DNA from: Vulcanimicrobiota bacterium
GTDB taxonomy: Bacteria > Vulcanimicrobiota > Vulcanimicrobiia > Vulcanimicrobiales > Vulcanimicrobiaceae
Reading direction: 5' to 3'
Assembly: GCA_019236975.1 (NCBI GenBank)
Contig: JAFAHZ010000121.1
Coordinates: 1 to 51,814, forward strand
Length of the DNA stretch: 51,814 nt
This document shows, piece after piece, positions 1-51,814 of the stretch. The position numbers were made by a program, and so were the translations under genes. A model generated the notes under the pieces. The model worked only from the letters and a program-made list of their open reading frames with translations. It was not told where the DNA came from and did not search any database. How positions within the stretch are numbered: position 1 is the stretch's first letter; each line of letters opens with the position of its first letter.

Positions 1-934
1 TCGCGCAAGAACTATCGCCACCGTTCTGCGTTTCGCCGTACAGGTTTCCCGACGGATCGACGTAGAGCGGCGATCGGACGTACGCACCGCCGGCGGCTCC
101 CGAAAAGGCGTGCAGCGTTTTCTTCGCCGCTGTGGGCCCGATCCGGAAAACGGTTCCGCATCCTTGCTTGCAGGACGCGGCGCCGCCATAAATCGTCGTT
201 CCGTACAGGCTGCCCTTAAAAAAGCTGACACCCGCCCATGGTTCCCATCCATCGGGACCGCCTTTAAACCGGTAGAGCACTTTTTCGGCGTACGACTTTC
301 CGCTGCGAACGAGTTCGAAAACGGTGCCGCAGCCGCCGCCGCACGTTCCGCCGCCGCCCAAAGCCGTCGTACCGAACAGATTACCGTTGGAATCGACGTA
401 AAGCTGTCCGATTGGAAAAGCGCCGTCCGCCACGCCGCCGGTGAAAGAGTGAAGAACGCGGTAACGCTTCGTCGCGGCCGTTAGCGCAAAAACGACACCG
501 TGACCGCCCGCTCCGCCCGACGTCGCGGTTCCATAAAATACACCATTGCCTCCCGCCAACGGCGAAGACGGATTCGCTCCATCGCGGCCGCCGAAAGCGT
601 GCACGATTGACTGACGGTACTGCAGACCGTTGACGTGCGTCAGCTGGTAAACCACGCCGCAACCTTTTGGTAGCTCTGCGGTCGCGCAAGCGGGGTTGCC
701 GCCGGCTTTCATCACTCCGTATAGGTTGTCACTCGAATCGCCGATGAGACCCGGAACCGGTGCTTCCCCCATTTTCTTGCCGGGAAAATTGAAAAACGCG
801 ATCGCATGCAAATGATGGGGCACGATTTTGGGAGCGAGGCCGCCCGGGTTGCCCGGCAAAGGCACCGGCACGAACGACCGCCCGCATGCTTGCAAAGCAG
901 CGATTAGAACGAGTGCCAAGAACCGTACTCGCAT
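1..934 (-). CDS. GloVer-repeat beta-propeller lipoprotein (partial, runs off the left edge)
   Basis: The minus strand is open from an ATG at 934 to base 1, giving 311 codons with no stop, so the C-terminus lies outside the window. The N-terminus is a lipoprotein signal with lipobox-like LQAC (Cys about residue 17). The rest repeats blades of the type DSNGNLFGTTALGGG, CGTVFEL and LYRFKGGPDG, each about 50-60 residues, the hallmark of the choice-of-anchor tandem-repeat GloVer family, secreted propeller-like proteins of unknown substrate. A weak AGGT lies about 9 nt before the ATG. The cyclase gene upstream ends only 38 nt away on the same strand, so co-transcription is likely. The family call is strong; no biochemical role can be given. 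Confidence 0.8.
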   Translation of the reverse strand, partial: MRVRFLALVLIAALQACGRSFVPVPLPGNPGGLAPKIVPHHLHAIAFFNFPGKKMGEAPVPGLIGDSSDNLYGVMKAGGNPACATAELPKGCGVVYQLTHVNGLQYRQSIVHAFGGRDGANPSSPLAGGNGVFYGTATSGGAGGHGVVFALTAATKRYRVLHSFTGGVADGAFPIGQLYVDSNGNLFGTTALGGGGTCGGGCGTVFELVRSGKSYAEKVLYRFKGGPDGWEPWAGVSFFKGSLYGTTIYGGAASCKQGCGTVFRIGPTAAKKTLHAFSGAAGGAYVRSPLYVDPSGNLYGETQNGGDSSCA

Positions 935-972
935 CACGTTACCTGGCGGTTAGTTCTCCGGCGGGGGTGCGC

Positions 973-3726
973 CTACTGCTGGCCGGCGGCGAAAATAGCG
1001 CGCGAAAGCACGACCGACGCCTCGGATACCGTGCGCTCTTTCGACCAATCGGCACCCGCAGCGCCTTCTGCAGCAGCCCTTTCTTTTCCGAACGTCTCTT
1101 CTAGAGCAGCTCTAACGGCTTCGTATTCCCGCTGCTCCGTAAAGTATCTCCGAAAACCCATTTCAGTAAATTGCCGGTCGACGAAACCGAGTACGCGCGC
1201 TCCCAGGCGACGCACGTCTTCCGGGGCACCGTACGCAGTCGCGTCGAGCGCGGCGATGGCGGCGACGTGCTGCAGTGCGAGTAACACCGCGAAGTCGATA
1301 CCCCCTTCGCCTGCAAGGGCTAGTGCCTCGCCCGTCGCTTCGGCGGCTTCGTCGAAGCGATTGAGCGCGACGAGATACGCTGCGATATTGCAGAGGTCAA
1401 AAACGACGCCTTCTTCTTTGCTCAATACGCGGTCGGTTACCAACGCCTCTCTAGCAAACCTCAGCGCGGCCTCGGCATTGCCGGATTGAAACTCCGCTTC
1501 GCCGAGGGCGAGCGCAAGATGAGCGGCTTGACGTTCTCCGCCTGGGATCGTGCGAAAAATCTCTAGGGCCTCTGTCAGTAACGGCAACGCGCCGCCGACG
1601 TCGCCCGATCCAAGGCGCGAAAAGGCCAAGTATTGCAGGGCAAGCGCGATCCGCCTTGGCGCCTTCAGGTCGCGGAATACAACGAGAGCGCGCTGTAGCG
1701 CTGCCTCTCCGGACCCTGGATCGCCGAGCGGTCCCATTGCTGCGCCGGCAAACATTTCCGCATAGGCACGCAACATCGCATCGTTTGAAGATAGCGCACC
1801 TAGCGCTCGTCTCGACGCCGACAAGGCTTCCTGGTACTGGGTCAGGTTCATTGCAAGGTGTGCTTGCGTTATGCATAAGCGTCCCAGGTGTTCGCTGTCG
1901 TCGGCACCTTCCAAAGCTACATGAACCCAGCGCATCCCTTCCACCAACGCGAACTTCGCCCACACTTGGCGTAGCGCCGCGACTAAGCGGCAACAGGTGG
2001 CACGATCGCGGTTCGAGGACCAGCTCAACGCGGTACGCCAGTTTTCCAAGTCCGGTTTGACGCTCGCGTTCCAACCTCGCTCGTCCATCGTCTCGAAGTC
2101 CGTCTCGAGGCCTTCCACAAAGTCCGTATACGCAATTGCGTGGGACCGCGACATCGCTTCGACCTCACCTGCTTCGGCTAATTTCTCGCGCGCGTATTCG
2201 CGAATCGATTCCAGCAGCGTGTAGCGCGTTTCGTCCCCCGCGATTTCCGGAGCTACGAGCGATTTGTCGACCAGCGCGACGAGCAAATCCACCACCTCGA
2301 ACTCGTCGAGCGCTTCGTCGGCGCAGACGGTCGCGCACAATTCCAAAGTAAAGCCGCCGGAAAAAATCGCGAGCCGGCGGAACAGCGTTCGCTCCTTCTC
2401 CGACAGCAGATCGTAGCTCCAATCGATCAGCGCGCGCAGCGTTTGCTGGCGCGGCAGCAGCGTACGGCTTCCGCCGGTCAGCACGCGAAAACGGTCGTTG
2501 AGTTTTTCGAGTAACGCTTTGGGCGAAAGCAGCTTTACGCGCGCCGCCGCCAACTCGATCGCGAGGGCGATGCCGTCCAAGCGGCGGCAAATCTCGGCCA
2601 CGGCCGGCTCGTTTTCTTGGGTCAGCGTAAAGCGTTGATCGGCGGTTCTTGCGCGCTCGGCGAACAGGGCCATCGCCTCGGCCGGCCCGAGCGTCGGCAT
2701 ACGGTATGCCTGCTCGCCGGGAACCCCCAACAGCTCGCGGCTCGATGCAAGGATCTTGAGCTTGGCCGCACCTTTGAGGAGCGCGTCCGAAACGCGCGCG
2801 ATCTCCGCGATCAAATGCTCGCAGTTGTCGAAGATCAGCAGCGCGCTTTCATTTCTAAAGTGGGCGAGCAGCGTCTCCAGTGCCGAACGCTCCGGCGACG
2901 GCTGCAGGTTTGCCGCCGAAAGCACCGCGTCCGCAACGAGCGCCGCATCGCTCAGGGGCGCAAACTCCACGAACCAAATCCCGTTGGGGAACGCTTCGAG
3001 CTGTTCGCCGGCCACGTGCAGCGATAAGCGCGTCTTGCCGATTCCGCCGGTGCCGAGCAGCGTCACGAGACGGTTGGCATGCAGCAGATCGGTTACGGCC
3101 GCCGACTCGTTCTCGCGCCCGACGAACGACGAGACTTGTGCGGGAAGATTGTTCGGCGTCGCGCCCGAGGATCGCAGCGGAGGGAACTCTTGCTCCAGGC
3201 CCTCGACGAGAAGCTGATGCACGAGTTCGGCGTCGCTGAGATCCTTGAGTTTGTGCAACCCCATGTCGTGGGCCGAGACGCCCGGGACGAGGTGGCCGCG
3301 AAGCAAATCGGCGGTAACGCGCGTGATGAGAATTTGTCCGCCATGACCGATCGATAAGAGGCGCGCCACGCGATTGAGCGTCGGCCCGTAGTAATCGCCC
3401 TCGCGTTCGTCGGCAGTGCCGGTATGCAGCGCCATCCGCACGCGCACGCCGTCGACCGCCGAGAAATCTTCTTTGGCGAGCTCGCGCTGCGCGCCGACCG
3501 CGGCGGCGACGCCCTCCTCCGCACGCGCAAACACCGCGCAGAACGCGTCGCCGATCGTCTTGAAGACGCGCCCGTTGCTCCCTTCGATAGCCGCGCGCAA
3601 GATCGCGTCGTGTCGCCGAACGGCTTCCTGCATGGCGGCGCGATCGCGGTCCCAGCGTTGGGTGCTGCCCTCGATATCCGTGAACAAAAACGTCACGGTT
3701 CCGCTGGGTAACGGCGCTTCGGTCAC
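973..3726 (-). CDS. Adenylate/guanylate cyclase domain fused to AfsR-like NTPase and TPR-type repeats
   Basis: The product is 917 aa from a GTG start whose bases overlap the selB stop (GTGA, 3726-3723); an upstream ATG-frame extension would lie inside selB. Residues about 5-175 form a class III nucleotide cyclase domain: TFLFTDIEGST supplies the first metal Asp (D17) and GDAFCAVF the second (D60). Residues about 195-480 are an NB-ARC/AfsR-like ATPase with P-loop GTGGIGKT (225-232) and Walker B LLIFDN (D300). The remaining 400 residues are Ala-rich helical repeats resembling TPRs. Such predicted-ATPase regulators are common, but here the usual DNA-binding domain is replaced by a cyclase. There is no signal peptide, so it is cytoplasmic. 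Whether the product is cAMP, cGMP or nothing is unknown. Confidence 0.85.
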   Translation of the reverse strand: MTEAPLPSGTVTFLFTDIEGSTQRWDRDRAAMQEAVRRHDAILRAAIEGSNGRVFKTIGDAFCAVFARAEEGVAAAVGAQRELAKEDFSAVDGVRVRMALHTGTADEREGDYYGPTLNRVARLLSIGHGGQILITRVTADLLRGHLVPGVSAHDMGLHKLKDLSDAELVHQLLVEGLEQEFPPLRSSGATPNNLPAQVSSFVGRENESAAVTDLLHANRLVTLLGTGGIGKTRLSLHVAGEQLEAFPNGIWFVEFAPLSDAALVADAVLSAANLQPSPERSALETLLAHFRNESALLIFDNCEHLIAEIARVSDALLKGAAKLKILASSRELLGVPGEQAYRMPTLGPAEAMALFAERARTADQRFTLTQENEPAVAEICRRLDGIALAIELAAARVKLLSPKALLEKLNDRFRVLTGGSRTLLPRQQTLRALIDWSYDLLSEKERTLFRRLAIFSGGFTLELCATVCADEALDEFEVVDLLVALVDKSLVAPEIAGDETRYTLLESIREYAREKLAEAGEVEAMSRSHAIAYTDFVEGLETDFETMDERGWNASVKPDLENWRTALSWSSNRDRATCCRLVAALRQVWAKFALVEGMRWVHVALEGADDSEHLGRLCITQAHLAMNLTQYQEALSASRRALGALSSNDAMLRAYAEMFAGAAMGPLGDPGSGEAALQRALVVFRDLKAPRRIALALQYLAFSRLGSGDVGGALPLLTEALEIFRTIPGGERQAAHLALALGEAEFQSGNAEAALRFAREALVTDRVLSKEEGVVFDLCNIAAYLVALNRFDEAAEATGEALALAGEGGIDFAVLLALQHVAAIAALDATAYGAPEDVRRLGARVLGFVDRQFTEMGFRRYFTEQREYEAVRAALEETFGKERAAAEGAAGADWSKERTVSEASVVLSRAIFAAGQQ

Positions 3727-5579
3727 GTGGCCTTTTTTCGCAAGGTCCGGTAATCTCCATTCCGCAAGGTAATGCCGCGCGCATCCAGCCACTCCAGCAA
3801 GGGCATTGCGTACTTGCGCGACGTGCCGAGCAGATCGCGAAACTCGGCAGCCGTCATTCGGCCGTTGCGACCGAGAAGTTCCTCTACCCGCGCTTGGATT
3901 TGTGCGATCTGCGTACCGCGATAGAGAAAGTCGCCGACCTTCACCAGCGCCCCGCGGGCGAGCAGCGTGTCGAACGCTTTCGCGGCGCCGGGAACCTGCG
4001 CGGCCTTCACCGCCGCCGCCGCTTCCTCGAAAGGAGCCGGCACGAACGCGCCGCTTGGATCTACCCTGACCACGGTTTCAAAAAATGCGCGTTGCTGCGG
4101 CGTAAGCGACGGCGTGAAATCCGGAAGCGCGTAGTAGCCTCCGCGATTGAAGAGACGGCCTTCTTCCGCAAACGCCGCCAAGAGCCGAACGGTAAGCGGC
4201 TCGGCCACACCGGTCGCACGCGAAATTCCAATGGAGGTTGCGCCCATCGTCCACGGCTCGTTGCGGTGCAGCTCTTCGAGAAACGTCGCGACGCGCCCGA
4301 AGTACTCGCGCGCCGGATCCGCATGAACGTATGCCGTCGGCCGCGGAACGCGAATGGCATCTCCTCGCTCGACGAAACTCTCCAGCACGCGTTCGGCAAC
4401 GTCTTCGCGCACGTTGGCGATTGCCGCAATAGCGGCGGCATCCGCCGGCGCCGTTCCGGCCGCGCGCAACGCATCGGCAACCGCACGTTCGTGCGGCGAC
4501 GCGTCCGCACGCTCGACGGTTTCGGCCACACCTTCGACGCAGCCACCACCCAGCAGCGTTCGCGGCGACGGACGCCGCAGGACGTAGCGCACGCCGGGAA
4601 ACGCGACGACGGCGGAGCGCAAGAGCAGCTCGCCGCGCACTTCGTTTGCCACGGCCGGCACGTCGTCGAGTACGAGCGTTCCGAGGATTTCGGCCGAGCC
4701 GACGTAGGCGTGCACGGCGTTACGACGGCGCAGCAGATGCAGCGCGGATGGTAACGGTGTAAAGCGCACCGCAAACGACGATCGCGCGAGAAACTCGGGG
4801 CCGACGACGGCCTCGCCGCGTGCGACGGCGTGCCGGTCGATCGACGGAACGTTGAGCGCAACGCGAGAGCCGGCGACTACCGTCGGCCGCTGCGCCCCGA
4901 AAACGTGCGCGCTGCGCACGCGTGCTGCGGCGCCGCTCGGCGCAAACGTGACGGTGTCGCCAATGGAAATGCGCCCTTGCATCAACGTTCCGGTGACGAT
5001 CGTACCAAGGCCGGGCAGCACGAACACGCGATCGACCGGCAAATACACCGGCGCGTCGGCATCGCGCGCCGGCAACGACTGCAGCGTCTGGGCGAGCAGC
5101 GTCCGTAGTTCGTCAAGTCCGAGCCCGGTCGTTGCCGAAACGGCGACCGCCGGCGAACCTTCGGCAATCGTTCCGCGCAGCGCGCGAAGAACGGCGCCGC
5201 GTCTTTCGGCCAGTTCTTGCGGAGCCACCGTATCGGCCTTCGTGAGCGCGACGATCGTGCGCCGCACGTTGAGAAATCGCAAGATGTCGAGATGCTCGCT
5301 CGTTTGCGGCATCACGCCCTCGTTGAGATCGACGACGAGCAGCAGCACGTCCATGCCGGCCGCCCCGGCGAGCATATTATGCAGGAAACGTTCGTGGCCC
5401 GGAACGTCGACGATACCCGCTTCGACGCCGCCGTCGAGCACGAGGTGCGCGAAACCGAGATCCAACGTCATGCCGCGCAGCTGCTCTTCCAGCCAACGGT
5501 CGGGATTGGTTCCGGTCAGCGCCGCGACGAGCGACGACTTCCCGTGGTCGACGTGGCCCGCGGTGCCGACGATATGCAT
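3723..5579 (-). CDS. selB: Selenocysteine-specific elongation factor SelB
   Basis: At 618 aa it has the usual SelB length. It delivers Sec-tRNA(Sec) to the ribosome at UGA codons followed by a SECIS element. The GTPase domain shows G1 GHVDHGKS (residues 8-15), the SelB-type G2 RGMTLDLGFA, G3 DVPGH (58-62) and G4 TKAD. Domain II/III motifs (DRVFVLPGLGTIVTGTL) follow, and the C-terminal 200 residues look like the tandem winged helices that bind SECIS RNA. The ATG at 5579 starts directly at the conserved beta-strand, with only a weak GGGGTG upstream. The stop overlaps the GTG of the cyclase gene, implying translational coupling. selA lies about 18 kb away in this window; no selC tRNA or selD was seen. 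Confidence 0.95.
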   Translation of the reverse strand: MHIVGTAGHVDHGKSSLVAALTGTNPDRWLEEQLRGMTLDLGFAHLVLDGGVEAGIVDVPGHERFLHNMLAGAAGMDVLLLVVDLNEGVMPQTSEHLDILRFLNVRRTIVALTKADTVAPQELAERRGAVLRALRGTIAEGSPAVAVSATTGLGLDELRTLLAQTLQSLPARDADAPVYLPVDRVFVLPGLGTIVTGTLMQGRISIGDTVTFAPSGAAARVRSAHVFGAQRPTVVAGSRVALNVPSIDRHAVARGEAVVGPEFLARSSFAVRFTPLPSALHLLRRRNAVHAYVGSAEILGTLVLDDVPAVANEVRGELLLRSAVVAFPGVRYVLRRPSPRTLLGGGCVEGVAETVERADASPHERAVADALRAAGTAPADAAAIAAIANVREDVAERVLESFVERGDAIRVPRPTAYVHADPAREYFGRVATFLEELHRNEPWTMGATSIGISRATGVAEPLTVRLLAAFAEEGRLFNRGGYYALPDFTPSLTPQQRAFFETVVRVDPSGAFVPAPFEEAAAAVKAAQVPGAAKAFDTLLARGALVKVGDFLYRGTQIAQIQARVEELLGRNGRMTAAEFRDLLGTSRKYAMPLLEWLDARGITLRNGDYRTLRKKAT

Positions 5580-5806
5580 TGCCGCACCCCGTTTTGCAGC
5601 AATTCTGCTTTCGCCTTCGCCGGCGGCGGCACAATATTTTGCAGGCCCGCTTCAGCATCTTGCTGACGCAATGGGCCGGCGACCGCGGCGAGGTCGGCAG
5701 CGAATACCGCTTCTACCTCTACGAGGAGGGCGAGAAGCCAAGCTCGCTCGTCCCCGACGTCGCCTACTGCTCCTTCGACGCGGACTGGCTCTTTAAGAAC
5801 CTGTAG
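5579..5806 (+). pseudogene. Fragment of a Uma2-family (DUF820) restriction-endonuclease-fold gene
   Basis: A 75-codon plus-strand frame fills the gap between the divergently placed selB start and amine oxidase stop. From about codon 22 it reads like the middle of a Uma2 protein: QARFSILLTQWA, GSEYRFYLYEEGEK and LVPDVAYCSFDADWLF match the family pattern of helix, E-x-R-F and the PDVAYLSF strand. It stops right after this, losing the C-terminal half with the remaining active-site residues. The N-terminal third of a normal Uma2 protein is also missing, and the only start is a TTG overlapping selB. I read it as a decayed remnant. A short real gene cannot be excluded. Confidence 0.5.
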
Positions 5807-7409
5807 TCTGTTTGACGCCGTAGTCGGCGAGGATTTCGCCCGCAGCGCGGAAGCCCGACTCGGCCCCGCCTTCCATAAAGCCTTGATTTTCGACCGACGT
5901 ATGCTCGCCCGCAAAGTGCACGCGCCCTTGCGCGCGCGCTTCGTGCCCCGCGACCGTCGTATGCTGGCCGACGAGCCAGCACGAGTAGCTGGCGAGAATG
6001 TTCGGATCGGCTTGCGCGTTGCCGAACGTCGCCTTGCCGTTCCAGGTTTGCGAGACACCCGGCCAAATCTTATCGAGCTGTTCGAAGAACGATTTCACGT
6101 GGCGGCGAACGGCGGGCGAGTCTTCGATGCGCGCGTACGGCATCGGCGGCGTGTCGAGCATCGCCGCACCGGCGGCGGTAAAGACTTCGATCAATCCGTC
6201 ACTCCCGCTCTGGCCGAGCGAGAAATCCAGCGCACTTTGCGACGGCAGCGTCGTCCAAATCTGTCCGTCCGCCGGCTCCGGCCAGGGCTGATTCGGGCGC
6301 ATCCACGCGCGCCGGTCGAACTGCAGGTGCAGCTTGGTGTGGTAGCCGTAGCCCAGCGTATCGATCGCTTTGGTTTTTGCAGAATCGAAGTGCGCGCCCG
6401 AGTAGTCGACCCCACGCAACGCGATGAACGGAATTGCCAGCACCACGCGATCCGCCGTCACCGTTTCGTTGCCGCCCGTCGACGAAGTAAAGCGCAGCTC
6501 GTAGCTTCCCGCCGGTAAACGGCGCAGCGATATCAGCCGGCGGCCGAAAAGGATGCTTCCAGCCGGTAAAGATGCGGCGACGGCTTCGGGCAACGCCTGG
6601 CTGCCGTTAGCGAGAATGTATTTTTGATCCGAGTAACCGAGGACGTTGAGCGTATGGGCCTCGGCATAGCGGCGCTGACCGCCGAGCTGCTCCACGAGAT
6701 TGACCGCGCTGAGCTCCTCGGCTTCGCGCCCGTACTCGTTGCGGTAGGCCTCTTTGATCAGGGTGCCGAGCCGCGATGTCAAACCGCCGGGGACGTACTG
6801 CGCGATCCAGTCGCGCATGCTCATCGCATCGAGACGCTTGGCCTCGGGCGTTGCGTTGGCGTAGGTGGTCGTGACGTTGAGCTTCCCGAGCTGCTGCTGC
6901 ATGACCGGATAGATCGCCGCGAAGTCGCGATCGGCATCGGCCATCGCGTAATAGTGCCCGTCCAAGTAGGACGTATCGCGCGAATGCGGCGGGCGAGCCG
7001 CATACGTATTCAGCAAGCCGAGACCGAAGCGCCGAGCGAGCTTGTGAATGTTGACGTGCAGCGAATCGACCATCGCGCCGCACCATTCGGTGTGTTGGCC
7101 TTGCGCCCAATACGAACGCTCGGAATGCATCCGCCCGCCGACCCGGTCGCTCGACTCGTAAATCGTCGCATCTACTCCGGCGTCGCGCAGATGCATCGCG
7201 GTCACCAAACCGGCGATGCCCGCACCGACGATGACGATGCGTTCCTTCCCGCGCGTTTGCGAGGATCCGCAGGCGGTAAAGGCCGGAAGCATCGACGCGC
7301 CGGCGAGCGCCAGCGCTCCTTCGCGCATGAAGCGAGCACGAGAGGTGACACGAGGATCGCGCCGTACTGCGATCGAGCGCAGTGCGCGCATTAAAGGACT
7401 GCGAGCCAT
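5793..7409 (-). CDS. Exported flavin-containing amine oxidase
   Basis: The product is 538 aa. An N-terminal signal (residues about 20-50) with a positively charged start and an FTACGSS lipobox-like end points to export; there is no strict twin-arginine pair, only SRARF. The Rossmann FAD site follows (IVIVGAGIAG, then YESSDRVGGRM, about residues 58-95). The C-terminal FAD motif of the monoamine oxidase family is present (VHFAGEHTSVENQGFMEGG). The family oxidises amines or L-amino acids to aldehydes or keto acids with H2O2; the substrate cannot be read from sequence. It starts 6 nt after the TonB-dependent receptor stop, with AAGGA just before the ATG, so the two are an operon. Its neighbours are putrescine/GABA genes, which makes an amine substrate attractive. 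Confidence 0.85.
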   Translation of the reverse strand: MARSPLMRALRSIAVRRDPRVTSRARFMREGALALAGASMLPAFTACGSSQTRGKERIVIVGAGIAGLVTAMHLRDAGVDATIYESSDRVGGRMHSERSYWAQGQHTEWCGAMVDSLHVNIHKLARRFGLGLLNTYAARPPHSRDTSYLDGHYYAMADADRDFAAIYPVMQQQLGKLNVTTTYANATPEAKRLDAMSMRDWIAQYVPGGLTSRLGTLIKEAYRNEYGREAEELSAVNLVEQLGGQRRYAEAHTLNVLGYSDQKYILANGSQALPEAVAASLPAGSILFGRRLISLRRLPAGSYELRFTSSTGGNETVTADRVVLAIPFIALRGVDYSGAHFDSAKTKAIDTLGYGYHTKLHLQFDRRAWMRPNQPWPEPADGQIWTTLPSQSALDFSLGQSGSDGLIEVFTAAGAAMLDTPPMPYARIEDSPAVRRHVKSFFEQLDKIWPGVSQTWNGKATFGNAQADPNILASYSCWLVGQHTTVAGHEARAQGRVHFAGEHTSVENQGFMEGGAESGFRAAGEILADYGVKQTTGS

Positions 7410-7415
7410 AGTTCC

Positions 7416-10400
7416 TTAGACTTTAACGTTGAGATTGAGGAAAAGGTTGAAGGGCTGAAGAGGCGCCGTTTCGCCCGTCTCCGTGATGTTGAAGAACGTG
7501 CCATAGGGATACTTCACTTGCGTTGGCGGGCGGGCCAAGAAGTTCCCGGCGGGCGGCAAGATGTTGGAGGGGAGGTTGCCGTAGACGCACGTTTCCGAAT
7601 TGTCCCAGGCGTAGCCGCGCTGCGGGCAGACGTTGACGAGGTTGACCATCGTCGCGGTCAGCGTGACGCGCGGCGTAAAGTCGTACGCCATCTGCAGGTT
7701 CATCGTGAACTGCGACGGTTCGCGCAGCGATCCGATGGAGTCGAAGTGGCCGGTATAGGGATCGGGGATGAAGATTGCCTGGGTTGGATCGGTGAACCCG
7801 GACGCCGTATTGTTGTGACACGTAATGCCCGGAGTCGACGGCGTCAGCACGGGCAACTTCGCGCAGAACTGCGGGACGTACCCGGGATAAACGAGCGGCG
7901 ATCCGTAGAACGAGCCGTCGACGTAATGCAGTGACGGCGTCATGCTGAACTTCCGATGCCGGTAGTTGACGACCAGCGACACGACGTTGGGAACCTCGAA
8001 ACCGTTGGAGTAACTGAACGGCCCGGCAATCGTATCGTACGGCTGATAGGAGCCGTTGGGATCGAGCAGCGACTGCAGACCGTATTTGTAGTACGGGTTG
8101 GGAATCTGCAGCTTACCGGCACCCGAACCTTCCGCGTATACGTTCGATAGCGTCGAGGACGCGTTACCGGGGTAGAGACCGGAGCCGCACGCTCCCCAGT
8201 TCGGCGACGATTTCGTTACGCCGGCACACGCTTTCGTGAACGAGTTGAACTCTTGGATTGCGTTGTTGAGCCCGTCGATGACGCTTTGGCCGTTGATCGG
8301 ATGGAACTGCACCGTGCTGTTGGTGTACGTGTACGATAGCTGCCCGGCAAAGCCGTCGCGGTTGAAATCGCCGTCTTGCAGCGACAGCTCGACGCCGTAC
8401 GACGTTTGCGTGCCGACGTTGAGGCCGGCCAGCGTACCGTATTGCGGGTTAATCGCCTTATATTCCAGCTGATTGCGGGTCGACCGGTAGAAGGGCGAGA
8501 GCTTGAACGAGATGCCGGTGCCCTTCAGGTGCTTCTCCAGCGACAAGTCGTAGTTGTACGACGTATCCGGATAAACCGTGTGATTGGGGCTGGTATACCC
8601 AAACGGCACGAACTGCGAAATGAACGAGGCGAGATTTTGCTGGATGGTATTGTACTGATAGTACGACGACGCTTCGGCGCGCGCGTACTTGCCCGCGCTC
8701 GCGCGTAACACGGTGTCGGGATCGATCGTGTACGTTCCCGAAATGCGCGGCTGCAGCACGTCGAAGACTTGCGAGCCCCCGGAGGAGTTCGTCAGGCCAA
8801 TGCCCGGATTGACCGCTCCGTTGAGCCACATCGGGGCGTAGCCGAAGTTACACGCTCCGAACGAGCCGCTGGTCGGATTGAACGTCCATTGCGGGATTTG
8901 ACCGAGCCGGCTGCAATGCTCGCGATCGTACGCATCGAACCAGAACTGCCGCGCCGGATAGCCGCTCGTTAAGTCGTCGGTATTGTAGTCGAGGTTGTCC
9001 AAGCGGATGCCGAGATTGAGCGTCAGCCGATCGTTCGGCTGGAACAAATCCGTCAGCGAATAGGACGTAAAGATGGGTTTAACGTGATCGACTTGGCCGC
9101 TTTGCCCGTTCTCGGTCATCACCCAATGCGCGCCCGCTTTCGCCGCCGCACTTCCGGCCGGAGCGCTCCCGGGCGTGAGGTTGAAGCCGGCGCCGTTTTG
9201 CAGCGGGCCGCCTTGACTGCGATAATCGAAACAGCTCCACAAGGCGCCGGTTTGGTAGTTATAGCAGTTTCCTTTGGCATCGACGTAGCTCGACAGCACG
9301 GTGCCCAATCCGGTGGAAGCCATCCCAAACAGCGTATCGTTCGTGCCGAGGCTGCTGGTGGTTCGATCCGTCGAGGAGAAGGCTGCGTTGTACGTCTCGA
9401 GTTTCTGCGTGTTGAACGTCATCTGCGCCGTCAGCAGATGCTTGGCCGAAAGCTGGTTGGAATAAATCAGCCCCGATCCGATCGTGTGGTCGTCGACTTC
9501 ATAGTCGGCCGGCTCGGCGCCGTACGGCAGCTGGGCGCTCAAGAAACCGCTGAAAAACCAGTCGGAAAACTCCCAGTACGTCAGGAACCGCAGGTACGAG
9601 CGCTCGTCGAAGTTCTTTTGATACTGCACCTTCTCAATCGAGTAGAAGGTGTTCGAACCGTCGCGGGTATTGGGGTCGATCAGCGTCGCCCCCAGCGGCT
9701 GCGCGGGAAACGGTGCGTTCGAGATGATCTTCGAGGAATTCGGCGCCTGCATGAGCGCGCCGCCGTAATACGTCGAAGTGAAATAGGGGATCGGGTACCC
9801 GAAACCCAGGCCCGACGCGACCGGCGGCGTGATGCCCAACTCGTTTTGAGAGCTGTAGTACTGCGAAATGATGCCGCCTTCGATGTACAGCAGCTGGATA
9901 TCGTCGCGCAGCGGACCGCTACGATGCGGAATACCGACGTGGACGTTGGCCAGGTTCTCGCGATCGAACGTCGTGGCTTGCGCGTAGCTCGGCCCCGGTG
10001 CAAATGCGGCGCCGTAGTTGGGAGCACCACCGCCGGTTCCGTCTAAGATACCGTTGCCGTACGCATTGTATTGCGATACCTTACTGGGTTCCAGCAGCGG
10101 ATAGAAATACAACGGCGAGCCGGCCGCGTTGAACTGATCGCCGTAGCGAAAATCTTGATCGGTACCGGCGATGCCCGCATAGTACGAAAATAGGCGATCG
10201 GGCGTTGCGCCCGACACTTCGACCTTCGCCGAGTGAAAGAACGACGGCGTTCCGAGACCAAGCTCGGCATCCGCGTAGCCGGGATAGGTTCCGGTCTTGA
10301 TGACTTGATTGATGTAGCCGGCAAGACCGGACGAGTTGGACGACGCCGCCGTGCCGCCGGTATAGACCTGCACTTCTTGGCTGCCCAGACTGGTCAACGT

Positions 10401-11024
10401 CGTGATCGGCGCTAAGTCGGATTGGCGCGTTACGGGCAAGCCGTCGAACTCGTAGGCGACTTGGTCGACATCGCCGCCGCGCACGTAGACGCCTTGGTAC
10501 CAGCCTTGCTGCGTCGACGGAATATTTACGCCCGGAACGCTCGCAATGGCGCCGTAGGCTTGCGACATCGAGCCCGCACCGCCGAGTGCCTGGGTCGCCT
10601 TTTGCGCGGTCGGTCCGACCGAATACAGATCGCTCGTGACGCCGGCGCGAACTAGGCTTTGGCTCGAGCGCGACGTCGTCCGCGCGATCGTCTTCAGTTG
10701 TTTGACCAGCGAGAACGACACCGTGCGCGATTGGTCTGCAAATACGGTGATGCCGGGCTGCGATTGCGGCTCGTATCCCGATTTGCTCACGTTGATGGCG
10801 TACGTGTCGGGCTCGAGCGAGATGAACGCATAGTTGCCGCCGGCATCGGTCACCGTCGTCGCGTTTTGCGACGGCGAGTTCGCCGTTACGGTCACACCCG
10901 CTGCGGGAGCTCCGCCCGCCGCTTCGACGACGCGACCGTGAATCGAGCCGGTGGTTCCGGCGGGCGCCCCCAGCGGGAGCGCGACGAACACGAAAGCGGC
11001 GACGGCCGCGATCAGTCTACGCAC
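7416..11024 (-). CDS. TonB-dependent outer-membrane receptor, Oar-like with N-terminal carboxypeptidase-regulatory domain
   Basis: The product is 1202 aa from the GTG at 11024, chosen because GAGGT sits 7 nt upstream and the signal peptide (RRLIAAVAAFVFVALPLG) begins there; the open frame extends to 11072. After the signal comes a carboxypeptidase-D regulatory-like beta-sandwich (GSIHGRVVEAAGGAPAAGV, about residues 28-110), then a plug domain (about 150-260, YVRGGDVDQVAYEFDGLP). A barrel of about 900 residues rich in aromatic strands ends FNLFLNLNVKV. This is the Oar-like layout typical of Acidobacteria and Myxobacteria. It would import a ligand with TonB energy; the substrate is unknown. The amine oxidase follows by 6 nt and pucR is co-directional upstream. 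Confidence 0.9.
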   Translation of the reverse strand: MRRLIAAVAAFVFVALPLGAPAGTTGSIHGRVVEAAGGAPAAGVTVTANSPSQNATTVTDAGGNYAFISLEPDTYAINVSKSGYEPQSQPGITVFADQSRTVSFSLVKQLKTIARTTSRSSQSLVRAGVTSDLYSVGPTAQKATQALGGAGSMSQAYGAIASVPGVNIPSTQQGWYQGVYVRGGDVDQVAYEFDGLPVTRQSDLAPITTLTSLGSQEVQVYTGGTAASSNSSGLAGYINQVIKTGTYPGYADAELGLGTPSFFHSAKVEVSGATPDRLFSYYAGIAGTDQDFRYGDQFNAAGSPLYFYPLLEPSKVSQYNAYGNGILDGTGGGAPNYGAAFAPGPSYAQATTFDRENLANVHVGIPHRSGPLRDDIQLLYIEGGIISQYYSSQNELGITPPVASGLGFGYPIPYFTSTYYGGALMQAPNSSKIISNAPFPAQPLGATLIDPNTRDGSNTFYSIEKVQYQKNFDERSYLRFLTYWEFSDWFFSGFLSAQLPYGAEPADYEVDDHTIGSGLIYSNQLSAKHLLTAQMTFNTQKLETYNAAFSSTDRTTSSLGTNDTLFGMASTGLGTVLSSYVDAKGNCYNYQTGALWSCFDYRSQGGPLQNGAGFNLTPGSAPAGSAAAKAGAHWVMTENGQSGQVDHVKPIFTSYSLTDLFQPNDRLTLNLGIRLDNLDYNTDDLTSGYPARQFWFDAYDREHCSRLGQIPQWTFNPTSGSFGACNFGYAPMWLNGAVNPGIGLTNSSGGSQVFDVLQPRISGTYTIDPDTVLRASAGKYARAEASSYYQYNTIQQNLASFISQFVPFGYTSPNHTVYPDTSYNYDLSLEKHLKGTGISFKLSPFYRSTRNQLEYKAINPQYGTLAGLNVGTQTSYGVELSLQDGDFNRDGFAGQLSYTYTNSTVQFHPINGQSVIDGLNNAIQEFNSFTKACAGVTKSSPNWGACGSGLYPGNASSTLSNVYAEGSGAGKLQIPNPYYKYGLQSLLDPNGSYQPYDTIAGPFSYSNGFEVPNVVSLVVNYRHRKFSMTPSLHYVDGSFYGSPLVYPGYVPQFCAKLPVLTPSTPGITCHNNTASGFTDPTQAIFIPDPYTGHFDSIGSLREPSQFTMNLQMAYDFTPRVTLTATMVNLVNVCPQRGYAWDNSETCVYGNLPSNILPPAGNFLARPPTQVKYPYGTFFNITETGETAPLQPFNLFLNLNVKV

Positions 11025-11039
11025 GCGATTGACCTCAGA

Positions 11040-11085
11040 CGACGAGATGTTTGGGGGGAAAGTACGGGGCAACCAACCCCGGCCC
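11040..11085 (-). terminator. Weak hairpin between pucR and the TonB-dependent receptor gene
   Basis: On the minus strand, after the pucR stop, CGGGG and CCCCG pair across a 7-nt loop, followed by TACTTTCC. Just upstream CCGGC...GCCGG can form a second stem. The T-tract is poor, so this could be a weak terminator or attenuator in the 81-nt gap rather than a full stop. Confidence 0.35.
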
Positions 11086-11105
11086 TATGGAGCCGGACTA
11101 CAAAT

Positions 11106-12794
11106 TTAGTGCGATTGATTGTTTACCGCCGACAAATCGGGGTGTTCGCCATCGAGCTCCAGCAGTTTTGCCGCCAGCTGCAGTTCGAAACGCGTATCGG
11201 CATCGTCGAGCCGAATGCACAAAATTTCCGAGGCGCGATTGAGACGGTAGCGCAGGGTGTTGGCGTGGATGGCCAGGGCGTTTGCCGTCTCGCCCATGCG
11301 GAACCCGTGACGTGCGAAGCGGATGAGTGCCGCGGCTAGGCTCTTCCCGCCGCGCTGTTCGAGGAGCGGACGCAGCAGATCGTCCACGAACGTTCGCCGG
11401 GCGTCGGGATCGCCGCCGATCACGCGCGGCACCAGCACGTCGTCGAACGCGCACACGCGCGTGCGGCTGCGATAGCGCAGCAGCGCGAGCGCTTCCCGAT
11501 AGCTCGCGCGAACCCCGGCGGCACCGCGGTGCGCGCGCCCGGCCACGACGCAAACGTCGTCGTCGAGAACGCCGGCAATCGCTTCCACGTCGACATTTGC
11601 CGGCAGGAGGAACGGCACGCGGTTGAGCGCGACCGAAACGAGACGTTCGCAGGCGTATTTTCGCAACGCTTCGCGCACGCGCGCGGCAACCTGGTCTCGA
11701 CGCAAGAAACCTTCGCGGCCGAGCGGCAGCTCTGCGGGCAGCACGGCAATCGCCGCGCGATACGATCGTTCGGCATCGAAGCCAAGCAATCGCACGCGCT
11801 CGCTCGCCGACGGCGTCAGCTCGTCGTCCGATTCGAGCAGCGACAGCATCGACGCATATCCCAGCCGCGCTTCGACTGTTGCCAGCTCGCGCTGATGCGC
11901 GATGTGAATGGCCGCAACCAGCGCGGCATATTCGGCAGCGCGATGATCGAGCTCCGACAAGGGCTCGTCGCCCTCGATAATCCACACCACGCCGACGAAC
12001 TCGGTGCCGAGACGAATCGGGCACGCCAGCCGCGCCGCCAAACCGATCCGCGGCATCGGCGGCACGCGAATCGGCTTTTCGCTGGCGCGCAAACGGCGGT
12101 CCAGACCGGACGATTCGAGCGCTTCGAGCATTGCCGGCGGCGTCTGCGCATGCTCGAGCGTTTCTTTGCGAATCGTGTCGGTGCGCTCGTCGACCGAACA
12201 GCTCGCGAGCAGCTTGCCGTCGGGATCTTCGAAGGTGACGGAACGGCCAATCAGCGGTCCGAGCGTGCGGGCGAGGTCGTCCAGCGTCGATTCGCTCGAT
12301 GCCGCGCGCATCAGCGCGTGATGAATTTGATCGGTGCGCTCGAGGACGCGATACGGCTCCGCAGCAATCGCGCGATGCAGCTCTTCGGTGATACGCACAA
12401 ACGGGATTTCGAATGGGATCTCGACGAGCGGGAGAAAGTGCCGGTCGGCTACCTCGCGCTCGGCCGCCGAGAAAGCCGCGACGTAGCGAGGGACTGCCAA
12501 TCCGACCCCCGCGACGCCGCGAACGGCCAGCGCCTCGAGCAGCTCGCGCTGCCCCCGCTCTTCCCTCGGCCAGCTGTAGCCGGTGGTCAATAAGAAGTAA
12601 CCCGAAGGCACCCACGGCGCGGGATCGGGCATGTCGACGACGTGGGACCAGAGCACGGGACGGTCCAACCCGGCCTCCCCCGCGACCAGCCGGCATCCGT
12701 GGAGGATCTCGAGGCGGAGCACGTCCCGGACCGTCAGCTGACTACTTTTTTTGGAGCCATCCTCCAAAAAAGGCGGTAAAATTGTGCCGGACAT
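11106..12794 (-). CDS. PucR-family transcriptional regulator
   Basis: The product is 562 aa from the ATG at 12794; GGAGG lies 12 nt upstream, and longer frames would run into the divergent gabT-like gene. The N-terminal PucR domain is clear (LTVRDVLRLEIL, then DPAPWVPSGYFLLTTGYS, residues about 20-140). A central GAF-like or GGDEF-like sensory region follows, and the C-terminus carries the family helix-turn-helix (ALAIHANTLRYRLNRASEIL, about 505-525). PucR regulators control nitrogen-compound genes such as purine, proline or GABA catabolism, often from a divergent position. Here it is divergent from a putrescine/GABA operon with a 63-nt gap, so control of that operon is the likely job. An A/T-flanked inverted repeat lies in its first codons. 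Confidence 0.9.
   Translation of the reverse strand: MSGTILPPFLEDGSKKSSQLTVRDVLRLEILHGCRLVAGEAGLDRPVLWSHVVDMPDPAPWVPSGYFLLTTGYSWPREERGQRELLEALAVRGVAGVGLAVPRYVAAFSAAEREVADRHFLPLVEIPFEIPFVRITEELHRAIAAEPYRVLERTDQIHHALMRAASSESTLDDLARTLGPLIGRSVTFEDPDGKLLASCSVDERTDTIRKETLEHAQTPPAMLEALESSGLDRRLRASEKPIRVPPMPRIGLAARLACPIRLGTEFVGVVWIIEGDEPLSELDHRAAEYAALVAAIHIAHQRELATVEARLGYASMLSLLESDDELTPSASERVRLLGFDAERSYRAAIAVLPAELPLGREGFLRRDQVAARVREALRKYACERLVSVALNRVPFLLPANVDVEAIAGVLDDDVCVVAGRAHRGAAGVRASYREALALLRYRSRTRVCAFDDVLVPRVIGGDPDARRTFVDDLLRPLLEQRGGKSLAAALIRFARHGFRMGETANALAIHANTLRYRLNRASEILCIRLDDADTRFELQLAAKLLELDGEHPDLSAVNNQSH
12747..12771. repeat. Perfect 10-bp inverted repeat in the 5' end of pucR
   Basis: TTTTTTGGAG (12747-12756) and CTCCAAAAAA (12762-12771) are exact inverted copies separated by CCATC. 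The repeat falls at codons 8-16 of pucR and 87 bp before the gabT-like start. It could be an autoregulatory operator or an mRNA hairpin. In this GC-rich context two A/T6 tracts stand out. Confidence 0.6.
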
Positions 12795-12821
12795 ACCTGG
12801 ATTCGACCTCCGGCGACCGTT

Positions 12822-12827
12822 TACACT
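12822..12827 (+). promoter_or_regulatory. Possible -10 box for the gabT-like operon
   Basis: TACACT lies 31 bp before the TTG start in the 63-bp divergent gap, at a spacing that would give a leader of about 24 nt including GAGG. No convincing -35 box is visible 17 bp upstream, which would fit an activator-dependent promoter. The evidence is weak and positional only. Confidence 0.3.
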
Positions 12828-12857
12828 CGGAGGACAGCCGCTCCTTGAGGGACCGTT

Positions 12858-14108
12858 TTGCAGACCGTTCACCCACTCAACGTCAACGACCGCAGGGCCG
12901 CCGCCGTCCCGCGCGGCGTTTCGGTCGCGCACCCGATTAGCGTCGAACGGGCCGCCGGCGCTCGCGTGTGGGACGCTGCCGGCCGCTCGTACATCGACTT
13001 CATCGGCGGCATCGGCGTTCTCAATGCCGGCCACGCGCATCCGAAAATCGTTGCGGCTATCGCCGATCAGGCCGCCCGCTTAACGCACGCCTGCTTTCAA
13101 GTGACGACGTACGAGCCGTATGTCGCAGTCGCCGAGCAGCTCAATCGCCGCGCGCCGGGGCCGTCGCCGAAGAAGACGCTGCTGCTCTCGACGGGCGCCG
13201 AAGCTACCGAGAACGCGATCAAGATCGCCCGCGAGTACACGCGTCGGCCGGGCGTGATCGCCTTCGCCCACGGGTATCACGGCCGCACGCTCCTCGCGCT
13301 GTCGATGACGGGCAAAAACGCGCCGTACAAACAGCATTTCGGTCCGTTTTGCAGCGAAGTCCATCACGCGCCGTTCCCGTACGAACATCACGGCATCACG
13401 ACCGACGATGCGTTGGCGGCACTCGACGAGGTCTTCGAAAGCACCATCGCCCCCGATCGGGTAGCCGCGATCATCATCGAGCCCGTGCTCGGCGAAGGCG
13501 GCTTCGTGCCGGTGCCGCCGGAGTTTTTCCGCGAGCTGCGCTCGTTGACGACGGCGAACGGCATCGTGCTGATCGCCGACGAGATTCAAACCGGTTTCGG
13601 ACGCACCGGAAAATTGTTCGCGTGCGAGCACTACGGCGTAGAACCCGATCTCATCACGGTTGCGAAGTCGCTCGCCGGCGGTCTGCCGCTGGCCGCGGTC
13701 ACCGGCAAAGCTGAGATCATGGATGCGCCCGCGCCGGGCGGGTTGGGCGGTACGTTCGCCGGAAATCCGGTGGCCTGCGCCGCCGCGCTCGCGACCTTCG
13801 ATATTATGGACGACGCGTTTTTGGCACGCGCGCGCGAAATCGGCGCGCGGCTGCTGGTCGCACTGCGCTCGCTGCAAGGGCGCTTCGATGCGATTACGGA
13901 CGTGCGCGGCCTCGGCGCAATGGTCGCGATGGAGCTTTCGTCGGGAGCCGGGGAAATCGTCGAAGCCGCGCGGGAGCGCGGTTTACTGCTGCTGCTCGCC
14001 GGCAAACGCAACGTCGTTCGCATTCTCGTGCCGCTCGTTATCGACGACGCCGATTTAGACGAAGCGATTCGCATACTGGAAGACGCCGCTGGGCACGTAC
14101 TGGGGTGA
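12858..14108 (+). CDS. gabT: 4-aminobutyrate-type class III aminotransferase
   Basis: The product is 416 aa, normal for GabT/PuuE. It has a TTG start with GAGG 7 nt upstream. PLP-fold motifs are intact: STGAEATENAIKIAR (phosphate and cofactor contacts), IIIEPVLGEGG, DEIQTGFGRTGKLFACEHYG and the Schiff-base lysine in TVAKSLAGG (K270). The reaction expected is GABA plus 2-oxoglutarate to succinate semialdehyde plus glutamate; related enzymes act on ornithine or beta-alanine, so specificity is inferred from the patA and aldehyde dehydrogenase genes that follow. It opens a plus-strand operon divergent from pucR; patA begins 7 nt after its stop. Confidence 0.88.
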   Translation: MQTVHPLNVNDRRAAAVPRGVSVAHPISVERAAGARVWDAAGRSYIDFIGGIGVLNAGHAHPKIVAAIADQAARLTHACFQVTTYEPYVAVAEQLNRRAPGPSPKKTLLLSTGAEATENAIKIAREYTRRPGVIAFAHGYHGRTLLALSMTGKNAPYKQHFGPFCSEVHHAPFPYEHHGITTDDALAALDEVFESTIAPDRVAAIIIEPVLGEGGFVPVPPEFFRELRSLTTANGIVLIADEIQTGFGRTGKLFACEHYGVEPDLITVAKSLAGGLPLAAVTGKAEIMDAPAPGGLGGTFAGNPVACAAALATFDIMDDAFLARAREIGARLLVALRSLQGRFDAITDVRGLGAMVAMELSSGAGEIVEAARERGLLLLLAGKRNVVRILVPLVIDDADLDEAIRILEDAAGHVLG

Positions 14109-14115
14109 CAAGAGA

Positions 14116-15513
14116 TTGAACGAAAAAGAACGTAGCGTTTTAGAGTACACGCAAACGGTTTTGGATCTCATCGACGCGAGGCAAATTACTCCCGCCGACG
14201 CGACGTGGATTACCAACGAAACCGTCGAGGCATTCCGCGAACACATTAATCCGGGATTTTTGGAGTATCGCAAAGCGACGAACTCGCACGCCGCGCAGGC
14301 GGTCGTCGAATGGTCCGACGCCGGTCCGAACTCGTACCGCGACGTCACCGGACGCGAGTATATCGACTGCCTCGGCGGGTTCGGCATCTTCAACGTCGGT
14401 CACCGTCATCCCAAAGTCGTCAAAGCGGTGATGGATCAGCTGCGCCGGCAGCCGCTGCATAGTCAGGATCTGCTCGATCCGCTCCGCGCGATGCTCGCCA
14501 AGACGCTCGCGATGCTGACGCCCGACGGGCTGGAGTTCGCATTTTTTTGTAACAGCGGCACGGAGGCGGTCGAAGGTGCGCTCAAGCTGGCGCGCTCCTT
14601 CGATCCGGCCAAGCAGACGATTGTGGCGGCCACCAAAGGCTTTCACGGCAAGAGTTACGGCTCGCTGTCGGCAAGCGCCAAAGCGGAGTTCCGGCGGCCG
14701 TTCGGGCCGATGCTTCCCAACATCGAGCACGTGCCCTTCAACGATCTACTCGCGCTGCGCGACATGATGACGTCCTGCAGAGCGGTCGGCGAAGACGTCG
14801 GCGCGGTGCTGCTGGAACCGATCCAAGGTGAGGGCGGCGTCAACATTCCCTCGGACGACTACTTGCCCGGCGTGCGCGACTTATGCAACGAATTCGGCGC
14901 GCTGCTGATTCTCGACGAAGTGCAAACCGGCATGGGACGCACCGGCACGATGTTTGCGTGCGAGCACTACGGAGTCGCGCCGGATCTCATGTGTTTGGCG
15001 AAGGCGTTCGGCGGCGGGGTCATGCCGGCCGGCGCCGTGGTCGGGCGCCGCGATATCTTTGCGCGTCTTTTCGATAATCCGTTCCTGCACACGTCGACGT
15101 TCGGCGGCAACCCGTTGGCGTGCGCCGCCGCGCTCGCCACCATTAACGTCCTCATCGAGGAGCAGCTGCCGCAGCGTGCCGCCATCCTCGGCGAGCGGAT
15201 GCTCGCCGGCATCAAACGCGGTACCGCCCCGCACCCCGGCCTGGTGGTCGACGCGCGCGGTAAAGGCTTGCTGATGGCGCTCGAGTTCCACGACAACGAG
15301 ACCGGTTTCGAGTTCGGCAAACGCATGCTCGACCGCGGCGTGCTCGTTTCCGGCACGCTGGTCAACGCTCGCACGATTCGAATCGAGCCGCCGCTGACGA
15401 TCGCGGAGGAACAAGCCGACTACGTGTGCCAAGCAATCGCCGAAAGCCTTAACGAGATGTCCCGCCCCGAGCGCGTCGAAGGGCGGGCGAAATCGATGCC
15501 CTCCGGAGTATAA
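14116..15513 (+). CDS. patA: Putrescine aminotransferase PatA
   Basis: The product is 465 aa and resembles E. coli PatA (YgjG) throughout, including the family signatures HVNPGFLEYRK-like HINPGFLEYRK (43-53), DCLGGFGIFNVGHRHPK, QPLHSQDLLDPLRAMLAKTL, LDEVQTGMGRTG and the PLP lysine in LAKAFGGG (K296; K300 in E. coli). It transfers an amino group from putrescine (also cadaverine) to 2-oxoglutarate, giving 4-aminobutanal. The start is TTG with only a poor AAGAG upstream, in a 7-nt gap from the previous gene. The next gene is an aldehyde dehydrogenase that can oxidise 4-aminobutanal to GABA, the substrate of the preceding transaminase. Confidence 0.92.
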   Translation: MNEKERSVLEYTQTVLDLIDARQITPADATWITNETVEAFREHINPGFLEYRKATNSHAAQAVVEWSDAGPNSYRDVTGREYIDCLGGFGIFNVGHRHPKVVKAVMDQLRRQPLHSQDLLDPLRAMLAKTLAMLTPDGLEFAFFCNSGTEAVEGALKLARSFDPAKQTIVAATKGFHGKSYGSLSASAKAEFRRPFGPMLPNIEHVPFNDLLALRDMMTSCRAVGEDVGAVLLEPIQGEGGVNIPSDDYLPGVRDLCNEFGALLILDEVQTGMGRTGTMFACEHYGVAPDLMCLAKAFGGGVMPAGAVVGRRDIFARLFDNPFLHTSTFGGNPLACAAALATINVLIEEQLPQRAAILGERMLAGIKRGTAPHPGLVVDARGKGLLMALEFHDNETGFEFGKRMLDRGVLVSGTLVNARTIRIEPPLTIAEEQADYVCQAIAESLNEMSRPERVEGRAKSMPSGV

Positions 15514-15516
15514 CCG

Positions 15517-17049
15517 ATGCAAACCACGTCCCGTCCCGCCGTCGATCCGCAACAGATTCTGCGCGATTTGCCGCAGACCGGGGGCGTCGTTCCGATGTAT
15601 GTCGACGGACGCTGGAAACTCGCCGCCGACGGCGGAACGCGCGATCTCGTCAATCCCGCCACGGGCGAAAAAATCGCGACCGTCGCCGAAGGCGCGCAGC
15701 GCGACGCGGAAGAGGCCATTCGGGCGGCGCGCAGGGCCTTCGACGAGGGACCGTGGGGATCGATATCGGCAGCCGAGCGGGCCGCGCTGTTGCTCAAGCT
15801 CGCAGATCGCATCGACGACTGCCGCGAGGAATTCACGCGCATCGACACGCTCAACAACGGCAAGCCGCTGCGCGAAGCCGAGTACGACGCTATCGACGCC
15901 GCCAACTGCTTCCGGTACTACGCGGGCTTGGCGACCAAACCGCACGGCCAAACGTTCGATGTTCCGGCGCCGTCGCAAACCTTCACGGTGCGCGAGGCCA
16001 TCGGCGTCTGCGGACAGATCGTTCCTTGGAACTATCCGCTGTTGATGGCCGTTTGGAAACTCGCGCCGGCGCTAGCGGCTGGTAACGTTTGCGTGCTCAA
16101 GCCCGCCGAGCTGACGCCGCTGTCGACCCTGCGCTTGGCATCACTGTTTGAGGAACTCGATTTTCCGGCCGGCGTCGTCAACATCGTCACCGGCGCCGGG
16201 GCGACGGTGGGCCACGCGATTGCGGCCAGCAACCTGGTCGATAAAGTCGCGTTTACCGGAGGCACCAAGACCGGGCGCAGCATCATGCAAGCCGCGACCG
16301 GCAACCTCAAGAAGATCTCGCTCGAGCTGGGCGGCAAATCGCCGAACGTCGTCTTCGCCGATGCCGATTTCGACACGGCGGTGGACTATGCGTTATTCGG
16401 TATCTTTGCGAACTCCGGGCAAGTGTGCTCGGCCGGCTCGCGGTTGATTTTGGAGCGCTCGCTGCACGACACGTTCGTCGGCAAGCTCGTCGAACGCGCG
16501 AAGAAGATCCGCGTCGGCGACGGCTTCGATCCATCGACCGAGATGGGACCGATCATCTCTCCCATGCATCGCGAGCGCGTCGAAGACTACATTGAAATCG
16601 GCCGCAAAGAAGGCGCGAAAGTACTCTGCGGCGGGGAACGCCTCGGCGGGTCGCTTGCCAACGGCAACTTCATCGCGCCGACGATCTTCGACGCAACCAA
16701 TCCTGAAATGCGCATCGTCCAAGAGGAAATCTTCGGGCCGGTACTCGCCATTCAAACGTTTGAAGACGAAGCCGATGCGATTCGTTTGGCGAACGACACG
16801 GTGTACGGGTTGGCCGGCGCCGTATTCACGCAAGACATCGGCAAAGCGCATCGCGTCATCCGCAAGCTGCGTGCGGGCATCACCTGGATCAACACGTACC
16901 ATCCGACCTACAACGAAGCACCGTGGGGCGGGTACAAACAATCGGGCATCGGCCGCGAACTCGGTACCTACGGGTACGATGCCTACACCGAAGTCAAGCA
17001 GATCAACGTCAACCTCGACGTCGCTCCCTCCGGATGGTTTAGCGAATAG
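15517..17049 (+). CDS. Aldehyde dehydrogenase, aminobutyraldehyde/betaine-aldehyde type
   Basis: The product is 510 aa. It has the ALDH superfamily fold with general base Glu270 (SLELGGKSPNVVF), nucleophile Cys304 (NSGQVCSAGSR), the NAD loop PWNYPLLMAVWKLAPALAAGN and the C-terminal PWGGYKQSGIGRELG motif of the betaine/aminobutyraldehyde group. Expected reaction: 4-aminobutanal plus NAD+ to GABA; it may also take succinate semialdehyde, since no separate SSADH is present. The ATG follows the patA stop by 3 nt with GGAG upstream, so it is co-translated with patA. The exact substrate is inferred from context. Confidence 0.88.
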   Translation: MQTTSRPAVDPQQILRDLPQTGGVVPMYVDGRWKLAADGGTRDLVNPATGEKIATVAEGAQRDAEEAIRAARRAFDEGPWGSISAAERAALLLKLADRIDDCREEFTRIDTLNNGKPLREAEYDAIDAANCFRYYAGLATKPHGQTFDVPAPSQTFTVREAIGVCGQIVPWNYPLLMAVWKLAPALAAGNVCVLKPAELTPLSTLRLASLFEELDFPAGVVNIVTGAGATVGHAIAASNLVDKVAFTGGTKTGRSIMQAATGNLKKISLELGGKSPNVVFADADFDTAVDYALFGIFANSGQVCSAGSRLILERSLHDTFVGKLVERAKKIRVGDGFDPSTEMGPIISPMHRERVEDYIEIGRKEGAKVLCGGERLGGSLANGNFIAPTIFDATNPEMRIVQEEIFGPVLAIQTFEDEADAIRLANDTVYGLAGAVFTQDIGKAHRVIRKLRAGITWINTYHPTYNEAPWGGYKQSGIGRELGTYGYDAYTEVKQINVNLDVAPSGWFSE

Positions 17050-17059
17050 CGGTCCGGCC

Positions 17060-17878
17060 GTGGCCGATCTCAATCCCCAGGCCAAGCAGATGGCCGACGA
17101 ATCGATGGTCCGAAACCTGCAGGCACAAGCGCAGGCGATCTGGCCGCAAGAGGTCGCGCTCGTTCGCCGCTATCACTTGCCCCCGGCTGCGCGCATACTC
17201 GATGCCGGCTGCGGCACCGGAGAGATCTCGTCGCGGCTTGCCGAGCTCTTTCCCGAAGCGACGGTGCTCGGCGTGGACATCGTCGACGCGCACCTCGATT
17301 TGGCGCGTGCGCGTTACGCCGCTCTGGCGTCGCGACTCTCGTTCGAGCACCGCAGCATCTTCGAGCTCGGCTTGCCCGCGGGAACGTTCGATCTGACCGC
17401 CTGCCGGCACGTGGTGCACTCCGTGCCGCACGCCGAGCGCGTCTACGCCGAGCTTCGGCGCGTCACCAAACGCGGCGGCTATCTGCATCTGATTCCCGAA
17501 GACTACGGCATGCTCGAGTTCCAGCACGGCGGCGGGCGGAATCCGCGCGATTTCTGGTATCGCGTGCCCGAACAGTTCGGCGAAAACACCGAGACCGATC
17601 TCTTCATCGGCCGAAATACGTATACGATTTTGAGGACGCTCGGGTTCGACGAGATTCTGGTGGACTACGTGATCGTAGATCCGCTTCGCGCCCCGCGCGA
17701 AACGTTCGCGCAAATTCTGACGGCGTGGCGCGACGGGTACTGCGACTCGATCGGCGAGCTCACCGAGATCTCCGCGATCGAAGCGGCGGAGTACTTCAAT
17801 GCGATGATCGAAAACGTCCGCCGCCCCGACGGATATGCCGTTTGGTTCGTGCCCGTGGTTTGCGCTCGCGTCGTCTAG
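17060..17878 (+). CDS. Class I SAM-dependent methyltransferase
   Basis: The product is 272 aa if the GTG at 17060 is used; the ATG at 17090 (262 aa) is an alternative, and neither has a good Shine-Dalgarno site. Motif I ILDAGCGTGEISSRL, the acidic end of strand 2 (VLGVDIVD) and a post-I region FDLTACRHVVHSV show a Methyltransf_11/25-type Rossmann enzyme. The C-terminal half contains no recognised substrate domain. It lies 10 nt after the aldehyde dehydrogenase stop and 3 nt before the next lipoprotein gene, so it is probably in the same transcript. The methyl acceptor is unknown. Confidence 0.8.
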   Translation: MADLNPQAKQMADESMVRNLQAQAQAIWPQEVALVRRYHLPPAARILDAGCGTGEISSRLAELFPEATVLGVDIVDAHLDLARARYAALASRLSFEHRSIFELGLPAGTFDLTACRHVVHSVPHAERVYAELRRVTKRGGYLHLIPEDYGMLEFQHGGGRNPRDFWYRVPEQFGENTETDLFIGRNTYTILRTLGFDEILVDYVIVDPLRAPRETFAQILTAWRDGYCDSIGELTEISAIEAAEYFNAMIENVRRPDGYAVWFVPVVCARVV

Positions 17879-17881
17879 TCG

Positions 17882-18949
17882 ATGAAGCGCTATCTCGGCA
17901 TCGCGCTGTGTGCGGTAGCGGCTGCATGCGAGGGCCGGCCCACCACGCTTCCGGCCGGCGCCCTCGGTCCCAGAGTAGGAGGCCATCCCACGCCGGTCGT
18001 GTACGTCGCCGAATCGTGCGTGCCGAACGCGGCATCGTGCGCGCCCGCCGACGGCCTCGTCCGCAGCCTTCGCGGCCGCACGATAACCGCCGGCGTCGTC
18101 CATCCCATCGCTCTTGCCGCCGGCGCAAACGGCGATCTCTTCGTTTCGAACGCCGTCGGTAGCGAGGGCGGCGACGTGACGGTCTACTCCGCAAACGGCA
18201 GATTGCTACGAACGCTTGACGGATTCCGAGGACGATCCTATGCGATGGCGGTCTCGCACTCCGGCGAACTCTACGTCACTAGCCACTACAAGTACCGCTG
18301 CTGCGATATCAAGGGATCGGTTGCGGTTTTTGCGCCGGGCGGCACGCGGCCCGTTCGCCATCTGACGGGCGTCGGAAGTTTTCCGGGAAAGCCGGCGTTC
18401 GACGCGTATGGGAACCTGTACGTTCCTAACTTCGACAATTTCCCGGGATACGTCGGCGTATATGCACCAAGCCAGACGGCGCCGTTTCGAACGATCTCCC
18501 AAGGTATGGGATTTCCGTTAGCACTCGCATTCGACGCTCGAGGGCGCCTCTACGTCCTCAATATCGTCTTTAGCGGCGGATACGACGTCGCGGTGTACGC
18601 ACCCGGCGCCGATGCGCCGTCGCACACGATCGAGGCCGGGATCACGAACGCATCGGCAATCGCACTCGATCCGGACGGCAACCTTTACGTCGCCAACCGC
18701 GCCGAAAAGGGACGGCTCGCCAACGTGACCGCGTACTCACCGCAATCGTTCGCGCCGGCGAGAAGAATCTTTGCGGGAATAGCGGACCCGATCGCGTTGG
18801 CCTTCGACGCTGCGGGAACGCTGTACGTCGCGAACGCGCCGGTCCGAGGCACCAGTACCGTGACCGCTTATGCGCCGGGCTCGGTGAAACCGTTGCGCGT
18901 CTATCCGTTGGCCGAGCAAGCTGCCGCGCTGGCCGTTTCGCACGAATAA
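17882..18949 (+). CDS. Secreted NHL-like beta-propeller lipoprotein
   Basis: The product is 355 aa. A short lipoprotein signal ends in VAAACEG (Cys about residue 16). The body repeats units of about 45 residues with D-G-NLYVAN or G-RLYVLN cores (AFDAYGNLYVPNFDN, ALDPDGNLYVANRAE, AFDAAGTLYVANAPV), each followed by a V-x-V-YAP strand, typical of NHL/SMP-30-like propellers. These are binding or scaffold folds; no catalytic residues can be named. ATG is 3 nt after the methyltransferase stop. Cys pairs occur in the first blade (SCVPNAASCAP) and at RCCD, suggesting disulphides in an exported protein. Confidence 0.75.
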   Translation: MKRYLGIALCAVAAACEGRPTTLPAGALGPRVGGHPTPVVYVAESCVPNAASCAPADGLVRSLRGRTITAGVVHPIALAAGANGDLFVSNAVGSEGGDVTVYSANGRLLRTLDGFRGRSYAMAVSHSGELYVTSHYKYRCCDIKGSVAVFAPGGTRPVRHLTGVGSFPGKPAFDAYGNLYVPNFDNFPGYVGVYAPSQTAPFRTISQGMGFPLALAFDARGRLYVLNIVFSGGYDVAVYAPGADAPSHTIEAGITNASAIALDPDGNLYVANRAEKGRLANVTAYSPQSFAPARRIFAGIADPIALAFDAAGTLYVANAPVRGTSTVTAYAPGSVKPLRVYPLAEQAAALAVSHE

Positions 18950-18959
18950 GCGGCTCGGC

Positions 18960-20225
18960 GTGTTCAAAGAATTCAAACCGGTCGCAGTCGCCGCCGTAGC
19001 GTTCGTCGTCGTATACGTCGCGCTCGATCTCAACAAGTTGTACGCCTTGCGTTACGGCGCCGATCTCGGAACGTTCGCGCAGACGATCGTGAACATGGCG
19101 CACGGCTCGTCGTGGAACTATGGCGAGTGGCGGCCGCATCTGGAAGTTCACGACTCTTGGCTGCTTTATGCGCTCGCACCGATAATGGCGTTGTTCCCCC
19201 GAACCGAAACGCTCGTCGCCGTTCAGGTTTTCGCGGTCGCGGCGGCGGCGATTCCGCTGGCGTTTTTCGGCCGCGAAATCGGGCTGTCACCGCGCGCCGC
19301 CAACGTCGTCGCGATCGCCTACCTGCTGACACCGTCGGCGCAAGGCTTCAGCTACGATAATTTTTCGGAGAACGTCTTCGTTCCGCTGATTGCGTTTAGC
19401 GGTGCGGTCGCCGTGCGCCGCCGCTCGCCGTTGGGAACGCTCGTTGCCGCGCAGCTGCTGATGGGACTCAAGGAGGACGAGATCTTCTTCGTCGCGTGGC
19501 TCGCGGCAGCGTGCGCGCTCTTCTGGGATCGCCGCATCGGCGTTGCGGCGCTCGTGCTCGCGGGCGCGAACGGAGGACTGTATTACGGTATCGAACGCGC
19601 CCTCGGAACCCAATCGAACGCGCCGCAGTACGCTTTGGGTATCGAAGACGTCGGCGGCAAGCTGACGCTGGCAGCGCTGCTGTTGCTACCGTTCGCGTTT
19701 TCGCCGCTTGCGATTGGCCGCTGGCTCTTGCTCGCGCTCCCGTTTCTGGTCGAAATCGTTTTCGCGCACCACAACCCGTACGAACCCAGCCGCATCGGTA
19801 CGCACTATACGGCCCCGTTGCTGTCGTTCGTTGCGATCGCCGCGGCCTTCGGCGTACTGCGGTGGCCAAGAATCACGGCGTACGTGATCCCATGCGCGCT
19901 GGTCACGATGCTCTTCATCTTCAACGATACCGCACTGCGCCCCGGGCGCTGGCCCTTCGTCGTCGACTGGAACGCGTACGCGCGCGCGACCGAGGCGCGC
20001 AACACGAAGACACCGCTGCTGCTCCGACGCCGCGACGAAGGCATCTGGGCGGTCGCCGCGGTCAATCCGCTCGTCCGGCTCGATCCGCGTCCGGATCCAC
20101 ACTTCGTCGCCTGTCCCGGCTACAACACCAACGCCGCCGCGTTTTTCTCCAGCATCGGCATCGGGCCGCGTCGCGAATGGAAACTCTGCGGCGGCGTCCC
20201 CGTCAGCGAAAATGCTGCGCGATGA
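18960..20225 (+). CDS. DUF2079 polytopic membrane protein
   Basis: The product is 421 aa with a GTG start 10 nt after the previous stop. It has about nine hydrophobic segments. The N-terminal features of DUF2079 are clear: an early TM followed by DLGTFAQTIVNMAHGSSW, then PHLEVHDSWLLYALAP, and LTPSAQGFSYDNFSENVFVPLIAF further on. These resemble the periplasmic loops of GT-C glycosyltransferase-like proteins, but no activity is established for the family. The last 23 nt overlap the 3' end of the convergent S9 peptidase gene. Confidence 0.85.
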   Translation: MFKEFKPVAVAAVAFVVVYVALDLNKLYALRYGADLGTFAQTIVNMAHGSSWNYGEWRPHLEVHDSWLLYALAPIMALFPRTETLVAVQVFAVAAAAIPLAFFGREIGLSPRAANVVAIAYLLTPSAQGFSYDNFSENVFVPLIAFSGAVAVRRRSPLGTLVAAQLLMGLKEDEIFFVAWLAAACALFWDRRIGVAALVLAGANGGLYYGIERALGTQSNAPQYALGIEDVGGKLTLAALLLLPFAFSPLAIGRWLLLALPFLVEIVFAHHNPYEPSRIGTHYTAPLLSFVAIAAAFGVLRWPRITAYVIPCALVTMLFIFNDTALRPGRWPFVVDWNAYARATEARNTKTPLLLRRRDEGIWAVAAVNPLVRLDPRPDPHFVACPGYNTNAAAFFSSIGIGPRREWKLCGGVPVSENAAR

Positions 20226-22215
20226 AATCGAGCCAGTAGTGATAGACGTCGACCGTGCGCACGGGGTCGCTGGGGAAATGCCCGTAGACCGGCCACACGC
20301 GCAGCGTCGCGTCCTTGTGATTGTCCCGCAGCGCGCGCCAGTAGATCGACGAGGTCGCAAACGGGTCGCGATTGTCGCCGACGTCGGAAAGAATTAACGT
20401 CGGCGTCGTCACGTCCTTTGCGTACCACACCGCCGACGCACGGCGCCACTCAGCGGCATTGCTACCGGTGAACGGCGAGCCGTGGAACAAGTCTACGTCG
20501 GCTAACGAGTCGTCGGCCGTTCCATAATCGGTAGTCCAATCGTTGACCGACGCACCGGAGACGGCGGCCTTCCAAATATGATATTTCGAGATCATCCACG
20601 CCGTCATGATGCCGCCGTACGACCAACCGGAGACGGCAATGCGCGAGTCGTCGACGATGCCGCGCGCACGTACGGAATCGACCGCTGCCATGATGTCTTT
20701 GCCCGGTCCCTCTTCGGGGTCGTAGAGCACCGCACGCTGATACGCTAAACCGAGATCGTCGCTGCCGCGGTAGTTCGGCCGCAACACGATCCACCCGCGC
20801 GCGGCCATCACTTGCGCCCAAAAATCGAAAATCAAACTCGACGACGAGGTCGGGCCGCCGTGAATGTAGACGCTCAACGGGTACTTGCGGCCCGGCGTAA
20901 ACCCGGGAGGCAAATAGAGTACGCCGTCGGCCGTAATACCGGTCAAGGTCGGATAGGTGATGCGCTCCGCCGTCGCAAGATCGTATTGCGCCAGCCAGCG
21001 GTTAAACTCGGTCAGCTTCGCCAGCGTCCCGTCGGACAAACGCGCGAATAACTCGGGCGGCTGTTTGGTCGCAGTCCCGACGAACACCAGCGTTCCGTCG
21101 GCGGCGATCGCGTTGCGCAGCGACGACTCGACGGCCGCACCGGTCGTCGTGCCGGGCGTGCCCGGGGTCAAATCCACGGGCAAACGCTGCGGCTCGCCTC
21201 CGAGTGCGACGCGGTACAGCGCGTTCGTCGCACGATCGGGAACCGCAAAATAGACGCTCTTGGAGTCGCGTGCCCAGGCCGAATCGGAGATCGGGCGATC
21301 GACCGGCGCGGATACCGCGCTCCCCGGACCGCCGGCTGGAGTGGTGACGTAAAGCTGCGCGAGGTTGACTTGCGAATCGCCGTTGGAATACGTGTACGCG
21401 ACGTGGGTTCCGTCGGGCGAAAAGAGCGGGTCGCTCTCCCACGCACCGTGCCCGGTGAGCGGCCGCACGACTTTCGATGCGACGTCGACCAGCGCGACGC
21501 GCGAATACGACTCGTCGTTGAGGATCGCATTGGGGCAGAGCACGAATGCGATCGTCTTTTCGTCGGGCGACCACGAGAGCGTCGACTCACCTTCGCCGGC
21601 GGCGACGCTTTCGGGACCGAACGTCAGTTGCGTGGCGGTCGCGTCGGCACCCAACGGCTGAACGAACAGATGAACCGGCTGAGGGCGCGAACGCGCCGTG
21701 ATCGGTTCGGTCGTAAAGACGAAACTGTCGCGGAAGCGATCGGCGCCCTTGCGCTCCCGCTGCGCGTCCTCGGCGGCATACGCCACGGCGCGGCCGTCCG
21801 GACGCCACGCAAACTGTTCGACGCCTTCCTTCGCGTGAGTCACCGGGCGGGCGTCGCCGCCGTCCAACGGCATCACGAAGACTTGCGAGTGCGCATCGTC
21901 GCCATCGCCGTCATCGGCGATGAAGGCGAGGCGAGTCCCATCGGGCGAGAAGGCCGGATCGGAGAGTCCTTTTCGACCGTAGGTAAGCGCGCGCTGCGCG
22001 CGGCTCGCGAGGTCGACGATCCAAAGCTCGTCCTCGTACTTGTCCTCGTTCCAGTTGATGCGAGACACGACGACGACCGCCCGCTTCCCGTCCGGGGAGA
22101 TCGCCGGACCCTCCAGCCGGACGGCGTGCTGGAAATCGTTTTCTCCTAGGAGGGCAGCACCCGCCGCGCAGGGCGCAAAGGCGAGCGTTAACGCTAAAAT
22201 GACACGGACGATCAT
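20203..22215 (-). CDS. S9-family prolyl-oligopeptidase-like peptidase, exported
   Basis: The product is 670 aa. A signal peptide (residues 1-20, cleavage near AGA-A) sends it to the periplasm or outside. Residues about 25-400 are WD40-like PD40 propeller blades (ISPDGKRAVVVVS, FSPDGTRLAFIAD, FSPDGTHVAYTYS). The alpha/beta-hydrolase domain carries the oxyanion loop HGGPTSSSS, nucleophile Ser in GWSYGG, acid in SDVGDNRDP and His in YGHFPSDP, an intact triad of the acylaminoacyl-peptidase/DPP group. It would trim short peptides. No Shine-Dalgarno site is visible before the ATG. It is divergent from the toxin-antitoxin pair and convergent with the DUF2079 gene. Confidence 0.9.
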   Translation of the reverse strand: MIVRVILALTLAFAPCAAGAALLGENDFQHAVRLEGPAISPDGKRAVVVVSRINWNEDKYEDELWIVDLASRAQRALTYGRKGLSDPAFSPDGTRLAFIADDGDGDDAHSQVFVMPLDGGDARPVTHAKEGVEQFAWRPDGRAVAYAAEDAQRERKGADRFRDSFVFTTEPITARSRPQPVHLFVQPLGADATATQLTFGPESVAAGEGESTLSWSPDEKTIAFVLCPNAILNDESYSRVALVDVASKVVRPLTGHGAWESDPLFSPDGTHVAYTYSNGDSQVNLAQLYVTTPAGGPGSAVSAPVDRPISDSAWARDSKSVYFAVPDRATNALYRVALGGEPQRLPVDLTPGTPGTTTGAAVESSLRNAIAADGTLVFVGTATKQPPELFARLSDGTLAKLTEFNRWLAQYDLATAERITYPTLTGITADGVLYLPPGFTPGRKYPLSVYIHGGPTSSSSLIFDFWAQVMAARGWIVLRPNYRGSDDLGLAYQRAVLYDPEEGPGKDIMAAVDSVRARGIVDDSRIAVSGWSYGGIMTAWMISKYHIWKAAVSGASVNDWTTDYGTADDSLADVDLFHGSPFTGSNAAEWRRASAVWYAKDVTTPTLILSDVGDNRDPFATSSIYWRALRDNHKDATLRVWPVYGHFPSDPVRTVDVYHYWLDFIAQHFR

Positions 22216-22278
22216 AGCTGATGGGCATTCTGGCGCACGCCGGTTTTTCTTGCCCGGGTCGACGTCTCTGCCGATATG

Positions 22279-22299
22279 GAGTATTTCTGCTCGATACTC
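22279..22299. promoter_or_regulatory. Inverted repeat, likely operator of the Xre-RES toxin-antitoxin pair
   Basis: GAGTAT (22279-22284) and ATACTC (22294-22299) are exact inverted copies separated by 9 bp, centre to centre 15 bp. A third related half, ATACTGAG, follows at 22301-22308. This lies just before the antitoxin ATG, where such antitoxins usually repress themselves. TATACT at 22300-22305 resembles a -10 box. Confidence 0.5.
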
Positions 22300-22311
22300 T
22301 ATACTGAGAAC

Positions 22312-22704
22312 ATGCCCCCCACGGTTACGGCCGATCCCGACCTGCGTCGCCTGTCGCCGGCGGCGATTCGTGCGTTCGAGCGAATCGCGGACGCCTGGGT
22401 GCTCTCCACCGAGGAGCGCCGGCGCCTCCTGGGCGATCTTCCGGCTTCCACCTACTTCAAATACCGGCGCGATCCCGAAGCGGCGCGGCTATCGCGTGAC
22501 GCGCTCGAGCGGATCTCTCACGTGCTCGGCATCTTCAAGTCGATCAACGTGCTCTTGCCCCGCAAAGAATCGGCCGACGCCTGGATCCGCCGGCCCAATA
22601 CGGCTGCGCTGTTTAAGGGGCGCACGGCTTTGGACTACTTGCTCACGGGAGGGTTCGCCGCGCTCGTCGACGTGCGGCGCTATCTCGACGCTAGCCGCGG
22701 ATGA
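22312..22704 (+). CDS. MbcA/ParS/Xre-type antitoxin (DUF2384)
   Basis: The product is 130 aa. I start it at 22312 because the frame's earlier start (22276) would put the operator-like repeat inside the gene. The N-terminal half is an Xre-like helical domain (LSPAAIRAFERIADAW, LPASTYFKYRR). The C-terminal half matches the MbcA-ParS toxin-binding domain (RISHVLGIFKSINVLLP, WIRRPNTAALFKGRTALDYLL, GGFAALVDVRRYLDASRG). It neutralises the RES toxin encoded next. The TGA stop overlaps the toxin ATG (ATGA), the usual antitoxin-first coupling. Confidence 0.9.
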   Translation: MPPTVTADPDLRRLSPAAIRAFERIADAWVLSTEERRRLLGDLPASTYFKYRRDPEAARLSRDALERISHVLGIFKSINVLLPRKESADAWIRRPNTAALFKGRTALDYLLTGGFAALVDVRRYLDASRG

Positions 22705-23363
22705 TCGCCTTCCGGCTGATCGCGTCGATTTATCCGACGGTCAGCGTTTACGATCGTATCGTCGACACGAAGCATTTCACGCAACTATTGGAAATCGAAG
22801 CGCTCACCAATCCTCGAATTCGTGAGGAAGCCGGCGATTTTCGCAAAGTGCGGCCCGAAGACGCGGTGAGCGGCCCGGGGACTACGCCTATCATGGCATC
22901 GTTTGCGTACACCGGCGACAGCCGCTTTTCCGACGGCAGCTACGGCGTGTACTACGCGGCGCGCGACGAGGCGACGGCACTGGCCGAAACGATCTACCAC
23001 CGCACCACGTTTCTGCGCGCGACGGCAGAGCCCAGCATCGATGTGGACGAGCGCATGTATCGATCGCAGATTGCCGGAACGTTTGACGATATACGCGATC
23101 GTTCGCCGCGCTCGAAACTCTACGATCCCGACGATTACTCGAGCTCGCAGCGTTACGCCGCCCGGCTCTACGCCGCCAACCGTCTCGACGGCATTCTCTA
23201 CCGCAGCGTCCGCAGGCCCGAAGGCGAATGCGTAGCCGCGTTCCGGCCGCGCTGCGTCACGAAGTGCAAGATGCACAAGTACCTGCGCCTGCGCTGGGAC
23301 GGCACCTCGATCGTCAGCGTCGCGGTACTGACGAATTTGTCACCCGCAGCACCGTCGCGATGA
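22701..23363 (+). CDS. RES-domain toxin (NAD+-degrading family)
   Basis: The product is 220 aa. The RES fold signatures are present: RLIASIYP at the start, FSDGSYGVYYAARDEATALAET in the middle and SQRYAARLYAANRLDGILYRSVR followed by ECVAAFRP near the end, supplying the conserved Arg, Tyr, Glu and Ser positions. Characterised RES toxins such as MbcT and Res break down NAD+. It is coupled to the antitoxin by a 4-nt ATGA overlap. The last 50 nt overlap the 3' end of selA on the other strand, so toxin transcription would run into the selA message. Confidence 0.9.
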   Translation: MIAFRLIASIYPTVSVYDRIVDTKHFTQLLEIEALTNPRIREEAGDFRKVRPEDAVSGPGTTPIMASFAYTGDSRFSDGSYGVYYAARDEATALAETIYHRTTFLRATAEPSIDVDERMYRSQIAGTFDDIRDRSPRSKLYDPDDYSSSQRYAARLYAANRLDGILYRSVRRPEGECVAAFRPRCVTKCKMHKYLRLRWDGTSIVSVAVLTNLSPAAPSR

Positions 23364-24660
23364 CGTAAGCGTCCTCTTCGGGAGCGATCGTCCGCAAATC
23401 GAGCATCACGCGGCCCTTCTCGATGCGGGCCACGACGGCGGGATTCTCACGGCGCAAGGCCGCGGCGACCCCATCCGCCTCCGAGACCTCCAGCGCTACC
23501 GCCAGCGAGGCGATCTGTGCTTGCGGCAGCGAACCGCCGCCGACGTACGCCATCGATTCCACGAGCGATGCGGCGGCGATCGCGTCGACGTATGCGGCAC
23601 CGCGCGCGCGCAGATCGTCGAGCGTCGCCGCAAGCATACGAAAGATCGGAATGCGGTCGCGCGACGTGCGCTCGAGATACAAGTGCAGCGTTGCCGCGAG
23701 GGCGGCGATCGTCGTTTTGTCGACGCGCAGCGCGCGCAGTAACGGGTTGGAGCGAAGCGGCGCAACGAAATGCGCTTTGCCGGCGATAATTCCCGCTTGC
23801 GGTCCGCCGAGCAGCTTATCGCCCGAGAACGTCACCAGATCCATGCCGTCGGCGATGGCTTCCTGCACCGTGCGCTCGTGCGGCAAGCCGTACTCTGCGA
23901 GATCGACGAGCGCGCCGCTCCCGAGGTCCTCGACGACCGGAACGCCGGCGCTGCGGCCTAGGCGAACTAACTCTTCCGGTGCGACGTCGCTGGTAAAACC
24001 TTCGATACGATAGTTGGAGGGATGCGTGCGCAGCAGCAGCGCGGTGCGCGGCGATAGGGCGCGTTCGTAGTCGGCGGTATAGACGCGATTGGTGGATCCG
24101 ACTTCAATGAGGATCGACCCGCTGCGTGCGATCACGTCGGGAATGCGAAATCCGCCGCCGATCTCCACGAGCTGATTGCGTGCGACGATGGTTTCGCGGC
24201 CGCGCGCGTAGGTATCGAGAATCAAGAGCACGGCCGCGGCGCAGTTGTTGACGACGATGGCGTCCTGCGCGCCGGTCGCATCGCGAAGCGCTTCCGTGAC
24301 GCGCGAGTAGCGCGAGCCGCGTTCGCCGGCACTCAAGTCGAACTCGAGATTCGAGTACCCTCGGGCGATGCGGTCGATCGCGGTCAGCGCTTCAACCGCG
24401 AGCGGGGAGCGCCCGAGGTTGGTGTGCACGACGATACCCGTCGCGTTGATTGCCGGGACGAGCTCCCGCAAGCGCGCGTCGTTGAGCTGCGCGACGACGT
24501 CGGCTACGACGGATTCGTACGATCGCTCGCTGCCCGAAGCGCGCGCGCGATCGAGCACCTGCTCGATCGCGCGTTTGACGGTTTCTCTTCCGAAAGCGAC
24601 GCCGTATTCGGCGACCGCGGGTTCCTCCAGCAGCCGATGCACCGCCGGGAGGCCGCGCAT
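23314..24660 (-). CDS. selA: L-seryl-tRNA(Sec) selenium transferase SelA
   Basis: The product is 448 aa, the usual SelA length. It converts Ser-tRNA(Sec) to Sec-tRNA(Sec) with selenophosphate in the cytoplasm. Family motifs are clear: INATGIVVHTNLGRSPL (71-87), YSNLEFDLSAGERGSRY (102-118), VVNNCAAAVLL, VEDLGSGAL and the PLP lysine in TFSGDKLLGGPQAG (K282). The ATG is the first Met after the trxA stop and overlaps it (TAATG), so the two are coupled. With selB at the left of the window this shows a bacterial selenocysteine system; selD and selC are not present here. The 3' end overlaps the RES toxin gene. Confidence 0.95.
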   Translation of the reverse strand: MRGLPAVHRLLEEPAVAEYGVAFGRETVKRAIEQVLDRARASGSERSYESVVADVVAQLNDARLRELVPAINATGIVVHTNLGRSPLAVEALTAIDRIARGYSNLEFDLSAGERGSRYSRVTEALRDATGAQDAIVVNNCAAAVLLILDTYARGRETIVARNQLVEIGGGFRIPDVIARSGSILIEVGSTNRVYTADYERALSPRTALLLRTHPSNYRIEGFTSDVAPEELVRLGRSAGVPVVEDLGSGALVDLAEYGLPHERTVQEAIADGMDLVTFSGDKLLGGPQAGIIAGKAHFVAPLRSNPLLRALRVDKTTIAALAATLHLYLERTSRDRIPIFRMLAATLDDLRARGAAYVDAIAAASLVESMAYVGGGSLPQAQIASLAVALEVSEADGVAAALRRENPAVVARIEKGRVMLDLRTIAPEEDAYVIATVLRVTNSSVPRR

Positions 24661-24986
24661 TAGGCCACGTGTTTGCCGAGCATCGTCGTGATGACGTTCT
24701 CGGGAACGTAGCCGACGATGCGATCGACCGGCTGCCCGCCTTTGAACAGAATCAAACACGGAATTCCCGAGACTTGATACTGTCCGGCAAGACTCGGATT
24801 GTCGTCGGTGTTTAATTTGACGAACTTCGCTTTTCCGCTGTTGGCGTTGGCAACTTTCTCCACCACCGGTCCGAGCATCTTACAAGGGCCGCACCAAGGC
24901 GCCCAAAAATCCACCAGCACCGGCTGGCTGCTCTGTAAGACTTCGCTTTCGAAGTTGGTCATCGTGACGTCTGATAATGCGCTCAT
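24660..24986 (-). CDS. trxA: Thioredoxin
   Basis: The product is 108 aa with no signal peptide, so it is cytoplasmic. Active site WCGPC at residues 31-35 within VLVDFWAPWCGPCK; cis-Pro76 in SGIPCL. It reduces protein disulphides using thioredoxin reductase. An unusual third Cys (C77) sits directly after the cis-Pro, where E. coli has Thr. GGAGG lies about 15 nt before the ATG, further away than usual. The stop shares bases with the selA start (TAATG). Upstream, 86 nt separate it from the last lipoprotein gene of the array; a small TCGCC-GCA-GGCGA stem lies in that gap without a T-tract. Confidence 0.95.
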   Translation of the reverse strand: MSALSDVTMTNFESEVLQSSQPVLVDFWAPWCGPCKMLGPVVEKVANANSGKAKFVKLNTDDNPSLAGQYQVSGIPCLILFKGGQPVDRIVGYVPENVITTMLGKHVA

Positions 24987-25072
24987 GAAATGGGTTTCTT
25001 TCCTCCCGTTGCGTGAACATTTCCGCCGCCCGAAGGGTTGCGTCTTCACGTGCCTGGTCGCCTGCGGCGAGG
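24987..25072 (-). other. Gap between the lipoprotein array and trxA-selA
   Basis: These 86 nt hold a TCGCC-GCA-GGCGA mini-stem right after the array E stop and a longer GTGAA...TTCAC pairing. No T-tract follows, so there is no clear terminator. Whether a trxA promoter lies here cannot be decided. Confidence 0.35.
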
Positions 25073-26998
25073 CTAGATGTCGCCGGCGGGAACCAGTCTC
25101 ACCGAAACCGGCGCAGACGCTGCTTTGAGCGATCCGTCCGGTATCCCGGCCGTCCCGGCGAGGGCCCCCGCCACCGTTGCGCTCCAATAGACGCTCAGCG
25201 TTTTGCTGCCGGCGTTAGCGACGTATAACGTACCCTGTCCGAATACGGAGCTCAGTGCGGCATCGAAGACGACCCCCTCGGGCGTCGTTGCAGCGGTCAA
25301 GTCCGTTCCGGGCACGCCGATCGTGCTCGCCGAAACCGGTCCCGGATACACGGTGACTCCGCCGCCGCTGCCGGCGATGAAGAGATCGCCGGCCGCATCC
25401 TCGGCAATGGCGTCGGGCGTGGCGGCGGCGGGTGTCAGCGTTCCCGTCGACGCGACACCCAACGTGCCTCCGATCGCAGACGTAAGTTGAGCGGCGCTAA
25501 ATGCCGCCACGCTCGCTCCCGCAACGACGAAGAGGTTTCCGGAAGGATCGACGATGAGCGACGATGGCACGAGCACGCTATAGGGCGACGACGACAGATA
25601 GCCCTTTCGCGTCCAGCCGGTCCCCGATCCGGTGAAAACGTCGACGTGGCCGGACGCCTCCGCCACCCAGAGATTGCCGGCGGCGTCGAAAGCCATCGAC
25701 GTCGGGTGCGTTCCGCCGGGACTCAGCGCGAGCGTCGCCGCGGGCGCACCTTGCGCTGCCGTGAGGCAGCCGCTCGTCTGAGCGCTGCTATATATCCCGA
25801 CGGTATTCGAGCCTTCCTCGGCGACGAATAAGTCGCCGCTGGAATCGAAAAGCAATCCGGTCGGCGTAATCGTGCCGGACGTCGCAATCGTCATCGATTG
25901 CGTTTTCGTTTTGCTCGTTCCGCCTACAGCGGCGGTGACGTTTGCCGCCGTATAACAGTTGACCGTCCGCGTGCCGCTATTGGCGATGAAGAGATTCGGC
26001 GGCGATGCGTTGTCGAACGCGACACCGAGGTCGGCATTACCGCCGGTCAAATTTGCGGTTGCGGCAACCGCCGTATTTCCCGCTAGCGCTTTCGCTACGA
26101 CCGCGGGCGCGTAGATGCTCTCGGCGTTCCCGTCGCTTACTACCACGGCGCCCGGTAACGCGGTCGTGACTTTTGGCGCCGTTTGGCAGCCCGGCGTGCA
26201 CGCCGCGACACCGGCGGGCATGACGGCGGTCAGTGTCACCGTCGCGTTCTCGGAAAGCGTCGCGGCCTTCGGTTTCAGATCGAAGCCCGCGTTCGTAATG
26301 GCGGAGGCCGTGAAGTTTGCGGGGTTAATCGCAAGCGTGTACGACGGCGTGCCGGGACCGACGATCACGTTGCCGTCGGCGTCCTTCATCGTTACGGTAA
26401 ACGGAAACGGCGTCGCGGCACCGAGCACCGTCAGTCCGCCGGCACCGCTGACGCTGTAGGTGTTTCCATCGGTACTGGCAGCGGGCGAGATGACGATCGA
26501 AGCCGGGACGCCCGTCAGCGTCGTGCTCATCGTCTGATTACCGGGCGCCACTTCCTTAGTGACGACGTTTTCCGACAAGCGCCGGCTCGACGAGTCGAAT
26601 GCGGTAATGGTGAACTTGTCGTCGGCAGCCGGAACGGTCCACTGCGTCGAGCAGATGTAGCCCGATCCGGAAACCGGCGAACAGTTGGAGCTCAACGTTA
26701 GCGTAACGTTGAGCGTGAAACCTGCCGGCGGCGCAACGCCGTTGACGGTCGTCAGGTTGAAGGTGACTGAGTTGGTCGACGGCGAGACGTATCGCGCGTG
26801 GCGATGATGCCGCTTGTGCTTGGGGAATCGAACCGCTACGGTCAAACGCGCTCGGGTATATTTCGAGCCTGCGGCGAGCCCCGAATCCGCACCTCCGCCG
26901 AAGGCACCCGAGGAAGGCACCACACTGCCGCCGCTGCAGCCGGCAAGGACCGCGAGCCCAAACGCAATCGCCGCTACGGCGCTACGTATGTTTCGCAT
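25073..26998 (-). CDS. Array lipoprotein E: family N-terminal domain fused to an NHL-like propeller
   Basis: The product is 641 aa from the ATG at 26998, inside the 3' end of the preceding gene (17-nt overlap). Lipobox LAGCSGG. Residues about 35-150 match the N-terminal part of its neighbours: basic stretch (RFPKHKRHHRHARYV), SVTFNLTTVNGVAPPAGF, GYICSTQWTVPAADDKFTITAFD and LSENVV. Instead of the family's C-terminal core it has an Ig-like segment (VTMKDADGNVIVG) and then about 330 residues of propeller blades (GLLFDSSGDLFVAEEGSNTVGIY, MAFDAAGNLWVAEASGHVDVF). It is the last lipoprotein before trxA. The function is unknown. Confidence 0.8.
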   Translation of the reverse strand: MRNIRSAVAAIAFGLAVLAGCSGGSVVPSSGAFGGGADSGLAAGSKYTRARLTVAVRFPKHKRHHRHARYVSPSTNSVTFNLTTVNGVAPPAGFTLNVTLTLSSNCSPVSGSGYICSTQWTVPAADDKFTITAFDSSSRRLSENVVTKEVAPGNQTMSTTLTGVPASIVISPAASTDGNTYSVSGAGGLTVLGAATPFPFTVTMKDADGNVIVGPGTPSYTLAINPANFTASAITNAGFDLKPKAATLSENATVTLTAVMPAGVAACTPGCQTAPKVTTALPGAVVVSDGNAESIYAPAVVAKALAGNTAVAATANLTGGNADLGVAFDNASPPNLFIANSGTRTVNCYTAANVTAAVGGTSKTKTQSMTIATSGTITPTGLLFDSSGDLFVAEEGSNTVGIYSSAQTSGCLTAAQGAPAATLALSPGGTHPTSMAFDAAGNLWVAEASGHVDVFTGSGTGWTRKGYLSSSPYSVLVPSSLIVDPSGNLFVVAGASVAAFSAAQLTSAIGGTLGVASTGTLTPAAATPDAIAEDAAGDLFIAGSGGGVTVYPGPVSASTIGVPGTDLTAATTPEGVVFDAALSSVFGQGTLYVANAGSKTLSVYWSATVAGALAGTAGIPDGSLKAASAPVSVRLVPAGDI

Positions 26999-28145
26999 TG
27001 ATGATCCACGTAAGTCCGCCTTCGGCAAGGCCGACGTAGTACGTTGCCGTAGCAGCGGGTGAGTTGCTGTCGGTCGCGGTGCACGTTACGGAGCTGCTCG
27101 GCCCGAAGGTCGTGCCGCCGACGCCGCCGTCAAAGTTGAGGTAAGCCCCGTTGTTCCCATAAACGGTGCCGGCGCTTCCGCTAAACGTCGTTCCCGTGCC
27201 GCTGCCGTCCTGTCCGGTGACCGGAGAGGTGATCTGCGGGTACGTCGCCCCGGTCACACCGTTGGCATAGTTGGTTGCCGGAACCGGCGACGGCAACGGC
27301 AGCGAAGGCACGGAGTTGAGATACGTCACGTGCGGGTTGTTACACGCAATCGTTATCGTATCGAGGGCGCCGGCCGCCGTTAAATAGATCGGCACGTTGG
27401 GGCTGGAGGCGCCGCTGCCGCCGCCCGACGCGGGAATAATCGTTTCGTTATCTGCGTCGAGTGCGACCAGCGTCAACGTGTCGCCGAGGGCGACGCCGGC
27501 ATCGTCCAGGAGCGGATCGTAGCAGCTCGTCGCGCACGAGTACTGCTGCGTCTGTTGCGAATAGACCGGTCTAGCCGCGCCGTTGGCAAATCCGTCTCCA
27601 CTTTGCCATTTGAGCGCCGCCACGATCGGGTTCAAACTGAAGGTTCCGTTCGCGACACCGCCCACGGGAACCGCAAACTGAGCCCAGGCTTCCGAGAGTC
27701 CTTTTCCGCCGCTGCAACCCGTCGTCGTACCGCTGCAGGCAACGATCTGATACGTATCGGTCGCTGCCGGGGCGGCTACGGTAATACTGCACGCGTAGCC
27801 GCCGTCGGGTGATTGCGTCGCGCAATGCGGGCTCGTCTGCGGTAACAAGACAACGTTGTATGGATTGGAAGGGCTGGTGGCGACGCCTTGGACCGCAATG
27901 AGATTGAAATCGATTTCGGTCGTATCTGCCGGTAAGAACGCCGGCTTGACGCGTTTTTTCAGGAGCGCGCGAGCGATCCACTGCGAGGCTCTCTTTGACG
28001 GCACGCGAACGACCGCGTGGAGATATCCGAGCCCGTGCGCGGGGCGAACGCCGTACGTCGCCGGGGCAGTTCCAGCGCTGCTGCACGCGGCAAGCAGCGC
28101 CGACGTCATCGCGAGCGAGAGCGCGGCTGCGATGCGAGGTCTCAC
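26982..28145 (-). CDS. Array lipoprotein D (unrecognised family)
   Basis: The product is 387 aa from the GTG at 28145, preferred over an upstream TTG because GGAG lies 7 nt before it and GTGA overlaps the stop of gene C. Lipobox LLAACSS. Domains in order: a basic linker (VPSKRASQWIARALLKKRVK), FLPADTTEIDFNLIAVQG, GYACSITVAAPAATDTYQIV, LSEAW, SCYDPLLDDAGVALGDTLTL, PNVPIYL, VTYLNSVPSLP, ITSPVTGQDGSGTGTTFSG, YGNNGAYLNFDGG and ATYYVGLAEGGLTW. The same order occurs in genes A-C. All-beta composition and paired Cys suggest an exported disulphide-bonded domain. I do not recognise the family. Confidence 0.8.
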   Translation of the reverse strand: MRPRIAAALSLAMTSALLAACSSAGTAPATYGVRPAHGLGYLHAVVRVPSKRASQWIARALLKKRVKPAFLPADTTEIDFNLIAVQGVATSPSNPYNVVLLPQTSPHCATQSPDGGYACSITVAAPAATDTYQIVACSGTTTGCSGGKGLSEAWAQFAVPVGGVANGTFSLNPIVAALKWQSGDGFANGAARPVYSQQTQQYSCATSCYDPLLDDAGVALGDTLTLVALDADNETIIPASGGGSGASSPNVPIYLTAAGALDTITIACNNPHVTYLNSVPSLPLPSPVPATNYANGVTGATYPQITSPVTGQDGSGTGTTFSGSAGTVYGNNGAYLNFDGGVGGTTFGPSSSVTCTATDSNSPAATATYYVGLAEGGLTWIINAKHT

Positions 28146-29344
28146 CGGCGCGCTCCGTTCGAACCCCAACCGATCGAGCCGAGCTCCAAGCCGAGGTAGT
28201 ACGTTGCGGAATTCCCCTGCAAATCCGTAGCCGTGCAGCCGGCTGCAGGACCTAACCCGTAACCGCTGCCGGTGCCGTCAAAGTTGATGGCAACGCCGTT
28301 ATTACCATAAATTTTGCCGGAAATCGCGTTGCCGCCGAAGTCGGTCCCCCCGCCGCTCGTTCCGTCGGAGGTCGTCACCGGAGAGTTGAAGCTGGGCGGA
28401 CTGCCGTTTCCAGGCCCGCTCCACGAACCGCCGGCACCCGTATTACTGAATCCGTTGGCAAAATCTATGGCCTTGAGCGCAGCCGCCGGGATAGGCGACA
28501 AATTGTAGCCGTACGTGTTTAGGAACTCGACCGCCCCGTCGCTGCAGGTAACGGTTACGGTGTCGGCGCTGCCGTTCTGCTGCAAGTAAATTGGAATGTA
28601 GGGCGCACCGCTAACGGGCGTGTTACCCGCGGCGGGTACGATGACGTTGCCGTCGCTGTCGAGCAGCTGGAGGGCGGCAAGATCGGCCGTGACGCCGCCA
28701 AAGGTGTTGAGGAGCGGATCGTAGCAGCCGCCCGGCGCCGTGCAGACGTACTTGCCGTGCACGACGGTCGGCGTCCCAGCGCCATTCGTATAGCCCTCGC
28801 CGCTCGTCCACATCAGGCCGTTGGTCGCGGCCACAACCGGATCGAGCGTAAACGAGGTCGGCGACGCAGCCGTCGCCGTGACGTCTATGACCACGCTGGA
28901 TTCCGACAGCGTTTTCGACGCGCTATCGGTCGTCTGAATCGCCCACTCGTCTGCACCGACCGGTGCCGGGACGAGCGTCTGACACACATACCCGGTCGGA
29001 CCGACGAGCGGCTCCGGCGTGCACGTCGACGTTAAGAAAGAGAAGTCGAATCCGCTCGGCGGCGCCTCGCCGTTGACGCCGGTCAGCACGAAGCTCACCG
29101 TCGCGGCGCTCGAAGGAAGATAGTGCGCGCGTCTTTTCGTGTGCTTCGACGGCACGTGCAATCGGATGTGCATGAGCGCGACCTTACCGTTCCACCGTCT
29201 GTGCACGGTCGACGGTACGCTCGCGGCCGGCGCACCCGTGCCGCCACCCGAACACGCTGCCAATACAGCACTCGCGAGCGCAAGTGCTGCGTAGCACTCT
29301 GCCCGTTGGCGGCGGCGCCGAAGCGCCGTCGCCAACGAGAACAT
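28142..29344 (-). CDS. Array lipoprotein C (unrecognised family)
   Basis: The product is 400 aa. ATG at 29344 with no visible Shine-Dalgarno site, 21 nt after gene B. Lipobox LAACSGG (Cys about residue 31) after an Arg-rich n-region. It shows the family blocks: WNGKVALMHIRLHVPSKHTK, YLPSSAATVSFVLTGVNGEAPP, GYVCQTLVPAPVGADEWAIQ, LSESSVV, GCYDPLLNTFGG, YIPIYL, SPVTTSDGTSGGGTDFGG, YGNNGVAINFDG and ATYYLGLELGSIGWG. The N-terminal block is closest to that of gene E, the C-terminal core to D. The stop TGA overlaps the GTG of gene D. Confidence 0.8.
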   Translation of the reverse strand: MFSLATALRRRRQRAECYAALALASAVLAACSGGGTGAPAASVPSTVHRRWNGKVALMHIRLHVPSKHTKRRAHYLPSSAATVSFVLTGVNGEAPPSGFDFSFLTSTCTPEPLVGPTGYVCQTLVPAPVGADEWAIQTTDSASKTLSESSVVIDVTATAASPTSFTLDPVVAATNGLMWTSGEGYTNGAGTPTVVHGKYVCTAPGGCYDPLLNTFGGVTADLAALQLLDSDGNVIVPAAGNTPVSGAPYIPIYLQQNGSADTVTVTCSDGAVEFLNTYGYNLSPIPAAALKAIDFANGFSNTGAGGSWSGPGNGSPPSFNSPVTTSDGTSGGGTDFGGNAISGKIYGNNGVAINFDGTGSGYGLGPAAGCTATDLQGNSATYYLGLELGSIGWGSNGARR

Positions 29345-29365
29345 AACGATCGAAACGATTTCGGC

Positions 29366-30718
29366 CTACCGCGTCCGCCCAGCGGGGTGACGCCGATGCG
29401 CCAAGTTGACGCCCCACGTGAGCGAGCCTTGAGCCAGCCCCGCGTAATACGTGGCGCTGGAGATCGTGCCGTCTATCCCATTACCGAGCGTGGCGGCACA
29501 GCTTTGCGTAGAACCTAGGGTGTAGGTTATACCGTCGTTGTTTCCGCCGCCGTCGTAGTTGATGTACTGGCCGTTGTTGCCGTAGATCGTTTCCGTGTTT
29601 CCGTTGAAGTCGGTTCCGCCATTGAGCGTGCCGTCAAAACCGTTTGCCGGCGACGTAAACAGCGGATAGTAGCTGATGCCGGGACCGACGAACTGCATGG
29701 TGCCGCCCGAACCGCCGATGGATCCGTTGGCGAGATCCGGCTGAGGATACTCCGACAGATATTGCGCCTGCAGGGTCGCAGCAGTCAGCGGCGGGGAGCC
29801 GTCCGGCGGACTCGACTGCAGCCATTGGAGATCGGCATCGCTGCACGACACACCGACTTGCAACGCGTTGCCGCTGCCGTCCACGTAGACCGGGACGTTC
29901 GGCGAGCCGCTGATGGAACCGGCGGCAGCGGCTACGATAATGTCGCCATCCGGATCGAGCACGTTCAGGATGGCGGTGTCGTAGAGGGCGACGCCTTCGC
30001 TGTTGAGGATCGGGTCGTAACACCCGGAGCTCGCGCACGAGTACGTGTTGGTCCCCGTATTGAGCGTCGGCGTATCGCTTCCGTTGTCGAATCCGCTCAC
30101 GGTGCACGACCACGTACCGCCCGATTCCGTGTAACCGCCTCCGCCGTTGCACGTTCCGGCGAACCACTTGAGGCTGCTCGCCACGGGATTGAGGGTAAAG
30201 TTGCCCGCCGTTACGTTGGGGGCCGGCAAGACGCTCAGCGTGACTGCGGACTCCGATAACGTCGTCGGAGTTCCGTCGGATGCAACGATGGTGTACGTAT
30301 CCAACGCCGCAGGCGCCGGCACGGTAACGTTACAGGCGTAGCCTTCGCCGAACGCATTGCAAACGGACGTATCGCTTGTCGAAATCGTGACGCCGAATGG
30401 GTTGGAGGCCGGCGGCGACACGGACTGGCCGTTGACGCTAATCAGCGAAAACGACACCGACGTGACCGATAGGGGCAGGAAATTCGGCCGCTTTCCGTTT
30501 TTTGCGGCCGCGCGCGCGATTGCGTGATTGATACGCTTGCGCTCCTTGCTCGACGGGAACTTGACGTGGATATGCAAGTGGCCGGTCTTACCGGTCCACG
30601 CGAACCTATGCGCCGGATTGGCCGGCGGCGTTAGCGACGATGTGTTGGCGCCGCCCGAACACGCCGCCAGCATGGTGGCGACGAGTATCGAGCCCAGCGT
30701 CCGAGTGTACCGTTTCAT
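29366..30718 (-). CDS. Array lipoprotein B (unrecognised family)
   Basis: The product is 450 aa. ATG at 30718 with GAGGAG about 10 nt upstream. Lipobox LAACSGG. The blocks are WTGKTGHLHIHVKFPSSKER, FLPLSVTSVSFSLISVNGQS, GYACNVTVPAPAALDTYTIV, LSESAVTLSV, FTLNPVASSLKWFAGTC, GCYDPILNSEGVALYDTAIL, PNVPVYV, WLQSSPPDGSPPLTAATL, TSPANGFDGTLNGGTDFNG, YGNNGQYINYDGGGNNDGI and ATYYAGLAQGSLTWGVN. It is closest to gene A: both have a Cys-containing insert (FAGTCGG or FAGTCNG plus a Trp-Cys strand) absent from C and D. Confidence 0.8.
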   Translation of the reverse strand: MKRYTRTLGSILVATMLAACSGGANTSSLTPPANPAHRFAWTGKTGHLHIHVKFPSSKERKRINHAIARAAAKNGKRPNFLPLSVTSVSFSLISVNGQSVSPPASNPFGVTISTSDTSVCNAFGEGYACNVTVPAPAALDTYTIVASDGTPTTLSESAVTLSVLPAPNVTAGNFTLNPVASSLKWFAGTCNGGGGYTESGGTWSCTVSGFDNGSDTPTLNTGTNTYSCASSGCYDPILNSEGVALYDTAILNVLDPDGDIIVAAAAGSISGSPNVPVYVDGSGNALQVGVSCSDADLQWLQSSPPDGSPPLTAATLQAQYLSEYPQPDLANGSIGGSGGTMQFVGPGISYYPLFTSPANGFDGTLNGGTDFNGNTETIYGNNGQYINYDGGGNNDGITYTLGSTQSCAATLGNGIDGTISSATYYAGLAQGSLTWGVNLAHRRHPAGRTR

Positions 30719-30758
30719 GATCGTTATGCTCCTCTAGGCAGCGCTCTCAATGGGGGCA

Positions 30759-31835
30759 TCACCAGCGGCGCACGTTGATCGTGACGCCGTTGACGATGGC
30801 GATTTTGACCTTGACCGTTTTTCCGAGGATGCCGGTGAACGTAGCCGTGCAGTTGCCAAGCTTGGATTGGCCGGCTACCGTGTAGGTGTTTGAGTTGACT
30901 TGCACGACCGTCGCTACATCGGACGTGCAGTTGTCGCTTTCCGTGAAGTTTCCGGTGTAGTTCGGTTGTGAAAGGACGACGTTTAGCGTGTCGGGCGTGC
31001 ACGCGTTACTACCCGAGCTGGGACAGATCGCGACCGACGCGGGATTGGCGCTCACGTTGCCGACGACGGTAATGGTTACCGTCGCGAACTTGCCGGCGCC
31101 GCCGACGAACGTAGCGATGCAGGTGCCGGGCACCGATCCGCCGGCGACTTTGTAGGTCGTGGAGTTGACGGACGTTACGGTTGCGACGTTGGACGAGCAT
31201 CCGTCACTCTCGCCGAAACCGCCGCTGTAGTTACTCTGCGACAGCACGACGGTTTGCGCGTGGGTGCCGCACGACGCGGGACCGCTGCTAGGACAAATCG
31301 TGACCGATCCAGGTGCGGCGTTGACGGTGCCGGGTCCGGGTGTCGGTGTGGGCGTCGGCGTCGGCGAAGCCGACGGCGAAGGTGACGGAGAAACGCTCGG
31401 CGAGGGCGACGGTTTCGGCGTGGTTACCGCGATCGAGAGCGACGCTTTATGCTTATCCGTGTCGCTGAAGACGACGGAGCATTTGCCGCTGCGATCGGGC
31501 GTAACCTTTACCTTGTACGACGGACCTTTGCCGAATGGCGGTCTCAGCGTGGCGATGTGCTTACAATCGCTCAGATCTTCCGAAATTTTTCCTTTATAAC
31601 CGGGGTCGCTAACGTCGACGTCTTGGGCGAACCTGTCACCGACGTTATCGAAGTCGAGACGATCGGGTTTGACTTTGAGCTTCGACGTTCCGGCCACGCC
31701 CGGCGACGTGCGCCCGGCAGCGGTGTCTCCGCCGTTTTGTAGTGGAAGCAATGACCGGTGGCCGTCGCAAGCGACTAAGCCTGCTAGCAGAGCTGCAGTG
31801 GCGAGGCCGATGCACCGGCGGGCGAGTGCAGACAA
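30759..31835 (-). CDS. Lipoprotein with two Cys-rich Ig-like repeats and a Pro/Ser/Thr linker
   Basis: The product is 358 aa with a TTG start (31835) and GAGGG 8 nt upstream. Lipobox VACDG, with Asp after Cys, which in Gram-negatives can mark inner-membrane retention, though the rule may not hold here. Residues about 50-137 form one beta domain; 140-169 are a PSPS/PTPT linker. Two tandem repeats of about 85 residues follow (VTICPSSGPASC...TVVLSQSNYSGGF and VAICPSSGSNAC...NVVLSQPNYTGNF), each with four Cys and a GTCIATF or GNCTATF strand. It sits between array genes A and B with gaps of 18 and 40 nt, so it belongs to the same transcript although it is not a paralogue. Confidence 0.75.
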   Translation of the reverse strand: MSALARRCIGLATAALLAGLVACDGHRSLLPLQNGGDTAAGRTSPGVAGTSKLKVKPDRLDFDNVGDRFAQDVDVSDPGYKGKISEDLSDCKHIATLRPPFGKGPSYKVKVTPDRSGKCSVVFSDTDKHKASLSIAVTTPKPSPSPSVSPSPSPSASPTPTPTPTPGPGTVNAAPGSVTICPSSGPASCGTHAQTVVLSQSNYSGGFGESDGCSSNVATVTSVNSTTYKVAGGSVPGTCIATFVGGAGKFATVTITVVGNVSANPASVAICPSSGSNACTPDTLNVVLSQPNYTGNFTESDNCTSDVATVVQVNSNTYTVAGQSKLGNCTATFTGILGKTVKVKIAIVNGVTINVRRW

Positions 31836-31853
31836 AACCGAACCCTCGAATCC

Positions 31854-33179
31854 CTACCGGCGCCTATGCGCGCGCTTGGCGTTGGTACCCCAACCGATGG
31901 TCCCTTGCGCGAGTCCGATGTAATACGACGTTCCCGCAATGTTCGAGCCGATGTACGCGTTGCAGTAATCGAGCGAGGCCAGATTGTACGGGCCGCCGCC
32001 GTTGCCGCCGCCGTCGTAGTTTAGGTACCGGCCGTCGTTACCCCAGACTTGGTATTGTGCGCCGTTGAAGTCGGTTCCGACGTCGCTGGTGGAACCATAG
32101 TCCTCACCCGTGACCGGCGATGTAAATCCCGCGTACGTCGTAGAGTCGACGAGCCCCGGCCCGAGGTATTGTACGATTCCCGCGGCGCTGTGCGCTCCGT
32201 TCGCAAGATCCGCAGTCGGCTCGGAAGCAGCCTTCAAGGTGGAATAGCTCAAAGGCGGCGCACCGTCCGGCGGCGATGCCTGCAGCCAAGCGACGTCCGG
32301 ATCTTGGCAGATGACGTGCAGGCCGATGCCGCCGCCCGGCGACGGATCGGTACCGGTTTGAAGGTAAATCGGAACGTTCGGAGACCCGCTGATGGTCGTG
32401 CCGTTAGCGCCGGGCGTGATGATGTTGTTGTCGTTATCGAGGACGTTTAGCGTCACCGAGTCTGCAACGGCGGTACCCTCGTCGTTGAGCAGCGGGTCGT
32501 AGCATCCGCCGTCGGCCGGGGTGGGGCACGTGTATGCCGAGCCGTTCCAAACCGGCGTTCCCGTACCGTTATCGAATCCGCCGCCGGTACACTTCCAGGC
32601 TCCCGAAACGTACGTGTAGCCGCCGCACGTCCCCGCGAAAAATCTCAGGCTGGCGGCGACCGGGTTCAGCGTAAAATAGCCGGTCGTGGTCGTGTCGGGG
32701 AGGACGTTGACCGACACCATCGACTCCGAAAGAACCCAGCCGCTCGTCGTATCCTTCGCGACGATCGTCCAGGTGTCGTCGGCGGCGGGAGCCGGCTCGT
32801 CGGCCGAACAGAGAAATCCGCTGCCGTCGGGGTTGCTGTTGCAGCTCGGGTTCCCGCTGGTAACGCTGGTAGCGATCGTGAAATCGAAGGACGTCGGCGT
32901 TCCGGGGCTGCCCGTCGGCACGCCTTCGACGTCGACGAGCGAAAACGTGACGTGCGTCACGGTTGCCGGCAGGTAGTGAGCCTTCTTGCCGTTGCGCAAC
33001 GCGGAAGCGTGCCTGGGCACCGCAAACCGCATTCGGACGTGACCCATCTTCCCGTTCCAGGCGAACTTATGTGCGGGCGAGGTGGAGGGAGTCAGGCTGC
33101 CGGTGCTTGTGCCGCCCGAACAGGCGGAAACTATGGCCGACGCCAGCAGCGCGGCGAGCGCGCGCGGATACCCCTTCAT
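31854..33179 (-). CDS. Array lipoprotein A (unrecognised family), first gene of the array
   Basis: The product is 441 aa from the ATG at 33179, chosen because GGAGAAGG is 4-7 nt upstream and the signal peptide starts there (the frame itself opens at 33239). Lipobox VSACSGG. It contains every family block: WNGKMGHVRMRFAVPRH, YLPATVTHVTFSLVDVEG, DEPAPAADDTWTIVAKDTTS, LSESMVSVNV, FTLNPVAASLRFFAGTCGG, GGCYDPLLNDEGTAVADSVTL, PNVPIYLQTG, WLQASPPDGAPPLSYSTL, TSPVTGEDYGSTSDVGTDFNG, WGNDGRYLNYDGGGNGGG and TSYYIGLAQGTIGWGTN. It begins a seven-gene minus-strand run to trxA and selA, so the promoter should lie in 33180-33268. Confidence 0.8.
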   Translation of the reverse strand: MKGYPRALAALLASAIVSACSGGTSTGSLTPSTSPAHKFAWNGKMGHVRMRFAVPRHASALRNGKKAHYLPATVTHVTFSLVDVEGVPTGSPGTPTSFDFTIATSVTSGNPSCNSNPDGSGFLCSADEPAPAADDTWTIVAKDTTSGWVLSESMVSVNVLPDTTTTGYFTLNPVAASLRFFAGTCGGYTYVSGAWKCTGGGFDNGTGTPVWNGSAYTCPTPADGGCYDPLLNDEGTAVADSVTLNVLDNDNNIITPGANGTTISGSPNVPIYLQTGTDPSPGGGIGLHVICQDPDVAWLQASPPDGAPPLSYSTLKAASEPTADLANGAHSAAGIVQYLGPGLVDSTTYAGFTSPVTGEDYGSTSDVGTDFNGAQYQVWGNDGRYLNYDGGGNGGGPYNLASLDYCNAYIGSNIAGTSYYIGLAQGTIGWGTNAKRAHRRR

Positions 33180-33268
33180 GAGCCTTCTCCCTCGTTGACG
33201 GCGCGTCGTTGGCGACTGGCCTTTCCTAAAAGAGCTCACGCGTCAAGGCCAGCGCACCGGCGGTCGAA

Positions 33269-35212
33269 ATGCCCAGGAGCCGAAGAGCTCCCAAAAACGA
33301 GAAATTCTCGCCTCACAAAGCAAGCCGAATCCCGGTCGTCGGTCGTTATCCAAGCAAGGAGAGACCCCCTTCCAAGGAGGAGCGAATTTCAATCGCCAGC
33401 TTACTCGTTAAAACCAGCCGCTTCGCGCTCGGGGTAGCCCGCACTCGCTTTGTTTTTGGGTTAATCGCTCGTGCGGGCTACCCGCTCGCTGTCTGCATTG
33501 CGCTTGCTATGTTAGCGGCGTGCAGCTCGTTGGATGGCAACCAATCGATGCCTCCGGATGCTGCACCGAGGTTTCGCCCTGCGGTAACCTCGAGCGCCGT
33601 ACGAATCGCGTCGCTGCGCGTGTCGGTCGGAACCCCTCTGCTGCCGTTAGGCCAGGTCACGAGCTTCCAGGTCATCGCGAAAGACGCCGCCGGACGCGTC
33701 ATAACAGGAACCTACGATCGCCCGATCGTCCTGCGCGCGAAAGGCTTGCAGCTTTCCGCGATGCGGGTCGCCACTTCGGACCAAGCATCCGCTCTCAACG
33801 CGTCGTGGATTCCGTCGCACGTCGAAAGCAGTGGGACGATCGCGGCGAACGCGGACGGTCACACTGCGAACGCGCGAGTCACAGCCGGCACGGGCTTCGT
33901 GTACTACGACGCCGGAAACGATCCGAAAACCGACGTCACCGGCTTTCAAATAGTCGCCTCGGCCGGCGGTCGTCTCTTCTACGGTACGCTGGGGCCACAG
34001 GTTTGCAGCGGCGTCATTTGCTCGTCGGCGCAAGGCGCTATCGGCGAGCTCGATCCGCGCACGGGGAAGGCGCGTCAGATCGCATTACCGTCCGAAGTGC
34101 TCGGCTTGCTCCCGACGTCGGACGGCGCGTTGTGGATTGCGGGCGGCGCGGGACATTTACTCTACCGCATGTCGCCGGGCCCGCTCGCCACGCCGGCGGC
34201 GATCGTGGTCCCGCCTCCCGCGCACGCGATGTCCTGGGGACCGCGTTTGCTGGCACAAGATGCCGGAGGCAACGTGTGGTTCGGCGATGCGGACGGGCAC
34301 CGGTTGCTGTCGATTCCGCTCGCCGGACCATATCAGGAATCTTCCATCAGCGTTTTTGCGCCGCCGAACGGTCCGAGCGGGACGCCCCAGGCACCTCCTT
34401 ACGTGAATGGACTCGCGTACGGCACCGACGGCAACCTGTATTTCGCCGATTACGACAACGGCGTGCTCGATCGCGTGAGTCCGTCGAACGGAAAGACGAC
34501 GCACCAACTGCTGCTGCCGCAGCAAGTCGCGCTCGGCACGAAGATGTCGGCACAACCGCGCTTCCTCGTCTCGACCCCAAGCGGCTTGATGCTCTCGCTC
34601 TTCGGCAGCTCGACCAAGACCTCGGGCGCAGGCGCGATCGACGGCTACGCCTACCGCAGCGCGCTGTCGTTGGTGAAGCTTCCCAGCGTTCCGGCCGGCT
34701 CTATCCCGGACTCGCTTTCCGCTAAGGGGTCGCTCGTATATTACGCGGACGTCTTCACGCACGCACTCGGCGTCCTCGACGTGACGAGTCGAAAATCGCG
34801 ACTCATTCCGACGCAGCCCTTTCTCGCCGTCGACCAACGCGTGTCACCCAACGGCGTAGCCGCCATGGCCGACGGCAGCGCCTGGTTCACGTGCGAAAAT
34901 AACGCCACGCCATTGCAGCCGCTGTGCATCGGGCACACCGTTTACCTTTCGGACTGGAGCCTTTTCCCGGGACCGGCGTTCAACCTCGGCCTCGGTCGCA
35001 CGCAATCGCAAGTCGTCGGCATCATGGAGAGCCCGTCGCAAGACAGCGGGCCGTTTGCCGCGCGCTCGAGCACGCCGAAGATCTGTTCCGTTTCGACCGT
35101 CGCAGACCACAACTTCGTGGTTACGGGGAAAACCGGCGGCCGCTGCACGGTGACCGTTACCGACGCAAAGCGTGCAAAGCGCAAGCTGGACGTGCTCGTC
35201 GTAGCGCCCTGA
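33269..35212 (+). CDS. Propeller-type lipoprotein with an uncertain start
   Basis: The open frame gives 647 aa from the ATG at 33269, but the lipoprotein signal (YPLAVCIALAMLAACSS) only begins around codon 70. No ATG, GTG or TTG occurs in frame between 33269 and the signal. AAGGAGG at 33374-33380 precedes an in-frame ATT at 33386, which could be a rare start. After the lipobox there is a beta-sandwich (SLRVSVGTPLLPLGQVTSFQ), then propeller blades (LPTSDGALWIAGG, LAQDAGGNVWFGDADG, LAYGTDGNLYFADYDNGVLDRV) reminiscent of virginiamycin-B-lyase-like or NHL folds. The last domain is Ig-like (SSTPKICSVS...GGRCTVTVTDAKRAKRKL). It converges on gyrA with 6 nt between stops. Confidence 0.7.
   Translation: MPRSRRAPKNEKFSPHKASRIPVVGRYPSKERPPSKEERISIASLLVKTSRFALGVARTRFVFGLIARAGYPLAVCIALAMLAACSSLDGNQSMPPDAAPRFRPAVTSSAVRIASLRVSVGTPLLPLGQVTSFQVIAKDAAGRVITGTYDRPIVLRAKGLQLSAMRVATSDQASALNASWIPSHVESSGTIAANADGHTANARVTAGTGFVYYDAGNDPKTDVTGFQIVASAGGRLFYGTLGPQVCSGVICSSAQGAIGELDPRTGKARQIALPSEVLGLLPTSDGALWIAGGAGHLLYRMSPGPLATPAAIVVPPPAHAMSWGPRLLAQDAGGNVWFGDADGHRLLSIPLAGPYQESSISVFAPPNGPSGTPQAPPYVNGLAYGTDGNLYFADYDNGVLDRVSPSNGKTTHQLLLPQQVALGTKMSAQPRFLVSTPSGLMLSLFGSSTKTSGAGAIDGYAYRSALSLVKLPSVPAGSIPDSLSAKGSLVYYADVFTHALGVLDVTSRKSRLIPTQPFLAVDQRVSPNGVAAMADGSAWFTCENNATPLQPLCIGHTVYLSDWSLFPGPAFNLGLGRTQSQVVGIMESPSQDSGPFAARSSTPKICSVSTVADHNFVVTGKTGGRCTVTVTDAKRAKRKLDVLVVAP
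33432..33483. repeat. Perfect 13-bp inverted repeat (stem-loop)
   Basis: GGGTAGCCCGCAC (33432-33444) and GTGCGGGCTACCC (33471-33483) are exact inverted copies around a 26-nt T-rich loop. It lies immediately before the codons for the hydrophobic part of the lipoprotein signal. As RNA it would be very stable and could hold back ribosomes or mark an insertion. I saw no second copy in the window. Confidence 0.7.
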
Positions 35213-35218
35213 GCGGCA

Positions 35219-37723
35219 CTACAATTCCTGCTGTTGCGGTTCCCCGGTAATGTCCGTAATCTGTTTGGCTTGTTTGCCGAGGTTCGTGATTGCGATGACT
35301 TCGTCACCTTCGCCCAGCCGCTGCAGGCGCACGCCTTTGGCATCGCGACCGGTCTTGCGGATCTCGCTCACCTTTATACGGATGACTTGATTGCCCGAGG
35401 TGATCATGAGCAGCTGATCGTCGGGTGCGACGAGGATTTGATCGACGACGCTGCCGATGTCGTCGCGCTGACGCGCAAACGCCTTGACGCCCTTGCCGCC
35501 CCGCGATGTGTGGCGGTAATCTTCGATCGGCGTCCGCTTGCCGAACGCCAGCGACGTCACGAGCAGCACTTCGCGCCGCTGATCGTCGATGACGTCCATC
35601 GCGACGACGGTATCGCCGCTTTCCAGCGTCATCGCTTTGACGCCGCGCGCCGGGCGCCCCATCGGGCGCACGTCCTTCTCGTTGAAGTGCACGGCCATAC
35701 CGTTGGTCGACGCCAAGATGATGTCGTGCGACCCGTCGGAGAGATCGACCCCGAGCAGCTCGTCGCCTTCGTCGAGATTGATCGCGATGAGCCCATTGCG
35801 CCGCACGTTCGAAAACTCTTCGAGCTTCGATTTCTTGATGACGCCGCGCTTGGTCACCATGACCAAATACTTCTCGCCTTCGAATTTGTCGATCGGGAAG
35901 ACGGCGGTCACCTCTTCGCCGGGCGGAAGCGTCAGCAGGTTGACGAGAGCGGTTCCGCGCGCCTGGCGCGTCGTGTCGGGGATTTCGTAGCCGCGTAAGC
36001 GATAGACGCGCCCCTTGTTGGTGAAGAAGAGCACGTGATCGTGCGTCTTGGTCACGAAGAAGTTGCGCACGACGTCTTCGCGCTTGAGGTTGGAGATGCC
36101 GGTGACGCCGCGACCGCCGCGATTCTGCGTGCGGAACGTGTCCAGCGAGACGCGCTTAATATAACCGCCGACGGTGTACGTCACGACGACGTCGATGTTC
36201 GGGACGAGCTGCTCCATCGAGATCTCGTCCTCGGCCGCTTCGATGGCCGTACGGCGCTCGTCGCCGAAGCGCTTCTTGACGTCGAGGGTTTCGGTCTTGA
36301 CGATGCCCGCGATTCGGCGCGGGCTCTTGAGAATATCTTGCAGCTCGGCGATCGTTTTGATCAGCTCGGCGTACTCTTCTTCGATTTTCTGCCGCTCGAG
36401 ACCGACCAGCGTCCGCAGACGCATATCGACGATTGCCTGCGACTGAACGTCGCTCAGTCCGAACCGCTTGGACAGCCGTTCCTTGGCTTCGTCGGTCGTC
36501 TGGCTGCCGCGCACGATTTCGATGACTTCGTCGATGTTGTCGAGGGCGATGCGATAGCCCTCGAGCAGGTGCGCGCGCTCTTCGGCCTTGCGCAAATCGA
36601 AACGCGTGCGCCGCGTGACGACTTCCTTGCGATGGGCGATGAAATGCTGCAGCAGCTGCTTGAGATTGAGCACCTGCGGCTCGAGCGCAACCGAGCCGTC
36701 CGAACGCGTCTGTCCTACGGGCACCAGTGCGAGCATGTTGAAGCCGAAGCTGGCTTGCAGCGGCGTATGTTTGAAGAGCTGATTGAGCACGACTTTCGGC
36801 GTGGCGTTTTTCTGCAGCTCGACGACGACGCGCATGCCTTTGCGATTGGAGAGGTCGTCCAGACGAGCGATGCCGGTGATGCGCTTTTCCCCGTGCGCCT
36901 CGGCGATCGCCTCGACGATGCGGTTCTTATACACCTGGTACGGAATCTCGGTGATGATAATCTTGTGCTTGCCTTTTTCTTCGACGATTTCGGCTTTGCC
37001 GCGAATCGAGATCGAGCCGCGTCCGGTTTTATACGCCTCGCGAATCGCTTCTTGACCGTGAATCGTTCCGCCGGTCGGAAAATCGGGGCCCTTGACGATG
37101 TCGCATAACGCGTCGTCGCCGAGTTCCGGATCGTCGATGAGCGCGGCGATTGCGTCGGCGATCTCGCTGAGATTATGCGGCGGAATGTTCGTGGCCATGC
37201 CGACGGCGATGCCGGACGAACCGTTGACGAGCAGTTGCGGCAGCTTGCCGGGCAGCACCGTCGGTTCCGTAGTTTGATTGTCGAAATTGGCAACGAACGC
37301 GACGGTTTCTTTGTCGATGTCGGCCAGCACGTCGAGTGCCACGCGCGCGAGGCGCGCTTCGGTATACCGCATCGCGGCGGGCGGATCGGGATCGATGGAA
37401 CCGAAGTTGCCGTGCCCGTCGACGAGCGGGTAGCGCAGCGTAAAATCTTGGGCTATGCGCACCAGCGCGTCGTAGACCGACGCGTCGCCGTGCGGATGGT
37501 AGAGCTTGAGCACCTCGCCGGTGACGCCGACGCTCTTGCGGTGCTGCTTGCCCGGGTCCATCCCCATCTCGCGCATCGCGTAGAGAATGCGGCGCTGCAC
37601 CGGTTTAAGGCCGTCGCGGACATCCGGGAGCGCGCGCGAGGCAATAACGGACATCGCATACGAGAGGTAGCTCTCTCGCATTTCATCTTCGACGTTTACT
37701 TGGGATACGAAATCGTTATTCAC
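35219..37723 (-). CDS. gyrA: DNA gyrase subunit A
   Basis: The product is 834 aa. It is the breakage-reunion subunit of gyrase, catalytic Tyr120 in [12 protein letters not shown]-terminal motifs match GyrA ([37 protein letters not shown]). The C-terminal pinwheel has six blades and a GyrA-box (QNRGGRG in [14 protein letters not shown]), which separates it from ParC. The residue aligned with E. coli Ser83 is Ala81, and Asp87 is conserved as Asp85. The start is GTG with no clear Shine-Dalgarno site. gyrB is not adjacent, although gyrA often follows gyrB. The upstream neighbour is a small acidic protein gene. Confidence 0.95.
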
Positions 37724-37811
37724 GGGTTAAAAAACGAAACACTCCCCTAGGGCGCGCCAAACCAACGCGTGTGGCGTCGCATCGTTCTAGCGGGACCTCG
37801 TCAGAAATACA

Positions 37812-37830
37812 GTTGGCTTGATGCGCCAAC
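37812..37830 (-). promoter_or_regulatory. Small hairpin in the gyrA upstream gap
   Basis: GTTGGC and GCCAAC pair across 7 nt within the 124-nt gap between the acidic protein stop and gyrA. The surrounding sequence is AT-richer than the genes. No T-tract follows on the minus strand, so a leader element or operator is as likely as a terminator. No convincing -35/-10 pair was found. Confidence 0.35.
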
Positions 37831-37847
37831 CAATAGAAAATCAAAGT

Positions 37848-38114
37848 TTATAGGTTTTCTTCCGGTAACGGAATCCCCTCGGAGTCGGCCTCCAGCTCGT
37901 ACTCATCCCCGATTCCTTCGAACGAAACGGCCGGCCCGGCCGGTCGCACGTCGCCAAAGAACATCGGCGAGGGCTCGGTCTGAGGGACGGTGCCCACCGG
38001 GAGCGCGTCGGCGCCTCGATCTACCCGCGAGCGCGCTTCCTCGGCCGCACCGCGCAGTGCCTCGAGGCGCTCGTTCAGGGCGGCGTCGACCTCGGCGCCG
38101 AAATCGCCATTCAT
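37848..38114 (-). CDS. Small acidic protein of unknown function
   Basis: The product is 88 aa: an N-terminal helix (EVDAALNERLEALRGAAEEAR) likely to form a coiled coil, then a Pro-rich link and a very acidic tail (EGIGDEYELEADSEGIPLPE). Third codon positions are mostly G or C like the neighbours, which supports real coding. The ATG at 38114 shares its bases with the tsaE ATG on the other strand (CATG, 38112-38115). Longer frames run antisense into tsaE. There is no signal peptide. I do not recognise a family; its place before gyrA may or may not be meaningful. Confidence 0.55.
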   Translation of the reverse strand: MNGDFGAEVDAALNERLEALRGAAEEARSRVDRGADALPVGTVPQTEPSPMFFGDVRPAGPAVSFEGIGDEYELEADSEGIPLPEENL

Positions 38115-38550
38115 GCCCGACGCATTCGCCGTTCCGCTGCGGCGGACTTTTTCGACGGAGGCCGGTTTGCGCGCGTTTGCGGCCGAGTTTGCCCGAAGGC
38201 TGCAAGCGGGCGACGTCGTTGCCCTCTCCGGCCCGCTCGGCGCGGGCAAGACGACGTTCGTCCGCGCAATCGTCAACGAACTGCACGGTTCCGACCAAAC
38301 GTCCAGTCCGACGTTTACGTTTTGGCACCGGTATCCCGGCGATCCGCCCGTCGATCACCTCGATCTATTTCGCATCGAGAATCCGAAGGAAACGGCCGAA
38401 CTCGGCCTAGACGATGCGTTCGACGGAAGCTCGATCGTGCTGATCGAGTGGTGGGACCGCGCGCCGGACGTCGTTCCGCCGCGCCGCTACGAAGTGCACG
38501 TCGAAGGCGCCGGCGACGCGCCGCGCACCGTCGACGTCCGCGGCGCATGA
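38113..38550 (+). CDS. tsaE: tRNA threonylcarbamoyladenosine biosynthesis ATPase TsaE
   Basis: The product is 145 aa. P-loop GPLGAGKTTF at about residues 36-45, SSPTFTFWHRY, HLDLFRIENPKETAELGLDD and IVLIEWWDRAPD are the TsaE signatures. It powers the TsaBDE complex that makes t6A37 in ANN-decoding tRNAs. I start at 38113 (ATG); an upstream ATG at 37990 would add a basic stretch not seen in the family. The stop overlaps the tsaB ATG (ATGA). It heads a six-gene coupled operon. Confidence 0.92.
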   Translation: MPDAFAVPLRRTFSTEAGLRAFAAEFARRLQAGDVVALSGPLGAGKTTFVRAIVNELHGSDQTSSPTFTFWHRYPGDPPVDHLDLFRIENPKETAELGLDDAFDGSSIVLIEWWDRAPDVVPPRRYEVHVEGAGDAPRTVDVRGA

Positions 38551-39203
38551 TCGTTCTCGGCATCGACGGCGCGCTCGGCGAGTTTTCGGCCGCAGTCGCG
38601 CGCGACGGTGCGATTGCGGCACAGGCATCCGTACGCGGAAACGTCGCGCTGGAATCCGGCCTCGCGGTCCTCGCGAACGTCATGGCGGCGGCCGGCATTT
38701 CGGCGCGCGACCTCGATCGCGTAGCGGTCGGCGCGGGGCCCGGCGGATTCACGGGTTTGCGTATCGCGCTTTCCTACGCAAAATCGCTCGCTCAAGCGTG
38801 GCAGCGTCCGCTCGTCGCCGTCGACTCGTTCGACCTGCTGGAATACGGCGCGTCGTTCCGTCGCGCGCTCACGGTCGTCGTCGGCCGCAGGGGCGTCATC
38901 TCGGCGCGCTATCGCGATTCCTCGCAGACGCTGCGAAGCTCGGGATGGGTCGCCCAAGCCTTGGACGAGCTCAATGGCGCCCTTCGACGGCCCGGGGAGC
39001 TGCCGGTTATCGGGGCGCCGGAGGACGTGCTCGCGGCGCTCGCCGAACGCGCAATAGTGGTGCGCCCCCATTTGCCGCTCGTGATTCCGGCCGCGTCGGC
39101 CGCCGCGCTCCTGGGCGCGTCGCGCGACCCGGCCGCCTCCGTGCATGCCGTGCGCGCCGATTACGGCGAGCTTCCAGCCGCACGCGTGCCCCGCTTGAAA
39201 TAA
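38547..39203 (+). CDS. tsaB: tRNA threonylcarbamoyladenosine biosynthesis protein TsaB
   Basis: The product is 218 aa, an ASKHA-fold partner of TsaD. MIVLGIDGALGEFSAAV, VGAGPGGFTGLRIALSYAKSLA and the strand around VVVGRRGVISARY are typical TsaB. tsaD is not in the window. ATGA overlap with tsaE upstream and TAATG overlap with rimI downstream show coupled translation. Confidence 0.92.
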   Translation: MIVLGIDGALGEFSAAVARDGAIAAQASVRGNVALESGLAVLANVMAAAGISARDLDRVAVGAGPGGFTGLRIALSYAKSLAQAWQRPLVAVDSFDLLEYGASFRRALTVVVGRRGVISARYRDSSQTLRSSGWVAQALDELNGALRRPGELPVIGAPEDVLAALAERAIVVRPHLPLVIPAASAAALLGASRDPAASVHAVRADYGELPAARVPRLK

Positions 39204-39742
39204 TGAAGATGGAGCTGCGCCCCAACGACGCCTCGCCGCCGGATCGCATGGAGATCGGGGCGATGACGCCGGGCGACATCCCCACCGTTACGCGCATCGA
39301 GCGCGCGTCTTTTTCGACGGTGTGGCCGTCGGACGCGTTCTACAACGAACTCAACACGAATAAAGTGGCGCATTATTTCGTCGGACGCATCGGCGATCGC
39401 GTCGTCGCGTACGGCGGCATCTGGGTGATTCTCGAGGATTCGCACATCACCACGATCGCCGTCGATCCCGTCTATCGCGGCAAAGGTTTGGGCGAAGTGA
39501 TGCTGCTGCATCTCATCGATCAGGCGATCGAGCGGGGCGCCGCGTGGCTCACGCTCGAAGTGCGTGAAAGCAACGTCGTCGCGCAGCAGCTCTATAAGAA
39601 GTACGGATTTACGACGGTCACGATGCGCCGCGGTTACTACAGCGACGACAACGAAAGCGCGCTCGTCATGTGGGCCGGAAATCTCAAAAGCGAACTCTAC
39701 CGCAATCGCATCGCCGTCCTTCGGTCGCGCCGCTCCGCTTGA
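39203..39742 (+). CDS. rimI: RimI-type GNAT N-acetyltransferase
   Basis: The product is 179 aa. The acetyl-CoA loop is RGKGLGEVMLLHLID, followed by LTLEVRESNVVAQQLYKKYGF, the RimI pattern for the N-terminal acetyltransferase of ribosomal protein S18. It has a 20-residue N-terminal and an 18-residue C-terminal extension compared with E. coli RimI. The ATG overlaps the tsaB stop; tsaB-rimI adjacency is common in bacteria. The stop overlaps the yqeK TTG. Confidence 0.9.
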   Translation: MKMELRPNDASPPDRMEIGAMTPGDIPTVTRIERASFSTVWPSDAFYNELNTNKVAHYFVGRIGDRVVAYGGIWVILEDSHITTIAVDPVYRGKGLGEVMLLHLIDQAIERGAAWLTLEVRESNVVAQQLYKKYGFTTVTMRRGYYSDDNESALVMWAGNLKSELYRNRIAVLRSRRSA

Positions 39743-40338
39743 ACTACGGCGACCTGGCGCGTCGCGTGCGCGCGCATCTCAACCAAGACCACCGTTACGA
39801 GCACACGGTGCGCGTCGCCCGCTGCGCCGACGTTCTCGCGCAGCGCCACGGCGCGGACGCCTCGCGGGCGCGGCTCGCCGGCATGCTGCACGACCTGGCT
39901 CGCCTGTACTCCGACCGGCGGCTCCTCGAGGAATCGCAGGCGCATGGGTTACACGTCGCCGCATTCGAGCGGGAGCACCCCATCGTGCTGCACGCTCGCC
40001 TTGGCGCCGTGATTGCAGCCGAAACCTTCGGGGTACGAGATCCGCAGGTGCTCTCGGCGATCGAAAAACATACGACGGCAGCGGCGGTCATGTCGCCGCT
40101 GGATTGCGTCGTCTATTTGGCCGATAGTTTGGAACCGGGAAGAACCTTCGCCGAACGGGCCGAGTTCTGGGAGTTGTCGATGCGCGATCTGCGTGAAGGA
40201 ATGCGCGCGACGCTGGCGTTATCGATCGGACATCTTACCGGACAGGGACGGCCGATCGCACCACCGACGCTCGCGGCCGCGCACGCGTTCGGCATTCTGG
40301 GATTATCCGACAAGGAGGCACGGGCATCGGCGACTTGA
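39739..40338 (+). CDS. yqeK: YqeK-type HD phosphohydrolase (symmetrical Ap4A hydrolase family)
   Basis: The product is 199 aa from a TTG that overlaps the rimI TGA (TTGA). HD-domain metal ligands are visible in YEHTVRVARCADVLA, GMLHDLARL, HARLGAVIA and IEKHTTA with SPLDCVVYLADSLEPGR, the exact YqeK arrangement. Characterised YqeK enzymes split Ap4A to two ADP. The gene usually lies next to nadD and rsfS; here nadD is missing but rsfS follows at once with a second TTGA overlap. Confidence 0.9.
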   Translation: MNYGDLARRVRAHLNQDHRYEHTVRVARCADVLAQRHGADASRARLAGMLHDLARLYSDRRLLEESQAHGLHVAAFEREHPIVLHARLGAVIAAETFGVRDPQVLSAIEKHTTAAAVMSPLDCVVYLADSLEPGRTFAERAEFWELSMRDLREGMRATLALSIGHLTGQGRPIAPPTLAAAHAFGILGLSDKEARASAT

Positions 40339-40661
40339 TCGACGTCGTACGCGAGGCAGCGGACGATAAGAAGGGCATCGATTTCATCGCGCTCGACGTT
40401 AGCGCGCGAACGATTCTGGCGGACGCATTCGTCATCGTCACGGGACGGTCGAAAATTCAAACGCGCGCCATTGCCGACGGCATCGTGGAAGCGGTCGAAA
40501 AGGACGGGCATCGCGTCGCCCGCGTCGAGGGGTACGCCGACGGCACGTGGATTCTGCTCGATCTCGGGAACGCCATCGTGCACGTCTTCACGCCCGAAGA
40601 GCGCACGTTTTACAACTTGGAGCGGCTATGGGGCAACGCGGCCGGGGTGGCGGCGCAATGA
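40335..40661 (+). CDS. rsfS: Ribosomal silencing factor RsfS
   Basis: The product is 108 aa. FIALDVSARTILADAFVIVTGRS and ADGTWILLDLGNAIVHVFTPEERTFYNLERLWG are diagnostic for RsfS/Iojap. It binds ribosomal protein L14 and blocks subunit joining in starvation. The start is TTG inside the yqeK stop (TTGA); AAGGAGG lies 16 nt upstream, further than usual. The stop overlaps the ATG of the following small gene. Confidence 0.95.
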   Translation: MIDVVREAADDKKGIDFIALDVSARTILADAFVIVTGRSKIQTRAIADGIVEAVEKDGHRVARVEGYADGTWILLDLGNAIVHVFTPEERTFYNLERLWGNAAGVAAQ

Positions 40662-40810
40662 GCCGGGGACGCGTCTCGCACGAAAGCCGGGCGTCACGGA
40701 ATCGTCGCGATTTCTGGAAACGTCTCGGCGTGTGGATTTTCATCGTGCTGTTCGCGTTGAGCGTCGCCGGCTTCCTCATCGTCGTAACGGCGGTACCCGC
40801 GGCCCGCTGA
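40658..40810 (+). CDS. 50-residue single-pass membrane protein
   Basis: ATGA overlap with rsfS gives a 50-aa product: a basic N-terminus (SRGRVSHESRASRNRRDFWKR) and one hydrophobic helix (LGVWIFIVLFALSVAGFLIVV). By the positive-inside rule the N-terminus is cytoplasmic. The coupling to five conserved genes supports real expression. No family is recognised; small basic TM proteins of this kind are often annotated as hypothetical next to rsfS. Confidence 0.6.
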   Translation: MSRGRVSHESRASRNRRDFWKRLGVWIFIVLFALSVAGFLIVVTAVPAAR

Positions 40811-40816
40811 GGCGGG
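40803..40816 (+). terminator. Short hairpin enclosing the stop codon of the 50-aa gene
   Basis: CCCGC and GCGGG pair around TGAG, placing the TGA stop (40808-40810) in the tetraloop. ATAAATT follows instead of a T-tract, so termination would be weak. Confidence 0.35.
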
Positions 40817-40820
40817 ATAA

Positions 40821-40832
40821 ATTGTCGACAAT
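40821..40832. promoter_or_regulatory. Perfect 12-bp palindrome, likely GntR/FCD operator
   Basis: ATTGTCGACAAT is fully palindromic and lies 15 nt before the ATG of the beta-alanine-type transaminase. A near copy stands before the permease-gntR operon (45558-45569). Dyads of the TTGTC-GACAA type are usual for FadR-group GntR regulators, so this is the probable binding site of the GntR encoded at 43534-44175. Confidence 0.7.
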
Positions 40833-40847
40833 GTGCAAGAGGTGGGC

Positions 40848-42146
40848 ATGGACCACGTTCTAACGCCCTGGGTCGCCCAGGCCGGCCGCAAGGCTCCGGT
40901 CATCGTGCGGGGTGAGGGCTCCTACCTCTATGACGATGCCGGAAACCGGTATCTGGACCTTTCGGCCGGCCTGGTCGCGGTCAACCTCGGCCACGGCCAC
41001 GCCGGCGTCGCATCGGCCATCGGCGAGCAGGCCGCTCGTCTCGGCTACTGCGCGCCCAGCCTCGGAAACGATACGCGCTCGGCATTGGCTCGAGCGATCG
41101 CAGAAATCGGCCCCTGGGCCGAAGGCGCGCGCGTCTTCTTCACGACCGGCGGCGGTGAAGCCAACGAAGATGCGGTGAAGTTCGCGCGCGCGATGAGCGG
41201 ACGGCATAAGATTCTCACCGCGTACCGCTCGTTTCACGGGTCCGCTCCGGGCGCGGGAAGCCTGACCGGCGAGAACCGGCGATGGCCGAACGAGCCGGGG
41301 ATGCCGGGTATCGTCCGCTTTTTTGCGCCGTTTCCGTACCGCAGCCCGTTTCACACGCGCGACGCAAACGAAGAAGTCGATCGCGCGATCGCGCACCTCG
41401 AAGAGATCGTGCGCTACGAAGGCGGCGAACGCATCGCCGCGCTCCTGATCGAACCGGTCATCGGTTCCAACGGCGTCATCGTCTTTCCAGACGGTTATCT
41501 CAAGCGCGTGCGCGAGTTGTGCGACCGTCACGGCATTCTCCTGATTTTCGACGAGGTCATGACGGGATTCGGACGCACGGGCGAAGCGTTCGCTTCGCAG
41601 CGCTTCGGCGTCGCTCCCGATATACTGACCTTTGCAAAGGGCGTGACGTCGGCGTACGTGCCGCTCGGCGGCGTGGCCGTGCGCGAATCGCTCGCCAAAT
41701 TTTTCGACGCCCATCCGCTGCCCAGCGGCCACACGTTCAGCGGTCATCCGGTGGCGGCGGCTGCCGGCCTTGCCGCGATCGAAGCTTATCGCAACGAAGG
41801 GCTGTTTGCGCGAGCACGCGTCGTCGAGGGCTGGCTGCGATCGCGCTTCGACGCGCTGGCCGAGCGGCATCGCATCATCGGGGAGGCGCGAGGCGTCGGC
41901 GCGTTCTTCGGACTCGAGCTGGTCACCGATCGCGATACGCGCGAGCCGCTGGTGGAATGGCAGGGCGGGAAAACGCTGCACTCACTGTTCGGCGATCTGC
42001 TCGCGCGCGGGCTCTACATTTACGGCCGGTACAACGTGATCGTCGTCTCGCCGCCGCTAACGATCGGCGAAGCCGAGCTCGACGAAGCGATGACGATTTT
42101 CGACGAAGCGTTTGCCGAATTCGCCAAGATTCCAAAGGCAGGATAA
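40848..42146 (+). CDS. Class III aminotransferase, beta-alanine/taurine-pyruvate type
   Basis: The product is 432 aa from the ATG at 40848 (AGAGGTG 4-6 nt upstream). PLP-fold motifs: FFTTGGGEANEDAVKFAR, AYRSFHGSAPGAGSLTG, LLIEPVIGSNGVIVFPDGY, FDEVMTGFGRTGEAF and the Schiff-base lysine in LTFAKGVTSAYVPLG (K264). The AKGVTSAY-PLG signature and the SFHGS motif fit the pyruvate-dependent omega-transaminases for beta-alanine or taurine. With the next gene it would turn beta-alanine into malonate semialdehyde and then acetyl-CoA. The substrate is inferred from context. The dehydrogenase ATG is 2 nt after its stop. Confidence 0.85.
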   Translation: MDHVLTPWVAQAGRKAPVIVRGEGSYLYDDAGNRYLDLSAGLVAVNLGHGHAGVASAIGEQAARLGYCAPSLGNDTRSALARAIAEIGPWAEGARVFFTTGGGEANEDAVKFARAMSGRHKILTAYRSFHGSAPGAGSLTGENRRWPNEPGMPGIVRFFAPFPYRSPFHTRDANEEVDRAIAHLEEIVRYEGGERIAALLIEPVIGSNGVIVFPDGYLKRVRELCDRHGILLIFDEVMTGFGRTGEAFASQRFGVAPDILTFAKGVTSAYVPLGGVAVRESLAKFFDAHPLPSGHTFSGHPVAAAAGLAAIEAYRNEGLFARARVVEGWLRSRFDALAERHRIIGEARGVGAFFGLELVTDRDTREPLVEWQGGKTLHSLFGDLLARGLYIYGRYNVIVVSPPLTIGEAELDEAMTIFDEAFAEFAKIPKAG

Positions 42147-42148
42147 TC

Positions 42149-43537
42149 ATGCAGATGGTGGTCACCGATCCGGCAACCGGGCTGGAGCTCGGCAGCGTTG
42201 CCGTCGCGCAGACCGACGACGTAGAACGGGCGGTCGCGGCGGCGAGCGCCGCGTTCGAGAGCTGGTCGGCCGTTCCCGTGGTCGAGCGCGCGCGCATGCT
42301 GTTTCGTTACGCCGACGCGCTCGAGCGCCGGCACGAAGATCTCGCGCGCAGCGTTTCGCGCGAAAATGGAAAGACGATCGCCGACGCGCGCGCCGAAGTG
42401 CGCCGCGGCATCGAAGCCGTCGAGTTTGCCTGCGGTATGCCGTCCCTGATGATGGGCGACGCACTGCCCGACATCGCGCGCGACGTCGATTGCGTTTCGC
42501 TGCGCTTTCCGCTCGGCGTCTGCGCCGGAATCACGCCGTTTAACTTTCCCTCGATGATTCCGCTCTGGATGTTTCCCATCGCCATCGCGGCCGGAAATAC
42601 GTTCGTGCTCAAACCATCGCCGCAAACTCCCCTCACCGCCGACTTGCTGGCGGACGTTTCGCGCGACGCGAAGTTCCCCGACGGCGTCCTGACCGTCGTG
42701 CACGGCGCCGCCGACACCGTCAACGCGCTGATCGATCACCCGGGTATCGCGGCCGTATCGTTCGTCGGCTCCTCGCACGTCGCACGGATCGTCCAAGAGC
42801 GCGCGGTACGCGCCCACAAACGCGTGCAAGCGTTAGGCGGTGCGAAGAATTTTCTGGTCGTGATGCCCGATGGCGTCAAGCAAAGCACGGTCGACGCGAT
42901 TATGAGCTCGGCGTTCGGCGGCGCGGGACAACGCTGCCTTGCCGGATCGGTGGTGGTTGCCGTCGGCGCCGCCGCCGAGAGGCTGCCGCAGATGCTCGTC
43001 GACGCCGCGCGCGGTTTGCGCTTGGGCTGCGGCCTCGACGCCGCTACCGACGTGGGCCCGGTCATCAGTCACGACGCGATCGCGCGCATCGACGGATACG
43101 TCGAGCGGGCTCAAAAGGACGGAGCGACGATGCTGCTGGCGCCCGATCCGGCCGCGCGCGACGCGAAGGGCTCCTTTCTTTCCCCGGTCGTCTTCGATCG
43201 CGTCGATCCGGAAAGCGAGCTGGCCCGCGAAGAAATTTTCGGCCCCGTGCTCGCGATCGTGCGCACCGCAACGCTCGACGAAGCCATCGCGATCGCGAAC
43301 CGGTCGCGTTACGGCAACGCGTCGTCGATCTTCACCGCCGACGGCGGCAGCGCGCGCACGTTCGCCAACCGGATCGAGGTCGGCATGGTCGGCGTCAATG
43401 TCGGCGTCGCCGCACCCATGGCGTTTTTCCCGTTCGGCGGCGTCAAAGAATCGATCTTCGGCGATCTCCGCTGCCACGGAAAGGATGCGGTAGCTTTCTA
43501 CACGCAGCAGCGCGTCGTCATCTCGCGTTGGCCTTAA
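42149..43537 (+). CDS. mmsA: Methylmalonate/malonate-semialdehyde dehydrogenase (CoA-acylating)
   Basis: The product is 462 aa, slightly shorter than typical MmsA (about 490-500). PFNFPSMIPLWMFPIAIAAGN, nucleophile Cys263 in GAGQRCLAGS and FPFGGVKESIFGDLRCHGKDAVAFYTQ are MMSDH-specific. The general-base Glu of ordinary aldehyde dehydrogenases is replaced by Asn in QALGGAKNFLVV, as expected for the CoA-acylating subgroup. It gives acetyl-CoA or propionyl-CoA plus CO2 and NADH from malonate or methylmalonate semialdehyde. It is coupled to the transaminase and its stop overlaps the convergent gntR stop by 3 nt. Confidence 0.9.
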   Translation: MQMVVTDPATGLELGSVAVAQTDDVERAVAAASAAFESWSAVPVVERARMLFRYADALERRHEDLARSVSRENGKTIADARAEVRRGIEAVEFACGMPSLMMGDALPDIARDVDCVSLRFPLGVCAGITPFNFPSMIPLWMFPIAIAAGNTFVLKPSPQTPLTADLLADVSRDAKFPDGVLTVVHGAADTVNALIDHPGIAAVSFVGSSHVARIVQERAVRAHKRVQALGGAKNFLVVMPDGVKQSTVDAIMSSAFGGAGQRCLAGSVVVAVGAAAERLPQMLVDAARGLRLGCGLDAATDVGPVISHDAIARIDGYVERAQKDGATMLLAPDPAARDAKGSFLSPVVFDRVDPESELAREEIFGPVLAIVRTATLDEAIAIANRSRYGNASSIFTADGGSARTFANRIEVGMVGVNVGVAAPMAFFPFGGVKESIFGDLRCHGKDAVAFYTQQRVVISRWP

Positions 43538-44175
43538 ACGCTCAACTCGTCGAAGCCGTGGGTGATGTGAGCGTCCAGCAGCTTGCGCGACATGAGGTAT
43601 TCGCCCCGCTCGACGGCATCGAAGAGCAGATCGTGCTCGTTCACGAGATCCTCGGCGCTTTGATACGTCGCCGTCGTTACGTCGATGTAGAGGCGAATCT
43701 GCACGATGAGGCTCTCGTAGGCGCGCGCGACCAGCGCGTTGCCGGCCATGGCGACCATATCGCGGTGCATTGCGAGGTCCGCTTCGATGGTCGCGTGCCG
43801 GTCGCCGCGGGCAATCGCCGCGCGCATGGCTCCGACGTGTTCGCGCAGCCGCGCGATTCGATCGCGGTCGCGGCTCGACACGAGGCGCTCCAAGGCGAAA
43901 TGCTCGAGCGCCAAGCGAAACTCCAAGAGCTCCGCTAAGCGCGCTTTGTCCAACGGTACCACGACCGCTCCGCGGTAGGGCAGAATTTCGACGAGCCCCT
44001 CCTCGGCCAAGCGTAACAGCGCCTCGCGCACCGGGCTCCGGCTGACGCCGAGCTCGCGGGAAATATCGAGCTCGACGAGACGCGATCCCGGCGCGAGCTC
44101 GCGTTTGGCGATGCGTTCGCGCAGCAGAGCCGCGACGCGAACTGCAGTCGAGGCGCGTTCGAAGGTTTGCTCCAT
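43534..44175 (-). CDS. GntR-family (FCD domain) transcriptional regulator
   Basis: The product is 213 aa. The N-terminal winged helix is typical GntR (LRERIAKRELAPGSRLVE, ISRELGVSRSPVREALLRLAEEGLVEI). The C-terminal FCD helical domain keeps the metal-binding residues (EADLAMHRDMVAMAGN, NEHDLLFDAVERG, LLDAHITHG). It probably senses a small acid or amine-derived metabolite. The ATG overlaps the permease stop (TAATG), so it is made from the permease message and would regulate itself through the 45558-45569 site, and the transaminase operon through 40821-40832. Confidence 0.92.
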   Translation of the reverse strand: MEQTFERASTAVRVAALLRERIAKRELAPGSRLVELDISRELGVSRSPVREALLRLAEEGLVEILPYRGAVVVPLDKARLAELLEFRLALEHFALERLVSSRDRDRIARLREHVGAMRAAIARGDRHATIEADLAMHRDMVAMAGNALVARAYESLIVQIRLYIDVTTATYQSAEDLVNEHDLLFDAVERGEYLMSRKLLDAHITHGFDELSV

Positions 44176-45536
44176 TACGGCGTCTCCGCCGACGTCGCCG
44201 CACCGCGCCGTCGCATTGCGAACAATGCCCAGCCGGCTGCCAGAAACGCCAGATACACGTACGCGAAATACCGCTGCGGCGGCGCGGGTACGGGATAGAA
44301 CAGCGTCACCGCCGGAACTACCAGCAGCACGAGCGCCACGATCGACACGGCGAGATCGATCGGCCGGTGTTCGCCGCGCCGTTTCACGAAAACGAACGCC
44401 GCGATCGAAATGAGCCCGTAAATCGTGATGAATCCAAACGAGCTCAAGGTTCCGGTATTGTTGAAGATATCCAGCGGGCTCACGCCGCCGAACAGCGACC
44501 CGAGCGCCACGGCGAGCGTTACGGCGGTCACGACCGTCACCGCGACGTTGGGCGTATCGTGCTTGGGCTCGACCGCCGCAAGAACGCGCGGCAATGCGTT
44601 GGTCGACGCCATCGCGTAGGCGATGCGGCCGGCCGCGGTAATGCATGCGAGCAGCACCGAAAATGCCGCGCTAAACGCACCGATGAGGAGCGGAACGCGC
44701 AGAAACCCGAGGTTGTAAGATGCCACCAGCGTGCCCAGCGGAAAGGTTTCCTGCGCCAGCGGTTTCCCGGCGTGCGCGAAACCGACGATTTCTGCATACA
44801 TGGCGACGATGAAAAACGCGCTTGCAAAAACGACGCTGCCGATGACCGCACGCGGAATCGTCACGAGCGGACGCTTGGCTTCCGCGCCGAACGCCGTAGC
44901 GCTTTCGAAACCGACGAAGCTGAAGATAGCGAACCCGATTGCCAGTCCGAATCCGCCGGGAAATCCGCCCGTCGCGCGCAGCTGATTGGTATCGATCGAC
45001 GGGCCGTGCGCGGCCAAAATCAATCCGACGAGCACGCAGATCATCGCGACCGACGTCGCTTCGAAGACGAGCATCACGATGGCCGACAACTGTACGCCGC
45101 GATACGCGAGCAGCCACGCCGCAACGGCGACCAGCGTCGCAATGACCGCTGCCGGCGCGTGGACGCCGGCGAGCCCAAGCAGTTGATCCGCGAAGACCGA
45201 CGTCGAGCCCAAGCCGGAAGCCGCTACGAAGCCGTAGGCCCACAGCAGCGACCATCCGGCGAACGCCCCGGTGGTGGATCCGAGATTGTCGGCGACGTAG
45301 CCGTACATCGATCCGGCCGCACTGGAGCGGCGAGCGAATTGATTGATATTGAATGCGACGAAAATCATCATCGCGCCGCCGAAGACGTACGCGATCCACG
45401 TTCCGTTGCCGGCATTGGCAAACATGAACGGTGCGATGAGCAGCGGCGTCATGCTCGGGCCGATGCCGGCAATCGAAATCGCCAGCACCTCGACAAAGCC
45501 GAGAGACCCCGACTTGAGCTGGGCGGGCTGCTCCAT
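44175..45536 (-). CDS. APC-superfamily amino acid permease
   Basis: The product is 453 aa from the ATG at 45536 (the frame itself runs to 45929 over the divergent gene). About 12 transmembrane helices. APC signatures: SIAGIGPSMTPLLIAPFMF in TM1, SSAAGSMYGYVADNLG after TM2 and FSFVGFESATAFGAEAKRPLVTIPRAV in TM6. It would import an amino acid by proton symport; with the linked transaminase and dehydrogenase, beta-alanine or a similar omega-amino acid is the best guess. A GTCGACAAT operator lies 21 nt upstream. The stop overlaps the gntR ATG. Confidence 0.9.
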   Translation of the reverse strand: MEQPAQLKSGSLGFVEVLAISIAGIGPSMTPLLIAPFMFANAGNGTWIAYVFGGAMMIFVAFNINQFARRSSAAGSMYGYVADNLGSTTGAFAGWSLLWAYGFVAASGLGSTSVFADQLLGLAGVHAPAAVIATLVAVAAWLLAYRGVQLSAIVMLVFEATSVAMICVLVGLILAAHGPSIDTNQLRATGGFPGGFGLAIGFAIFSFVGFESATAFGAEAKRPLVTIPRAVIGSVVFASAFFIVAMYAEIVGFAHAGKPLAQETFPLGTLVASYNLGFLRVPLLIGAFSAAFSVLLACITAAGRIAYAMASTNALPRVLAAVEPKHDTPNVAVTVVTAVTLAVALGSLFGGVSPLDIFNNTGTLSSFGFITIYGLISIAAFVFVKRRGEHRPIDLAVSIVALVLLVVPAVTLFYPVPAPPQRYFAYVYLAFLAAGWALFAMRRRGAATSAETP

Positions 45537-45557
45537 GCCCCGTGCTCTGCTCCGTCG

Positions 45558-45569
45558 ACAGTCGACAAT
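45558..45569. promoter_or_regulatory. Second GntR operator-like dyad, before the permease-gntR operon
   Basis: ACAGTCGACAAT differs from the 40821 palindrome at two positions and shares its GTCGACAAT core. A second GTCGAC (45554-45559) overlaps it with a 7-bp offset. It lies 21 nt before the permease ATG and about 68 bp before the divergent TPM gene. Confidence 0.6.
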
Positions 45570-45636
45570 CCTAGCCGGAAGGACGAAACTCGCCGGCAGC
45601 CCATAGGTAGAACGCCACGTGAGGAGTTTGACGTCC

Positions 45637-46611
45637 ATGATTCGACCGCTCGCTTGCCTTGCTGCGGCCGCCGCCGTTCTGACGGCCGTGCCGGCGCCGG
45701 CTCGCGATTTCGTCCAAGACGGCGCCGGGATGTTCTCGGCGTCGACGGTCGCGCAGCTGAACCAGCGCATCGGCAACTTCAACGCCCAAACCGGAAAAGA
45801 CGTCGTCGTCGTTACCGTTCCTTCGCTAAACGGAGCGACGCTGCAGAACGCCGCGCAATCGGCATTTTCGCAGCAGAACGTCAACGGCGTGCTGATCTTC
45901 GTCGCGCGCGACGACCGCCGCGACATCATCGTTCCCGATCGTGCCGGCGTGCAAGCCGGATGGTTTACGCCGGACGTGCTGCGAGGTATTCGCGAATCGA
46001 TGGAAGCGCAGTTCCGCAGCGAAAACTTCGATGCAGGTATAGCCGCAGCCGTCGACGGCGTCCTTAACGTCTATCGCGCGCACGCCGGAAATCTGCGGAA
46101 TGCAAACGCAAACTCCGCGAACGCGCCCGTCACCGTAGGAACCGGAGGATTCCATCTCTCGATGTTTTGGTGGATTATCATCGCCGTCGTCGGCTTTTTG
46201 ATTCTGCGCTCGATTTTGCGCGCGATGTCCGGACCGCGCTATTACGGCGGAATGCCGGGAGCCGGCGGACCGATGCCCGGACCGGGCTACGGCGGCTACG
46301 GGTACGGTGGAGGCGGCGGCAGCTTTTGGAGCGGTCTGCTCGGCGGCCTGGGCGGTGCTTGGCTCGGCAACGAGATGTTCGGCCAGCACGGCGGCGGATT
46401 TACCGGTCCGGCCGACGCCGCCCAAGGCAATGCCGGCGGCTGGGGCGGCGACTCGAGCGGCGGCGGATTTCAAAGCGATGCGGGTCAAGCGGATATGAGC
46501 GGATCGAGCGGCGGCGACTTCGGCGGCGGCGGCTTCGGGGGCGATAGCGGCGGCGGCTTCGGAGGCGGCGATTTCGGCGGCGGCGGAGGCGACTCGGGCG
46601 GCGGCTGGTAA
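45637..46611 (+). CDS. TPM-domain (YgcG-like) membrane protein with Gly-rich tail
   Basis: The product is 324 aa from the ATG at 45637 (GAGGAG 10 nt upstream). Signal peptide (residues 1-27, ending PAPAR). TPM domain about 29-155: FVQDGAGMFSASTVAQLNQRI, VVVVTVPSLNGA, NVNGVLIFVARDDRRDIIVPDR and RGIRESMEAQF. A TM helix (MFWWIIIAVVGFLILRSIL, about 170-190) follows and then 120 residues rich in Gly with GGGFGGD repeats. TPM proteins have been linked to photosystem repair and membrane protein turnover, but bacterial roles are unclear. Confidence 0.88.
   Translation: MIRPLACLAAAAAVLTAVPAPARDFVQDGAGMFSASTVAQLNQRIGNFNAQTGKDVVVVTVPSLNGATLQNAAQSAFSQQNVNGVLIFVARDDRRDIIVPDRAGVQAGWFTPDVLRGIRESMEAQFRSENFDAGIAAAVDGVLNVYRAHAGNLRNANANSANAPVTVGTGGFHLSMFWWIIIAVVGFLILRSILRAMSGPRYYGGMPGAGGPMPGPGYGGYGYGGGGGSFWSGLLGGLGGAWLGNEMFGQHGGGFTGPADAAQGNAGGWGGDSSGGGFQSDAGQADMSGSSGGDFGGGGFGGDSGGGFGGGDFGGGGGDSGGGW
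46230..46608 (+). repeat. Low-complexity glycine-codon tract
   Basis: Imperfect GGC-GGC repeats coding for Gly/Ser/Asp/Phe in the tail of the TPM protein. It is a compositional repeat within the gene rather than a mobile element. Confidence 0.7.
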
Positions 46612-46656
46612 GCCCCGCGCAGTAGTTTTTCAGCCGTTACGAGTACACACGCGCTC

Positions 46657-49623
46657 ATGTATCGTCTGTTGAGCGCTTCTCTCGCTATGCTCGTCGCCTT
46701 GACGGCAGTTCCGCGGCCCGCGGCGGCCGCGACCGTGAACCCGGCGTATTTCAACGCCCTGCAGTGGCGGCTGATCGGGCCGTTCCGCGGCGGCCGTGCC
46801 CTCACCGTGACCGGAGTTCCGGGCCAGCCCGAACACTTTTATTTCGGCGCGGTCGACGGCGGCATCTGGGAGAGCCTCAACGCGGGACGGACCTGGAATC
46901 CCATCTTCGACGGTGAGTCGATCGCGTCGATCGGCGCGATAGCGGTCGCACCGAGCGCGCCGCAGACGATCTATGCCGGATCCGGCGAGGCGGACATGCG
47001 CTCGGACATCGCTTACGGCGACGGCGTGTACAAGTCGACCGACGGCGGCAAAACGTGGCAGCACCAAGGGCTCGACGACACGCGGCAAATCGGTGCGATC
47101 GTCGTCGACCCGCACGACCCCAACGTCGCGTACGTTGCAGCCGGGGGCCATCAATACGGCCCTAATGCCGAACGCGGCGTCTTTAAGACGGTCGACGGCG
47201 GCAAAACCTGGAACAAGGTGCTCTACAAAGACGACAACACCGGCGCGTTCTCGCTCGCGATGGATCCGTCCGACGCAAACGTCGTGTACGCCGGAATGTG
47301 GCAGACACGGCGTCCGCCGTGGAACGTCTATCCGCCTTCCAGCGGACCGGGCAGCGGACTCTACAAGACCGTCGACGGCGGTAAGACGTGGACGCAGCTG
47401 CACGGCGGTCTTCCAGGCAAGGTCGGTCACATCGGCTTGACGATCTCGGCAGCCGCGCCGAAACGCGTCTACGCAATGGTCGACGGCGATCCGGCACACG
47501 GCGGAATGTGGCGTTCCGACGACGCCGGTGCGACGTGGTCGCATCTCGACAACGAACGCCGCATCTGGCAGCGCGGCTGGTACTTCCTCGGCATCACGGC
47601 CGATCCGCACAATCCCGACGTAATCTATACGATGAATACGTCGACGTACAAGTCGACCGATGGCGGTAAGACCTTCAGCGCGCTGATCGGCGATCCGACC
47701 GGGCCGGATTTCCACGTCGCGTGGGTCGATCCAAACGATTCGAACCGGATCATTCTCGGCAGCGACCAGGGCGTCGTCGTCAGCGTCGACGGCGGCAAAT
47801 CGTGGAGCTCCTGGTACAATCAGCCGACGGGGCAGTTCTACCACGTCGCGACCGACAACGCGTTTTTTTACAACGCGCTCGGAGCCCAGCAGGATTCCGG
47901 TGCGGCAATCGCACCCAGCGCCACGAAGTATCTGACGCTGTCGCAGCAGGATTTTCGGCCGGTCGACGTCGGCGGCGAAAACGGTTACCTCGCACCCGAT
48001 CCGCACGATCCGCGCGTGGTTTACGGTGGTACCGTCACCAAAGAGATTCCCGAAACCGGCTGGGAGCAGAATATCGATCCGACGCTCGACCGCGTCGACA
48101 CGCTCTGGCGCAACACCTGGACACTGCCGCTAGCGTTCTCACCCGCCGACAAGACGTCGCTGTACTTCGCGCACCAGCGCATCTTCCGCACGCGCGACGG
48201 CGGAAAAACTTGGACGATCGTCAGTCCCGATTTGACTCGCGAACGCACGCCGCCGCCGGCCAACCTCGACGCGCCGGCGCTTGCGAACGATAACGGCATC
48301 TCGCGCCACGGCGTCGTCTACGCGATCGCACCGTCACCGCTGCGCGCTGCCGAAATCTGGGCCGGAACCGACGACGGCTACGTGTGGATCACGCGCGACG
48401 GCGGCGCCCATTGGTCGAACGTCACGCCGCCCGCGCTCACGCCGTGGAGCAAAGTCGGCATCGTCGAGGCGTCGCGGTTCGATCCGGCGGTCGCCTACCT
48501 CGCCGTCGACCGTCACCGTCTCGACGACGTCAAACCGTACCTCTATCGGACGCGCGATTACGGAAAAACCTGGACCGCGATCGACGCGGGCATTCCGAAT
48601 GGTTCGTTCGTCAACGCCGTGCGCGAGGATCCGCACCGGCGCGGCCTTCTGTACGCGGGCACCGAACGCGGTATCTACGTGTCGTTCGACGACGGTGCGA
48701 ACTGGCAGTCGCTTCAGCTCAATCTGCCCGTCACGTCGATTCGCGACATCGCGGTGCACGGCGACGACGTCGTCGTCGCAACGCACGGGCGAGCGTTCTG
48801 GGTGCTCGACGACGTCGCGTCGCTGCGACAGTCAGCCGACGCCGCGGCAGCCGGCGGAACGTACCTGTTTGCGCCCGCGGCGGCCTATCGCGTGCGCACC
48901 GGCAACGAAGAGGGTACGCCCTTACCGCTGGACGAGCCGCAAGCGAAAAACCCCGAACGCGGCGTCTACGTCGACTACTACCTCGGCGATGCGCCTGCGA
49001 CGCCCGTCGTGCTTAGCGTCTACGACGCGAGCGGAGCGCTGGTGCGCCGCTGGTCGAGCGCCGAGCCCTCAAAACCCGTCGATCCGAAAACCGTCGATTT
49101 CACGCCGTACTGGATTCCCGCGCATCCGGTGCCGGCAGCGACGGCCGGCGCGCATCGTTTCGTCTGGGACTTCCATCAGGGCACGCCGCGCGGACCGCTC
49201 GTTCCGCCAGGGCGTTACACCATTACGTTGAGCGCCGGCGGCCGCTCGTACTCGCGCACGGCGACGATTCTGCGCGATCCGCGCGTTCCGGCGACGGACG
49301 CCGATTTAATCGCTCAGTACGTGCTTGCCCGAAAGATCGAGTCGCTGCGCGCGGAAGTCGAAGCGGCGCGTAAGCGGGCGCAAGCCGCCGGAAATGCCGC
49401 CGTGGCCGGAAGCGAACCGGCGGACAATCCGGACGACTCCGTGGGCGCGTACTCGAACGATCTCTCGAGCTTGCTCTACGTCGGGAACTCGCTCGATAAC
49501 CTCGGCGCTGCGGTTGAAAGCGCCGATGCAGCGCCGACGCCGACCATGTACGACGCGTATCGCAAACTCGAGTTGCTGTACCGCCGCGCGGCCGCGCACG
49601 TTACTGCGGCGAAGCACCAGTAG
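46657..49623 (+). CDS. Secreted BNR/Asp-box repeat protein (sortilin/VPS10-like propeller)
   Basis: The product is 988 aa. Signal peptide residues 1-24 (ending AAAA). The first 720 residues hold many Asp-box turns of the type STDGGKTW (VYKSTDGGKTWQH, VFKTVDGGKTWNK, LYKTVDGGKTWTQ, IFRTRDGGKTWTI, IWITRDGGAHWSN-like), which build one or two large beta-propellers like those of sortilin and sialidases. The C-terminal 230 residues include a FlgD-Ig-like segment (VVLSVYDASGALVRRW, LVPPGRYTITLSAGG) and a helical end. Proteins of this layout are often annotated as glycosyl hydrolases, but no sialidase Arg triad is evident. A GAGCCCGC hairpin follows the stop. Confidence 0.88.
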   Translation: MYRLLSASLAMLVALTAVPRPAAAATVNPAYFNALQWRLIGPFRGGRALTVTGVPGQPEHFYFGAVDGGIWESLNAGRTWNPIFDGESIASIGAIAVAPSAPQTIYAGSGEADMRSDIAYGDGVYKSTDGGKTWQHQGLDDTRQIGAIVVDPHDPNVAYVAAGGHQYGPNAERGVFKTVDGGKTWNKVLYKDDNTGAFSLAMDPSDANVVYAGMWQTRRPPWNVYPPSSGPGSGLYKTVDGGKTWTQLHGGLPGKVGHIGLTISAAAPKRVYAMVDGDPAHGGMWRSDDAGATWSHLDNERRIWQRGWYFLGITADPHNPDVIYTMNTSTYKSTDGGKTFSALIGDPTGPDFHVAWVDPNDSNRIILGSDQGVVVSVDGGKSWSSWYNQPTGQFYHVATDNAFFYNALGAQQDSGAAIAPSATKYLTLSQQDFRPVDVGGENGYLAPDPHDPRVVYGGTVTKEIPETGWEQNIDPTLDRVDTLWRNTWTLPLAFSPADKTSLYFAHQRIFRTRDGGKTWTIVSPDLTRERTPPPANLDAPALANDNGISRHGVVYAIAPSPLRAAEIWAGTDDGYVWITRDGGAHWSNVTPPALTPWSKVGIVEASRFDPAVAYLAVDRHRLDDVKPYLYRTRDYGKTWTAIDAGIPNGSFVNAVREDPHRRGLLYAGTERGIYVSFDDGANWQSLQLNLPVTSIRDIAVHGDDVVVATHGRAFWVLDDVASLRQSADAAAAGGTYLFAPAAAYRVRTGNEEGTPLPLDEPQAKNPERGVYVDYYLGDAPATPVVLSVYDASGALVRRWSSAEPSKPVDPKTVDFTPYWIPAHPVPAATAGAHRFVWDFHQGTPRGPLVPPGRYTITLSAGGRSYSRTATILRDPRVPATDADLIAQYVLARKIESLRAEVEAARKRAQAAGNAAVAGSEPADNPDDSVGAYSNDLSSLLYVGNSLDNLGAAVESADAAPTPTMYDAYRKLELLYRRAAAHVTAAKHQ

Positions 49624-49640
49624 CGCCGCTTTTCGCGACG

Positions 49641-49664
49641 AGGAGCCCGCCGGAGCGGGCTCCT
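49641..49664. terminator. Strong hairpin between convergent genes
   Basis: AGGAGCCCGC (49641-49650) and GCGGGCTCCT (49655-49664) form a perfect 10-bp stem with a CGGA tetraloop, followed by TTTGC on the plus strand. It stands in the 64-nt gap between the stops of the BNR protein and the phosphoesterase and could serve both. Confidence 0.75.
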
Positions 49665-49687
49665 TTGCATGCTAAGAGATCGCCGTT

Positions 49688-51691
49688 TTAGTCTCGGTCG
49701 TCGGGATCGATCGGGTCGCGACCGTACCAGGGCAGATCCGAGTCGACGAGACGCTGCCATCCGGGCCGCATCGCGCGCTTGAGATAGGGCAGCGGCGACT
49801 GCGTGTAGTTGAAGATGTCGGCGAACGCATCGGCGCGCGCGTCCATCTTGCCCAGGCTTCCCAGACCGAAGTTGGTCTCGATGTAGTGCAGGATACTGCT
49901 GGTGAAATGCAGGTCGTGGTTTACCGTGCCGCGCGCGACGTACGGCGAGAGGACGATGATCGGCACGCGGAAACCGGGTTCGAAGGCGTCGAACTGCACC
50001 GGCGGTTTGACGTGATCGTACCAGCCGCCCCAGTCGTCCCAAGTGATGAAAATCGCCGTGCTGCTCCAATCAGGCCCTTGCCCGATGGCGTTTGCGACGC
50101 TGGTCACCCAGTTGGGACCGTTGCTGCTGGGCACGTTCTGCCCGTCGTGATCGGAGTTAGCAAACGTACCGATCACCCACGACACCGCGGGAAGGGTGCC
50201 GGCCTGCGCGTCGGAGAGCACGGTCGTCTCCGGCGTGATCACGTTGTTGGTCCAGTAGCTGCTGCCGTAGATTTGCTGGATTTGCGAGTATGCCGAAACG
50301 TAGGCGTCCTTGTCGGCGGAGGCGACGTAGTACTTCCACGACACGCCCTTGGCATTGAGGAGATCTGCCATCGTCTGGATGTTCATGCAGGTCGACGCCG
50401 TGCCGCTTTCGATGCCGGTTTGGATGTTGACCGTCTTGGCGGTGCTCGGTGATCCGCAGTACGCCGTGCCGGAGGGGTCTTCCGAAAAGTAGATATTTGG
50501 TTGTGACGGCGAGACCGGTCCCGACGCCGATGCGATCGGATAGAGATGACCTGAATAACTTTCCGATCGATGATCGACGAATGAGTCGTCGGTGACGACG
50601 CCCAGCTGTGCGAGGTTCCAGTACGGCTGGACGTCGCTCTGTTGCGCGTAGTCGTACGCGAAGTCGGCCGGCGCGCCGCTGCCGTAGTCGAGTTTATCGA
50701 GGTCGAAGCCGTTCATAGCGCCGCCGTTGTATTCGGTATTCCAGTCGGCGTAATGATGCGCGGGATCCCACGCGTTCATCAGCGGAACGGCCTGCAGCGC
50801 GACCGGGTTGCCGTTGTGATCCTGCCCCGTCGTCGCGTAGTTCAATCCCGGATAACCGTGGAAGAGATCGTCGGTCGAACGGTTCTCTTGCAAGATGATG
50901 ACGACATGCTTGATCGGCGAGCTTCCGACCGGCGTCGGCGAAGCCGACGGTGAGGTCGAGGGTTTCGTCGTGGGCGACGGGCTTGGCGAAGGACTGTGCG
51001 TGGGCGAGGCGCTTGGCGATGGCGACGGGCTCGCGGTCGGCGAAGGACTCGGCGACGGGCCGCCGCTGCCGAGCAGCGACACGTCGTCGACGTACTGGTC
51101 GACGTAGTCGTACGCATAGCCGTTGCCGTGCACGGCGAATTTCAGCGTGACCTGTTGGCCGGCGTAGGCGCTGAGGTCGTAACTCATCTGTTCCCATGCG
51201 CTCGACGTCGTGGCCGTCTTGTAAAACGTTTGCAGCACGCTGCCGCTCGAATCCAGGAGTTGGGCCGTCTGCCATGCGTAGCTGATCGTGTCGTCGGTTG
51301 CGGGCTTGATCCAGAACGTCAGCTGTCCGCCGGCCGGCACGCTAACCGATTGGCAGATCGCGGAATCGCCGTTGATCTCGGGGCTGCGCGTGGTGCCCAT
51401 CCGCGCGGAGTAGGTGCCGCTATGCGCGACCGTGCTGATTGCGGCGTTCACGGTTCCGCACTGGCTCCAGCCGGTCAAATCGCCGGTTTCGAAGCCGCCG
51501 TTGACGATCGCATTGCTCGCGTGCGGGTGCTTGAAGTGCTTAGGGGATCCGGCAACCTGTACCGGCGTCACACCGTGGGCCGGCGCGGCACCATTGGCTG
51601 CGGGAACCGTCGAAATGCCGGGGGTCGGACCGCTGCAGGCGGCCAACGCCGCTGCTGCGGCAGCGGCCAGAAAAATCCGTGACCGGTACAC
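49688..51691 (-). CDS. Lipoprotein phosphoesterase (phospholipase C/acid phosphatase family) with N-terminal jelly-roll domain and Pro/Ser stalk
   Basis: The product is 667 aa from a GTG at 51691 with AGGAGG 4 nt upstream (the frame itself opens at 51754). Lipobox LAACSGP. Residues about 60-210 are a carbohydrate-binding-like beta-sandwich (NGGFETGDLTGWSQCG). Residues about 210-255 are a PSPSPS/SPTP linker. The catalytic domain begins IKHVVIILQENRSTDDLFHGYPG and includes SVDHR-like VDHRSESYSGH, FANSDHDGQN and ITWDDWGGWYDHVKPP, the PF04185 phosphoesterase pattern; Thr replaces the usual Phe after ENRS. It would release phosphate from phospholipids or other esters outside the inner membrane. 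Confidence 0.88.
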   Translation of the reverse strand: MYRSRIFLAAAAAAALAACSGPTPGISTVPAANGAAPAHGVTPVQVAGSPKHFKHPHASNAIVNGGFETGDLTGWSQCGTVNAAISTVAHSGTYSARMGTTRSPEINGDSAICQSVSVPAGGQLTFWIKPATDDTISYAWQTAQLLDSSGSVLQTFYKTATTSSAWEQMSYDLSAYAGQQVTLKFAVHGNGYAYDYVDQYVDDVSLLGSGGPSPSPSPTASPSPSPSASPTHSPSPSPSPTTKPSTSPSASPTPVGSSPIKHVVIILQENRSTDDLFHGYPGLNYATTGQDHNGNPVALQAVPLMNAWDPAHHYADWNTEYNGGAMNGFDLDKLDYGSGAPADFAYDYAQQSDVQPYWNLAQLGVVTDDSFVDHRSESYSGHLYPIASASGPVSPSQPNIYFSEDPSGTAYCGSPSTAKTVNIQTGIESGTASTCMNIQTMADLLNAKGVSWKYYVASADKDAYVSAYSQIQQIYGSSYWTNNVITPETTVLSDAQAGTLPAVSWVIGTFANSDHDGQNVPSSNGPNWVTSVANAIGQGPDWSSTAIFITWDDWGGWYDHVKPPVQFDAFEPGFRVPIIVLSPYVARGTVNHDLHFTSSILHYIETNFGLGSLGKMDARADAFADIFNYTQSPLPYLKRAMRPGWQRLVDSDLPWYGRDPIDPDDRD

Positions 51692-51763
51692 GAAGCCTCC
51701 TTCACACACGAGAAGTGCAACAAACCAAATAACGTTGACATAAATTTTACACACGCGACAGCA

Positions 51764-51786
51764 CGATTCGCACTGTGTGCGAATCG
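51764..51786. promoter_or_regulatory. Perfect 10-bp inverted repeat upstream of the phosphoesterase
   Basis: CGATTCGCAC (51764-51773) and GTGCGAATCG (51777-51786) are exact inverted copies separated by TGT, 72 nt before the GTG start. The AT-rich stretch 51726-51750 between them and the gene could hold the -10 region, which would place the repeat near -35 to -60, as for an operator. No family can be assigned. Confidence 0.6.
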
Positions 51787-51814
51787 CACTGATGGAAGCC
51801 GCTAGGCGGGCTTA

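Follow-up and report, generated by a model that had tools for sequence, protein, structure and literature searches.

Genes A to D appear from their sequences to encode a branch, devoid of propellers, of a large lipoprotein family that is expanded within Vulcanimicrobiota. Proteins of this family possess an N-terminal module (N-module) of about 120 residues, which is located after the lipobox and contains a pair of almost invariant Cys as well as an LS motif whose Leu is conserved. The window, that is, the whole stretch of 51,814 nucleotides that was analysed, is the entire contig C211 of a Vulcanimicrobiota (Eremiobacterota) MAG of 3.19 Mb in 336 contigs. The array contains the following genes and domains:

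31854..33239, minus strand: gene A, propeller-less lipoprotein, lipobox VSAC
32643..33038, minus strand: N-module of A (E 7e-28)
31881..32654, minus strand: second domain of A (GCYDPLLN ... YGNDG-type turn ... NYDGG), disulphide-rich
30759..31835, minus strand: gene A2, lipoprotein and recurrent neighbour, not a paralogue of A to E, lipobox LVAC
31422-31670, 31062-31298 and 30792-31028, minus strand: copies of domain 3 in A2, three Ig-like units with a Pro/Ser/Thr linker
29366..30718, minus strand: gene B, propeller-less lipoprotein, lipobox LAAC, N-module 30170-30520, second domain 29405-30178
28142..29344, minus strand: gene C, propeller-less lipoprotein, lipobox LAAC, N-module 28820-29170, second domain 28157-28831
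26982..28169, minus strand: gene D, propeller-less lipoprotein, lipobox LAAC, N-module 27609-27971, second domain 26997-27620
25073..27028, minus strand: gene E, commonest architecture of the family, lipobox LAGC, N-module 26492-26842
about 26168-26512 and about 25109-26011, minus strand: distal parts of E, Ig-like domain 2 and an NHL/SBBP propeller, respectively

The six genes A-A2-B-C-D-E share one strand with gaps of only 18, 40, 21, -28 and -47 nt and are therefore probably co-transcribed. For gene A, the ATG at 33179 is a more likely start than the GTG at 33239. All six products have the start expected of bacterial lipoproteins (Lgt/Lsp substrates), a hydrophobic signal with the lipobox Cys at its end, and in A to E a short, basic linker connects this lipid-bearing Cys to the N-module. 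An earlier note on this DNA had described a tandem array of five lipoproteins; A to E do all encode a lipobox and lie on one strand, but A2 is located between A and B. The number of Cys after the lipid Cys is even throughout (8 in A, B and D, 6 in C and E, 10 in A2), and even numbers are typical of exported, disulphide-bonded domains. The conserved Cys pairs claimed in that note are found as three pairs across A to D, and the additional Cys of A, B and D are likewise paired.

The N-module was searched for with an HMM built from 57 diverse modules. The HMM matches A to E at E values of 6e-22 to 9e-31 and none of the other ORFs tested in the window. It identifies 33 copies in the source genome, 28 in a second species of the genus (G001), and at least one in 99 of the 149 Vulcanimicrobiota genomes; a wider search of 388 related genomes added no genome to these 99 and gave no match beyond the phylum. 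An exported lipoprotein family, as proposed for the array, is supported, but it is not confined to the array. A lipobox precedes the N-module in 132 of 136 distinct ORFs, mostly 25-50 amino acids upstream, compared with 46 of 556 control ORFs, and two of the four exceptions are located at contig ends. This link is position-specific and independent of the HMM, which speaks against composition artefacts as the source of the matches. The N-module occurs once per ORF, none of the 136 having two. L163 (G024:C27:1-16000) contains a row of six near-identical N-module genes, evidently a recent tandem expansion of the family in another genus.

In most N-module relatives, as in E, the N-module is followed by an Ig-like domain and then by a beta-propeller. 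The commonest C-terminal Pfam matches in N-module proteins are the propellers Vgb_lyase, Reg_prop, SGL, NHL and SBBP; a phosphoesterase match is found in three of them, and SMP-30-like and phospholipase C-like domains are also encountered. The propeller of E scores 24.6 bits with NHL (cut-off 20) and 27 bits with SBBP (cut-off 20.5). E and many relatives resemble propeller lipoproteins of the Vgb_lyase, NHL, SGL and SBBP types, whereas A to D give no propeller match and do not belong to that class, and the N-module that precedes the propellers is covered by no Pfam or NCBIfam model. One N-module-positive ORF of the 57-member alignment is matched by models of the [2Fe-2S] xanthine dehydrogenase subunit and is a candidate fusion.

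A, B, C and D align end to end, with 52% amino acid identity between A and B, 39-44% between the remaining pairs, and Smith-Waterman z scores of 47-92 against 100 shuffles. Their paralogy, with the sequence blocks named in the earlier note kept in order, is thereby confirmed. E was said to share only the N-terminal part and is indeed homologous to A to D only over about residues 47-184 (BLASTP E 6e-12 to 4e-14 with A, B and C, and 5e-5 with D; z 6-15), after which it continues into its Ig-like domain and NHL-type propeller. A2 shows no full-length homology to A to E, with z of 4.4 for A and at most 0.9 for the others. At shared four-fold-degenerate third positions (residue kept) 54-66% differ, with nucleotide identity of 50-58%. 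Because of this degree of change at the four-fold positions, the divergence of the array is judged to be old, in agreement with the claim of old duplications and not recent copies. No reading frame of the array is disrupted, the disulphide pattern does not vary and neither do many motif positions, and 39-52% of residues have been retained while synonymous sites are heavily diverged, which points to purifying selection. The array region contains no tandem repeats, just short diverged direct repeats inside conserved blocks, and phase variation via repeats was rejected on this ground.

In the N-module tree, A to D cluster with copies from two other genera, G013 and G047 (support 100/99), and E is placed elsewhere. 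D pairs with the G013 copy in this tree (98/85), a pairing that the full-length tree does not show, and topology tests do not reject a single clade of A to D (p-AU 0.47 and 0.34). An origin of the duplications before the split from the other genera was for these reasons dropped. E was likewise not taken as a close member of the A to D clade, since the tree sets it apart, yet a single clade of A to E is not rejected (p-AU 0.14).

The second domain of A to D is 208-258 amino acids long and is characterised by the motifs GCYDPLLN, PNVPIYL, YGNNG and NYDGG. Across the 149 genomes, the source genome has four copies, G013 and G047 have a single copy each, and G048 has a reduced form; the remaining matches are weak fragments. 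Beyond the source genome it is thus limited to three genera, and it is absent from G001, the other genome of the genus in the set, and from most genera. Several paralogues with GCYDPLLN and YGNNG per genome had been anticipated, which is true of the source genome and not of the other three. The G047 copy is followed by a propeller. The core motif LDxDGxxI aligns with Ig-like domain 2 of the wider family; an hhalign comparison of the two domains scores 33, against a maximum of 18.7 in 60 column shuffles, and reaches 84% probability with a wider set, the link being carried mainly by about 25 columns around this one motif. A search of A to D with the domain-2 HMM (hmmsearch, E 0.05) gave no match. 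Since the similarity is convincing only close to the motif, it is likely, and not more than that, that A to D are an elaborated, propeller-less form of the architecture with Ig-like domain 2. Other propeller-less N-module proteins, also uncharacterised and from Vulcanimicrobiota (G000:C328, L047:9156-10346 and L172:5978-7147), are about 390-430 amino acids long and possess a lipobox, the N-module and domain 2; they differ from A to D in ending in a fused domain 3 and in lacking the GCYDPLLN/YGNNG elaboration.

A to D match no Pfam or PHROG family and no NCBIfam model near its cut-off, and a profile search of PDB sequences with A to D was empty, so that for these four proteins the description as an unrecognised family holds. 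The AlphaFold2 model of B (five sequences) has a mean pLDDT of 34, and that of the E N-module (seven sequences) a mean pLDDT of 51 with seven predicted strands. The low confidence probably stems from the small number of homologues used. With these models Foldseek gave best E values of 0.03-0.05 and nothing at E <= 0.001 for the N-module; its matches to Ig/FnIII, CBM and lectin folds were discarded as not significant on models of low pLDDT. A phage- or plasmid-borne array was rejected, as no N-module relatives were found in viral contigs, no relatives of E in plasmids, and no PHROG matches for A to D or A2. Text searches of the literature found nothing on such lipoproteins in Vulcanimicrobiota.

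A2 is probably part of the same unit as A to D, because A2-type genes immediately precede A-D homologues in two other genera and A2-type domains occur fused to N-module proteins elsewhere. In G047, a homologue of A2 (41% identity, E 3e-18) is located immediately upstream of the A-D homologue, and in G013 a protein with both the N-module and domain 3 is located directly upstream; the more distant genes of the two loci differ. Several N-module proteins end in a fused domain 3 (hhalign 97.5%), with six such ORFs in six genomes. Of the 35 domain-3 ORFs in these genomes that are not fused, 14 have an N-module gene within 1.5 kb, where 0.9 would be expected; the count is biased upwards, as the domain-3 model was drawn largely from loci beside N-module genes. 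Among those of up to 400 amino acids, 11 of 14 adjoin an N-module gene at this distance. In the source genome, 10 of the 12 non-fused domain-3 ORFs do not. Fusion together with conserved adjacency is the usual signature of partner proteins. The residue at +2 from the lipid Cys is Asp in A2 (CDGHRS) and Ser in A to E. Asp at this position is an inner-membrane retention signal in E. coli; the homologues of A2 in G047 and G013 have Gly, so the Asp is not conserved.

The array has selA, gyrA, a RES-Xre toxin-antitoxin pair and a TonB-dependent receptor as neighbours; selA and gyrA are names that we take from the sequence, with no search behind them. The following genes of the window were located:

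3723-5579, minus strand: selB, with the Pfam SelB winged helix
22276-23363, plus strand: Xre/MbcA/ParS-type antitoxin and RES-domain toxin pair, adjoining selA
23314-24759, minus strand: selA-like gene, named from sequence
33269..35212, plus strand: gene G, divergent from A, lipoprotein-like, without N-module

Gene G contains Ig-like domain 2 (E 1.2e-5), followed by a Vgb/SGL-type propeller and, at the C-terminus (34991-35203), domain 3. Domain 3 of gene G is weakly similar to T2SS-T3SS_pil_N PF13629 (E 1.8e-4) and Big_2 PF02368 (E 0.027), below the curated cut-offs; the repeats of A2 are the same domain, but neither A2 nor A to D match Pfam bacterial Ig-like (Big) domains up to E 10. selB and the selA-like gene are separated by 18 kb, and no tRNA genes of any kind were found in the window. 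Two clusters contain class III aminotransferase and aldehyde dehydrogenase genes (12858-17049 and 40833-45929); a PucR-type regulator adjoins one of them, and the other has a GntR regulator and an amino-acid permease next to it.

A to D may be considered lipid-anchored multidomain envelope proteins with a variable distal domain for binding, a reading to which an even chance is given. Its steps are suggested by the architecture and by the diversity of the paralogues. A to D and their relatives would be exported by Sec and then lipidated, with the outer membrane or the periplasm as their final location. The outer membrane is a possible location for the family because the wall of the cultured member of the phylum is Gram-negative and includes an outer membrane covered by LPS (PMC9758169). 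The linker and N-module would act as a stalk for a swappable distal module. In most relatives this would be a propeller and in A to D the YGNNG/NYDGG domain, with domain 3 supplied in trans from A2. This distal module may bind a ligand such as a glycan, a polymer or a partner protein, and the drifted paralogues would then be binders of differing specificity instead of subunits of a single coat. The earlier idea of a ligand-presenting coat or adhesin for the array proteins is compatible with the data.

A broader proposal, put forward tentatively and somewhat doubtful, is that of a lineage-specific modular display system with up to dozens of lipoproteins per genome, one stalk module, exchangeable tips and small domain-3 partner lipoproteins in trans. 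The stalk module would be that found exclusively behind a lipobox and exclusively in Vulcanimicrobiota, its tips would be propellers, domain 3, enzymes or the A-D domain, and A-A2-B-C-D-E would form a two-component recognition cassette.

Three other explanations were considered. A to D could be abundant subunits that assemble with one another into an envelope layer or matrix, in which the aromatic Gly-Asn-Asp-Gly turns serve packing and not binding; similar in size, acidic, rich in Gly, Thr, Ser and Ala and in disulphides, they are encoded together, and A2 weakly resembles part of a model for an anammox S-layer glycoprotein, far below the cut-off (E 0.005), but paralogue identities down to 39% and a core domain present in only four genomes are unlike a conserved coat and make this explanation unlikely. 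A set of anchored enzymes, with a novel or degraded hydrolase or lyase domain in place of the propeller, is still less probable: Vgb_lyase-, SGL- and phosphoesterase-type domains do occur on other N-module proteins, but A to D match no enzyme family, and Gly, Asn, Asp, Cys, Pro, Tyr and Leu make up most of the invariant residues of their second domain, where an invariant His or Ser dyad is absent. The least probable is a relic of old duplications, weakly constrained and sharing no function other than to fill the envelope, which would suit the deep divergence and patchy distribution of the A-D domain but is opposed by the intact frames, the invariant disulphides and motifs, and the apparent purifying selection.

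Vulcanimicrobiota (WPS-2/Eremiobacterota) often reach high abundance in oligotrophic environments, and their cultivation is recent. With 33 proteins in one genome and restriction to the phylum among the 388 genomes searched, the N-module marks a strongly expanded family of envelope proteins and is a candidate new Pfam domain. Relatives that match Vgb-lyase models are probably modular propeller lipoproteins and not antibiotic lyases. The genes A-A2-B-C-D-E provide a defined cluster for asking what Vulcanimicrobiota present at their surface.

Follow-up and report, generated by a model that had tools for sequence, protein, structure and literature searches.

Does a single GntR-type regulator govern the two convergent operons of this locus through one operator, and which compound would such a regulon serve? 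The window, by which we mean the whole stretch of 51,814 nucleotides that was analysed, is contig C211 of a draft genome of 3.19 Mb (3,190,071 bases in 336 contigs, 90.5% complete), whose close relatives with names are Candidatus Eremiobacterota MAGs (L064, L065). On the forward strand, a gene for a class III aminotransferase (40848–42146, 432 aa; PF00202, 1.6e-84) is followed, two bases past its end, by mmsA (42149–43537, 462 aa; TIGR01722), which encodes a CoA-acylating (methyl)malonate semialdehyde dehydrogenase. On the reverse strand, the stop codon of a gene for an APC-type amino acid permease (44175–45536, 453 aa; PF13520, 7.8e-28) overlaps the start of gntR (43534–44175, 213 aa) as TAATG. 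These coordinates bear out the layout of the original prediction, in which a transaminase–mmsA operon converges on a permease–gntR operon with gntR as its last gene. The stop codons of mmsA and gntR overlap at 43534–43537, and a promoter and terminator scan found no terminator-like site at this junction. For the transaminase, ATG 40848 is the most likely start codon, not GTG 40833, because a Shine-Dalgarno-like AGGTGG, read from the sequence at 40840–40845 (+), precedes that ATG. Between rsfS and the transaminase lies an ORF of 50 aa (40658–40810), hydrophobic by eye, whose position is kept in syntenic relatives, including those of the genus g36. A second transaminase–mmsA pair in the same genome (L172 / L184, G000:C111), 58–59% identical to the first, is found without the operator described below.

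The 213-aa regulator displays GntR winged helix-turn-helix and FCD domains, both above gathering scores (PF00392, 9.5e-17; PF07729, 2.6e-20), which places it in the FadR/FCD subfamily. In the orthologue alignment, D133, H137, H181 and H203, which we take to be the aspartate and the three histidines of the FCD metal site, are invariant in 13/13 aligned GntR proteins. A search of its own genome gives a single match to the protein at E ≤ 0.001. Its best NCBIfam match is TIGR03338 (phnR_burk, a GntR regulator of phosphonate use), at 91.7 bits and far below the cut-off of 271.5; no phosphonate gene occurs among the cluster proteins scanned.

The nine bases said to be shared by the two promoters are genuine, with GTCGACAAT common to ATTGTCGACAAT (40821–40832, upstream of the transaminase) and ACAGTCGACAAT (45558–45569, upstream of the permease), but this core cuts the motif short, being only part of a 17-base site with three boxes. 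The full site spans 40822–40838 on the forward strand as operator 1 (TTGTCGACAATGTGCAA), which starts 26 nt and ends 9 bases before the transaminase ATG, and 45552–45568 on the reverse strand as operator 2 (TTGTCGACTGTCGACGG), which starts 32 nt and ends 15 bases before the permease ATG. In the window, GTCGACAAT has 3 matches against 0.39 expected, two of which come from the first palindrome, read on both strands, and a count of 3 was reached in 1/100 shuffles of the window. Genome-wide, the motif search that had been suggested gave a divided outcome: the 12-base palindrome ATTGTCGACAAT is confined to a single place in the draft genome, but the bare 9-mer GTCGACAAT has 26 matches, 12 on the forward and 14 on the reverse strand, where the reversed control has 2, and, being so unspecific, is a poor regulon marker on its own. 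Some of these 26 fall inside predicted ORFs and one looks groES-like by eye, as would be expected if the motif were a chance palindrome or the site of another regulator. The 17-mer TTGTCGACNATGTRCAA, in contrast to such a reading, has only two zero-mismatch places in the genome; no place differs by one base and 8 differ by two, and both perfect places precede functionally related genes. Matches to TTGTCGACWRW in this genome include ones on contigs C62, C155, C171 and C289; a wider regulon drawn from them was rejected, those on C171 and C289 lying inside predicted ORFs. A relaxed form of the 17-mer pattern was found at 15 places in 60 genomes, compared with 2 for the reversed control; its matches include ones in G002, G004 (two), G009, G025, G028, G038:C3 and G041.

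Read in gene orientation, 14 sites from 11 genomes (among which the G000/G001 and G038/G040 sequences come from close relatives and are not independent) yield the consensus TTGTCGACAATSKRCAA, a TTGT-CG-ACAA dyad with a third half-site on the gene side. Operator positions 2–8, TGTCGAC, are invariant except for one base in one site, and the dyad TTGTCGACAA is exact in 9/14 tabulated sites and present with at most one mismatch in 13/14. The third box (positions 11 and 13–17) carries 1.0–2.4 bits per column, with 0.34 at position 12; on the side away from the gene, the values are 1.14 bits at position 0 and 0.06–0.52 at positions −1 to −6. This box reads TGTRCAA in the transaminase type, TCGACAA in class f3 and TCGACGG in the permease type, and is poor in G003. 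All 14 sites have it on the gene side, so the operator is directional. Operators of the FadR subfamily are described as TKGT/ACMA boxes in which GT and AC stand two or three bases apart, the gap being two bases in GntR, HpxS, HypR, MdcY, PrpR and UxuR, and as having weaker additional half-sites 7–12 nt from the site centre, whose role is left open in the available text of that study (PMC4494728). The present sites have such boxes at such a spacing, and the centres of their dyad and third box lie 10 nt apart, within the published 7–12 nt, so that the architecture as such is already known.

Across relatives, the dyad, at no more than one mismatch, heads the transaminase operon in 9/9 genomes with an orthologous linked gntR, namely the window's own genome (G000), G001, G003, G013, G112 (taken to be record L064 by equal coordinates), G052, G026, G046 and G042. 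In G001, G003, G013 and G112 the site sits in the same transaminase promoter as operator 1, in G112 as a single site before transaminase–mmsA–permease–gntR, and in G052, G026, G046 and G042 the head of the operon is gntR itself. Transaminase relatives devoid of a linked gntR have the dyad in 0/23 upstream stretches of 250–300 bases, which need not all be promoters; these comprise 15 transaminases (0/15; the sixteenth entry of that list is spdH) and 8 further g36 species (0/8). In Markov-sampled upstream stretches, the dyad with at most one mismatch appears in 15/3800. Among 19 operon heads tested, 13 have the dyad at this threshold (12/17 when the two sites in the window that had been found beforehand are excluded). 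The six misses are the window's own permease site (two dyad mismatches, hence a miss at the threshold used), the permease heads of G003 (4) and G013 (3), the gntR head of G037 (3) and both gntR heads of G019 (4 and 4). As far as genome comparison can tell, site and regulator thus belong together, being present or absent jointly. The contrast of 9/9 with 0/23, together with the agreement of the motif with the FadR-subfamily consensus in the available text of PMC4494728, makes it very improbable that the motif is a chance palindrome or belongs to another regulator.

The genus g36 provides a natural counterpart. In nine of its species the transaminase still adjoins that small ORF, and in the 7/9 whose contigs extend far enough, mmsA and the permease gene point towards each other without an intervening gntR; the dyad precedes 0/9 of the transaminases and 0/7 of the permeases. 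A match to the GntR protein at 1e-38 is found in 13/149 genomes of the phylum, with no g36 genome among them. The absence of regulator and site in g36 may be one evolutionary event, and because a single loss or gain is possible, the genus counts as one strong observation and not as nine.

The proposal that one operator and one GntR serve both operons is therefore well supported by co-occurrence, but the permease half of it holds only locally: a permease promoter site was found in 2/4 convergent clusters tested, those of G000 and G001, which belong to the same genus, and is absent from the permease promoters of G003 and G013, so that autoregulation of gntR is not general. There are also five more distant gntR relatives with other neighbours, of which three (one in G037 and two in G019; 43–44% identity) have no nearby dyad, and two, in G040 and G038, have the dyad before gntR, with no transaminase in the stretches around it. 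A scan beyond the phylum kept 80 of at least 541 relatives, and four of these loci were used (L064, L065, L066 and L069), three of them being repeats of G003, G040 and G019. As a separate observation, a perfect ATTGTCGACAAT in G019:C44 (L039:6988–6999) precedes an ORF that begins with MERRIGLIGAGEMG and looks dinucleotide-binding by eye. The stretch also holds an HpcH aldolase, a GntR relative of 43% identity and a gene resembling that of 3-hydroxyisobutyrate dehydrogenase; here the same operator apparently serves another pathway.

Contrary to what had been supposed, the unit is not self-contained, since a third and perfect site lies on another contig. This other perfect 17-mer (G000:C182:4608–4624) starts 36 nt and ends 19 bases before spdH (L043:4644–6518), which encodes a protein of 624 aa whose residues 5–619 match P. 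aeruginosa SpdH (7d9f, E 1.8e-129), a full-length relation by which we predict it to be a spermidine dehydrogenase. spdH is divergent from genes for E1-alpha, E1-beta and E2 of a 2-oxoacid dehydrogenase, and contig C182 belongs to the organism, since its E2 and the one in G001 share 89% identity; G001 has the 2-oxoacid dehydrogenase operon and lacks spdH. In G052 and G026, spdH comes directly after gntR–transaminase–mmsA, and in G021 it follows a transaminase relative. However, SpdH at E ≤ 1e-120 occurs in only 5/149 genomes of the phylum, so that spermidine cannot be the general substrate. The SpdH of the window's genome is 75–76% identical to that of G052, a member of another family, and 51–53% to that of G026, of its own family, and the gntR, transaminase and E2 products of G052 share just 47, 62 and 50% identity with those studied here. 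Horizontal transfer of spdH is thus likely. Despite the similarity of the gene to that of G052, its operator is of the local transaminase type, and we tentatively propose that a beta-alanine regulon already in place took over an spdH gained by horizontal transfer and that, with three one-way half-sites, two or more dimers of the regulator may bind together with one box in common.

The substrate is approached through the enzymes. The transaminase scores 554.5 bits against NCBIfam PRK06062 (cut-off 472), and we propose that it is a beta-alanine (omega-amino acid) transaminase; MmsA passes TIGR01722 (MMSDH) with 549.9 bits (cut-off 448.5). In G009, a transaminase relative adjoins preA and a dihydropyrimidinase, together with a C-N hydrolase and an NCS1-type permease that both score under the cut-offs of their best models. 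Dihydropyrimidine dehydrogenase PreA, dihydropyrimidinase and a C-N hydrolase form the usual route from uracil to beta-alanine. In P. aeruginosa, SpdH makes 1,3-diaminopropane or 3-aminopropanal, and 3-aminopropanal passes through beta-alanine to acetyl-CoA, according to the available part of PMC9397018. Because of the MmsA model pass, the uracil-route neighbours in G009 and this SpdH chemistry, we favour beta-alanine as the common node, probably fed here by import and from polyamines, and it likely goes on through malonate semialdehyde to acetyl-CoA. The operators could be genuine for GntR and the substrate nonetheless be taurine or 3-aminoisobutyrate, the latter arising when thymine is degraded or in valine-type breakdown. 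The solved relative that scores best for the transaminase is a taurine:2-oxoglutarate aminotransferase (6jix, 339.9 bits; the next solved relative has 256.4), but MmsA reaches only 251.2 bits (cut-off 700) as sulfoacetaldehyde dehydrogenase SafD, against its passing score as MMSDH. Also in favour of such a substrate, TIGR01722 is named for methylmalonate semialdehyde, and a 2-oxoacid dehydrogenase operon is divergent from spdH. Against it, SpdH stands beside or under the same operator in three genomes, which points to polyamine C3 units, and the 2-oxoacid dehydrogenase contig of G001, a genome devoid of spdH, is without a relaxed 17-mer match. We consider a taurine or 3-aminoisobutyrate substrate unlikely, though still a credible alternative to beta-alanine.

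With a probability of roughly 80%, we read the window as a local catabolic regulon of a FadR/FCD GntR repressor that blocks in the unliganded state and is released by a carboxylate, for the use of beta-alanine and polyamines. In the absence of ligand, a GntR dimer would sit on the dyad, with the help of the third box, over the transcription start and block both operons and spdH. It would be released when a metabolite of the pathway, probably a carboxylate and for example beta-alanine, binds at the FCD metal site. The permease would then import an amine or amino acid, SpdH would free a C3 unit from spermidine or spermine, the class III transaminase would turn beta-alanine into malonate semialdehyde and MmsA would oxidise the latter to acetyl-CoA. 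Blocking with carboxylate release is the likeliest course, given the family and the position of the operator, and the term inducible, used of the unit from the outset, would likewise follow from the regulator family. The promoter scan found no consensus sigma-70 promoter at either operator and gave one promoter-like site (0.7 expected) elsewhere, so that the blocking geometry is putative. GntR could instead bind the site as an activator or dual regulator. Some FadR-subfamily members activate, and the third box on the gene side makes for a directional site; however, a dyad that starts 26 nt before the transaminase ATG in G000 and G001 is placed for blocking, and the retention of the genes in g36, where regulator and site are gone, is easier to explain for a repressor. 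Activation is accordingly a rather improbable alternative to repression.

The regulator family, the operator type and the layout are already known for FadR/FCD GntR proteins, and what is new is the local regulon. In the available text of PMC4494728, FadR-subfamily regulons share with it the wHTH and FCD domains, TKGT/ACMA boxes, the two-base gap, an extra half-site and a regulator encoded with its targets; they differ in that the extra box is here almost never missing and lies on the gene side without exception, and the present target set (APC permease, class III transaminase, MmsA and SpdH) is not among the groups named there. As in the spermine/spermidine dehydrogenase pathway of P. aeruginosa, SpdH-derived C3 units would end as beta-alanine and acetyl-CoA, but KauB makes the beta-alanine in that organism, according to the available part of PMC9397018, and the cluster here has no such gene and is under the predicted control of an FCD GntR. 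Among the matches listed in the literature, no GntR operator study with TTGTCGACAA was evident by title, and no titles or abstract starts joining "spermidine dehydrogenase" with "GntR" were found.

By sequence comparison, then, the regulon is well supported as real, of an ordinary kind, larger than first proposed and with a better-defined operator. In this member of the Eremiobacterota, one GntR protein appears to switch the genes for uptake and breakdown of a small amine, probably beta-alanine derived in part from spermidine. Very few members of the phylum are in culture, and the locus supplies it with a regulon that can be tested, for which the 17-base site is defined and a genus that lacks the regulator acts as a natural control; it also connects the use of polyamines with the catabolism of beta-alanine there. 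For GntR biology, it adds a clear and directional example of the extra half-site, a feature whose role the available text of PMC4494728 leaves open.
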